Of a stretch of 42,298 nucleotides of DNA, positions 1-42,298 are shown piece after piece. The stretch's first letter is position 1. Each line of letters begins with the position of its first letter. Under the pieces are notes generated by a model. It worked only from the letters and a program-made list of their open reading frames with translations. It had not been told where the DNA came from and did not search any database. The translations under genes and the position numbers were made by a program. The DNA comes from Prevotella sp. (GTDB lineage: Bacteria > Bacteroidota > Bacteroidia > Bacteroidales > Bacteroidaceae), in NCBI GenBank assembly GCA_017508965.1, contig JAFWQT010000071.1:1-42298 (forward strand), written 5' to 3'.

Positions 1-794
1 TCGAACTCGCGCATACGGAAGATGAACTGGCGGGCAACAATCTCGTTACGGAAGGCCTTACCAATCTGGGCGATACCGAAGGGAATCTTCATGCGGCCGG
101 TCTTCTGCACGTTCAGGTAGTTCACGAAGATGCCCTGGGCCGTCTCCGGACGCAGGTAAATCTTCATCGAGGCATCGGCCGAGGCACCCATCTCGGTAGA
201 GAACATCAGGTTGAACTGGCGCACGTCGGTCCAGTTTTTCGTGCCGCTGATGGGGTCCACAATCTCCTCGTCGAGGATAATCTGCTTCAGTTCCTCGAGG
301 TCAGGTCCCTGCATGGCGGCAGCATAGCGGGCGTGGAGGGCGTCGCGCTTGGCGATGTGCTCCTTCACGTGCTCCGAGGTCTCCATGTACTTAGCCTCAT
401 CGAAAGCCTCGCCGAAACGCTTGCGGGCCTTCTCCACCTCCTTCTGAATCTTCTCGTCGTACTTCGCAATCTGGTCCTCGATGAGCACATCGGCGCGATA
501 GCGCTTCTTCGAGTCACGGTTGTCGATGAGGGGATCGTTGAAAGCATCCACGTGTCCCGATGCCTTCCAGATGGTGGGGTGCATGAAGATAGCGCTGTCG
601 ATGCCCACAATGTTGTCGTGGAGCAGCACCATCGACTTCCACCAATATTGTTTGATATTGTTTTTCAGTTCCACACCGTTCTGGCCGTAGTCGTAGACCG
701 CGCCCAGTCCGTCATAAATTTCACTACTTGGAAAAACGAAGCCATACTCCTTGCAGTGGCTCACAATCTTCTTGAAAACGTCTTCTTGTGCCAT
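1..794 (-). CDS. glyS: Glycyl-tRNA synthetase, N-terminal part (gene runs off the window)
   Basis: Class II glycyl-tRNA synthetase of the single-chain (alpha2) type, which charges tRNA-Gly in the cytoplasm. The start is the ATG whose complement is at 792-794, giving [19 protein letters not shown], and about 264 codons are present before the window edge. The conserved opening '[22 protein letters not shown]' region and, near the edge, the class II motif 2 stretch '[10 protein letters not shown]' with 'FRMREF' can be read on the reverse strand. No stop is seen because the rest of the catalytic core and the anticodon-binding domain lie outside. A good promoter lies 33 bp upstream (827-857), so it is probably transcribed from its own start. 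Identification is secure; the length is partial only because of the window boundary. Confidence 0.95.
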
Positions 795-826
795 TGTTAT
801 AAATGATAAATTTCGAAATTTGCGTG

Positions 827-857
827 CAAAGGTACGATTAAGCGAGCACAATACAAA
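827..857 (-). promoter_or_regulatory. Bacteroidetes-type promoter of glyS
   Basis: On the minus strand a -33 TTTG (complement of 854-857) is followed after 19 bp by the -7 element TACCTTTG (complement of 827-834), a match to the Bacteroidetes primary sigma consensus TTTG/TAnnTTTG. It lies about 33 bp upstream of the glyS ATG. Confidence 0.75.
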
Positions 858-899
858 ATAAAAATACTTTTATTTTTATTGTCGAGCGAAAGTACCTTC

Positions 900-915
900 G
901 CCAAAAATTTTTGGC
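900..915. repeat. Perfect 16-bp palindrome upstream of glyS
   Basis: GCCAAAAATTTTTGGC reads the same on both strands. It sits about 43 bp upstream of the glyS -33 box. A dimeric repressor or activator site is possible but no cognate regulator is visible here. Confidence 0.5.
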
Positions 916-1327
916 AAAGATACAATTTTATTTTGGATAACGCGCACACGCGAACGTTAAATTAGGGTAAAAGCATTTGCCGGAGACTCTTTTTTACTTG
1001 GATTTTTCTTTACAACGCAATTTTCAGTTCTAGGAAATGAAACCAGTCATGGAAACCCTATCATGGGCTCCGCAATCGGGAATAAAGGCTGACTGCACGA
1101 CAAATAAAGGGCTTTTAAAGAAATTTTTCTAGAGAAATTTCTCAAAAAACCTATCACACGACATGGAAACAGACTTTAAATGAAGCGCAAACAGACTGTG
1201 GAAAGGATGTTTCCAGACTTTAAATGCAACCTTTCCACCCTTTAAACGGGATGAAAACAGACTTTGGAAACAACCCGAATTGACTTCAGAAAAATAACCC
1301 GCTGACTATCAGCGAGATGCGAAAACC

Positions 1328-1389
1328 GCTCAAAACTCGCGTATTTGCAAGCCATCGGGACATCGGCTGGAAATTCGCGAGTTTTGAGC
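1328..1389. repeat. Inverted repeat upstream of parC, 14-bp perfect arms
   Basis: GCTCAAAACTCGCG (1328-1341) is inverted perfectly at 1376-1389, separated by 34 bp. The end of the repeat lies 50 bp upstream of the parC -33 box. It could form a cruciform or hairpin or be a pair of binding sites; there is no T-tract to suggest a terminator. Confidence 0.6.
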
Positions 1390-1438
1390 CGAAAATTAGG
1401 AAAAATCTTGAAAAAACGAAGTGATACGGCGAATTGAA

Positions 1439-1470
1439 TTTGGTTGTTTCAGAGATTTTTATTAAATTTG
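1439..1470 (+). promoter_or_regulatory. Bacteroidetes-type promoter of the parC operon
   Basis: TTTG at 1439-1442, a 20-bp spacer, then TAAATTTG at 1463-1470. The parC ATG at 1490 follows 19 bp later, so the leader is very short. Confidence 0.7.
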
Positions 1471-1489
1471 CACTCACAATTCAAGAATC

Positions 1490-4315
1490 ATGGACGACGA
1501 AATCAAAGATATTAACCCAAACAACGAAGAAAAGCCCGACGGACAGACGGAAGAAGCGCCTGTTGCCGATGATGCCAACGAAGAAGAAGCACAGGCAACG
1601 GATGGTTCTACGACCGACGACACCGACATTTCCGACAACCCCACAGCCGGCGAAGCCCACTCCGACTACAAGCCGGTGAACCGCTTCGACGCCGCTGCCG
1701 TTCACCATCTGAGCGGCATGTACCAGAACTGGTTCCTCGACTACGCCTCGTATGTCATCCTGGAGCGTGCCGTTCCGCACATCGAGGACGGTCTGAAGCC
1801 CGTGCAGCGGCGCATACTGCACTCGATGAAGCGCATGGACGACGGGCGATACAACAAGGTGGCCAACATTGTGGGCCACACCATGCAGTTCCATCCCCAC
1901 GGCGATGCCTCGATAGGCGACGCGCTGGTGCAGATGGGACAAAAGGACCTGCTCATCGACACGCAGGGCAACTGGGGTAACATTCTCACGGGCGACCGTG
2001 CCGCCGCTCCCCGATATATCGAGGCCCGGCTCTCGAAATTCGCCCTCGACGTGGCCTTTAACCCCAAGACCACCGAATGGCAGCTGAGCTACGACGGCCG
2101 CAACAAGGAGCCTATCACGCTTCCGGCCAAGTTCCCCCTGCTGCTGGCCCAGGGTGCCGAGGGCATTGCCGTAGGACTTTCCTCGAAGATTCTTCCCCAT
2201 AATTTCAACGATATCTGCGACGCGGCCATCAAGTATCTGCACGGGCAGGACTTCAGGCTGTATCCCGACTTCCCCACGGGCGGCAGCATTGACGTGTCGA
2301 AATACAACGACGGACAGCGCGGCGGCGTGCTGAAGGTGAGGGCTAAAATCGAGAAGCTCGACCAGAAGACGCTCGTCATACGCGACCTGCCGTTCTCGAA
2401 AACCGTGGCAACGCTGTGCGAAAGCATCACCAAGGCCATCGAGAAGGGCAAGATAAAGGCGCGCAACGTGACCGACCTGACCTCGGCAAACGTGGAGATT
2501 CAGGTGCATCTTTCGCCAGGCGTATCGAGCGACAAGACCATCGACGCGCTCTATGCCTTCTCCGACTGCGAGATAAACATCTCGCCCAACTGCTGCGTCA
2601 TCGAGGACAACAAACCGCAGTTCCTGACCATTTCCGACGTGCTGCGCCATTCGGTCGACCGCACGATGGGACTGCTTCGCCGCGAGCTTGAAATCAGGAA
2701 GAACGAACTGCTGGAGCAGCTGCACTTCTGCTCGCTGGAGAGAATCTTCATCGAGGAGCGCATCTACAAGGACAAGAAATTCGAGAACGCGCCCAACATG
2801 GACGCCGTGTGCGAGCATATCGACGACCGGCTGACGCCCTACTACCCGCAGATGATTCGCGAAGTGACCAAAGACGACATACTGCGACTGATGGAAATCA
2901 AGATGCAGCGCATCCTGAAGTTCAACAAGGACAAGGCCGACGAGCTGATTGCCCGCATCAAGGCCGACATCGAGGAGATTGACCGGAAGCTCTCGAACAT
3001 GGTGGAAGTGACCGTCGACTGGTTCCAGTTCCTGAAAGACAAATACGGCAACGACCATCCACGACTGACCGAGATAAAGAGTTTCGACACCATCGAGGCC
3101 GCCAAGGTGGCCGAAGCCAACGAGAAGCTCTACATCAACCGCCAGGAGGGATTCATCGGCACGGGCATGAAGAAAGACGAGTTCGTGTGCAACTGTTCCG
3201 ACATCGACGACATCATCATCTTCTACAAAGACGGCAAATACAAGGTGATTCGCGTGGCCGAGAAGATTTTCGTGGGCAAGAACATCCTGCACGTGGCCGT
3301 GTTCAAGAAGAACGACACGCGCACCACATACAACGTAGTATTTCGCGACGGCAAGCGCGGACCTTACTTCATCAAGCGCTTCAACGTCACTTCGATGACG
3401 CGCGACAAAGAATACGACTTCACGCGGGGCACGCCCGGCACCAAGGTGTGCTACTTTACGTCGAACCCCAACGGCGAGGCCGAAATCATCAAGATTACCC
3501 TCGACCCGGTGGGCAAGCTCAAGAAACTGTTCATGGAGAAGGATTTCTCGGAAGTAATGATCAAGGGGCGCACCTCGAAAGGCAACCTGCTGACCAAGCA
3601 TCCGGTGAACCGCATCTCGCTGAAGAGTCACGGCCACAGCACGCTGGGCGGCCGGAAAGTGTGGTTCGACCCCGACGTGAACCGCCTGAACTACGACGAG
3701 CACGGACGTTTCCTGGGCGAGTTCTACGACGAAGACCTGATCCTGGTGGTGCTCGACAACGGCGACTTCTATGTGTCGAACTTCGATGCCAACAACCACT
3801 ACGAGGAAAACATACTCCGGCTAGAGAAATTCCAGGCCGACAAGGTGTGGACTGCCGTGCTCTACGATGCCGAGCAGCAGGGCTATCCCTATCTGAAACG
3901 CTTCATGATGGAAGCCTCGAAGCGCAAGCAGAACTGGCTCAGCGAGAATCCTAACTCGCAACTGGTGCTGCTCACCGACCAGGTTTATCCGCGCATAAAG
4001 GTGACTTTCGGCGGCAACGACAGTTTCCGCGAGCCGCTGGAGATTGAGGCCGAAGAGTTTGTGGGCGTCAAGGGATTCAAGGCCCGCGGCAAACGACTGA
4101 CCACCTACGCCATCGGTTCCATTGAGGAACTGGAGCCGCTGCGGTTCCCCGAAGTGCCTGAAGACAACGGCGCCGAGGGAGACAGCCAGGCGGAAGCCGA
4201 CGGCGGAGAGGCACCCGGCGAAGAGAACCTGGACCCCGACAAGGGCAAGAGCGAGCGGCAGATAAGGGATGAGATAACGGGACAGCTGTCTCTTTTCGAC
4301 GACGAAGACTTGTAG
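1490..4315 (+). CDS. parC: DNA topoisomerase IV subunit A
   Basis: Breakage-reunion subunit of a type IIA topoisomerase, which decatenates and relaxes DNA in complex with ParE. The N-terminal ~60 residues are an acidic, low-complexity extension. The winged-helix core follows with 'HPHGDAS' (H135-S141) and the active-site Tyr176 in 'AAPRYIEARLS', which forms the 5'-phosphotyrosyl bond. A coiled-coil region lies at about 400-520 and a beta-pinwheel-like C-terminal domain after about 560, ending in an acidic tail. I see no GyrA box (QRRGGxG), which favours ParC over GyrA, and 941 aa suits Bacteroidetes ParC with its acidic ends. The residue aligned with the quinolone-determining serine (E. coli GyrA Ser83) is Ala140. 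It is the first gene of a tight operon; the next gene starts 6 bp after its stop. parE is not in the window. Confidence 0.9.
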   Translation: MDDEIKDINPNNEEKPDGQTEEAPVADDANEEEAQATDGSTTDDTDISDNPTAGEAHSDYKPVNRFDAAAVHHLSGMYQNWFLDYASYVILERAVPHIEDGLKPVQRRILHSMKRMDDGRYNKVANIVGHTMQFHPHGDASIGDALVQMGQKDLLIDTQGNWGNILTGDRAAAPRYIEARLSKFALDVAFNPKTTEWQLSYDGRNKEPITLPAKFPLLLAQGAEGIAVGLSSKILPHNFNDICDAAIKYLHGQDFRLYPDFPTGGSIDVSKYNDGQRGGVLKVRAKIEKLDQKTLVIRDLPFSKTVATLCESITKAIEKGKIKARNVTDLTSANVEIQVHLSPGVSSDKTIDALYAFSDCEINISPNCCVIEDNKPQFLTISDVLRHSVDRTMGLLRRELEIRKNELLEQLHFCSLERIFIEERIYKDKKFENAPNMDAVCEHIDDRLTPYYPQMIREVTKDDILRLMEIKMQRILKFNKDKADELIARIKADIEEIDRKLSNMVEVTVDWFQFLKDKYGNDHPRLTEIKSFDTIEAAKVAEANEKLYINRQEGFIGTGMKKDEFVCNCSDIDDIIIFYKDGKYKVIRVAEKIFVGKNILHVAVFKKNDTRTTYNVVFRDGKRGPYFIKRFNVTSMTRDKEYDFTRGTPGTKVCYFTSNPNGEAEIIKITLDPVGKLKKLFMEKDFSEVMIKGRTSKGNLLTKHPVNRISLKSHGHSTLGGRKVWFDPDVNRLNYDEHGRFLGEFYDEDLILVVLDNGDFYVSNFDANNHYEENILRLEKFQADKVWTAVLYDAEQQGYPYLKRFMMEASKRKQNWLSENPNSQLVLLTDQVYPRIKVTFGGNDSFREPLEIEAEEFVGVKGFKARGKRLTTYAIGSIEELEPLRFPEVPEDNGAEGDSQAEADGGEAPGEENLDPDKGKSERQIRDEITGQLSLFDDEDL

Positions 4316-4321
4316 GCGGGC

Positions 4322-5170
4322 ATGAAAAGCAGACTCTTCAGCATCTCATTGGGCTTCATCACGCTGTTTACAGCCCTTGTCGCCCATGCGCAGGAACCTA
4401 CTGCTACCCATCAGCCCAGGCAGAAGTTCACGCTGGTGGGCATCGGACAGGCCAGGATGCTCGACACGTATCTCTCGAACGAGAACTATACCGGCACCGA
4501 GCTGCGCATGATAACGCATTCGGAGAAGAGCCATTTCAGGGAGGCGGCGCTGAAAAGCGAGCGGCAGGACACGGCAAGACAGTTCTGGTCGCATGCCTTC
4601 CGCCATCAGTTCGCGCTGCATTATGCCCATCCGCGGTCGGACGACAGCAACTATCTGGGGGCGCTCTATACCTTCATCTTTAATTATTCGCACAACTGGA
4701 ACCGTTGGGTTTCAGGCCATTACATGACGTTCCAGGCCGGTCTGCAAGCCGAGCTGGGGCTGGGATTCCTCTACTCCACCCGCAACACCAACAATCCCGC
4801 ACAGGCCAGGGCCTACATGAACGTGGGACCCGCGGCCTCGGTCAGCTATCCGTTCCATGCCTTTCACAGGCAGCGGCCCTTCGCGTTGCGCTACGAAGTG
4901 AACGCTCCGCTGCTCGGACTGCTCTTCTCGCCGAACTACGGGCAGAGCTATTACGAGATTTTCACGCGTGGCGACTACGACCACAACTGTGTGCCCACCA
5001 CGCCCTTCAACGCCCCTACCCTGCGGCAGATGCTCACGCTCGACATTCCACTAAAGCCGTTCACGGTGCGCGTGGGCTATCTGGGCGACTATCAGCAGGC
5101 CAAGGTGAACAACCTGAAGTATCATGTGTATAGTCATCTCTTCACCTTCGGATTCGTCAGGAACCTTTGA
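4322..5170 (+). CDS. Secreted/outer-membrane protein, DUF3316-like
   Basis: 282 aa with a clear signal peptide (MKSRLFSISLGF... cleaved near AHA-QE at residues 22-24). The mature protein begins with a 'GIGQARMLDTYLSNENYTGTE' type segment, followed by alternating aromatic/hydrophobic strands such as 'FALHYAHPRSDDSNYLGALYT', and ends in a strand with a terminal aromatic-rich pattern ('HLFTFGFVRNL'). This is typical of a small outer-membrane beta-barrel and resembles the Bacteroidetes DUF3316 family; the family name is from recall. It starts 6 bp after parC and is followed 21 bp later by the S41 protease, so it is almost certainly cotranscribed. Its function is unknown. Confidence 0.65.
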   Translation: MKSRLFSISLGFITLFTALVAHAQEPTATHQPRQKFTLVGIGQARMLDTYLSNENYTGTELRMITHSEKSHFREAALKSERQDTARQFWSHAFRHQFALHYAHPRSDDSNYLGALYTFIFNYSHNWNRWVSGHYMTFQAGLQAELGLGFLYSTRNTNNPAQARAYMNVGPAASVSYPFHAFHRQRPFALRYEVNAPLLGLLFSPNYGQSYYEIFTRGDYDHNCVPTTPFNAPTLRQMLTLDIPLKPFTVRVGYLGDYQQAKVNNLKYHVYSHLFTFGFVRNL

Positions 5171-5191
5171 CATCAACAACAGAGAACGCAA

Positions 5192-6226
5192 ATGAACAAG
5201 ATATCAACCGCCATCAAGGAAACCGGAGCCGCCCTGTGGATTGTGCTCATGGTCGTGCTCGCAGGGTTCACCTCGTGCGTCAAGGAGGAGGAATTCAGTG
5301 ACGATGCACGGGGCAACTTCGAGGCGCTGTGGAAAATCATGGACGAGCACTACTGTTTCTTCGGCGAGAAGAACGTAGACTGGAATGCCGTGCATGCCAA
5401 ATACTCGCTGATGGTTGACAACAACATGACCGCAGGACAGCTCTTCGAGGTGCTCGCCAAGATGCTCGACGAACTGAAGGACGGCCACGTGAACCTGTAT
5501 TCGTCGTTCGACGTGGGGCGCAACTGGTCGTGGCACGAGAACTATCCGTCGAACTTCAGCGACACCTTATTTAATAAATACATGGGAACCGACTATCGCA
5601 TAGCCGGCAGCCTGCGCTATCGCGTGCTCGACGACAACATCGGGTACGTGCGCTGCTCGTCGTTCTCGACCAGCATCGGAGGCGGCAATCTCGACAATGT
5701 GCTCAACATACTGGCGCCTTGCCGCGGACTAATCCTTGACATCCGCGACAATAGCGGCGGACTGCTCACCGATGCCGAGACGCTGGCCTCAAGGTTCACC
5801 AACGAGGAATTGCTCGTGGGCTACATCCAGCACAAGACCGGAACCGGCCACAACGATTTCTCGGAACTCGAGGAACAGCGGCTGAAGCCGTCGAAAGACC
5901 TGCGCTGGCAGAAGCGGGTGATTGTGCTCACCAACCGTCAGGTGTACAGCGCTGCCAACGAATTCGTGAAGTATATGAAGTGCTGCCCACAGGCCACCAT
6001 CGTGGGCGACCGTACGGGCGGCGGCGCCGGCATGCCATTCTCGTCGGAACTGCCCAACGGATGGGGCGTGCGCTTCTCGGCCTGTCCGATGTTCGACCGT
6101 GAAAAGAAGAGCACCGAGTTCGGCATTCAGCCCGACTATCAGGTAAACCTGACGGAAGCGGACTTCCAGAAGGGCCGCGACACGATTATCGAATTCGCCC
6201 GAAAGCTCATCAATCAGAAACCTTAA
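5192..6226 (+). CDS. S41-family peptidase lipoprotein
   Basis: 344 aa with an N-terminal hydrophobic segment and lipobox 'GFTSC' (Cys29), so it is probably lipid-anchored in the envelope. The mature part matches the tail-specific/IRBP-type S41 serine peptidase fold: 'LKDGHVNLYS' around His99, 'LILDIRDNSGG' (about 180-190) and the nucleophile in 'VYSAANEF' (Ser253), followed by 'GDRTGGGAGMPFS'. No PDZ domain is evident, so this is the short form of the family, which includes nisin-resistance-type proteins. It lies 11 bp upstream of the ABC ATPase and 21 bp downstream of the DUF3316-like gene. The substrate cannot be inferred from sequence. Confidence 0.8.
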   Translation: MNKISTAIKETGAALWIVLMVVLAGFTSCVKEEEFSDDARGNFEALWKIMDEHYCFFGEKNVDWNAVHAKYSLMVDNNMTAGQLFEVLAKMLDELKDGHVNLYSSFDVGRNWSWHENYPSNFSDTLFNKYMGTDYRIAGSLRYRVLDDNIGYVRCSSFSTSIGGGNLDNVLNILAPCRGLILDIRDNSGGLLTDAETLASRFTNEELLVGYIQHKTGTGHNDFSELEEQRLKPSKDLRWQKRVIVLTNRQVYSAANEFVKYMKCCPQATIVGDRTGGGAGMPFSSELPNGWGVRFSACPMFDREKKSTEFGIQPDYQVNLTEADFQKGRDTIIEFARKLINQKP

Positions 6227-6237
6227 ATACAAGCAGG

Positions 6238-7101
6238 ATGATTGAACTCAGGAACCTCACCATAGGCTATCAGCAGAAAGGCAACGAGAAAGTGGTGGCC
6301 GCACATATCAACGCTACGCTCTACAGCGGCCGGCTGACCTGTCTTATCGGTTCCAACGGCATCGGCAAGAGCACCCTGCTGCGCACGCTTTCAGCCTTCC
6401 AGCCTCCGTTAGAAGGCGAGATTATGGTTCCCGCTCCCGATGCTTTGGGGGCAGGCAAGACGGCCGACGAAGTGCCGATGGCAGCCCTTTCATCGCTCAC
6501 CCACAGCGACCTGGCACGCCTCATCGGCGTGGTGCTGACCGAGAAGCCCGACGTGCAGAACATGACGGTCTTCGAACTGGTGGGCATCGGGCGCTCGCCC
6601 TACACGGGATTCTGGGGCCGGCTCACGAAAGCCGACCGTGAAATCGTGGAAGAGAGCCTCCGCATGGTGGGGATAGAATCGCTCTCGGAACGTTTCATAC
6701 AGACGCTCTCCGACGGAGAACGCCAGAAGATGATGGTGGCAAAGGCACTTGCGCAGCAGACGCCCGTGATTTTTCTTGACGAGCCCACGGCCTTCCTCGA
6801 CTACCCGTCGAAGGTGGAAATGCTCCAGCTGCTGAAGCGACTGGCCCACGAAACCCGCAAGACCATCTTCCTATCGACCCACGACATGGAGCTTGCCCTG
6901 CAGATTGCCGATGAACTCTGGCTGATGTCGCGCCGCCAACAGCCGTCAGGTGCTAAGCCATCGCAGGGCTCAGACTCCCCCATCACCATCGGCACCCCAC
7001 AGGAACTGGCCGCCAACGGCACGCTTAGCCAGTTCATCGACCGCCCGGGCATTCACCTTGACAGAAAAACATTAGCCATCAAGGTAACAAATAGCGAATA
7101 A
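6238..7101 (+). CDS. FecE/BtuD-type ABC transporter ATP-binding protein
   Basis: 287-aa ATPase of the iron-siderophore/haem/cobalamin import class. Walker A is 'GSNGIGKST' (38-46), the signature 'LSDGE' (157-161), Walker B 'VIFLDEPT' (177-184), and the H-loop His lies in 'FLSTHDMELAL'. The 'GRSPYTGFWGRL' segment (118-129) is typical of FecE/FepC ATPases. No FecCD permease or binding protein is beside it, so it must pair with a transporter encoded elsewhere or act differently. It is the last gene of the parC operon, and the tRNA-Leu promoter begins 2 bp after its stop. Confidence 0.85.
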   Translation: MIELRNLTIGYQQKGNEKVVAAHINATLYSGRLTCLIGSNGIGKSTLLRTLSAFQPPLEGEIMVPAPDALGAGKTADEVPMAALSSLTHSDLARLIGVVLTEKPDVQNMTVFELVGIGRSPYTGFWGRLTKADREIVEESLRMVGIESLSERFIQTLSDGERQKMMVAKALAQQTPVIFLDEPTAFLDYPSKVEMLQLLKRLAHETRKTIFLSTHDMELALQIADELWLMSRRQQPSGAKPSQGSDSPITIGTPQELAANGTLSQFIDRPGIHLDRKTLAIKVTNSE

Positions 7102-7102
7102 A

Positions 7103-7134
7103 TTTGGCACTTTCACAAAAATAATGTATTTTTG
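7103..7134 (+). promoter_or_regulatory. Promoter of tRNA-Leu
   Basis: TTTG at 7103-7106, a 20-bp spacer, TATTTTTG at 7127-7134, with the tRNA starting 10 bp later at 7145. This is a near-ideal Bacteroidetes promoter. Confidence 0.8.
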
Positions 7135-7144
7135 CAAACGAAAC

Positions 7145-7226
7145 GCGCCTGTGGCGGAATTGGTAGACGCGCTAGACTTAGGATCTAGTGTCTCCCGACG
7201 TGCAGGTTCGAGTCCTGTCAGGCGCA
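7145..7226 (+). tRNA. tRNA-Leu (anticodon UAG)
   Basis: 82-nt class II tRNA. The acceptor stem GCGCCTG (7145-7151) pairs with CAGGCGC (7219-7225) and the discriminator is A7226. The anticodon stem CTAGA/TCTAG encloses loop CTTAGGA with anticodon TAG (7179-7181), and the T arm holds GGTTCGAGTCC. The long variable arm fits tRNA-Leu. The CCA end is not encoded. Confidence 0.95.
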
Positions 7227-7273
7227 CTTGTTAGTTTATTATGGTTAAACCTCTAACGATTTGAACATATTAG

Positions 7274-7864
7274 ATGATTAAAATAGTTAGATGGCATATA
7301 TGTAGATTTTTTTTATTGACAGTGTTGCTAATGCTGTCGAGCAGTAGCATATATGCCCAAGAACGCGAAGAATCCGTCCTTTTGCGAGCAAACATTTTGC
7401 GATGGGCAACGCTGACTCCCGACATCGGTGTGGAGTGGCAGCTCAACAAGGAATGGAGTGTTTTGGCAAATGCCACCTATACCCGATGGAGCTGGAAAGA
7501 CAACAACCGGCGTTTTGCCCAGAAGGAATTCGCAGGCGAGATCAGGCACTACATGGGCTATATGTCAACACAGCTGCCCTGGTATGTCGGTCTGATGATT
7601 CACGGCGGACAGTACAACTTCGGATTTTCTGACACCGGCCGGCAGGGCGACTACATGGGTGGGGGAATCACCGCAGGCTACCGCTTGCGCCTGCACAACA
7701 AACGTTTCTTCATCGACTTCGGCGGAGCACTTGGTTTCACGCATGGCACCATTGAAAAGTACAAGACCATCGACGGAGTGCGCTACCTGACGGCTGAAGA
7801 GAATAAGAACTACATCGGCATTAACAAGCTCTCGGTGGCTATCGTGTGGAATTTCTTAAAATAG
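7274..7864 (+). CDS. DUF3575 domain protein, first gene of the fimbrial locus
   Basis: 196 aa with a signal peptide (hydrophobic 12-27, cleavage after SIYAQ). The mature part opens 'LLRANILRWATLTPDIGVEWQL', the hallmark start of DUF3575 proteins, and consists of amphipathic beta-strands ending 'LSVAIVWNF', consistent with a small outer-membrane or periplasmic barrel. In Bacteroidetes this family commonly begins fimbrillin operons, as here: the next gene starts 10 bp downstream and four fimbrillins follow. A role in assembly or anchoring of fimbriae is inference. No clear promoter of the usual pattern was found between the tRNA and this gene, so readthrough or a weak promoter is possible. Confidence 0.8.
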   Translation: MIKIVRWHICRFFLLTVLLMLSSSSIYAQEREESVLLRANILRWATLTPDIGVEWQLNKEWSVLANATYTRWSWKDNNRRFAQKEFAGEIRHYMGYMSTQLPWYVGLMIHGGQYNFGFSDTGRQGDYMGGGITAGYRLRLHNKRFFIDFGGALGFTHGTIEKYKTIDGVRYLTAEENKNYIGINKLSVAIVWNFLK

Positions 7865-7873
7865 GACAAGGCA

Positions 7874-8794
7874 ATGAAAAAGCATATCTTCTACATACTC
7901 ATAGGCATGGCCGCGATGTTCTCGCTGGCATCGTGCGTGAAGGATAAGCTCTATCTGCTGCCAGAAGACGATCCTGACTATTTCAATCCCGACGAGTGGA
8001 AACAGGGCACCATGGTGGTAAGAACCGACTGGAGCCGCACCGACCAGGGCATCATGCCCACAGACGAATACTATCTCAGGCTGAACGACGAAACCTATAT
8101 CGTCAGCGATGCCACCAACACCTTCCGCCACCTGCATCCCGAAGACTATAAGGTGATTGCCTACTACGACCCGACGGGCATCACGATTGCCGACAACATC
8201 GCAACCGTTGACAACGAAGCCGACGGAACCCTGCTGCGCATGCCGGGTATGCTGATGGTTTCCGACTATAAGGATGCCAAGGTGACGCGTGGAGATACCA
8301 CCTACGTCGACCTCACCATGCGCCAGCTGGTACACGAGGTGAACGTGATTATCTATATGCGGCCCGGCGACGAGAACCTCATCTCGAACATCACGGGGTC
8401 CATTGACGGTATTGCACAGGCCGTCGACATCACCAGCGGCACGGTGACCTCCAACTACAACAGTGTCATTACCCTGCCGCTTACCCTGAAATACGTCGAC
8501 TACAACGGAAAGGACGAGTCGCTGAAAGGTCAGCAGGTGCCTGCCTACGAATGCACCATCCGCATCATCGACATCATAGAAGCCTCGTCGCAGCCCATGG
8601 AACTGAACATCGTCTATAACGACGGCTCTGAGGAAAAGCGAACCGTTGAACTGGAGAACATCCTGAACAACATCAGCAAAAAGGACGATACCACCTACGT
8701 GGAACTCGACATCAGCGTCGACAACAATACAAACATCCGCACTTCCATTATCGACTGGCATGTGGTGGACGAGGGACATCACGTCGCTCATTAA
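7874..8794 (+). CDS. Fimbrial locus lipoprotein, DUF5119/Mfa2-like
   Basis: 306 aa with lipobox 'SLASC' (Cys21). The mature protein has segments typical of the fimbrial anchor superfamily: 'EDYKVIAYY' (about residues 95-103, a strand seen in FimB/Mfa2 and DUF5119 proteins), 'MRQLVHEVNVIIYM' (about 152-165) and a C-terminal 'RTSIIDWHV' strand similar to the fimbrillin 'I.DW' ending. It sits between a DUF3575 gene (10 bp) and the first fimbrillin (about 50 bp), the usual place of the DUF5119 lipoprotein. It could be the base or anchor subunit or a regulator of fimbrial length; assignment between DUF5119 and Mfa2 families is uncertain without a profile search. Confidence 0.7.
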   Translation: MKKHIFYILIGMAAMFSLASCVKDKLYLLPEDDPDYFNPDEWKQGTMVVRTDWSRTDQGIMPTDEYYLRLNDETYIVSDATNTFRHLHPEDYKVIAYYDPTGITIADNIATVDNEADGTLLRMPGMLMVSDYKDAKVTRGDTTYVDLTMRQLVHEVNVIIYMRPGDENLISNITGSIDGIAQAVDITSGTVTSNYNSVITLPLTLKYVDYNGKDESLKGQQVPAYECTIRIIDIIEASSQPMELNIVYNDGSEEKRTVELENILNNISKKDDTTYVELDISVDNNTNIRTSIIDWHVVDEGHHVAH

Positions 8795-8843
8795 CCCCGC
8801 GACTGATTCAAAGCAGAAGACATAAACATATAATAACAACTAC

Positions 8844-9767
8844 ATGAAAATGGAAAAAATCCTTTTTAACCGTATATCAATGGCTTTGATATTCTTTGCC
8901 TTGATAACCACCCAGCTGTTTACTTCATGTAGCAGCAATGATGAAGAACAGGCCTCGGGCAATCAGCAGCCCGTAAAGCTGATCATCACGGCAGACATCT
9001 CCACGCGTGCAGCCAATGCAGCATGGGCAGCAGGAGATAAGATAGGCGTGTTCTCTATGGACGGAGCAACGGCCTCATACAGCAACATGTCGTACACCAC
9101 TGAGAGCGGCAACGGTAATTTCACACCGAGCAGCGAAGACCAGACCATCATGCTGCCCTACGACAACAGCAGCCGTACCATAGCAGCCTACTACCCCTTC
9201 ACTGCCGCCGCAGCAACGGGCACTTATTCCATCGACGTAAGTAATCAGGCAAATCAGGAAGCCATCGACCTGCTCGTGGCTAACCCTGTGAGCAACATCA
9301 CCAAACTGAGTCCGGTTGCCGCCCTCGAGTTCCACCACAAACTGGTGAAGATTGCGCTGACGATGAGTCCCGGCGAAGGCGTCACAGCCGAACAGCTGGC
9401 CAACATGACCGTCACCATCAGCAATCAGCAGACCACCGGTACTTGCGACGTTATCAACAATGGCAACGTCAGCGTGACACCTGCCGCAGCCTCTACCATC
9501 ACGCTGCTTACGACCAACAACGGAACCTCAAGCGAGGCCATCCTGTTGCCTGCCACCACTACAGCAGGCATGACGCTGACCTTCAACATCCCCGGTGCCG
9601 GTGTCTATACCTGGACAGTGAACAGCGCTGCGAAGTCGCAGTCGTTCGATGCCGGAAACAAATACAAATACGATATCTCCATCAACAAGACGTCTATCAT
9701 CGTGAACTCCACCATCGAGGACTGGACGCAGGGTAACGGAGAAGGAGAGAATGGTAATGCACTTTAA
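8844..9767 (+). CDS. Fimbrillin family lipoprotein 1
   Basis: 307 aa (or 305 from the internal ATG at 8850, 'MEKIL'). The lipobox is 'LFTSC' (Cys29). After the lipobox comes 'ISTRAANAAWAAGDKIGVF', in which 'TRA' followed by 'W..GD.IGVF' is the typical fimbrillin (Mfa-like) opening. 'LEFHHKLVKIALTM' in the middle and 'STIEDWTQG' at the end complete the pattern. In the family the N-terminal region is removed after the Arg by a protease outside the cell and the subunits polymerise by strand exchange; whether that happens here is inference. The protein is rich in Thr/Ala/Ser/Asn, as expected for a surface pilin. Confidence 0.8.
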   Translation: MKMEKILFNRISMALIFFALITTQLFTSCSSNDEEQASGNQQPVKLIITADISTRAANAAWAAGDKIGVFSMDGATASYSNMSYTTESGNGNFTPSSEDQTIMLPYDNSSRTIAAYYPFTAAAATGTYSIDVSNQANQEAIDLLVANPVSNITKLSPVAALEFHHKLVKIALTMSPGEGVTAEQLANMTVTISNQQTTGTCDVINNGNVSVTPAAASTITLLTTNNGTSSEAILLPATTTAGMTLTFNIPGAGVYTWTVNSAAKSQSFDAGNKYKYDISINKTSIIVNSTIEDWTQGNGEGENGNAL

Positions 9768-9796
9768 TCACAGATAAACAAGAAAAAACAACAGAT

Positions 9797-10750
9797 ATGA
9801 AGAAGTATATTATTCTTGCAACAGCCGCCTTAGCATTGGCAGCATGCAGCAGCGACGAAGTGAAGGAGCAGGAATGGAACGGAGAAATCCGCCTCAGCTC
9901 TGTAAGTGTTGTCCAGGCCACTCGTGCCTCAGGTAATATCCAGTCAACTGTTTTCGACAGCGGAGAGAATGTGGATATTTTCATCAATGAGAATACCACT
10001 GGAACAGCCTCGACGACCTACACCCAGCCACTGGTTTATACCACAGGCACAGGCGGTTCGCTGACGGCCCCCTCCCCACAGTTCTATCCGTCGAGCGGCA
10101 ACGGCGTCAACATCTTTGCCGTATACCCTTCAGGAGCAGCAACCAGCGTGAATGGCACGGCTGTGGCTTTCTCCGTGAAAACCGATCAGAACTCTGATGC
10201 CAATTATAAGGCAAGCGACCTGATGACCGGTGCCCCTTCCAGCAATCCTGTTGGCCGTACGGCAACCACGGTTCCTTTGGTGTTTAAACATTGTCTGACC
10301 AAAATCAACCTGAACATTTATGCCGGCGAAGGTATCTCTATGGATGAACTCGCCGCTGCGAAGGTTTCCATTCTCAACGCCACTCCTAATGCCACTTTCA
10401 ACGTTAAGACGGGAGCCGTCACCGCAGTTTCTTCTGTAGGTACTACAGCTCCGGTCATCGATTTGGGATCTGTGGTCCCAGGACAAGATGGAACCATCAC
10501 TGCCAGTGCCATCATTGTTCCTCAGACAATTGCTGCCAGCACCAGATTCATCAGGATTTCCATCGGTACGAACCCGTCGACCGACCTCGTATACGCGCTG
10601 CCGGAAGCTGCTGCAACCACCTTTGAAGCCTCAAAAGTTTATACGTTTAATATCACTGCCAGAATGTCGGGCCTGAATATCACCGGTTCTACTATTACCG
10701 ACTGGACCGACGGTGGCACGTTCACTGGCGACGCCATACCAGGCAACTAA
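9797..10750 (+). CDS. Fimbrillin family lipoprotein 2
   Basis: 317 aa with a short signal and lipobox 'ALAAC' (Cys17). It shares the layout of its neighbours: 'QATRASG' near residue 50, 'FYPSSGNGVNIFAVYP' in the first domain, 'ASDLMTG' (also in the fourth fimbrillin), 'LVFKHCLTKINLNIY' in the second domain, and C-terminal 'STITDWTDGGTF'. It starts about 30 bp after fimbrillin 1. It is probably a structural or tip subunit of the same fimbria; which subunit cannot be told. Confidence 0.8.
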   Translation: MKKYIILATAALALAACSSDEVKEQEWNGEIRLSSVSVVQATRASGNIQSTVFDSGENVDIFINENTTGTASTTYTQPLVYTTGTGGSLTAPSPQFYPSSGNGVNIFAVYPSGAATSVNGTAVAFSVKTDQNSDANYKASDLMTGAPSSNPVGRTATTVPLVFKHCLTKINLNIYAGEGISMDELAAAKVSILNATPNATFNVKTGAVTAVSSVGTTAPVIDLGSVVPGQDGTITASAIIVPQTIAASTRFIRISIGTNPSTDLVYALPEAAATTFEASKVYTFNITARMSGLNITGSTITDWTDGGTFTGDAIPGN

Positions 10751-10765
10751 TATATAATAAGGTAT

Positions 10766-11692
10766 ATGAAAACAAGCAAGCTTCTCATCATAGCCATAGC
10801 AGCAACAGTCTCCCTCTTCACCGCTTGTACAGCTGAAGAGGAAGACTACCCTGCAAACCGGGAACTGGTGTTCCAGGTTGGCTTGAAAGGAACGCGTGCC
10901 ACCCCTGACAACTCTTGGGCGGTAGGTGACTTTATAGCTGTAAAGGTGGGAGGGGTTGTAAAAAAGTATGTCATCACCGACCTCTCGGGAAAGGCTGTAG
11001 GTGCCGATGCGGATAATACTTTTTATTGGGATGAACTGGGAGCATCTTCCGTAAAAGTTTCTGCCTGGAGTTTTGGAGGCAAGTACGTCAGTTCCCTTGA
11101 AGACAGTATCACAACTGTAATAGATCAGAGAACTTACGACAACTACAAAGTCAACGATTTCGTATATGCGAAAGAGACCGCCATCAAGCAGGGACAAACG
11201 GGAACCTTGACCTTCTATCACCAGATGGCACGCCTTAATTTCAATATTAAAGTAGACGACCCCAATGAAACTGTTAGTGATATGGTTATCGGAGATGAGG
11301 ACGAATACTCACGACCTTTATTGAAAGCAAGATTCTTTTATACCGACACGCTTTCTAATTATGGCTGGTTCGAGTTCACTGATGAAAACATGGTGACAAC
11401 CAAAGTAATCCCATACAAGGAGGAGACTGCGGCCACAGGTTTTGATGTATCATATTCTGCCATAGTGATTCCCATTACCATCGAAGGGGCGTTTTTCGAA
11501 ATAAAAACCACAGATGGGAAAGTGGAGACAAGTTACCCGATAGACAGTTGGGAGTTATCAGCGAATAATCCTGATATTGAACTATACTATGAACCCGGAT
11601 GTGAGTATACTATTAATATCACCATCAAAAACAAGCAACTCATTATCGGAAACGGGAAAACTGCGGTTACTGTAAATGATTGGATAGAATAA
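10766..11692 (+). CDS. Fimbrillin family lipoprotein 3
   Basis: 308 aa with lipobox 'LFTAC' (Cys21) followed by an acidic stretch. 'GTRATPDNSWAVGDFIAV' is the fimbrillin signature with the TRA site. Mid-protein 'TLTFYHQMARLNFNI' corresponds to the H-K/M-x-x-x-I strand of the others, and it ends 'AVTVNDWIE'. Compared with fimbrillins 1 and 2 it is visibly richer in A/T, suggesting a different history or relaxed codon selection. It starts 15 bp after fimbrillin 2, and its TAA stop overlaps an ATG (TAATG) in the frame of the next gene. Confidence 0.75.
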   Translation: MKTSKLLIIAIAATVSLFTACTAEEEDYPANRELVFQVGLKGTRATPDNSWAVGDFIAVKVGGVVKKYVITDLSGKAVGADADNTFYWDELGASSVKVSAWSFGGKYVSSLEDSITTVIDQRTYDNYKVNDFVYAKETAIKQGQTGTLTFYHQMARLNFNIKVDDPNETVSDMVIGDEDEYSRPLLKARFFYTDTLSNYGWFEFTDENMVTTKVIPYKEETAATGFDVSYSAIVIPITIEGAFFEIKTTDGKVETSYPIDSWELSANNPDIELYYEPGCEYTINITIKNKQLIIGNGKTAVTVNDWIE

Positions 11693-11706
11693 TGACAAGA
11701 CGTGAT

Positions 11707-12522
11707 ATGAAAAAACAAAGCATTGCACAATATCTTTGCATAGGCATGGTTGCCTTCTTGTTCATGGCTTGTTCCCAGGAGGAAGAGGCCGAGAAGGTGA
11801 ATGTCTCTGTCCCGCTCAGAGTGATGATCAACAATGGTCAGTCATCACTAACGCGTGCCACTCTTAGCGGATTGTCCACAGAATTTGAAGCTGATGACAC
11901 TATTGGTATTTACATAGCAAACGAAGATCGTACCCAGTATGATAATGTCCCCTATGTATTCGACGGTACTGACTGGTATCTCGCCTCAGGAGAATATGTT
12001 CCCAAAAGAGTTTCATTTCTTGCAGGCTACGAATATTATGCCTATTACCCATACAAAGAATCACCTGGCGGCTGGCCATACTATTATGACAGGGATGATG
12101 ACGGGGATTGTACTGCCGACGAATTCTTTTACAGCATCATCAACTATTGGAATCCATTAGAAGACCAGAGCACTAAAGCCAAATTTAATGCCAGCGACCT
12201 GATGGCCGGAAAAGGAACCATCGTAGATGCACAAAACGGCATTGTTTCTTTCAATCTTGACCACAAGATGGGATTGATAAAGATAGAACTCCTAAATGGA
12301 AATGGTGGACATATTACAAACATTTCCGCTAGCAGTGCTGAAATATTCTCGGCAGATTCACATATTCCATATAAGATTGGTGACGAGTTCTACCAAATTG
12401 CCAAACCCAACCAATTATTTTCCTTATATTTCAAACCACCTGTTGATTATATAGATGCGAAAATAGACACTGTCACACCAAGACCAGGGCGTTTATCACG
12501 CTTGGAATTTGTGCTCTATTAA
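11707..12522 (+). CDS. Fimbrillin family lipoprotein 4, possibly C-terminally short
   Basis: About 271 aa from the ATG at 11707 (MKKQSIAQYL), chosen because it gives a normal signal peptide and lipobox 'LFMAC'; in-frame ATGs at 11680 and 11692 would add a charged tail before it. It carries 'SLTRATLSG', 'DTIGIYIANE', 'ASDLMAGKG' and 'VSFNLDHKMGLIKIELL', all aligned with the other fimbrillins. Unlike them it ends 'LSRLEFVLY' with no final 'I.DW' strand. It is A/T-rich like fimbrillin 3. It could be a capping subunit or a truncated gene. A 25-bp inverted repeat follows 19 bp after the stop. Confidence 0.7.
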   Translation: MKKQSIAQYLCIGMVAFLFMACSQEEEAEKVNVSVPLRVMINNGQSSLTRATLSGLSTEFEADDTIGIYIANEDRTQYDNVPYVFDGTDWYLASGEYVPKRVSFLAGYEYYAYYPYKESPGGWPYYYDRDDDGDCTADEFFYSIINYWNPLEDQSTKAKFNASDLMAGKGTIVDAQNGIVSFNLDHKMGLIKIELLNGNGGHITNISASSAEIFSADSHIPYKIGDEFYQIAKPNQLFSLYFKPPVDYIDAKIDTVTPRPGRLSRLEFVLY

Positions 12523-12541
12523 GGCTAATATATTAGACTTC

Positions 12542-12602
12542 CCCATAAGAAACTCCCCAAAAGAATCATCAATTTAAATTCTTTTGGGGAGTTTCTTATG
12601 GG
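12542..12602. terminator. Perfect 25-bp inverted repeat between convergent operons
   Basis: The arms 12542-12566 and 12578-12602 are perfectly complementary around an 11-nt loop. It lies 19 bp after the last fimbrillin stop and 7 bp after the stop of the convergent minus-strand gene, so a bidirectional transcription terminator is the likely role. Neither side has a proper T-tract, which is odd for an intrinsic terminator with such a stem. A 12-bp palindrome CTAATATATTAG lies just before it (12525-12536). Confidence 0.65.
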
Positions 12603-12609
12603 AAAAATC

Positions 12610-13989
12610 CTAGAAGGCGAATCCGATACCGATGCTGAAGTTATGCTGACCGAGGAAATCCTTCAGCGCACTGTCGAGAGCGAAACGGTAACTGTAACCT
12701 ACACGGGCTGCGAAATAGCTGTACTTCACGCAGAAACCGATTTCAGGATTAATCGAGACACCGGCATTAAACTTCTGCCCTTCTTCCTTATCAATATCTT
12801 CCACGATAGCCTCCTTAGTGGGATAGCCATGCTCGTCGGGATGAGAGTTCTTGTCAATGGTATCATACCTTCCATAGAAGCCCTTCATCGTCACACCAGG
12901 ACCGAAAGTCACCCATACGGGAACCTTCTCAGACTTGACGATATGCTTTGTCCAGCCCACGCCGAAATTCACTTCGGGATGGTCGGGAATGGCATTGCCT
13001 GAATTGCTCTGCAAGGCACTAAAGGCCTTGGAGTTCACATTCAGATGCAGATAGATACCGCCTTTGGTCTGGTTATAGCGACCGTAATGAATACCAATGG
13101 GAGCGCCATCCATCCATTCGTAGGTAACCACGCTGGCATGCTCTTCCTTTGCAGTCAGATAGTTGCCGATGCTGTTCAGGCGCTCGGTAGAAGTTTTGGC
13201 CTCAGGACAGCCGTTTTCCACGACGCGCTGATAGAGCGTACGTGCCTTCTCATACAGGCGATTGTCGAAATAAGCCTCAGCCTGCTTGAAAGTGACGGCA
13301 CATTCAGAAGAATACTTCTCGTTACACTCCTTGAATTTCTGAACGGCGTAGGCATCATACGAGTTAATCTGCACGATGGTATTGTAAATCTCGGCAGCCG
13401 CACTATAGTCGAGCATGCGATAAAGAATGTCGGCATCGCTACGAAGCTTAATCAGCGAATCCACCTTGGCGATATTGGCGTTGTTCTCTGCATTATCGCA
13501 GTCGGAGCACTGCATGGCCACGCGGAACTGGTTGAGTGCCTCCTCGTAGTTGGCATTCTGAATCTCGTGAACACCCCTGTTACGGTGACCGCGATAACAG
13601 CCTGCATCAACCATCGAGTTCGGGTCGTAGATTCTGAACGTGCGCAACTGTTTCGGCTCCAAGTCTACGGGAATGTCGAGCGGACTGTATCCAGGAGCAA
13701 TAACCGTAATCACACGGCCACGATACCTCGAGCCTGCCGGAAGCTCAATGAAATACACTGAGTCAGTTCCCTGAATCTCGGTACTGAAAAGGTCGACCGA
13801 CTTGTCCATCGTAGACGTGAACTTCAAGGGAATGTCATGGTTACATCTGATTTCGACAGCTGCCTTCTCACCTTCGCTGGAATAGACTGCGTTAGCCTGC
13901 GAGAGGTCGTCAACTTCAAGCACTCCCTGTGCACCGACAAGCGCCGACGTCATGCAAGCCAGGAGTAATAGTAAGCTTTTCTTTAACAT
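12610..13989 (-). CDS. Exported protein with PEGA-like, TPR and barrel-like parts
   Basis: 459 aa with a signal peptide (MLKKSLLLLLACMTSALVGA-Q). Residues about 90-125 ('LPAGSRYRGRVITVIAPGY') look like a PEGA-type beta domain. Residues about 140-280 form helical repeats of the TPR kind ('ANYEEALNQFRVAMQ', 'LYEKARTLYQRVVENG'). The last ~180 residues alternate polar and hydrophobic and end 'HNFSIGIGFAF', consistent with an outer-membrane beta-barrel with a terminal Phe. It is the last gene of the seven-gene operon, 23 bp after the NTF2-like gene. A scaffold linking periplasmic partners to the outer membrane is a reasonable inference, but the function is unknown. Confidence 0.7.
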   Translation of the reverse strand: MLKKSLLLLLACMTSALVGAQGVLEVDDLSQANAVYSSEGEKAAVEIRCNHDIPLKFTSTMDKSVDLFSTEIQGTDSVYFIELPAGSRYRGRVITVIAPGYSPLDIPVDLEPKQLRTFRIYDPNSMVDAGCYRGHRNRGVHEIQNANYEEALNQFRVAMQCSDCDNAENNANIAKVDSLIKLRSDADILYRMLDYSAAAEIYNTIVQINSYDAYAVQKFKECNEKYSSECAVTFKQAEAYFDNRLYEKARTLYQRVVENGCPEAKTSTERLNSIGNYLTAKEEHASVVTYEWMDGAPIGIHYGRYNQTKGGIYLHLNVNSKAFSALQSNSGNAIPDHPEVNFGVGWTKHIVKSEKVPVWVTFGPGVTMKGFYGRYDTIDKNSHPDEHGYPTKEAIVEDIDKEEGQKFNAGVSINPEIGFCVKYSYFAARVGYSYRFALDSALKDFLGQHNFSIGIGFAF

Positions 13990-14012
13990 AGCTATTTTGT
14001 TGTTTATGATTA

Positions 14013-15008
14013 TTATCTAACAATTCGGAAGGAACCCAGGTGGAACACGTCCTCACGCTTGGTGACAACCTGTCCCTCAGCATTCTTGTACGGCTGCCAG
14101 GTACGCACCTGAATGAGCGGATTGTCGGCATCGCGGAAGTCAATCATCAGGAACAGATAGCCCTCGTCGCTATAGCCAGAGGTATGCCAGTATTGTTTCA
14201 GGGTAACGCCATACACATCGTCATACTTCGGATGCTGCACCACCTCTATCTCGTCGAACTTCACGTTAATATACTTCGTGTTCTTGAAGACGCGCGTCAG
14301 ATTGGTGATATACTGCTGCTTCGACTGCTTGATGTAAACCACCTTATTATTATTAAGAGTCATGCGGGTGAGGTCGCTGTTGGGTTTCTCCTTGACCACC
14401 TTACCCGTAATGATGAGCGCCTTGTCGGAAAACACGCTATTCAGCAGGTCGATGTCCTTGCGGTTGTAGGCCGTGCGGAAGTTCTCCACGAAATCCACGA
14501 TAATCTGGCGGCGGGCATAGTCGAGGTCGCTCTCCTTCTGTCCCATGATTTCCTCATAGCGCTGAAGGTCGATAGAGATGCTCACACCGGAGATGCGCCC
14601 GTCGGTGGTGAAATCGACCGTCAGTTCCTGGCGCGACTCCGCCTGGTCGGCCTCAACCATGTCAATGGGAATGCCGCGCACCTGATAGCCACTGGAGGTT
14701 TTCAGGCAACGGCTCATGATATTCACGGGAGGACAGCTCATGGCGCTGGCCTTCCACATCTGCTCTATATCCTTGATGGCTTCGGGCGTGAAGTTTTCCT
14801 TTGGCAGTTTTATCTTCTTCTCCTGCTCGTCGGCAGCCGTTTTGAAAACAGTCATCATCTGCGTGACATTCTTCTCCATCTTTGCCTTCGTAGCAGCATC
14901 GACAACCCCCTCGTTGATCTTGAAGGTTGCCCCGTCTGCCATTGCGACGGTGGTCATCATGAACAGCAGAACCGTCACGAACGGTCTTATTATCACATTC
15001 TTAGTCAT
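14013..15008 (-). CDS. Exported protein with NTF2-like C-terminal domain
   Basis: 331 aa with a signal peptide (hydrophobic 8-24, cleavage after VAMA). The C-terminal half, from about residue 180, has the pattern of an NTF2/SnoaL-like cone: 'VENFRTAYNRKDIDLLNSVFSDKALIITG', then strands around 'YWHTSGYSDEGYLFLMIDF' and a final 'TWQP' strand. The N-terminal half is helical and then beta, unrecognised. Fold assignment is by eye. It is the sixth gene of the caspase operon, with 21 bp to the preceding gene and 23 bp to the next. No enzyme motif is evident; a ligand-binding or protein-interaction role in the periplasm is possible. Confidence 0.65.
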   Translation of the reverse strand: MTKNVIIRPFVTVLLFMMTTVAMADGATFKINEGVVDAATKAKMEKNVTQMMTVFKTAADEQEKKIKLPKENFTPEAIKDIEQMWKASAMSCPPVNIMSRCLKTSSGYQVRGIPIDMVEADQAESRQELTVDFTTDGRISGVSISIDLQRYEEIMGQKESDLDYARRQIIVDFVENFRTAYNRKDIDLLNSVFSDKALIITGKVVKEKPNSDLTRMTLNNNKVVYIKQSKQQYITNLTRVFKNTKYINVKFDEIEVVQHPKYDDVYGVTLKQYWHTSGYSDEGYLFLMIDFRDADNPLIQVRTWQPYKNAEGQVVTKREDVFHLGSFRIVR

Positions 15009-15029
15009 TTCTATATTGATAACGATTTT

Positions 15030-15695
15030 TTATTCTTTATATTTTCCAAATAGCGTGCGAATATTGTGCTGCGGAATATTTCCATAAAGCGTCGCCGTAA
15101 CCAAGCCGCCGTCTTCGAACAATTCCTCTGTAGGCACGGAAACCACAAACAGATGGATGAAGTTCAGCTTGCGGTGGTGAAACACCAGCGTGGCATCAAT
15201 CTTGTCCTTATTGATAGAGGTAACGCTACAATAGATGTCCATATTGCGGGCCAGCAGGTCGTAGATGTTCTGCATGTTCTGCACGGGCACCTTCTTCGAG
15301 CTGCCATACATGCTTTGGGTGATGGCAATGCGCAGCTTGTTCTGCTTCACGCGGTTGAGCAGGATATTGGTGAACGACTCCATCGGATAGCGCTTGTCGA
15401 ATATCGGCTCATAGCTGCCGCGCTTTTCGCGGACATAGAAGCTGGATGTCATCGACTTCACCTGGAACGACTTGCCTTTCACGATATAGATGCCACGCTC
15501 GGCCGTCGACTCCAGGTCGCGCTTACTGACTGTAAGGGGTGCATGATAGTTTTCGGCGACATGGGAAGCACAGAGCTGTTCGTAGAGCAGCGTGTCGGCA
15601 CTTACCTTGTCACGATCCTGGGCCACTGCCATGCCGGCCACCAACAAGACCGACAGGAAGAGCCATTGACGCGGATAACTGATGATGAAACGCAT
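15030..15695 (-). CDS. Unknown exported protein of the caspase operon
   Basis: 221 aa with a signal peptide (MRFIISYPRQWLFLSVLLVAGMAVA-Q). I do not recognise a family. The mature protein contains 'GIYIVKGKSFQVKSMTSSFYV', 'MESFTNILLNRVKQNKLRIAITQSMYG' (an amphipathic helix) and 'IDATLVFHHRKLNFIHLFVVSVP', an alternation of alpha and beta elements in a compact globular size. Two Cys may be present in the mature part, but no catalytic signature is visible. It lies 12 bp downstream of the DUF4384-like gene and 21 bp upstream of the NTF2-like gene, so it is expected to work with them in the periplasm. Confidence 0.65.
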   Translation of the reverse strand: MRFIISYPRQWLFLSVLLVAGMAVAQDRDKVSADTLLYEQLCASHVAENYHAPLTVSKRDLESTAERGIYIVKGKSFQVKSMTSSFYVREKRGSYEPIFDKRYPMESFTNILLNRVKQNKLRIAITQSMYGSSKKVPVQNMQNIYDLLARNMDIYCSVTSINKDKIDATLVFHHRKLNFIHLFVVSVPTEELFEDGGLVTATLYGNIPQHNIRTLFGKYKE

Positions 15696-15707
15696 AGCTT
15701 GCCGTTT

Positions 15708-16640
15708 TTATTTCGTCTTATATGCTGCACGATAGATTCCCGACTTCATCTGCTCGCCGCCGTTGCCGCGGATGGGATTCATCAGGATACTGAAGTCGAC
15801 AGGTTCCTCTGTTGCAACGAGCAGGAAGGTCTCACGGGAATTTGCCTCAGAGAATTCAAAGGGTTCCGACTTGAATGCCACCGTGCTGCGGGCCGGCACC
15901 AGCAGATGGGCGCAGATGGCAGCCTCATCAACCGGGAGCACCAGGTATTTGTTGCCGCGCTCGTCGATGTCAAGCACATTCACAAAGAGCGGTTCTTCCG
16001 TACCGTTGGTGACGCGCACATAGCAATTAGTGTTTACATCAACCTCGGGATTTACGGGCAGTCCCGTCTCGCATGAAACAAGGTCGAAACGCACGTCCAT
16101 ATCCGTTGAAAGGAGATTCTTGGGCTGTATCAGACTGCTCTCCACGGCAACTGCCTGGTCTGACATGCTGGCAAGACGGTTCAGCAGGAACGAGTCGCGA
16201 GCCGTGGCACGATACGAAGTGGCCGTAGCCTGCATGTAGGCGCTGGGATGGGTGAGGTTCTTGCTCTCTTTCGAGAACAACTGCTTCACCATATAGCTGA
16301 GATACTGCTTAGAAAGGTTCTTGGGAGCCTTGGCGGCTTTCAGCAAAGCGCCCACGGTATTGGTTCCCTCGGTGGTAAACGAATACATCTTGCTATTTAC
16401 CTCGTCGAGTACCGTCACCGCACTCTCCTTGCCAATCACCAGCCGACTGGAAGCCTTGAGCGTTTTGCGCGCACTCAGGGCAACGGGTTTCGAGCCCTCG
16501 TAAACCTTGGCCGTTCCCACAACGGAATAAACCAGATAGTCTGCTGCGCTGGCCACCGAAGAGGTCAGCAGCGCAAACACCAGAGCGAAAAGGTGCAGCG
16601 CACCGTATGTTTTCAAATTCATAGTCATGTTCTTTTTCAT
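15708..16640 (-). CDS. Exported FecR/DUF4384-like protein
   Basis: About 310 aa from the ATG at 16640 (MKKNMTMNLKTYG); the frame is open to 16706 but that start would overlap the caspase gene. The signal peptide ends at VASA-A. The first mature domain, 'VVGTAKVYEGSKPVALSARKTL', 'SRLVIGKESAVTVLD', resembles a FecR-type beta domain. The C-terminal part, 'NCYVRVTNGTEEPLFVNVLDI', 'KYLVLPVDEA', 'ARSTVAF' and 'ETFLLVATEEPVDF', matches the DUF4384 layout, a domain often fused to or encoded beside caspase-like proteases in bacteria. Here it is a separate protein 25 bp downstream of the caspase gene, which supports a joint role. Domain calls are by eye. Confidence 0.7.
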   Translation of the reverse strand: MKKNMTMNLKTYGALHLFALVFALLTSSVASAADYLVYSVVGTAKVYEGSKPVALSARKTLKASSRLVIGKESAVTVLDEVNSKMYSFTTEGTNTVGALLKAAKAPKNLSKQYLSYMVKQLFSKESKNLTHPSAYMQATATSYRATARDSFLLNRLASMSDQAVAVESSLIQPKNLLSTDMDVRFDLVSCETGLPVNPEVDVNTNCYVRVTNGTEEPLFVNVLDIDERGNKYLVLPVDEAAICAHLLVPARSTVAFKSEPFEFSEANSRETFLLVATEEPVDFSILMNPIRGNGGEQMKSGIYRAAYKTK

Positions 16641-16665
16641 TCTCATTTTGTCAAATCTAATAGTT

Positions 16666-18384
16666 TTATTTCTCGTAGGTAAAAAGTTCAAAGGGTTCCA
16701 TTCCATTCGGATTCATGAAGATGGGCGTCTGCTTGAAGTCGGTCATCTGGCGCACGGCCTTGTATAGATACTGGTCGAGCTGCTGGGTTGACAGGCCAAT
16801 CTCGCCCTCGCCACGGGCAGCGCCGTTGAAGGCATCCACCAGGGCTTTGGTGAAGGCGCCGTTCTTCCAGTCTTCGTTCTCCTTCGACTTGGTGTCGCTG
16901 GCGCTTGAGGCATACATCACCATGCCGTTCTTGGTCCGGCGCAGCTGCTCCACGAAATGATTGCTGGCAGCCGAGCGGTTGCCGCCCATCAAGGCACCCG
17001 AGTAGCAGGCATCAACGAAGACGATGAGCTTGCCGTTGATATCCTCCACAGCCTGACGGAAATCGTTGCTCGAGAAGCAGTTATACAGCTTCGATGTGCT
17101 GCTTCCGTAGTTCATGAAGTAGAAGCGGTCTTTCTCGTCGCGATAGCCATGACCGGCATAGAAGAAGATGCAGACATCCGTCGGTGAAGACTCCTGCTTC
17201 AGCCATTCCATGGCCTCGTAAAAGTCCTCGCGCGTGGCCTCTTCGTCGGTAATGGTCTTCACCTGCACGTCCTGATAAGGGTATCCTTTCTTGGTGCTGA
17301 GCACATGGGCGAAATCGCGCGCGTCCTTGGTGGTGAACTTCAGTTTCGGCAGTTCGGGATCGTTATAGTCGCCCACGCCGATGGCTACGGCAAAGAGCCG
17401 CGGCAGTTCGGCCACCTGCTTCTCGCGGACAAGACGGATGCTTGCCGGTTCGCTGTTTCCATTTTCGTTCTGCGCATAGATGGTCACCGTGCAGTCGCGA
17501 TTGGGAAGGTCAACCTCCACCGTATTGGCAGCACGCACGGCACGGTCGGCCGGCTGTTTCTGGCCGTCAACCATAACGGTAACCCGCGTGCTGGCCTCCA
17601 GTCCCTGTGCCAGCAGCTGGTAGCGCAGCTTGATGACATCGGTATGGAACGGACTCTGGTCTTCGGGGAACAGTATTCTCACCTCGGGGGGAACGGGGCG
17701 GCTGCTTGCCGCAGGCTTCGGAGCCGTCGTAGACTCGCTTTCTCCGCCCATGTTCAGCGTAATTTCTCCCTTCGGGTCAATCTCCACTTCGGTGCCCTGG
17801 TTATCCTGTTTCGGATCCGGCTGCTGAGCAGTTGAAGGCTTCGGAGCCGTTGCCGGCTGCTTCACCTCGGCCACATCCTGCATAGGGATGGCAGCCGAAT
17901 GCTTGCCGGCAGCCTTGTCTTTCCAGAGCTGGCTCATTTTCTTGTCCTGCATCACAAGCACACCTTTCTCATAGCATTCGGCCAGGGTGAGCTGTGCGTT
18001 CTGGTTTCCGTTGTTGGCTGCGTCGGTAAGGTTACGCAACGCCTTGTCGTAGTCGATGGGCACGCCGCGCCCGTACATATAGCAATAGGCCAGATTATAC
18101 TGGGCCTTGGCAAATCCCTTGCGGGCCGCACGCTTGAACCACATGGCTGCCGTGGCGTAGTCCTTGTCGATACCTTCTCCGTTATAAAGGGCATAGCCCA
18201 GGTTGAACTGGCCTTCCTGACTGCCGGCCTCGGCTGCCTTCTGGTAGCATTCCACGGCTTTGCTGAACTGTTGCTTGTCATAGAAGTCGTTGCCCTGCTT
18301 CAGCCATTGGTCGGCCGACTGGGCTCCGACGCCTGACACCCAACACCAAACTACTATTAACAGATATAATCTATTTCTCTTCAT
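16666..18384 (-). CDS. Periplasmic Sel1-repeat/caspase-family (C14) protease
   Basis: 572 aa with a signal peptide (cleavage about VGA-Q at 21-22). Residues ~24-160 are Sel1/TPR repeats ('GQFNLGYALYNGEGIDKDY', 'AQYNLAYCYMYGRGVPIDY'). A Pro/Ala/Gln-rich linker (about 170-230) precedes an Ig-like domain (about 232-318: 'PEVRILFPED', 'VMVDGQ'). The caspase fold follows (about 328-555): His412 in 'FFYAGHG' and Cys460 in 'VDACYSGALMGG' form the catalytic dyad, and 'GMVMYASSASDTKSKE' and 'GAFTKAL' are also typical. All key residues are present, so it should be active. The ATG overlaps the stop of the CHASE2 gene (TAATG), giving translational coupling. Export of a caspase next to a membrane sensor suggests controlled proteolysis in the envelope; targets are unknown. 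Confidence 0.88.
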   Translation of the reverse strand: MKRNRLYLLIVVWCWVSGVGAQSADQWLKQGNDFYDKQQFSKAVECYQKAAEAGSQEGQFNLGYALYNGEGIDKDYATAAMWFKRAARKGFAKAQYNLAYCYMYGRGVPIDYDKALRNLTDAANNGNQNAQLTLAECYEKGVLVMQDKKMSQLWKDKAAGKHSAAIPMQDVAEVKQPATAPKPSTAQQPDPKQDNQGTEVEIDPKGEITLNMGGESESTTAPKPAASSRPVPPEVRILFPEDQSPFHTDVIKLRYQLLAQGLEASTRVTVMVDGQKQPADRAVRAANTVEVDLPNRDCTVTIYAQNENGNSEPASIRLVREKQVAELPRLFAVAIGVGDYNDPELPKLKFTTKDARDFAHVLSTKKGYPYQDVQVKTITDEEATREDFYEAMEWLKQESSPTDVCIFFYAGHGYRDEKDRFYFMNYGSSTSKLYNCFSSNDFRQAVEDINGKLIVFVDACYSGALMGGNRSAASNHFVEQLRRTKNGMVMYASSASDTKSKENEDWKNGAFTKALVDAFNGAARGEGEIGLSTQQLDQYLYKAVRQMTDFKQTPIFMNPNGMEPFELFTYEK

Positions 18385-19607
18385 TATTTCTTCGGCGGTT
18401 TAAAATAAAGTGATTTTTGAGCAAAAGCGTACAGCCGTTTCCATTGTGGATGGATGGTGCAGTAGTCGATGAACCACATGTAGTGGATGCGGGCTCGCTC
18501 GATAAAGGCAACACCCAGCAACGGCAATAGCAGCGAGATGTCGTAGTCGTATTTCACGAAACAGAGGAATCCTATCCATGCAAACACGACGCTGATAACC
18601 AAATATACCAATTTATTCCAATAGATGAAGAATCGGGGGGATTTCTTTCGGGTCAGATAGCCGGCATAGCCTGCAATGAGACATACGATGAGCGTCAGCA
18701 GACCGGAAACGATGTTCGACATCGACGATATCTCATGATGCCCGATGTAGGTCTCGGCAGCGTAGGCCACGGTCTTCAGTCCCGGCATCTTGCCAATGGG
18801 CGTGAAGTGCATGTCGGCCTCTTCGGTAATCGTACCCACCATGGCCAGCTTACCCTTGATGAGCGGCTTGTTCAGCAACACGGAATCGTATCTCACGATG
18901 GGGAACTCCACGTTCGAGTAGAGTATCGTGCGCTTGTTGTTGGGCTCCACCGACGGCTTTTTGCCCATGTACTGGCAGGCAGCCAGATAGGGCAGCGAAT
19001 AATAGGTGGCGGTGTCCAGCTTCTGGCTGATGGTATAGTCGCGAAGGGTTCCGTTGGGGCCGTTGCTCTTCAGCACATTGCTGTAGGCCCACGTGTAGGT
19101 GCCGAAGGGTTCGAAGAACGACTTCAGCACGTCGACGAACTTGCCCTGCTCGGTCGACGAGGCAATCAGCTTGCACGACAGCACGGGCTGCGGCAGCTGG
19201 TCGATGGCCGAAATCAGCTCGCCGTTGGCAATCATGTCCTCGCCCTCTTTCTCGAAGATGACGTCCATCATCACCGTCTTGGGCTGGCAGGCCGCCAGGT
19301 CGCGGAGCGTCTGGGCTATCTCGCCGCGGTCGGTCTGCTCAGTGATGTCTATCAGCACGATGTCGTCGCTCCACTTCACCGAGTGTCCCATCCGCTCGAT
19401 GGAGAAATAGATGTCGGTCATCTTGAACTCGCTCAGCGCACGGCTGACGGGGTCGAAGAGTGAGAAATTGATGAACAGCGTGGCCCAGAAAGCGGTGATA
19501 ATCCATGCCAGCACAACCACGATGAGATGGTCGTGATGGAATATCTCGTGGATATTCTCCTTTATCTTCCGCTTTATGTAACTAAACAGTTTCATCTTTT
19601 TTCTCAA
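18384..19607 (-). CDS. CHASE2-domain membrane sensor without output domain
   Basis: 407 aa; an alternative start at 19595 (MKLFSYIK) would shorten it by 4 residues. One N-terminal membrane helix (about 28-48) is followed by a large extracytoplasmic CHASE2 domain: 'DPVSRALSEFKMTDIYFS', 'DDIVLIDITEQTDRGEIAQTLRDLAACQPKTVMMDVIFE' region and 'KGKLAMVGTITEEADMHFTPIG'. Three helices follow (about 295-315, 328-350, 352-368). CHASE2 proteins normally end in a cyclase, kinase or phosphatase; here the cytoplasmic tail is only ~40 basic residues. The sensed signal must therefore be passed through partners, the neighbouring K+ channel and caspase being obvious candidates (inference). Its start overlaps the channel gene by 26 bp and its stop overlaps the caspase start by 1 bp. 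Confidence 0.85.
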   Translation of the reverse strand: MRKKMKLFSYIKRKIKENIHEIFHHDHLIVVVLAWIITAFWATLFINFSLFDPVSRALSEFKMTDIYFSIERMGHSVKWSDDIVLIDITEQTDRGEIAQTLRDLAACQPKTVMMDVIFEKEGEDMIANGELISAIDQLPQPVLSCKLIASSTEQGKFVDVLKSFFEPFGTYTWAYSNVLKSNGPNGTLRDYTISQKLDTATYYSLPYLAACQYMGKKPSVEPNNKRTILYSNVEFPIVRYDSVLLNKPLIKGKLAMVGTITEEADMHFTPIGKMPGLKTVAYAAETYIGHHEISSMSNIVSGLLTLIVCLIAGYAGYLTRKKSPRFFIYWNKLVYLVISVVFAWIGFLCFVKYDYDISLLLPLLGVAFIERARIHYMWFIDYCTIHPQWKRLYAFAQKSLYFKPPKK

Positions 19608-20385
19608 TCTGTTTCTGGTCTTTTAACAGTTTTCGGGCCATCTTCTGCTCGCGCTTTGCCCTGAGCTCGTCCATATAGCCTGCCGTAATGATGCCCGACG
19701 GCAACGCAACAATGGCCACGCCTACAAAGGCGGAAATCATGCTGATGAACCTTCCTATCTGCGAAACGGGGTAGATGTCGCCATATCCGACGGTGGTCAG
19801 CGTGCAGGCTGCCCAGTAGACAGCGTCGAAGAACGTGTGGAACAGATAGTCGCCCGTGCTGGGGTTGATGTCTTCTTCGGCATTGAACATGATCAGGGCC
19901 GTGATGAAGATATAGAAGGCGGCCAGCGAGAACACCGTCCAGAGGATGCGCCCCTGGCGGCGGATGACGGCCATGATGATTTCCAACGGCTCATAGTAGC
20001 GGATGAACTTCACCACACGCAGGATTCTCAGCAGGCGCGTGATACGGGCTGTCTTGAACGTCGGACTAAGCAGGTGGATGGTAGGGAGGATACTCAGCAG
20101 GTCGATGATGGCCATGATGGTGAACGGGTAGATGATAAACGACACCCATCCCTTCTTCAGCTCGTAGTCGGCCGTTATCCACCGCAAGATGTAATCAGCC
20201 ACGAAAATGATGGCCGGAATAATGTCACAATACCAGAAGATGGGATAATGCTCGCGGAACATCAAAGGAAGTATGCTCACACCTATAACCACGGACATAC
20301 TGGCGTGATACAGCTGCGACCAGCCACCATCATCGTTGAGATATCCGGGGCCGATAATCTCGTATATCTTTTTCCTGACGTTCAT
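19582..20385 (-). CDS. Voltage-gated potassium channel (Kv type)
   Basis: 267 aa, six membrane segments. The S4 voltage-sensor helix carries Arg at 114, 117, 120 and 123 plus Lys126 ('RITRLLRILRVVKF'), one positive charge every third residue as in true voltage sensors. The pore has the K+ selectivity filter 'TTVGYGD' (197-203) preceded by a pore helix 'FFDAVYWAACTL', then S6 with 'ALPSGIITAGY'. A basic/acidic coiled-coil-like tail (about 238-267) may mediate assembly or partner contacts. It should form a tetramer in the inner membrane. It is the first gene of the CHASE2-caspase operon and overlaps the CHASE2 start. The promoter is at 20425-20454. Confidence 0.9.
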   Translation of the reverse strand: MNVRKKIYEIIGPGYLNDDGGWSQLYHASMSVVIGVSILPLMFREHYPIFWYCDIIPAIIFVADYILRWITADYELKKGWVSFIIYPFTIMAIIDLLSILPTIHLLSPTFKTARITRLLRILRVVKFIRYYEPLEIIMAVIRRQGRILWTVFSLAAFYIFITALIMFNAEEDINPSTGDYLFHTFFDAVYWAACTLTTVGYGDIYPVSQIGRFISMISAFVGVAIVALPSGIITAGYMDELRAKREQKMARKLLKDQKQIEKKDETV

Positions 20386-20424
20386 TCTCCGTTTCTACTT
20401 ATGTATAGCAGAGTTTTCCGAGTG

Positions 20425-20454
20425 CAAATATAACAATAATTCTGCGAAATACAA
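20425..20454 (-). promoter_or_regulatory. Promoter of the K+ channel-CHASE2-caspase operon
   Basis: On the minus strand TATATTTG (complement of 20425-20432) is preceded after 19 bp by TTG (complement of 20452-20454). This matches TTTG/TAnnTTTG with a weaker -33. It lies 40 bp upstream of the channel ATG. Confidence 0.6.
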
Positions 20455-20557
20455 TATGAAAAGCGTTTTTTTGTGCGTTTGGACCCAAAAACGCATTCAC
20501 GAGTTTGATAAAAATCTGAAAAGTAAAGCCGCAAATGATTATAAACAATTATTGCAT

Positions 20558-20630
20558 GCAAAGTAATTTAGTCTAAATTGCAAAGTAATTTAGTCTAATT
20601 TACCGAGCAATTTAGACTAAATTACTTTTG
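20558..20630. repeat. Three copies of a near-palindromic AATTTAGWCTAAATT element
   Basis: A 22-bp unit beginning GCAAAGTAATTTAGTC occurs at 20558-20579 and, one mismatch apart, immediately after at 20580-20601. A 20-bp inverted copy follows at 20609-20628. The core of each is a palindrome around one central base. Copies 2 and 3 can form a 17-bp stem. They lie about 105-175 bp upstream of the channel operon promoter and just beyond the asd terminator, so they could be operators for the operon. Confidence 0.6.
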
Positions 20631-20641
20631 AAAGAAACTAT

Positions 20642-20671
20642 AAAAAAACCGCTCCCGAAATTCAGGAGCGG
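20642..20671 (-). terminator. Intrinsic terminator of asd
   Basis: On the minus strand CCGCTCC (complement of 20665-20671) pairs with GGAGCGG (complement of 20649-20655) over a 9-nt loop, followed by seven T (complement of 20642-20648). It lies 9 bp after the asd stop. Confidence 0.85.
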
Positions 20672-20679
20672 CTTAAGGT

Positions 20680-21699
20680 TTATTTCTTCAGCTTCGGATC
20701 GTTCTCAATCAGCCATTCGCCTATCTGCACGGCATTCAGCGCAGCACCCTTTCGGATCTGGTCGCCACTGAGCCAGAAGGTCAGTCCGTTCTCGTCGCTG
20801 ATGTCCTTGCGGATGCGGCCCACATAGACATCATCGTGACCGGCAGTCTCCAAAGGCATGGGATACACCAGCTGCGAGGGATCGTCCTTCACCGTCACGC
20901 CGGGAGCTGCTGCCAAAGCCTCGCGGGCCTCTTCCACGCTGATAGGGCGCTCGGTCTCAATCCATACGCTCTCGCTATGGCTGCGCAACGAAGACACACG
21001 TACGCACATGGCCGAGCACTTGGCGTCGGTGTGCATAATCTTCTGCGTCTCGTTATACATCTTCATCTCCTCCTTGGTGTAGCCGTTAGGCTGGAACACG
21101 TCAATCTGGGGAATCACATTATAGGCCAGCTGGTGGGCGAACTTCTTCACGGTCTTCACCTCGCCCTCTTCTACCATTTCCTTGTACTGCTGCTGCAGTT
21201 CGGCCATGGCAGCGGCACCGGCACCCGATGCGCTCTGATAGCTGGCCACATGGATGCGCTTGATGTGGCTGAGCTGCTCGAGGGGCTGCAGGCATACCAC
21301 CATCATGATGGTCGTGCAGTTAGGATTGGCAATGATGCCGCGCGGACGGTTGAGCGCATCGGCGGCATTGCATTCGGGAACCACCAGGGGCACATCGTCG
21401 TCCATGCGGAAAGCACTCGAGTTGTCAATCATCACGGCGCCGAACTTGGTGATATCGGCGGCAAACTCCTTGCTGGTGCCTGCACCTGCCGATGTGAACG
21501 CGATATCCACATCCTTGAAATCGTCGTTGTGCTGAAGCAGTTTAACTTCAATCTCCTTTCCCTTGAAGGTGTATTTACGGCCGGCAGAACGCTCGCTGCC
21601 AAACAACACCAACTCGTCCATCGGGAAATTTCTCTCGTCAAGGATGCGCAGGAACTCCTGTCCCACGGCACCACTAGCACCTACAATTGCAACTTTCAT
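20680..21699 (-). CDS. asd: Aspartate-semialdehyde dehydrogenase
   Basis: Reduces aspartyl phosphate to aspartate semialdehyde with NADPH in the lysine/threonine/methionine branch. 339 aa from the ATG at 21697-21699 ([20 protein letters not shown]), chosen because the Rossmann motif 'GASGAVG' then sits at the N-terminus and because the longer frame would start inside the promoter. Catalytic Cys128 is in '[10 protein letters not shown]'; the substrate loop 'SYQSASGAG' is at about 153-161; the likely base His241 is in '[11 protein letters not shown]'. The length is normal. It is a single-gene unit with its own promoter and terminator, divergent from the antiporter gene. Confidence 0.95.
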
Positions 21700-21734
21700 C
21701 TTTCTTTTTATTTGATTTTCAATAAATTTGGGTG

Positions 21735-21765
21735 CAAAATTACACAAATATAAAATAAATGCAAA
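21735..21765 (-). promoter_or_regulatory. Promoter of asd
   Basis: On the minus strand TTTG (complement of 21762-21765), a 19-bp gap, TAATTTTG (complement of 21735-21742), 35 bp before the asd ATG. Confidence 0.7.
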
Positions 21766-21786
21766 ACAAATATAGAAAAAAATAAC

Positions 21787-21794
21787 TACCTTTG
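21787..21794 (+). promoter_or_regulatory. -7 element of the antiporter operon
   Basis: TACCTTTG matches TAnnTTTG and lies 24 bp upstream of the chosen ATG (21819). No good -33 TTTG was found at the usual spacing, so it may need an activator or be weak. It faces away from the asd promoter only 45 bp away. Confidence 0.55.
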
Positions 21795-21818
21795 CACCCA
21801 AATAGAGAAGTCAAGTAC

Positions 21819-23984
21819 ATGGCAATGTTCAATCTCGGCACCTATTTTCCAATCACCGATCCTACGTGGATCTTCTTCATCGTGCTCAGCATCATACTGC
21901 TCGCGCCGATGATTATGGCCAAGCTGCGCATTCCGCACATCATCGGAATGGTGCTGGCAGGCGTGCTGGTGGGACAATACGGACTGAACATTCTGCAGCG
22001 CGACGCCTCGTTCGAAATCTTCGGACAGGTGGGTCTCTATTTCATCATGTTCCTTGCCGGACTTGAAATGGACATGGAGGGCACCAAGAAGCACCTCGGG
22101 AAAATGACGATTTTCGGACTGCTCACGTTCTTTGTCCCCTTCATCATGGTCTATTACGCCGGCATCCACCTGCTCCACTACTCGCGTCAGACCACCCTGC
22201 TGCTCTGCTGCATCATGTCGTCGAACACGCTGATAGCCTACCCCATCATCACGAAATACGGTCTGCAGCGCCATCGTGCCGTCACGCTGTCGGTGGGAGC
22301 ATCGATGATTGCGCTCACCATGGCGCTCATTTCGCTGTCGTTCATCGTCAGCGCCGTGCATGCCGAGACTGCCGGGGGCAGGGTATCTCCGCTCACTTCT
22401 TTCCTGTTTCCGCTGCTGAAACTGGCACTCTATCTGGCAGGCACCATCTACATCCTGCCCCGGGTGACCCGCTGGTTCCTGCAGCGCCACAGCGATGCCG
22501 TGACGCAGTTTGCCTTTGTGATGGCGGTGATGTTCCTCAGCGCGGCCATCACATCGTTCATCGGACTGGAGGGCGTGCTGGGTGCATTCTTCTCTGGCCT
22601 GACGCTCAACCGCTACATCCCGCGCGTTTCGCCGCTCATGAACCGGCTGGAATTCATCGGTAACGCGCTCTTCATACCATATTTCCTGATTGGCGTAGGA
22701 ATGCTCATCAACATCGGGGCTTTGTTCGACAGCTGGCACACGGCCTATGTGATGGCCATCATCGTGATTATCGGAACGGTGGGCAAGATGGTTGCCGGCT
22801 ATCTCGGCAGTTTCGGACTCCGGTTGCCGCTCACCCACGGACACATGATGTTCGGACTTACCTCGGCCCACGCCGCCGGTTCTATCGCCATCGTCATGGT
22901 GGGACTCAAGCTGTCTATCGGCGATGGCAAGTATCTGGTCGACGGAGACATGCTCAACGGTGTGGTGATGATGATTCTCTTCACTTGCATCATCTCATCG
23001 CTCGTCACGGAATACGCCTCACAGCGCATCGTGCTGCAGGACAACCTTATCAACGACGATGAAAAGCAGGGCGACGACGAGAAGATTCTGCTGCCTTTGA
23101 AATACCAGGGCAACAGCGACAAACTGGTCAGCCTGGCCACGCTCATGCGCAACGTGAAGCTCAACCGCGGCATCATCGGACTGAACGTGGTGCTCGACGA
23201 CGATAACGTGCAGAAGAACCAGGCCTTGGGAAGGCAGCTGCTGGAACAGACGGCGAAGGCGGCTGCGGCGGTTGACGTCAGGATGCAGACGCAGAGTCGC
23301 ATCGCAACAAACATCGCCAACGGCATCATGCATGCTTTCAAGGAATACAATGCCAGCGAGATTATCATCGGTCTGCACGAGCCGAAAAACGAGAAAGACT
23401 CTTTCTGGGGCATTTTCACCGAAAGCCTGTTCACCCAGCTAAACCGTCAGATTGTGATTGCAAAGTTCGGACAACCGCTCAACACCATACGCCGCATTCA
23501 GGTAGCTGTGCCAAGCCGGGCTGAATACGAGCCTGGATTCCACCGATGGATTGACCGTCTGGCCCGCATGGCCACCAATCTGGAATGCCGCATCCAGTTC
23601 CACGGTCGACAAGACACGCTGACACTCATCAGCCAGTATATTAAGAACATTCATCCCACCACGCGTGCCGACTACCAACAGATGCAGCATTGGAACGAAC
23701 TGCCTGCGCTGGCCCAGCAAATCAACGAAGACCATCTCTTCGTAATCATCACCGCACGTAAGGGAACCGTCAGTTATAAGACAGCATTCGAGAAACTCCC
23801 CGCAGAGCTTCAGAACTATTATCATCAGCAGAATCTCATCATCATCTTCCCCGACCAGTACGGAGAATCTATGAACGTGATGAGCTTCACCGCTCCGCAG
23901 AAACGCGAGGAAACCAGCGCCTACGACCTGCTTCGTTACTGGATTTCCAAGTCGAATTTCCTACACGGAAAAGAAAACAAATAA
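21819..23984 (+). CDS. CPA2-family cation:proton antiporter with USP-like tail
   Basis: About 721 aa from the ATG at 21819 (MAMFNLGTYF). An upstream in-frame ATG at 21792 lies within the -7 box and is rejected. Residues ~15-425 are a membrane domain of about 12 helices of the Kef/NapA type: 'LRIPHIIGMVLAGVLVGQYG', 'LYFIMFLAGLEMDM', 'GLEGVLGAFFSGL' and 'HAAGSIAIVMVGL'. There is no TrkA-N nucleotide domain; instead ~270 cytoplasmic residues look like two tandem universal-stress-protein folds ('NASEIIIGLHE', 'FTESLFTQLNRQIVIAKFG', then 'IQVAVPSRAEYEPGFHRWIDRLA'). It exchanges Na+ or K+ for protons at the inner membrane; the ion is not decidable. The LolD-like gene starts 10 bp downstream. Confidence 0.85.
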   Translation: MAMFNLGTYFPITDPTWIFFIVLSIILLAPMIMAKLRIPHIIGMVLAGVLVGQYGLNILQRDASFEIFGQVGLYFIMFLAGLEMDMEGTKKHLGKMTIFGLLTFFVPFIMVYYAGIHLLHYSRQTTLLLCCIMSSNTLIAYPIITKYGLQRHRAVTLSVGASMIALTMALISLSFIVSAVHAETAGGRVSPLTSFLFPLLKLALYLAGTIYILPRVTRWFLQRHSDAVTQFAFVMAVMFLSAAITSFIGLEGVLGAFFSGLTLNRYIPRVSPLMNRLEFIGNALFIPYFLIGVGMLINIGALFDSWHTAYVMAIIVIIGTVGKMVAGYLGSFGLRLPLTHGHMMFGLTSAHAAGSIAIVMVGLKLSIGDGKYLVDGDMLNGVVMMILFTCIISSLVTEYASQRIVLQDNLINDDEKQGDDEKILLPLKYQGNSDKLVSLATLMRNVKLNRGIIGLNVVLDDDNVQKNQALGRQLLEQTAKAAAAVDVRMQTQSRIATNIANGIMHAFKEYNASEIIIGLHEPKNEKDSFWGIFTESLFTQLNRQIVIAKFGQPLNTIRRIQVAVPSRAEYEPGFHRWIDRLARMATNLECRIQFHGRQDTLTLISQYIKNIHPTTRADYQQMQHWNELPALAQQINEDHLFVIITARKGTVSYKTAFEKLPAELQNYYHQQNLIIIFPDQYGESMNVMSFTAPQKREETSAYDLLRYWISKSNFLHGKENK

Positions 23985-23993
23985 CAACAAGAT

Positions 23994-24758
23994 ATGATTC
24001 ATGTAAAAAATATCACCAAGAGCTTTGGTTCACTACAGGTGCTCAAAGGCATAACCCTCGACATCAACAAGGGTGAGGTGGTCAGCATCGTCGGACCGTC
24101 GGGAGCAGGAAAGACCACGCTCCTGCAAATCATCGGCACGCTCGACAAGCCCGACAGCGGTTCTGTATGTGTCGATTCCATCGACACCACATCGCTCTCG
24201 CAGAAAGCGCTCTCCGATTTCCGCAACAAGCACATCGGATTTGTTTTCCAATTCCACCAGCTGCTGCCGGAATTCACCGCGCTTGAGAACATTATGATTC
24301 CCGCCTACATTGCCGGCAAAAGCAACAAGGATGCCAAGAAAAGGGCAAAGGAACTGTTAGATTTCATGGGACTCAGCGACCGAGCCAACCATAAGCCGGC
24401 TGAACTGTCGGGCGGTGAAAAGCAGCGCGTTGCCGTAGCACGTGCGCTCATCAACAACCCTGCGGTCATTCTGGCCGATGAACCTTCCGGAAGCCTCGAC
24501 TCCAAGAACAAAGCCGAACTTCACCAGCTGTTCTTTGACCTGCGTGACAAATTCGGTCAGACTTTCGTCATCGTCACTCACGACGAGGGACTTGCAGCCA
24601 TCACCGACCGCACCATCCATCTGAAAGACGGAGCCGTGGTTGAGCCTGAGAATACGGAAGAGCCCATCCTTGAGGTTGCCTCTGAAGACAATGCCCCGAC
24701 CGATGGCAATGCCATTGCTGAAAACACAAGCGACGAAAAAGAAAGCCTTTCCATATAG
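23994..24758 (+). CDS. LolD/MacB-type ABC transporter ATP-binding protein
   Basis: 254 aa. Walker A is 'GPSGAGKTT' (34-42), the Q-loop '[18 protein letters not shown]', the signature '[15 protein letters not shown]' and Walker B '[13 protein letters not shown]'. '[19 protein letters not shown]' is characteristic of LolD, which powers lipoprotein release from the inner membrane with LolC/LolE. No permease is adjacent, which is common in Bacteroidetes for this gene. The last ~35 residues form an acidic Glu/Asn/Asp-rich extension absent from typical LolD. It is cotranscribed with the antiporter. Confidence 0.85.
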
Positions 24759-24770
24759 GCTAATGCCAGA

Positions 24771-24806
24771 CTCCCCTCCCATCGTAGGGGAGGGGCAGGG
24801 GTGGGG
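24771..24806 (+). repeat. Hairpin with four G4 runs (G-quadruplex motif)
   Basis: CTCCCCT (24771-24777) pairs with AGGGGAG (24786-24792). From 24787 to 24806 there are four runs of four G separated by only 1-2 bases, an ideal G-quadruplex motif on the plus strand. It lies in the 106-bp gap after the LolD-like gene. It may attenuate transcription into the DUF1573 gene; similar G/C-run repeats occur between genes elsewhere (a C/G-run relative lies near 40990). Confidence 0.6.
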
Positions 24807-24864
24807 TCAGTATTATCCTTACTTGAAAAAAATAGTCACCTAAATAACAAATAAACAATTCAAT

Positions 24865-25278
24865 ATGAAAAAATACTATTTTGCATTATTCTTCGCCGCT
24901 TCCATGATGACTGCATGCAGCGGAAAGTGGGGTAATCCGAATGAACCGAACGACTCACACCTGCAGCCATTCGAAGTGGAATTCAACTTCGGAACAGTGA
25001 AAGACGGTGCAGGCTTTGAGTACCACGACTTTCATTTCAGAAATGACGGCAAGGATCCTTTGGTGATTTCAAAAATTGAGACCTATTGCCATTGCACCGC
25101 GGTGAAATATCCGCAAGAACCCATCAAGCCCGGAGAAGAGGGAGTAATCAACTTAAGACTCGACGGTGGAGACGTATCACCCGGTTTCTTCTCTCGCGAC
25201 ATCGACGTATACTACAACGGCAAAGGAAGCCCCGTCCGCCTGACCGTCAGCGGCAAAAAAGAAGAAATGCAAGAATAG
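24865..25278 (+). CDS. DUF1573 lipoprotein
   Basis: 137 aa with lipobox 'MMTAC' (Cys18). The single Ig-like domain has the family hallmarks: 'FNFGTVKDGAGFEYHDFHFRNDGKDPLVI' region, then 'IETYCHCTAVKYPQEPIKPGEEGVI' with the paired Cys 'CHC', then 'VYYNGKGSPVRLTVSG'. DUF1573 proteins are common envelope proteins in Bacteroidetes with no settled function. It lies 106 bp after the LolD-like gene, with the G-quadruplex hairpin between, and ahead of a bidirectional terminator. Confidence 0.85.
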   Translation: MKKYYFALFFAASMMTACSGKWGNPNEPNDSHLQPFEVEFNFGTVKDGAGFEYHDFHFRNDGKDPLVISKIETYCHCTAVKYPQEPIKPGEEGVINLRLDGGDVSPGFFSRDIDVYYNGKGSPVRLTVSGKKEEMQE

Positions 25279-25324
25279 CCTCCGCCCCGTATAGGGATGC
25301 AAAAAGCGCCCAAGTCGTCAGGTG

Positions 25325-25345
25325 TTGAACGGTCGTACCGTTCAA
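25325..25345. repeat. 9-bp perfect hairpin after the DUF1573 gene
   Basis: TTGAACGGT (25325-25333) pairs with ACCGTTCAA (25337-25345) over a 3-nt loop, followed by seven A on the plus strand. On the plus strand there is no T-tract; its role is unclear next to the strong terminator at 25357-25396. Confidence 0.5.
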
Positions 25346-25356
25346 AAAAAGAAAAC

Positions 25357-25396
25357 AAAAAACTCGCGCCCCTAATCATAGAGGCGCGAGCTTTTT
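25357..25396. terminator. Bidirectional intrinsic terminator, DUF1573 gene / OmpA gene
   Basis: CTCGCGCC (25363-25370) pairs with GGCGCGAG (25383-25390). A-run 25357-25362 on one side and T-run 25392-25396 on the other give a T-tract on both strands, so it serves the two convergent genes. Confidence 0.85.
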
Positions 25397-25412
25397 ATTA
25401 TCAGATAGCTGT

Positions 25413-26552
25413 TTACTCAGCAACACAGATTGATACACGGTTCAGGTCGTTCTCCTCGAACGGTTGAACGGTGTCGCCGTAGCTGTCCCATGTGATGCGA
25501 CTCTCGTCGATACCGAAGTCGTTCTTCAAAGTATTTACGACAACGTCAGCACGACCGGCAGCCAGACGAGCGTTGATGCGCTCGTTACCTGTGCCCTTGT
25601 CAGCATAACCAGAAACAACAACCTTTGCGTTGGGATACTTCTTCAGGTACTCAGCGATGTCAGCCACCTTCTGCATTTCGCGCTCCACGATAACAGTACT
25701 GTTGATGGTGAAGAACACGTCGCGGCGAATCTTCTCCACCTTAGCGGGTGTAACGTCGATATACTTGTAGATAGTATCATACTTCACAACGTCGCGATAT
25801 ACATCGTGAGTCTCGGTCAGACGGGTCTTGCCCAAGTTGATGCGCAGACCAGCCAGTGCATTGAAGTACCAGTCGGGGTTGTCAGCATTCTTAGAGTTGT
25901 ACTTGTCGGTCAGGATGTTGGCATTACCCTCGAGAATCAGAGAAACAGCATCGCTCAGACGGAAGCCCAGCTGCAGACCGCCACGTCCGAAAGGATTAAC
26001 CTTTGTGCCGTCCCAGAGATACTCCAGCTCATAACCATCCAGAGTTCTAATCTGCTTAGCAATGTCCTGAGCCTCGTCGTTCTTCCAAGCAATGTTAGCA
26101 CCACCGCCTACGAAAGCAGTCAGGGTGAAGAAACGATCAGGATTCCATCCACCGATAAGACTTGTGATGTCGAACATCAGGTCGATACCGGGAGCCACAT
26201 AGTTCCACTTGTAGTCGAAAGTATAGGGATGGTTGGCATAGCTGTTCCAACCGCCCTTGCTCTGCCAGCCATTAGCCTGGATGCGGGCTGCAAACCACGG
26301 GTTGAACTGATAGCCGATACCCAGCTGAACGTTGGGTGAAATCAGCTTGTCGAACTTAGCCTCACCAAGCGTGTACTGGGCACCGCCCTGCAGTGTGATG
26401 AAGGCGTGCTTGTTGAACTTCTGAGTCACGTCCTGGTGATCGAACTCCTGCACAGTGCGCTGGTCGACGCGGTCAACCACCTTCTTCTGCTGTGCTGTGG
26501 CGGTGAGGCTAACGAGAGCCATCAAAGCCACGATAAAAGATTTCATTTTCAT
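25413..26552 (-). CDS. OmpA-family outer membrane protein
   Basis: 379 aa (or 377 from the ATG at 26546). Signal peptide ends 'ATAQ'. Residues about 45-240 form a beta-barrel of OmpA-like strands ('AFITLQGGAQYTLGE', 'NVQLGIGYQFNPWFAARIQ', 'GGLQLGFRLSDAVSLILEGNAN'). A linker follows, then an OmpA C-terminal peptidoglycan-binding domain (about 275-379: 'VFFTINSTVIV', 'AKVVVSGYADKGTGNERINARLAAGRADVV', ending 'NRVSICVAE'). The Asp and Arg that contact diaminopimelate in this family appear conserved in 'GYADKGTGN' and 'NARLAAGRA'. It anchors the outer membrane to the cell wall. It follows the 1057-aa secreted protein gene by 32 bp and ends at a shared terminator. Confidence 0.9.
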   Translation of the reverse strand: MKMKSFIVALMALVSLTATAQQKKVVDRVDQRTVQEFDHQDVTQKFNKHAFITLQGGAQYTLGEAKFDKLISPNVQLGIGYQFNPWFAARIQANGWQSKGGWNSYANHPYTFDYKWNYVAPGIDLMFDITSLIGGWNPDRFFTLTAFVGGGANIAWKNDEAQDIAKQIRTLDGYELEYLWDGTKVNPFGRGGLQLGFRLSDAVSLILEGNANILTDKYNSKNADNPDWYFNALAGLRINLGKTRLTETHDVYRDVVKYDTIYKYIDVTPAKVEKIRRDVFFTINSTVIVEREMQKVADIAEYLKKYPNAKVVVSGYADKGTGNERINARLAAGRADVVVNTLKNDFGIDESRITWDSYGDTVQPFEENDLNRVSICVAE

Positions 26553-26584
26553 AACGTTATAAAATTAAATTAATATATTGATAT

Positions 26585-29500
26585 TTATTTTACCATGATT
26601 TTCTTACCATTGACGATATACACGCCCGGCTTCTTCATATTCTCCACGCGGCGTCCCGTCAGGTCGTATATTATCTGCTCACTGCCGTCAGCTGCATTAA
26701 CCTCGTCGATTCCCAGAATGTCGATAATAACATTGTTGACGGGGAACTGGAAACTAGTGGCAGTGTTTGTTCTGCATGCACCAGTGAATTTATTGTCCTT
26801 CAGCCATTTTCCAAAGTTAGCGTCACCAAGAGCTTCACTAGGAACAGTCACATAATACATGCCGCTAAGATACTTCAGTTCATTCTCAGTGAACGGATTA
26901 TCCAAGACAAGTTTCACGGCAACTGTACCATTCAGCCAATCGTACTTCAAATCCTTCTTGTAGTTAGGATAGGCTTCCAAATGTCCAGTTTTCACCAGAG
27001 CACCATTGATATTATTAATCGTAATCTCCTTATCGGGATTAGGCACGATTGACGAGGCTGTAGAGAAGAATATCAGGTCGTTCAACCATACATCAGCCAC
27101 CACATCAGCATTAACACTTGGATCCATCCTATATTTTACTTCCACAGCAAAGGGATAGTCATAGCTGAAATTAGGCTTTGTGGTAGGCTCGGAAGCCTTA
27201 ATCGTAATATTCAACTGAGCAGAAGTACCAACTACAGATGAGCTTTCACTAGTCGGCACATAGCTGAATGTTTCGGCAGGAACGTTAAGCTGATAGTCGC
27301 CTGCAGCTAACCCTTCTGTGTTAACATTGAACTTTGCGGAGGTACTAGCAATCTTGGTCAATACCGTATGACCTGTGTTTACTCGTTCACCACTTCCCGA
27401 CTTCACAAAATAGGGAGCCGCAGAATCGTCAATGTCCGCACTCTTCACATTAGAAACTACTAATGTTATCGGGTCGCCAGCCTTGCTAATTTCAATTGAC
27501 TTCAGATTGTTATCAAACGTAATATCTGCCTGAGTGGGATCAGGTGTTTGACCAGATGAACTTCCTTTAATAGTGATACTCAACTTAGTTAAAGTTCCTG
27601 TAACTGATGAATAATCACTCGTCGGTGTATAACTAAAGGTCTCAGCAGGAACATACAACAGGTACTCACCCGGTTCTAATCCTGTTGTATTCACCGAGAA
27701 GCTATAAGGACTGTTCTCTACCTTTGTCAGTATAGTTCCGGCAAATTGTATTCTCTCAGGATTACTAATCTGGCTTTGCTTTTCGTAATAAGGAAGCGAG
27801 CCATCGGCAAGTTCTGCACTCTGTACATTGCCAACCAAAAGCGTGATTGGATCACCGGCTTTCTCTATCTCAATTCCTTTTAGGTTATTACCAAAAGTAA
27901 TATCAGCCTCGATAGAAGTCGTGGGATCAGCGGGTTCCGAGGTTTCCTCGAAGATGAAGGCACTCGAAGATGAACTGCTGAAGAAAGTCGAAGCCGTGGG
28001 TGAAGCAACAATCGCTAAAGAAGGATAGCTTACGGCAGCAGTCGAATTACCCAAATCTTCATCGTTGGCATTGCGACCTAACCATCCTGAAATCGAGAAC
28101 TTACCAATAAGTTCTGTTGAATCAGCATTCTCAACTTGCAATTTAGTTACCTGGAGTTGGGTAGCCTTACCAGACTGATGATATACAAAACCATCAAATC
28201 CAGAAGGATTGCCAAGAACTGTCAAATAGTGCTCATCCTTTGTCTTAAACTCAAAATATCCATTTCCTGCAACAGCTTGGAAAGCATCTGTTGCACTATA
28301 GGAAGACTTAAGCGTAACTTTCTGATTGTCGTAAGACAGATAGGCAGTACTACCGTCAGCACTGATGCCTGCTATACGATACCATTTGCCATCGGCAGGC
28401 ATCTTCACGTTGGTCTCATTATAATAAGCACCTATGGCTTCCTTAATTTCATCCGTTGAAGCTTCCTTACCCTTGTTAATAACGGTAGTTAGTGCGGCAT
28501 ATGCGGCACTTGATGTAGTGGGGTACCCCATCAGACCGTTATCTGTAAACTGCTTTAACTGTTTGGCAACTGCCAGTTCTTGAGCCTCGGCAGATTCCAC
28601 TTTATAGGTCAGCGTGAAGGCCGGGTTCCACCGCTCGTTGGCAGCGTCTCCCATCATACCATTATAGATTGCCATTTCAGGAACAACGATAGTCCAAACG
28701 CCCTCATCGGTAATAGATCCACGTGAGTGGGAAATCGTAACGCTCTTCGTATTACCCTCCGTAAGAGCCAGCTTTGCCGTGAACTGCTGAATTCCGTCCT
28801 TATAGAAAGTAGCTGTAGAGTTCTCAGGAACGCTTACAAATTCTTTAAATATAATATCAATGGATTGCGGCAACTCATTCAGGGTACCTTCAGCAGGACT
28901 TATGGAAGAATAAATCAAGATATCACGCTTCGGATTCACACGGAAGGGGATAGTAATTGATTCATGAGACCCGCCCTCAGAATTCTTAAAAGCACCGGCA
29001 GGCACACTGACAGTATAGTCACCATATGCTGTATAAGTCTGACTCGTGGAAAGCCTTACAGAAGTTCCGCTCACCGAAGGAGTCATAGCGACAGGACTAG
29101 AGATACCAGGACCAGAAAGAGTAATACCGTTAGCATTAAAGTTGGAAGAATTGATATTCATATTAAAACTCAATGTCATGGCATTGAATGAAATCACTTC
29201 ACTTCCAGCAGACGGGTTAGAAGACACAAAAGTCAGCGGTTTTGAGGGTTTTTTATAGCAGACCTCTATAGTCTCAATTCCTGTCTTTTGAACACCATTA
29301 TGTATTTTAACTGTATCTGTCTTGGTAGTAGCAGTCCACAAACCAGTCTTGCCATCAAAAACGCCAGTGGAAGAATTAGTTAACGAGCCAAGTGACCCAT
29401 TTAACTTGACAGAAACCAAATCACATCCATTGGTAGTACGTATGGTAATGGTTGAACCTGCACGCATTTCCAGAGCATAATAGTAATATGGTTTGCCATC

Positions 29501-29758
29501 ATAAGTTAATGAATAACGAGGTATCATTACACCACCTACACCTGTTCCTAAAGTGAAACTTATCTGTATATCTTTGCTAATTATAGCTTTCGACGTTACT
29601 ATAACACCCTGATCGTCGAAACTACCGTCCCACATATCAACTGCAGGACTAATAGTTAATTGCTTAGGATTGGTAAAGTCAAACAAAGCAGTATCGTCAA
29701 CCTCAGCAAAGGCAGATACAGATATAAAAGCCAATAGGAAGAATAAAAACTTTTTCAT
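26585..29758 (-). CDS. Large secreted multi-Ig protein with sorting-type C-terminus
   Basis: 1057 aa, signal peptide MKKFLFFLLAFISVSAFA. Residues about 190-390 hold Ig-like domains of the bacterial Big_5 kind ('SSNPSAGSEVISFNAMTLSF', 'ISPAEGTLNELPQSIDIIF'). Residues ~610-880 contain two similar repeats of roughly 100 residues ('ADITFGNNLKGIEIEKAGDPITL' and 'ADITFDNNLKSIEISKAGDPITL' start points, both ending 'VPAETFSY.PTS'). The C-terminus 'IYDLTGRRVENMKKPGVYIVNGKK' is the secreted-protein tail common in Prevotella and compatible with type IX secretion; secretion route is inference. The gene is A/T-rich relative to its neighbours. It lies 29 bp after a small lipoprotein gene. It is probably an adhesin or surface enzyme-less scaffold. 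Confidence 0.75.
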   Translation of the reverse strand: MKKFLFFLLAFISVSAFAEVDDTALFDFTNPKQLTISPAVDMWDGSFDDQGVIVTSKAIISKDIQISFTLGTGVGGVMIPRYSLTYDGKPYYYYALEMRAGSTITIRTTNGCDLVSVKLNGSLGSLTNSSTGVFDGKTGLWTATTKTDTVKIHNGVQKTGIETIEVCYKKPSKPLTFVSSNPSAGSEVISFNAMTLSFNMNINSSNFNANGITLSGPGISSPVAMTPSVSGTSVRLSTSQTYTAYGDYTVSVPAGAFKNSEGGSHESITIPFRVNPKRDILIYSSISPAEGTLNELPQSIDIIFKEFVSVPENSTATFYKDGIQQFTAKLALTEGNTKSVTISHSRGSITDEGVWTIVVPEMAIYNGMMGDAANERWNPAFTLTYKVESAEAQELAVAKQLKQFTDNGLMGYPTTSSAAYAALTTVINKGKEASTDEIKEAIGAYYNETNVKMPADGKWYRIAGISADGSTAYLSYDNQKVTLKSSYSATDAFQAVAGNGYFEFKTKDEHYLTVLGNPSGFDGFVYHQSGKATQLQVTKLQVENADSTELIGKFSISGWLGRNANDEDLGNSTAAVSYPSLAIVASPTASTFFSSSSSSAFIFEETSEPADPTTSIEADITFGNNLKGIEIEKAGDPITLLVGNVQSAELADGSLPYYEKQSQISNPERIQFAGTILTKVENSPYSFSVNTTGLEPGEYLLYVPAETFSYTPTSDYSSVTGTLTKLSITIKGSSSGQTPDPTQADITFDNNLKSIEISKAGDPITLVVSNVKSADIDDSAAPYFVKSGSGERVNTGHTVLTKIASTSAKFNVNTEGLAAGDYQLNVPAETFSYVPTSESSSVVGTSAQLNITIKASEPTTKPNFSYDYPFAVEVKYRMDPSVNADVVADVWLNDLIFFSTASSIVPNPDKEITINNINGALVKTGHLEAYPNYKKDLKYDWLNGTVAVKLVLDNPFTENELKYLSGMYYVTVPSEALGDANFGKWLKDNKFTGACRTNTATSFQFPVNNVIIDILGIDEVNAADGSEQIIYDLTGRRVENMKKPGVYIVNGKKIMVK

Positions 29759-29787
29759 ATATGTCTAATCTAAATGTGGTTTCAATT

Positions 29788-30288
29788 TTAGAGATGCTCT
29801 TCATCAATCTCATCCTTTGTTGTCTTCACGCAGAGTTTCCACTCTCCGTCAACACGGACAGGATTAAACATGAACATCGTAACAGGAGCCTCTTTGGTAC
29901 CTGCCTGCTCGGCTGTAGCAAAAGTAATTGCATACTTCACATCATTGCATCCTTCGAGCATAAAAGAGAAGTACTGACGCTTATAGTCCAGCACGGGAAA
30001 CATCTTAAACTGGCGACGAAGACGCTTATCCATCTTCTCACTCAATTTAGAAATAGCTTTCGTTGAATCATCGTATTCATAGAGATTCGCTATTACCTGA
30101 TCAATCTTTTTAGCCTTCAGCTGCTCCATAGCATCGTCGCAAATGCGAAGCATAGCGGCAGTGTCCTGAGAAGTCAGCTCGCTGCGGAACTCCTTAATCT
30201 GTTCCTCACGGGTCTTAGGTTTACTTTTACAAGCGGCTACCAATGTAATAATTGCAACCGCTATAACAATGAAACTGTACTTTTTCAT
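29788..30288 (-). CDS. Small hypothetical lipoprotein
   Basis: 166 aa, signal peptide with lipobox 'LVAAC' (Cys20), then a charged stretch 'KSKPKTREEQIKEFRSEL'. The rest is predicted helical with 'MLRICDDAMEQLKAKKIDQVIANLYEY', followed by beta-strands 'RQYFSFMLEGCNDVKYAITFA' and a C-terminal 'VRVDGEWKLCVKTTKDE', which resembles the last strand of periplasmic NTF2-like or DUF-type lipoproteins. No family is recognised. It lies between the collagen-repeat lipoprotein (with a terminator in between) and the 1057-aa secreted protein (29 bp). Confidence 0.7.
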   Translation of the reverse strand: MKKYSFIVIAVAIITLVAACKSKPKTREEQIKEFRSELTSQDTAAMLRICDDAMEQLKAKKIDQVIANLYEYDDSTKAISKLSEKMDKRLRRQFKMFPVLDYKRQYFSFMLEGCNDVKYAITFATAEQAGTKEAPVTMFMFNPVRVDGEWKLCVKTTKDEIDEEHL

Positions 30289-30309
30289 AATAATTTTTTT
30301 AAGAAGGAA

Positions 30310-30346
30310 AAGAGAGTGCGCCTGCTCTTACGAGACGCACTCTCTT
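30310..30346 (-). terminator. Terminator after the 1611-aa lipoprotein gene
   Basis: AAGAGAGTGCG (30310-30320) pairs perfectly with CGCACTCTCTT (30336-30346) over 15 nt. On the minus strand it is followed by a pyrimidine-rich run (TTTCCTTCTT). It stands 43 bp after the stop of the 1611-aa gene. Confidence 0.75.
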
Positions 30347-30389
30347 ATTAGAGCTTTAGATTATTGATTTGTAATCAAAATCTTAATTT

Positions 30390-33300
30390 TTAAATCTCAG
30401 GATTGTGTCCATGAGTTGTATCAATGTGCCAGCGGATGGTCTCCTTAAGTGAACCCCACTCGTAGAAGATTTCAACAGGAACGATGATATCGAACTCAGT
30501 CACATTAGGATTGTTGTTCTGATAGTAGATAGAACCGAAGCGCAGCTTCTTAGCCCAATCCAGAGGATAGATACCCATGTATTCCTCAATTGCGGCTTCC
30601 TTCTCCTGATAGTAGAACTTATTAGGATTAATAAGACCCCAATTGCTAGCATCTACATTGTATACATTCGGCAGAGGCATACCCTTCCACTGAGCACCAG
30701 TCTCGGTCCAACCTTCACCCCAAATAACCTTAGTAGCGGTCATGTAAGGCTTACCTGCCCACAGGTCTAACTGACTGCTAACCTTATCGAGAGTTACGAA
30801 AGTCTCAGTGTCAGCCTGATGCATATTGGTCTTCACAACGCTTGGACGCATATCAAGAGAGATACCCTTCACATTGTAGTAAGCCCAGAACCAGTAGTGG
30901 TTGTCAGCCATGTTGCTGCTTACGCGGTACATGTAACCCTGGTTGTGACCAAAGTCACCCTTTCCATCGTAATCACCACGCCAGTCGAACAGTTTCAGGT
31001 TATCGAGCAGATAGAGAGTATTCTCGTTAGTATTAGCATCGAGAGCGTTCTGCAGTGAAGGAGTCTTCAGGTTGATAGGACGCTGCCAAGACACCAGATA
31101 AGTAGCAATGTTGTGATCCTCGTGGAGAGCCTGTTCAACGAACTTAGCTACGTCACAACCATTGTTAGCAACGAGACCTACCCAAGAACGGAACTGCTGG
31201 TTGATGTACTTCTGAGCATAGTCATAGTCGCAAGTACCATCGGCCTTCATCGGATAACCCAGAGCATTCAGAATATCGTAGAGGACAATATTCTCAGTGG
31301 TGTTAACCACATTGCTGGGCAGCCAGTGAATCAGACGAATCTGACCAGCGTCATGCTTAGTAGCTGCAAGAGAACCAGCTGTACGACCATCCTGCTCCTG
31401 CTGCATGATTTCAGCAATCGGAGTGTAGGTGTTACCAACCTTAGCATAGAGGATAGTGTTATTGAACATACCCTTGTTATAGTCAGTAGCGCAAGTTGTC
31501 ATCAGAGTCTTCAGACCTTCCTCAGAACGATAGTCAGCGTCAGAACCAGACCAGTCGAACTGGAGAGTAGAAGCATTCCAAGCACCAACCCAAGTATGAT
31601 AATCATCCTTAGTGATCTTCACCTTCGGCTTGAAGTAGCTAACGAGAGAACCATTAGTGTGAACACCGTCGGTCCAGTTGTCAGTAGGTTCAACTGAATT
31701 GTCATAAGTGTGCTTGTAGATGTACTTGCAGTACAGACGCTTCCAATCATTGTCAGAACCATTCTTCTGAGGAGTGATAGTGTAGACAGTACCGCTCACA
31801 CCCTTGATGGTGTAGGTCTTAGGAGCGAAGTAGTACTTCATACGCTTGTCATAGTTACCAACCTTAACCTTTGAACCAGAGAGGTTCACAGCACCCTGAT
31901 GCCATGCAATAGCATCACCAGAAGGTGTGAAGTCTTGCGGCAGACGGATGTAGTTTTCAGTGAGGCGGTCAGACATATGAGTATCCCAGTGCTTGTCCTC
32001 AGTGGTCAGCAGAGTGCTACCCGGAGCCATGATATCACTGATAGTAGCAGACCATCCCTTCTCAACATCAGCAGTAGCCTTCTTTCCATCAGGATTCCAG
32101 TCATACCAGAAGTTGTTGGTCTTCTCCTCATAGTAAACGATATTCTGGTCACGGGTAATCTTCATAGTCAGCTGCAGCCAGATGTAACGGTAAGGAGCAT
32201 CGCTGTAAGTGTTGCTCTCACGTCCGTCAACATCGTCCTTAGCCTTCCAGCGTACCCAACGGGTTACTGTTACAGGATAAGACTTAGCGTGGTGAGTGAG
32301 ATACTCAACCTCTTCCTCGTTCAGAGTCCAGCGGATCACATGGTTCGTTGGGCTACTAGCATTCAGATAGTAAACAACATTTCCGAGATATCCCTTATCC
32401 TGGAATACAGAGCAAGTATTATCTTCATCAGCACCACCAGTCTTAACAGGCTTAGCAATGCTACCATCGGCTGCGTTACCATAGATGTTACCGAAGTTGT
32501 AAACCTTCAGTTCATAACCACGAGACTGACCATCAGGAGTTGTACCCACGAAGAATGCGTACGGAGTTACGAAGCGCTCCTCGTTTGCAGGAACAGCAGT
32601 TGTACCAACCTTAGCATCTGCATGATAGGTGCGGTTGAAGGCCTCAATCTCCCAGTGACCGAGAGTGTTCTGCAGAACTTCCTTATCGAACTCAGCCCAT
32701 GTGGTCTCCATTGCGAGAGGATCGCAGAGGTTGAACTCCTTGTCCTGAGCACGAACAACAGCAGTTGCATTGTCCTGAGTGTGGCAGATGTGGAGCAGGA
32801 TATAACCATCGAGCATAATGTCACCCTTACCGTTCTTCAGCATTACGCGAACCAGAGGCTCACGGTCAACAGAAGCCTTAGACTGAAGATCCTGAGTGTG
32901 ACCCTGACCAGCAGCATCGTACTCAACGCTCTTAGCAATCACGATACCAGAACCATCGTCCAAACTACTACGCAGGATACCATTCCACTTACCCTTAGTT
33001 GCACTGATAGCGTCTGTTTCAGCAGCTTTCAGCTCAGTGTCCTTGAAGGTAGCGTAACGAGAGTCACGTGTAGCGTTGGTGGTGATGATGTAGTCAACCA
33101 GCTGGAACTCATAGTGGAGACCAAATGCAGACTCTTCACCGTAAGCCCATGTGCCAAGGTCGTATACAGTACCATCATAAACACCAGGAGTGTTAGTCTC
33201 ACGCTTCTTGATGTTCTCCTTCAGGAAGTGAACACCCAGATAAGGCTTCAAGTCAACACCTTCTGGATCGAGAGCAGGAAGTTCGAGAGCAGCACCGTTA

Positions 33301-35225
33301 GGATCATTCAGAGCCTCTTCGGGTGAATCCCAAATGTGGATACGCTTCTCAGTGCAGTTGAACTTCTCGTCCTGTGCCCAACCTTCCTCGTCACCAATAC
33401 GTGTGCCAGGAGTAGCAGCATTAGGACCGAGGTCGGGATAGTTCTTCAGGATAGGCTCAACATACTGAGGCTTGTTGTACCAAATCAGGCCTTCCAGCTG
33501 TACGCGGGTCGGGAGCAGCAGAGCATAATCAGAGGTGATGATGTCACCTTCAGCGTTCTTCAGCTGCAGAGCTACAGTATTGTCGGTATTATCCTTATTC
33601 CACTTATACTTAGCAAAACCATACCAACTACCACCATTTTCTGGTGCTCCATATTTTGTATAAGTTTCACCTTTTTCATTCTTAGGACTAGTATAAGCAC
33701 CTGGAGTGCCAGTAATACCATCACCATCATAGCCGTTTGCAGGCCAACTGGCTGTCGGCGTATCGGTGTTACCATTAGGATTGATGGTATCATCGGTTGG
33801 CCAAGGAGCGAGCAGGTTGGGATGTGCAATCTGGATACCAGCGGTCAGAACACCTGCCTTCGTTGCAAATGTACCATTCTTCGGGCTCCACTGTCCCTGC
33901 TGTCCATAAGACAGAGCGAGGGTCTTGCCCCAGTAGCCATACTTGGCTGCTGTGTAGACAGGAACCTGAGCAGCATAGAACTCCTTCGGAGAAGAAACAC
34001 CGAGAGAAGACTCAGAAGCACGAGTGTTATAATAAATTACATCCGGCTCAAGCACGTTGAACTTAGGAGCATTCTCATCATAGTCAGCCTTAGCTGAAGA
34101 AGGATTCATGTGGTACTGAACAGCCCAAGCGGGACCGTAAATCCACTCGTCAGAAGCAGTTAGCGTACGCTTCTTAACATTGAGCTGATCGCCATAACCT
34201 GTACCCTTCACAATCTGCTTTGTAGCAGGATCCCAGTGACGAGCCAATGTGTTAGGAATGTAGTCGATAACATCGGTAGCATCGAACGATACATCGTGGA
34301 GATCAGATGCGTCGGTAGTACCGTGGTGATCAACATCCTTGAAGTAATCTGCGGGATAATCCTTCAGATAGGTAGGACGAAGGATAGAGTCGCCCAGCCA
34401 AGGATATTCGATTGTCTCAATACCGTCGAGATAGAGGAACGGAACGAACACGAGGCTCTTCAGGTTACCGCTCAGAGAGATAACCACCTTGCCATCAGTT
34501 GCGTCCTGAACACCGTCGAGAATCAGTTCGTCGTTAGAAAGAACTGCAGTTACACCAGAAGCGCTTTCACCGATGTAGCTGATAGTTGTAGCCTCAACGA
34601 ATGCGCCATTCTTGTAAAGGTCGAAGCAACCGGTAGTTGGGTTGGGAACATAGTAAACAGAGTCACCAGTGTCACCTTTGTCACCTTTGTCACCCTTGTC
34701 ACCTTTGTCACCCTTTGCACCCTGTTCGCCCTGCTGGCCTTGTTCACCCTGCTGGCCTTGTTCGCCCTGCTGGCCCTGACCACCCTGCTGGCAGTCGCAA
34801 ACAGCCTTGTAATCGGTCTTCACACCGTCCTTATACCAGTAACCGTCGTCACCGATAGTCCAGACAGTAGCATCCTTACCGTCCTTACCGTCTTTACCAT
34901 TAGTACCGTTGGTACCGTTGGTGCCGTTGACACCGTCAACGCCATCCTTACCGTCTTTACCCTTGATACCAAAGATCTGGGTCTTTTGACCAGTACCCAT
35001 GGTAACTTCGATACCTGGCTCAGGAGAAGAGATTCCAACCACGCTCTTCACGTAGTCGCCATTGCCAATCATCTGCATCAGCTTTTCAATACTGGCCTTG
35101 TTGGCATCGATCTGTTTCTGCAGATTATTGATGTCGTCATCATAATCCTTACAAGACGTGATCGTGCTTGTAGCCATGAAAGCAAATGCTGCGAGAAGCA
35201 AAGCACTAAAAACTTTCTTTTTCAT
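30390..35225 (-). CDS. Giant (1611 aa) lipoprotein with collagen-like Gly-X-Y repeats
   Basis: Lipobox 'TITSC' (Cys25) is followed by a coiled coil with '[23 protein letters not shown]', typical of Bacteroidetes surface lipoproteins with a DUF4988/PL29-N type start. Two collagen-like tracts follow: residues ~87-118 (GKDG/GVDG/GTNG units) and ~148-188 (GQQGEQ and GDK units). Between them is the conserved '[13 protein letters not shown]' segment. Residues 200-1611 contain many beta-rich domains ending in '[17 protein letters not shown]', which I do not recognise. The repeats suggest a trimeric stalk projecting a large ligand-binding head. It is a single-gene unit with a long leader, two candidate promoters and its own terminator. 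Confidence 0.85.
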
Positions 35226-35327
35226 TAGACTAATAATTTAAATTAAACAAAATTGAATATAAAATGTTCTTAAATTCTCTCACGATTACGCATACTCCTT
35301 TTGGGGGAGATACACAGTAATTTTGTG

Positions 35328-35359
35328 CAAATATACGCTTAATTATTATATTGCGCAAA
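35328..35359 (-). promoter_or_regulatory. Proximal promoter of the 1611-aa lipoprotein gene
   Basis: On the minus strand TTTG (complement of 35356-35359), a 20-bp gap, TATATTTG (complement of 35328-35335). Transcription would start roughly 95 bp ahead of the ATG, a long leader for this group. Confidence 0.7.
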
Positions 35360-35491
35360 CAATTCCCAATATTTTTTCACAAAATGAAGGTTTTTTAACA
35401 TTTCTAACACTTCCTGCTTAAAATAAGGGGTTGCGCGCTGTTTCAGCTCATCATAATAGGATTTTGTACCCGCGGGCCGTACACCTTATTA

Positions 35492-35508
35492 ATATATACG
35501 CGCGCGCG
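35492..35508. other. 17-bp alternating purine-pyrimidine tract
   Basis: ATATATACGCGCGCGCG runs without a break from 35492 to 35508, next to a palindrome CCGCGG (35470-35475) flanked by TGTAC/GTACA. Such tracts can adopt Z-DNA under negative supercoiling. Confidence 0.5.
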
Positions 35509-35604
35509 AGGGGATAAAAAACACCTGTCATCTCTCATAGGCAAATGGTTTAATGGTTAAAAAATTATTTGTCAGTATCATGTTTTTTGATTTTTAATTC
35601 GATG

Positions 35605-35636
35605 CAAAAGTAATGCATTTTTGTTTATCTTCCAAA
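35605..35636 (-). promoter_or_regulatory. Distal minus-strand promoter
   Basis: TTTG (complement of 35633-35636), a 20-bp gap, TACTTTTG (complement of 35605-35612). It is about 275 bp upstream of the proximal promoter and points the same way; it would give a leader of nearly 400 nt or a separate small RNA. Confidence 0.6.
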
Positions 35637-35771
35637 TTTTTTCTTAACTTTTTTCTCATTTGTGCCTAATTATTAACTAAATACGGAAAATTTGTTACTT
35701 CAAGGCGTGAGTATATAATAATCGTTTTTCTAACTATGCTTACTATTTGTAGTATTGGAGTCTACGAATTC

Positions 35772-36100
35772 GGTTTCACCGGTTTCACTTTTTCTAAATC
35801 TCAGGAAGCCAATTCGGTATTGGTGAAACCGCGATTTCACTCCGATTTCACCGCCTCTTTACCTTAGTATCATCAGCGAATAAACTTTGTTTGCCTGACA
35901 AACAGACTTTATTTGTCCAGCAAATAGACTTTAATTGCTGAGTGATTAGGGCCTAATCACTCGGCAAAAGCCTATCTTTTGAATTCGGAGATAGAATTTA
36001 GGAGTTAGGAGTTGATATTGGTGAAACCGGAGAGAAACCGCGGTTACACCTGTAATTGCCCTGAAACCAATAGATTATGCCCGATGAAATCGGTGAAATC
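35772..36100. repeat. Cluster of GGTGAAACC-type 9-mers in both orientations
   Basis: GGTTTCACC at 35772 and 35781 (8 of 9), GGTGAAACC at 35822 and 36020, GATTTCAC(C) at 35833 and 35844, GGTTACACC at 36042, and GGTGAAATC at 36092. Spacing is irregular, so this is not a CRISPR array; it may be a set of protein-binding sites. Confidence 0.55.
35937..35965. repeat. 29-bp near-perfect palindrome
   Basis: GCTGAGTGATTAGG, one central G, CCTAATCACTCGGC; the only imperfection is a T:G wobble. The stretch CCTAATCACT recurs at the hairpin near 39213. Confidence 0.6.
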
Positions 36101-36162
36101 GAAAACTTTTATATCGATCACTTTGCTTTATATTGAACACAAAGACACAGGGGAATTCAAAT

Positions 36163-36198
36163 AAAATCCTCCAAAGCCACTTCGCTTTGGAGGATTTT
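36163..36198 (-). terminator. Terminator of asnS
   Basis: AAAATCCTCCAAAGC (36163-36177) pairs perfectly with its complement at 36184-36198 over 6 nt. The A/T ends supply a T-tract on the minus strand, 14 bp after the asnS stop. Confidence 0.85.
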
Positions 36199-36211
36199 TA
36201 TGAAAATGAGA

Positions 36212-37660
36212 TTAGAATTCAGCGTTCTTCGGTGTACGTGGGAAGGGAATGACGTCGCGAATGTTCTGCATTCCCGTGACAAAGAGGATGAGACGCTCAA
36301 AACCAAGACCGAAGCCAGCGTGTGGACATGAACCATACTTGCGGGTATCAAGATACCACCAAAGTTTGTCGGTCTCCATCTGACGACTCTCAATCTCCGC
36401 CATCAATTTCTCATAACTCTCTTCGCGGACACTGCCGCCAATGATCTCACCAATCTGCGGGAAAAGGACATCGGTACCCTGCATGGTGGGACCAGGAGCC
36501 ACACAGCCCTGATAACCAACCGAGCCTTCGCCCTGGGCCTCGTTCTGTTTCATATAGAAAGCCTTGATGCTGGCAGGATAGTCGGTCATGATGACCGGCT
36601 TCTTGAAATGTTCCTCTACCAGATAGCGCTCGTGCTCGGAAGCCAGGTCATCGCCCCAATTGCATGGGAACTCAAACTTCTTACCATTCTTGATGGCTTC
36701 CTGCAGGATCTCAATACCTTTTGTATAAGGCAGACGAACGAAGGTTTCCTTGAGTACGCCTTCCAGACGAGGAATCAGGTCGTGCTGCGGTGTGATGAAC
36801 TTGTTGTTGTTGATGAACTCAAGGTCTTCCTTGCAGTTCTCTAATGCCCAACGAACGCAATACTTGATGAAATCTTCCTCCAGGTCCATCAGTTCCTCCT
36901 GATTGAGGAAGGCCACTTCAGGCTCTACCATCCAGAACTCTGCCAGATGGCGCGGTGTATTGGAGTTCTCTGCACGGAAAGTGGGTCCAAAGGTGTAGAT
37001 GGCACCCAATGCCGTTGCACCCAGTTCGCCTTCCAACTGTCCGGAAACCGTAAGCGAGGTCTGCTGACCGAAGAAATCATCGTCGTAGATGATTTTCCCG
37101 TCATCGTCCTTTTTCAGGTCGTAGAGATTCTTGGTGGTCACCTGGAACATATTGCCTGCTCCCTCACAGTCGCTGGCTGTAATCAGCGGCGTATGGAAAT
37201 AGAAGAAACCATGCTCATGGAAATAGGTGTGGATAGCCATGGCCATGTTGTGGCGGATGCGCATGATAGCACCAAACACATTGGTACGCAGGCGCAGATG
37301 AGCATGCTGGCGCATATACTCAAAACTCTGACCTTTCTTCTGCATCGGATAGTCAGCACCGCAAGTGCCATAAATCTCAATGCTTTCGCACTGGATTTCG
37401 CTGGACTGACCCTGAGCTGGACTTTCTACCAAAGTGCCGACCACACAGATGCATGAGCCTGTAGTAATGAGTTTGAGTTTTTCCTCTCCAATAGCAGCGG
37501 GATCTACGACCACCTGCACGCTCGTGATGGTTGAGCCATCGTTGAGGGCAATAAAGTCGACGGCCTTGGAGCTGCGATGCGTACGCACCCAGCCCTTCAC
37601 GCAGACTTTCTTGCCGTATTCGGTGTCACGAAGGACACCAATGACTTTTGTTCTTTTCAT
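36212..37660 (-). CDS. asnS: Asparaginyl-tRNA synthetase
   Basis: Class IIb synthetase charging tRNA-Asn. 482 aa from the ATG at 37658-37660 ([12 protein letters not shown]); an upstream in-frame ATG would add 7 residues and is not favoured. The N-terminal OB-fold anticodon-binding domain includes '[19 protein letters not shown]'. The catalytic core has '[25 protein letters not shown]' region (motif 2) and '[27 protein letters not shown]' region (motif 3). It ends 'TPKNAEF', as usual for bacterial AsnRS. It follows the rluB-like gene by 75 bp, with a hairpin between, and has its own terminator. Confidence 0.95.
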
Positions 37661-37680
37661 TTTTATATTCTTAATAATCA

Positions 37681-37726
37681 AGGAATTTCTAGAATTCCTA
37701 GTTTCTCAAGGAATTCCAGAAATCCT
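37681..37726. repeat. Hairpin between the rluB-like gene and asnS
   Basis: An 18-nt arm (37681-37698) pairs with 37710-37726 with one mismatch and one bulge around an 11-nt loop. It may terminate the upstream gene or act in the asnS leader. No strong T-tract follows. Confidence 0.5.
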
Positions 37727-37735
37727 AATAGAGAT

Positions 37736-39166
37736 TTATTCAAATGCGCCCATGCGGAGCATCTCCACTTCCTTTTCGGTGAGGAAACGCCAGTCGCCAC
37801 GACGAAGATTCTTCTTGGTGAGTCCGGCGAACTGAACACGGTCGAGCTTCACCACACGATAGCCAAGGTTCTCGAAGATACGGCGCACGATGCGGTTCTT
37901 GCCAGAGTGAATCTCGATGCCCACCTGACTCTTGTCGGTATCACTTGCATATTCGATAGCGTCGGCATGCACCTCACCGTCCTCCAGTTCGATACCTTCA
38001 GCAATCTGCTGCATATCGGCTGCAGAAACGCTCTTGTCGAGATATACATGATATACCTTCTTCTTCAGGAACTTGGGGTGAGTGAGTTTGGAAGCCAAGT
38101 CGCCATCGTTGGTCAGCAAGAGAACACCCGTGGTGTTACGGTCGAGACGCCCTACAGGATAGATGCGCTCGGGACATACGTTCTTGACGAGGTCCATAAC
38201 AGTCTTGCGCTGCTGCGGATCGTCGCTGGTAGTCACATAGTCCTTGGGCTTATTGAGGAGCACATAGACTTTCTTTTCCAGTGTGACGGGCTGATCATGG
38301 AACTTAATCTCATCGGTACGCATCACTTTTGTGCCAAGCTCGGTTACAACCACGCCATTCACTGACACCACACCTGCCTGGATGAACTCATCGGCCTCAC
38401 GACGGCTGCAAACGCCAGCATTGGCAAGGAACTTGTTGAGACGTACGGGCTCGTTGGGATCGAAGTTTTCCTCCTTGTACTCTATGCGTTTCTTCAAAGA
38501 ATATTTAGCATTGGGATTATAGCCGCCACGCTTGTTGTAACCACCACGCTGCTGACCATAACCGCCGCGCTGCTGACCGTAGCCACCGCGCTGCTGACCA
38601 TAACCGCCACGCTGCTGGCCATAGCCGCCACGCTGCTGATAGCCCTGCTGACCATAACCCTGCTGACGGGGCTGATAGCCACCCTCTTCATTGCTATTGT
38701 AACGGGGACGATAGCCGCCCTGCTGCTGGCGAGGCTGATAACCGCCCTCTTCGTTGCTATTGTAACGGGGACGATAGCCACCCTGCTGCTGACGAGGCTG
38801 ATAACCACCCTCTTCATTGCTATTATAACGGGGACGATAGCCACCCTGCTGCTGACGAGGCTGATAACCACCACGCTGCTGGCCATATCCCTCACGATTA
38901 TTGTAACCACCGCGAGGCTGATAACTGCCACGCTGCTGAGGAGCATCCGACTGCAGGTTTGCGCCGAAGCCCTCGGGACGGAATCCGCCCTCGCTGTCAC
39001 TGTTGTTAGGTCTTGGAGAGTATGCACGCTGTGCATGAATACGCGGACGTGGAGAGCGTCCCTGTGGTCGATAATTGGAATAAGAAGGGCGATAACCTTC
39101 ACGGCCACCTTCATTGTCCTGCTCTGCAGAAATTCCTTCGTTCTTGTTTTCTAAATCTTCTGACAT
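37736..39166 (-). CDS. RluB/RsuA-type pseudouridine synthase with long RGG-like N-terminal tail
   Basis: 476 aa. Residues 1-235 are a low-complexity region rich in Gly, Gln, Arg, Tyr and Asn, with three tandem 21-residue units at 99-161 and four GGYGQQR units at 180-207. The folded part begins with an S4 RNA-binding domain (about 241-288: 'RLNKFLANAGVCSRREADEFI') and continues with the pseudouridine synthase domain, catalytic Asp342 in 'VGRLDRNTTGVLLLTNDGDLA' and 'YHVYLDKSV', ending 'GDWRFLTEKEVEMLRMG'. It most likely modifies 23S rRNA (RluB-like). The tail should be disordered and may bind RNA or condense; such extensions occur on this enzyme in Bacteroidetes. The purB stop is 113 bp upstream. 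Confidence 0.9.
   Translation of the reverse strand: MSEDLENKNEGISAEQDNEGGREGYRPSYSNYRPQGRSPRPRIHAQRAYSPRPNNSDSEGGFRPEGFGANLQSDAPQQRGSYQPRGGYNNREGYGQQRGGYQPRQQQGGYRPRYNSNEEGGYQPRQQQGGYRPRYNSNEEGGYQPRQQQGGYRPRYNSNEEGGYQPRQQGYGQQGYQQRGGYGQQRGGYGQQRGGYGQQRGGYGQQRGGYNKRGGYNPNAKYSLKKRIEYKEENFDPNEPVRLNKFLANAGVCSRREADEFIQAGVVSVNGVVVTELGTKVMRTDEIKFHDQPVTLEKKVYVLLNKPKDYVTTSDDPQQRKTVMDLVKNVCPERIYPVGRLDRNTTGVLLLTNDGDLASKLTHPKFLKKKVYHVYLDKSVSAADMQQIAEGIELEDGEVHADAIEYASDTDKSQVGIEIHSGKNRIVRRIFENLGYRVVKLDRVQFAGLTKKNLRRGDWRFLTEKEVEMLRMGAFE
38546..38629 (-). repeat. Four in-frame 21-bp tandem repeats in the rluB-like gene
   Basis: Encode GGYGQQR four times. Copies are nearly identical in DNA, so slippage or recombination is likely to vary the number among strains while keeping the frame. 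Confidence 0.75.
38684..38872 (-). repeat. Three in-frame 63-bp tandem repeats in the rluB-like gene
   Basis: Each unit encodes 21 residues with QPRQQQGGYRPRYNSNEE as its core. The DNA copies differ at only a few third positions. Unit length is a multiple of 3, so changes in copy number keep the frame. Confidence 0.8.
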
Positions 39167-39211
39167 TTTTTTAACTTTTAAATTAATATTAAGGTTGATA
39201 ACTATAATGAC

Positions 39212-39227
39212 GCCTAATCACTTAGGC
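39212..39227. repeat. Hairpin between purB and the rluB-like gene
   Basis: GCCTAA (39212-39217), loop TCAC, TTAGGC (39222-39227), followed by five T on the plus strand. The T-tract faces away from the direction of both flanking genes, so it is not an obvious terminator for them. Confidence 0.45.
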
Positions 39228-39279
39228 TTTTTCTCGTTACGATTGCAAAACACCTGACGGCATGAGCAGCAAAAGGTGC

Positions 39280-40644
39280 TTACAAACCTGTATAGTTGGC
39301 GGGCGTAATGGCCATCAGTTCGGCCTTTACGGCATCGCTGACCTCCAACTGCTGAATAAACTCATGAATGGTTTCCTCGGTCATGTGCTTATTAGTGCGT
39401 GTAAGTGCCTTGAGGGCCTCATAGGGATGCGGATAGGCTTCTCGGCGCAGGATGGTCTGGATGGCCTCTGCCACGACAGCCCACGTATTGTCGAGGTCTT
39501 CCTGCAACTTCTCGGGATTGAGTATCAGTTTGCGTAAACCTTTCAATGTGCTCTGAATGGCGATGACGCTATGGCCGAGAGGCACACCGATGTTACGCAG
39601 CACCGTAGAGTCGGTCAAGTCGCGCTGTAAACGGCTTATTGGCAATTTCTGTGCCAGGAACTGAAGAATGGCATTAGCTATGCCAAGATTTCCCTCAGAG
39701 TTCTCATAGTCAATAGGATTGACCTTATGTGGCATTGCACTGGAGCCAACTTCGCCGGCCTTGATTTTCTGCTTGAAATACTCCATAGAGATGTACATCC
39801 AGAAATCGCGGTCGAGGTCGATAATAATTGTATTAATGCGACGGATTGCATCGAACACACTACCCATCTGGTCGTAGTTGGAAATCTGGGTGGTGTACTG
39901 CTCGCGCTGAAGTCCCAGTTTCTCGCTGACAAAGCGATTGCCGAAATCTCGCCAATCATAGTCGGGATAAGCCACATGGTGGGCATTGAAGTTTCCCGTT
40001 GCACCACCGAACTTGGCCGTCATGGGCACTTGCTTCAAAGAATCCAGCTGCTGCTGCAAACGATAGACAAAAACCATGATTTCCTTTCCCAACCGGGTAG
40101 GTGAGGCTGGCTGTCCGTGCGTCTTGGCCAGCATAGGCACATCCTTCCACTCTTCGGCATAGTCAGCCAACTGCTGGATAAGCTCCTCCACCTGAGGAAT
40201 AAACACGTCGGTCAGTGCTTCCTTAATAGAAAGAGGCACACTGGTGTTATTGATATCCTGGGAGGTCAGTCCGAAATGGATGAATTCCTGATACTGGGTG
40301 ATGGTGGTGCCGGACGAATCCTTATCAATGGCTGCAAACTGCTCCTTGATAAAGTACTCAACTGCCTTAACGTCGTGATTGGTTGTCTTTTCGATTTCCT
40401 TTACGCGACGGGCATCATCTTCGCTGAAATTGCGGTAGATATCGCGCAACTTGTCGAACAGCCCCTTGTCGAAAGACGAGAGCTGCGGCAGCGGCAATTC
40501 ACAAAGCGATATAAAATACTCTATCTCCACGCGTACACGATAGCGGATGAGCGCATACTCTGAAAAATAGTCGGCCAACTTCTCAGTTTTACCTCTATAA
40601 CGGCCATCTACAGGAGAAATGGCAGTCAGTATATCCAGTTTCAT
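39280..40644 (-). CDS. purB: Adenylosuccinate lyase
   Basis: Cleaves SAICAR to AICAR and adenylosuccinate to AMP in purine synthesis. 454 aa, beginning 'MKLDILTAISPVDGRYRGKTEKLADYF' (the usual start of the proteobacterial/Bacteroidetes PurB class). The superfamily signature 'GSSAMPHKVNPIDYENSEGN' supplies the flexible active-site loop Ser. 'TSQDINNTS' (substrate contact) and 'KTHGQPASPTRLGKE' with the catalytic His are also present. The length is normal. A -7 element (TACTTTTG, complement of 40700-40707) lies about 55 bp upstream. Confidence 0.95.
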   Translation of the reverse strand: MKLDILTAISPVDGRYRGKTEKLADYFSEYALIRYRVRVEIEYFISLCELPLPQLSSFDKGLFDKLRDIYRNFSEDDARRVKEIEKTTNHDVKAVEYFIKEQFAAIDKDSSGTTITQYQEFIHFGLTSQDINNTSVPLSIKEALTDVFIPQVEELIQQLADYAEEWKDVPMLAKTHGQPASPTRLGKEIMVFVYRLQQQLDSLKQVPMTAKFGGATGNFNAHHVAYPDYDWRDFGNRFVSEKLGLQREQYTTQISNYDQMGSVFDAIRRINTIIIDLDRDFWMYISMEYFKQKIKAGEVGSSAMPHKVNPIDYENSEGNLGIANAILQFLAQKLPISRLQRDLTDSTVLRNIGVPLGHSVIAIQSTLKGLRKLILNPEKLQEDLDNTWAVVAEAIQTILRREAYPHPYEALKALTRTNKHMTEETIHEFIQQLEVSDAVKAELMAITPANYTGL

Positions 40645-40699
40645 TTCTTTTATCTAATAATACGTATTACTTGTATCTACTAAAAACTCTAATCTTCGG

Positions 40700-40707
40700 C
40701 AAAAGTA
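40700..40707 (-). promoter_or_regulatory. -7 element upstream of purB
   Basis: TACTTTTG on the minus strand matches TAnnTTTG; no clear -33 TTTG is found at 19-20 bp. It is 56 bp before the purB ATG. Confidence 0.5.
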
Positions 40708-40750
40708 CAAATAAAAATTGACACTTCATAAATATTTCCCTTAATAAAAT

Positions 40751-40783
40751 AAAAATCCCCACAACTCATATGAGGAGCGGGGA
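40751..40783 (-). terminator. Terminator of tRNA-Val
   Basis: TCCCC/GGGGA outer stem (40756-40760 and 40779-40783) with an inner CTCATATGAG palindrome (40765-40774). On the minus strand it is followed by TTTTTATTTTATT. It lies 11 bp after the tRNA. Confidence 0.75.
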
Positions 40784-40794
40784 AGATTTAAATG

Positions 40795-40869
40795 TGGGCG
40801 TTGACGGATTCGAACCGCCGACCCTCTGCTTGTAAGGCAGATGCTCTAAACCAGCTGAGCTAAACGCCC
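40795..40869 (-). tRNA. tRNA-Val (anticodon UAC)
   Basis: 75-nt tRNA. The acceptor stem GGGCGTT (complement of 40863-40869) pairs with AACGCCC (complement of 40796-40802) with discriminator A. D arm has TAGCTCAGCTGGTTTAGAGC; the anticodon loop CTTACAA gives TAC (complement of 40832-40834); T arm GGTTCGAATCC. CCA is not encoded. Confidence 0.95.
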
Positions 40870-40888
40870 GTCTTTTTGAAAAGCGATG

Positions 40889-40920
40889 CAAAGGTACGGA
40901 GTTTTTTTGTAACGACCAAA
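40889..40920 (-). promoter_or_regulatory. Promoter of tRNA-Val
   Basis: On the minus strand TTTG (complement of 40917-40920), a 20-bp gap, TACCTTTG (complement of 40889-40896), 19 bp before the tRNA start. Confidence 0.8.
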
Positions 40921-41020
40921 CTTTTGCATCACTTTTTTCAAAAATCGGGTTTTATTCGATTGCCGAAGGGGTTAACTCCGGCTTATTCCCTCCCCTATCT
41001 GGGGGAAGGGATGCCATTAA

Positions 41021-41446
41021 CTACAATTTATAGAGGTCGTTTGCAGCAATTAGATCGACCTTCTTTGCCTCTAGAATCTTGTCACAGCTGTCCAAATCAG
41101 TAGGACGAATCACCACATGAGCAATATCACCGGCAGCAAACGAATAGAGATACTCGATGAACACGCCTTGAGAAGAAAGATAATCGAGGACTACAGCCAG
41201 AGAACCGCTGGTATTTGGACAGTTAAGCGCAATGACATCGGTCATTTTCACAGCAAAGCCAGCTTCCTTCAAGACCTGATATGCCCTCTCTGGTTCCGAG
41301 ACAATGCAACGCAGTATACCGAAATCGCTATTGTCTGCAATGCTCATAGCCGAGAGATTGATGTTGGCCTTACCCAAAGCTTCGGTAACCTCAGTGAGAC
41401 GGCCACTCTTATTCTCCAAGAACACGGATAATTGTTTTGCTTTCAT
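41021..41446 (-). CDS. Tandem ACT-domain amino-acid-binding protein
   Basis: 141 aa made of two ACT domains: 'MKAKQLSVFLENKSGRLTEVTEALGKANINLSAM' region in the first and 'VIALNCPNTSGSLAVVLDYLSSQGVFIEYLYSF' region in the second. Each shows the ACT pattern of strand, loop with Gly, helix, strand. There is no catalytic domain, so it is a stand-alone sensor. It starts 32 bp after the phenylacetate-CoA ligase gene and is probably cotranscribed with it. In Bacteroidetes this pair often lies near indolepyruvate oxidoreductase genes, suggesting a role in aromatic amino acid metabolism; the partner genes would lie outside the window. Confidence 0.85.
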   Translation of the reverse strand: MKAKQLSVFLENKSGRLTEVTEALGKANINLSAMSIADNSDFGILRCIVSEPERAYQVLKEAGFAVKMTDVIALNCPNTSGSLAVVLDYLSSQGVFIEYLYSFAAGDIAHVVIRPTDLDSCDKILEAKKVDLIAANDLYKL

Positions 41447-41478
41447 AATCTTATTGGTTTATGGTTTACAATGATATT

Positions 41479-42298
41479 TCAAAACTTACGGTTATCGAAT
41501 ACTCGCTTTGCCTTACCGGTGCTGCGTTCAATACTCTTAGGCTCTACCAGTCTCACCTTAAAGCCTAATCCGATGACGCTTCTCAGTTCGGCCTCCAGTT
41601 TCTTCTGCAATCCGACAAGCACAGACATTTCATCGCTATAGAACTCTTCCTTCACCTCAACCTTCAGTTCTGAGGTGTCAGTGTTGTTCACACGGTCTAC
41701 TATCAGCATGAAATGAGGCTCAAACTCAGGCAGAGAAAGGATGACAGCTTCAATCTGAGAGGGGAACACATTGACGCCACGGATAATGAGCATGTCATCA
41801 CAACGACCAAGAATACGGTCCATTCTGACGAGCGTACGTCCACAAGAGCATTTCTCGTAATGAAGAGCCGTAAGATCGTGTGTGCGATAGCGAAGCAGCG
41901 GCATGCCTTCTTTGGTAAGATGAGTGAAAGTAAGCTCACCCAACGTGCCCTCCGGTAGCGGTTCACCTGTATTAGGATCGAGTATTTCGGGATAGAAATA
42001 GTCCTCGTTAAGGTGAGTACCGCACTGGCATTCACACTCATATCCAACACCAGGACCTGCAATTTCACTAAGACCGTATATGTCGTATGCCTTGATGCCA
42101 AGTGACTCCTCAAGTTTTCCGCGCATCTCTTCGGTCCAAGGCTCAGCGCCAAAAGCGCCTACCCTCAGTTTGAAATCCTCGCGGGGATATTCCGACTCAC
42201 GCATGGCTTCTCCCAAAAACATGGCATAGGATGGCGTACAGCAAAGCACACTTGAGCCGAAATCATGCATCAATGTTATCTGTTTCTGCGTGTTACCA
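41479..42298 (-). CDS. paaK: Phenylacetate-CoA ligase, C-terminal part (gene runs off the window)
   Basis: AMP-forming ligase that activates phenylacetate or a related aryl acid to its CoA thioester. About 273 codons are visible; the frame stays open past the right edge, where 'GNTQKQITLMHDFGSSVLCCTPSYAM' can be read. Visible motifs are 'GAEPWTEEMR', 'AYDIYGLSEIAGPGVGYEC' (adenylation motif), 'GELTFTHLTKEGMPLLRYRTHDLT' and the C-terminal domain lysine motif in 'RSTGKAKRVFDNR'. The Cys pair 'CSCGRT' is usual in this family. The start lies outside. Substrate preference (phenylacetate versus indole- or hydroxyphenylacetate) cannot be told. Confidence 0.9.
   Translation of the reverse strand, partial: GNTQKQITLMHDFGSSVLCCTPSYAMFLGEAMRESEYPREDFKLRVGAFGAEPWTEEMRGKLEESLGIKAYDIYGLSEIAGPGVGYECECQCGTHLNEDYFYPEILDPNTGEPLPEGTLGELTFTHLTKEGMPLLRYRTHDLTALHYEKCSCGRTLVRMDRILGRCDDMLIIRGVNVFPSQIEAVILSLPEFEPHFMLIVDRVNNTDTSELKVEVKEEFYSDEMSVLVGLQKKLEAELRSVIGLGFKVRLVEPKSIERSTGKAKRVFDNRKF

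What the first reader, a model, noticed from the sequence alone, without database searches (positions are those of the whole stretch)
12610..20454. Seven-gene operon joining a voltage-gated K+ channel, an output-less CHASE2 sensor and a periplasmic caspase
Seen: one minus-strand promoter, then overlapping or closely spaced genes for a Kv channel (S4 arginines, TTVGYGD filter), a CHASE2 protein, a Sel1-caspase with intact His412/Cys460, a FecR/DUF4384-like protein and three further exported proteins. The channel overlaps CHASE2 by 26 bp, and CHASE2 overlaps the caspase in a TAATG. Known: CHASE2 is an extracytoplasmic sensor domain; DUF4384 and caspase domains often occur together. Inferred: a signalling unit in which an envelope signal or a change of membrane potential controls proteolysis outside the cytoplasm, perhaps stress response, cell death or defence. 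I know of no named system of this makeup.
Basis: partly seen in the sequence, partly recalled or inferred. Interest (0 to 1): 0.78.

Follow-up and report, generated by a model that had tools for sequence, protein, structure and literature searches.

The report
Sensor–channel operon for an exported caspase
Rumen Prevotella carry a gene cluster that joins an ion channel and a membrane sensor without any inner output to a caspase-type protease outside the cytoplasm, and comparison with other genomes suggests that the sensor–protease part is a modular system while the channel is a repeated add-on.

Summary
CHASE2–caspase–'FecR-like'–g5–g6–g7 is a conserved cassette, usually without the channel. 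In the genus draw (398 genomes, 80 CHASE2 loci) the CHASE2 proteins end after short tails (79 visible, one cut), and 73 of 80 lie in a co-directional chain with a cysteine-protease-fold gene: C14 caspase, CHAT, or a transglutaminase-like family. Fusions support one complex: 'FecR-like'+caspase+outer-membrane barrel in one protein next to CHASE2 (L205), and caspase+g6 in two loci. At 14 g7 places outside CHASE2 cassettes, 13 keep g5 and g6, 11 have a caspase, and 9 a PP2C phosphatase, mostly with kinase and FHA genes. So inputs look exchangeable. The channel leads the operon in 10 of 10 window-clade loci and lies in CHASE2 modules in two other lineages of the channel tree; 45 of 46 other channels examined had none of these genes in their chain. 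The FecR label failed its tests. Best reading: an envelope signal, tuned here by membrane potential, gates an outer-membrane-anchored caspase complex.

The parts
20425..20454 (-). Promoter-like site: TTG, 19 nt, TATATTTG upstream of the Kv gene
   Evidence: TATATTTG in 6 of 9 clade stretches, TAACTTTG in 2, neither in L015; promoter form recalled, no transcript mapped
19582..20385 (-). Kv: voltage-gated K+ channel, 267 aa; lineage-specific first gene
   Evidence: PF00520 E 2.6e-27, PF07885 E 2.3e-13; motifs; best PDB sequence matches are KCNQ-type channels
18384..19595 (-). CHASE2 sensor without output domain (ATG start 19595; a TTG at 19607 is possible)
   Evidence: PF05226 E 5.5e-17; alignment; tails; junction
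16666..18384 (-). Sel1 plus C14 caspase with signal-peptide-like start, His412/Cys460
   Evidence: dyad in 9 of 9 clade orthologues and in 43 of 48 caspases of the CHASE2 loci
15708..16706 (-). g4: 'FecR-like' protein with signal-peptide-like start (label not confirmed; weak DUF4384)
   Evidence: family member in 68 of 80 CHASE2 chains
15030..15695 (-). g5: protein of unknown fold with signal-peptide-like start, 221 aa
   Evidence: g5-g6-g7 travel together also without CHASE2
14013..15008 (-). g6: protein with signal-peptide-like start, 331 aa; highest mean column identity (75%) of the g5, g6 and g7 alignments; weak NTF2-like match below cut-off
   Evidence: fused to a caspase in L225 and L226
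12610..13989 (-). g7: TPR protein with signal-peptide-like start and a C-terminal region that looks like an outer-membrane barrel ending in Phe (barrel inferred by eye only)
   Evidence: no barrel family matched; barrel analogy from the L205 fusion with PF13568
12539..12605 (.). Terminator-like hairpin between g7 and the convergent fimbrillin gene
   Evidence: 28-nt arms, 96% complementary

Best explanation
A signal-gated protease system of the cell envelope. SHOWN by sequence: an inner-membrane CHASE2 sensor with no cytoplasmic output domain is encoded with a dyad-intact caspase that has a signal-peptide-like start, a partner (g4), and g5-g6-g7; in this clade a voltage-gated K+ channel is the first gene of the same tight gene run. 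INFERRED: CHASE2 reads an envelope signal and passes it on within the periplasm, through g4, to a caspase complex held at the outer membrane by g7; the released activity cleaves envelope proteins. INFERRED, weaker: the Kv channel couples opening of the gate to membrane potential or K+ (or resets potential during the response).
For: In the genus draw 79 of 80 CHASE2 proteins are seen to end after a short tail (one is cut by its contig; judged by length and tail). 73 of 80 chains hold a cysteine-protease-fold gene and 68 of 80 a g4-family gene; in 72 of 80 a protease gene lies within two genes of CHASE2, and 71 of the 73 longest protease genes have a hydrophobic start. The same chain rule around 46 other Kv genes gave 1 positive, itself a CHASE2 case, though those chains are shorter (mean 2.6 genes against 4.6). 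CHASE2 groups keep their protease type: in the 28-row group that holds the window, 26 show C14, one (L012) is cut off before the caspase and one long-branch row (L161) has none; an 11-row clade has CHAT throughout. One protein, L205, carries a g4-type domain, a C14 domain with dyad and a PF13568 outer-membrane barrel, 62 bp after an output-less CHASE2. Caspase and g6 are fused in L225 and L226. CHASE2 next to FecR-domain genes with other outputs is published (PMC5192318 and PMC9239204, passages read). Kv: upstream of CHASE2 in 10 of 10 clade loci with largely different upstream flanks, and in transglutaminase-type CHASE2 modules in L114, L129 and L176; rough chance expectation 0.03 adjacent cases. 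Kv and CHASE2 co-occur in 24 genomes where 59 of 398 have Kv and 74 have CHASE2 (odds ratio 4.0, P 1.4e-5, not corrected for kinship).
Against: No function was measured. Direction of signal flow and any contact CHASE2-g4-caspase are inferred. The channel is absent from most cassettes, so it is not needed for the core. In L176 the CHASE2 is divergent (no Pfam match; own profile E 9.4e-7). 7 of 80 CHASE2 loci have no protease in the chain: L135 and L096 run into contig ends, the other five are unexplained. Of the 73, four rest on protease genes that are cut or short (L088, L108, L143, L147). In the wider phylum a caspase was found at only 6 of 20 stretches around mostly output-less CHASE2, so the protease link is strongest in the window's genus. 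The transglutaminase-like reading rests on weak matches, and its profile matched nothing relevant in the PDB.
Confidence: 0.55

Rival explanations
1. The Kv channel is a passenger: a self-contained channel gene that landed upstream and shares the promoter, with no role in caspase control.
For: 45 of 46 other Kv genes examined have none of these genes in their chain; the core cassette lacks it in sister loci such as L107 and L113.
Against: Kv is the fixed left edge in 10 of 10 loci over roughly 68-93% Kv identity while the flanks beyond it mostly differ; two further lineages join CHASE2 modules.
Confidence: 0.3
2. The caspase is the maturation protease of the neighbouring type V (Mfa-like) fimbrillins, as gingipains are in Porphyromonas gingivalis.
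For: Fimbrillin-like genes lie beside g7 in 8 of the 9 clade loci that reach that far; gingipain processing of FimA/Mfa1 is described in PMC8313007 (passages). That gingipains share the caspase fold is recalled.
Against: Apart from the window clade, none of the 96 CHASE2 and Kv loci searched matched the window fimbrillins, the 11 channel-less g5-g6-g7 cassettes included; L008 lacks them.
Confidence: 0.12
3. An anti-phage or programmed-death system that kills the cell by envelope proteolysis.
For: Caspase and CHAT proteases serve in such systems (recalled); CHASE2 occurs at the C-terminus of EACC2 caspases (PMC8195603, passages).
Against: Only a generic PADLOC caspase match and one chance-level hit; the NCBIfam EACC1-type caspase model scores 103.8 against a cut-off of 140; the caspase has a signal-peptide-like start; g6 matched no plasmid record and CHASE2 no phage record.
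Confidence: 0.08

Closest known systems
CHASE2-caspase fusion of Trichodesmium erythraeum (PMC3501461, PMC2853523; passages)
   Same: CHASE2 sensor paired with a C14 caspase
   Different: One polypeptide there; a review's scheme puts the caspase domains of such membrane-bound proteins in the cytosol (PMC7475262, passages). Here separate genes, and the caspase has a signal-peptide-like start
Burkholderia BiofilmReg operon (PMC5192318, passages)
   Same: CHASE2 sensor beside an exported FecR-labelled protein
   Different: Output there is a histidine kinase and response regulator inside the cell; here the CHASE2 has no output domain and the partner is a protease; our g4 did not match FecR
Campylobacterota CHASE2-adenylate cyclase cluster (PMC9239204, passages)
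   Same: CHASE2 with FecR-labelled outer-membrane protein and TPR protein
   Different: Adenylate cyclase as output of the CHASE2 protein; no caspase and no Kv mentioned in the passages
EACC2 caspase systems (PMC8195603, passages)
   Same: Caspase with CHASE2 among variable receptor domains
   Different: Receptor domain fused to the EACC2-caspase protein; no g5-g6-g7 set mentioned in the passages

Membership tests
Voltage-gated K+ channel (Kv) | Ion_trans fold, S4 basic repeat, TVGYGD filter | tested here: met
   TTVGYGD in 57 of 58 and the S4 pattern in 55 of 58 channels
Voltage-gated K+ channel (Kv) | Voltage-dependent K+ current | not testable with these tools
   Needs electrophysiology
CHASE2 receptor | PF05226 domain between membrane helices | tested here: met
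   E 5.5e-17, 62.6 against 26.3 bits; hydrophobic segments on both sides
CHASE2 receptor with output | C-terminal cytoplasmic output domain | tested here: not met
   Window. Genus: short tails in 79 of 80, one cut (length and tail only, no Pfam scan of each; two longer ORFs, L091 and L113, are read as start-calling).
Peptidase family C14 | Profile match and His/Cys dyad | tested here: met
Peptidase family C14 | Proteolytic activity | not testable with these tools
   No assay
FecR (PF04773) | Match to the FecR domain profile | tested here: not met
   no match of the window protein; not among the 25 of 57 families listed for 51 members; hhalign probability 1.7% against four true FecR domains
DUF4384 (PF14326) | Match over the curated cut-off | tested here: inconclusive
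   Window protein 13.9 of 27 bits; 10 of 51 family members match at E up to 1, best 2.1e-5
EACC1-type caspase | NCBIfam NF047832 over its cut-off | tested here: not met
   103.8 against 140 bits
Known anti-phage system | Complete set of PADLOC components | tested here: not met
   seven proteins: only a generic caspase model (E 2.2e-10) and a weak PtuA match (E 0.002)

The most novel reading that the evidence does not exclude
Bacteroidota have a general kind of signalling in which the output is proteolysis outside the cytoplasm: output-less CHASE2 sensors act sideways in the periplasm on an outer-membrane-anchored cysteine protease (caspase, CHAT or transglutaminase-like). The same exported caspase/g5-g6-g7 effector can instead be wired to a cytoplasmic kinase-phosphatase-FHA circuit, and in three lineages the CHASE2 form has recruited a voltage-gated K+ channel, which would make extracytoplasmic proteolysis responsive to membrane potential.
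Probability: 0.35. Interest if true: 0.88.

Novelty: new variant of a known kind. Interest (0 to 1): 0.72.

Why it matters
The literature passages read here describe CHASE2 sensors that feed kinases or cyclases, or that are fused to caspase domains drawn in the cytosol. A family in which the sensor has no inner output and its partner is an exported protease would be a distinct route of envelope signalling. It gives caspase homologues of rumen bacteria a testable context, and it offers a direct test of whether a bacterial Kv channel, a class whose physiological role is largely open (recalled), serves in signalling. No paper holding both 'CHASE2' and 'potassium channel' was found in the library; the library covers open-licence papers only.

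Tried and rejected
Rejected: FecR membership of g4. Rejected for lack of support: site-specific inversion as the cause of g7's strand changes; no long inverted repeats flank g7 in the four loci checked. Not supported: tRNA-end duplication marking an island; the tRNA-Leu 3' end occurs once in the window. Weak and not used: the Phage_DNA_bind match of g5 and the Cds6_C/SnoaL matches of g6, all below cut-off. PDB profile searches of the transglutaminase-like family, g7, g4, g6 and CHASE2 gave nothing usable beyond TPR matches for g7; g5 was not searched there. One caspase label of my own profile was false (a Na/H exchanger in L088) and was dropped before the counts. My gene calls come from my own ORF script with overlap rules, not from a trained gene finder; some starts, for example in L091 and L113, are probably wrong. 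L124, L132, L144 and L135 repeat L009, L008, L011 and L012 (judged by equal contig length); the genus-draw counts use the former names, the clade, tree and dyad counts the latter, so each locus counts once in a count. L150, L152 and L153 are near-identical. In the Kv control the transglutaminase profile was not run on 6 of the 46; one search ran it there and found nothing.

Dead ends in papers: 'CHASE2' with 'CHAT domain', and 'TPR-CHAT' with 'caspase' and 'Bacteroidetes', each gave 0 papers; the search on Kv channels with Bacteroides and Prevotella listed nothing that looked relevant.
Full report
WHAT IS THERE. Pfam confirms the channel, the CHASE2 domain and the caspase. The caspase dyad His412/Cys460 is present. 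The TAATG overlap is real. The channel/CHASE2 overlap is 14 bp with the ATG start or 26 bp with a TTG start. A promoter-like TATATTTG lies before Kv in 6 of 9 clade stretches compared, with TAACTTTG in two and a tRNA instead in L015. A strong hairpin lies after g7.

THE WINDOW CLADE. Nine loci from named contigs, several of them from omasum samples by title, carry close relatives. Kv lies immediately upstream of CHASE2 in 10 of 10 loci, the window included. The six-gene order Kv to g6 is kept in 9 of 9 loci; the tenth, L012, ends at its contig edge. g7 is next door in all 8 relatives that reach it, but on the opposite strand in 7. Upstream flanks are visible in 9 of the 10 loci (not in L009) and are mostly unrelated: close matches (69% or more) occur only between window and L007, L013 and L014, and L008 and L012, the last pair at different distances. 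So Kv is the fixed left border of the unit. On the right, fimbrillin-like genes follow in 8 of 9 loci, L008 being the exception.

THE WIDER GENUS. PF05226 finds 80 CHASE2 places in 74 of 398 genomes. I fetched the surroundings of all of them (the window serves for its own) and called genes with my own script. Within a co-directional chain (gaps up to 250 bp, six genes down, four up), 68 of 80 have a g4-family gene and 73 of 80 a cysteine-protease-fold gene: a C14 caspase, a TPR-CHAT protein, or a family that I read as transglutaminase-like. In 72 of 80 the protease gene is within two genes of CHASE2; four of the 73 rest on genes that are cut or short. The transglutaminase-like family has an invariant Cys, His and Asp, and 12 of 34 members match Transglut_core weakly, best E 7.6e-4. 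Of the 7 chains without a protease, L135 and L096 run into contig ends. As a control, the same rule around 46 other Kv genes gave one positive, L176, itself a CHASE2 case; those chains are shorter (mean 2.6 against 4.6 genes), so the control is not fully matched. Eleven CHASE2 loci hold CHASE2-caspase-g4-g5-g6-g7 in order with no Kv in the stretch; in L152 and L153 the contig starts near CHASE2, but their genomes gave no Kv match. They include L107 and L113, the sister group of the window clade in the CHASE2 tree (96*). Thus the core unit is six genes and the channel is an addition.

FUSIONS. In the wider phylum, 111 of 296 genomes have CHASE2. Most places in the capped list are in long open frames; I examined 20 stretches out of the 30 places, chosen for short CHASE2 genes or for being in the same class. 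A caspase is in the neighbourhood in 6 of the 20. L205 is the most telling: 62 bp after CHASE2 lies one protein with a g4-type domain (own profile, E 2e-9), a C14 domain (E 2.8e-16) with the dyad, and an outer-membrane barrel domain (PF13568, E 2.4e-6). This mirrors g4, the caspase and the inferred barrel of g7.

A SECOND INPUT. g7 occurs in 30 of 398 genomes. Of its 32 rows, 15 belong to CHASE2 cassettes; one (G134) is on another contig of a clade genome; two are fragments, of which the one in G375 was not examined. I fetched the other 14. Thirteen of 14 carry g5 and g6 too; 11 of 14 have a caspase; in L225 and L226 the caspase and g6 are one protein; L222 keeps caspase-g4-g5-g6-g7 without CHASE2. 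Nine of 14 carry a PP2C phosphatase, 8 a Ser/Thr kinase, 8 an FHA protein and 7 a LytTR protein, by similarity to L227 (domains confirmed on L227). The same queries hit 0 or 1 of the 96 CHASE2/Kv loci each. So the same set appears with two different input modules.

THE CHANNEL. Kv at E up to 1e-30 is found at 61 places in 59 of 398 genomes. With the stretches fetched and the CHASE2 loci I saw the context of 52 of the 61; the other 9 lie in genomes without a PF05226 match. Linked cases are the window clade, L114 and L129 (Kv 5-6 bp after the transglutaminase-like gene) and L176 (transglutaminase-like gene, divergent CHASE2, a 207-aa protein with signal-peptide-like start, Kv). In the Kv tree these need three changes; starred branches alone force only one, so a single origin with losses is not strictly excluded. 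A rough chance model expects 0.03 adjacent cases; leaving out the window case, two or more has P about 4e-4. The model assumes 2500 genes and 25 genomes with both.

MECHANISM. The sensor domain, g4, the caspase and g5-g7 are placed on the outer side of the inner membrane: signal-peptide-like starts were read by eye in the window, and 71 of the 73 longest protease genes of the genus loci have a hydrophobic start by a crude rule. A stricter 19-residue hydropathy scan did not flag the window caspase and g5 starts; no signal-peptide program was at hand. I therefore infer lateral signalling in the periplasm onto a caspase complex anchored at the outer membrane. The channel would add sensitivity to potential or K+. 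None of these steps is shown by experiment.

RIVALS. Passenger channel, fimbrillin maturation and cell death/defence are weighed in their own sections. Fimbrillin processing deserves a test because gingipains do this job in Porphyromonas gingivalis (PMC8313007, passages) and fimbrillin genes sit next door, but the core cassette exists without them.

KNOWN OR NEW. CHASE2 with caspase in one protein (PMC3501461, PMC2853523, PMC8195603; passages) and CHASE2 beside FecR-labelled genes (PMC5192318, PMC9239204; passages) are in print. Of the 7 papers listed for CHASE2 plus caspase I read passages of four. I found no description of output-less CHASE2 with an exported caspase, nor of CHASE2 with a Kv channel, in those passages or in the listings. 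The library holds open-licence papers only. I file it as a new variant of a known kind.

Noticed in passing
window 7274-12522 (+): Fimbrial cluster beside g7: DUF3575, an Mfa2/DUF5119-like gene (both matches below cut-off) and four Mfa_like_1 fimbrillin genes. Fimbrillin-like genes flank the cassette in 8 of 9 clade loci.
   Followed up: partly
window 7145-7227 (+); L015:8118-8202; L012:7913-7988: tRNA genes lie near the unit or its fimbrial neighbour: tRNA-Leu(TAG) at the far end of the fimbrial cluster in the window and just before Kv in L015, tRNA-Pro shortly before Kv in L012. No duplicated tRNA end was found in the window.
   Followed up: partly
window 20557-20622: Three 22-nt repeats in tandem with a palindromic ATTTAGWCTAAAT core upstream of the Kv promoter-like site. 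Among the 221 loci held then, the core occurs in the copies of this place (L001, L051) and once in L010 about 2 kb from Kv. Possibly a regulator site.
   Followed up: partly
L018, L114, L129, L176 and others: Transglutaminase-like family (invariant Cys, His, Asp in 34 aligned) next to output-less CHASE2; 17 of 35 members not cut by stretch ends also match the g4-type profile.
   Followed up: partly
L224, L227, L228, L230-L235: Cassette of PP2C phosphatase, mostly with Ser/Thr kinase, FHA and LytTR genes, next to g5-g6-g7 and in 7 of these 9 a caspase.
   Followed up: partly
L099, L103, L118: Caspase-like proteins in which neither dyad motif was found (4 of 48), encoded beside dyad-intact ones: possible pseudo-caspase partners.
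   Followed up: no
L223 (second g7 of genome G356): A g7 gene with no g5, g6 or caspase recognised around it, in a genome that also has the full cassette.
   Followed up: no
window 30390-35225 (-): 1611-aa ORF with collagen-like repeats.
   Followed up: no
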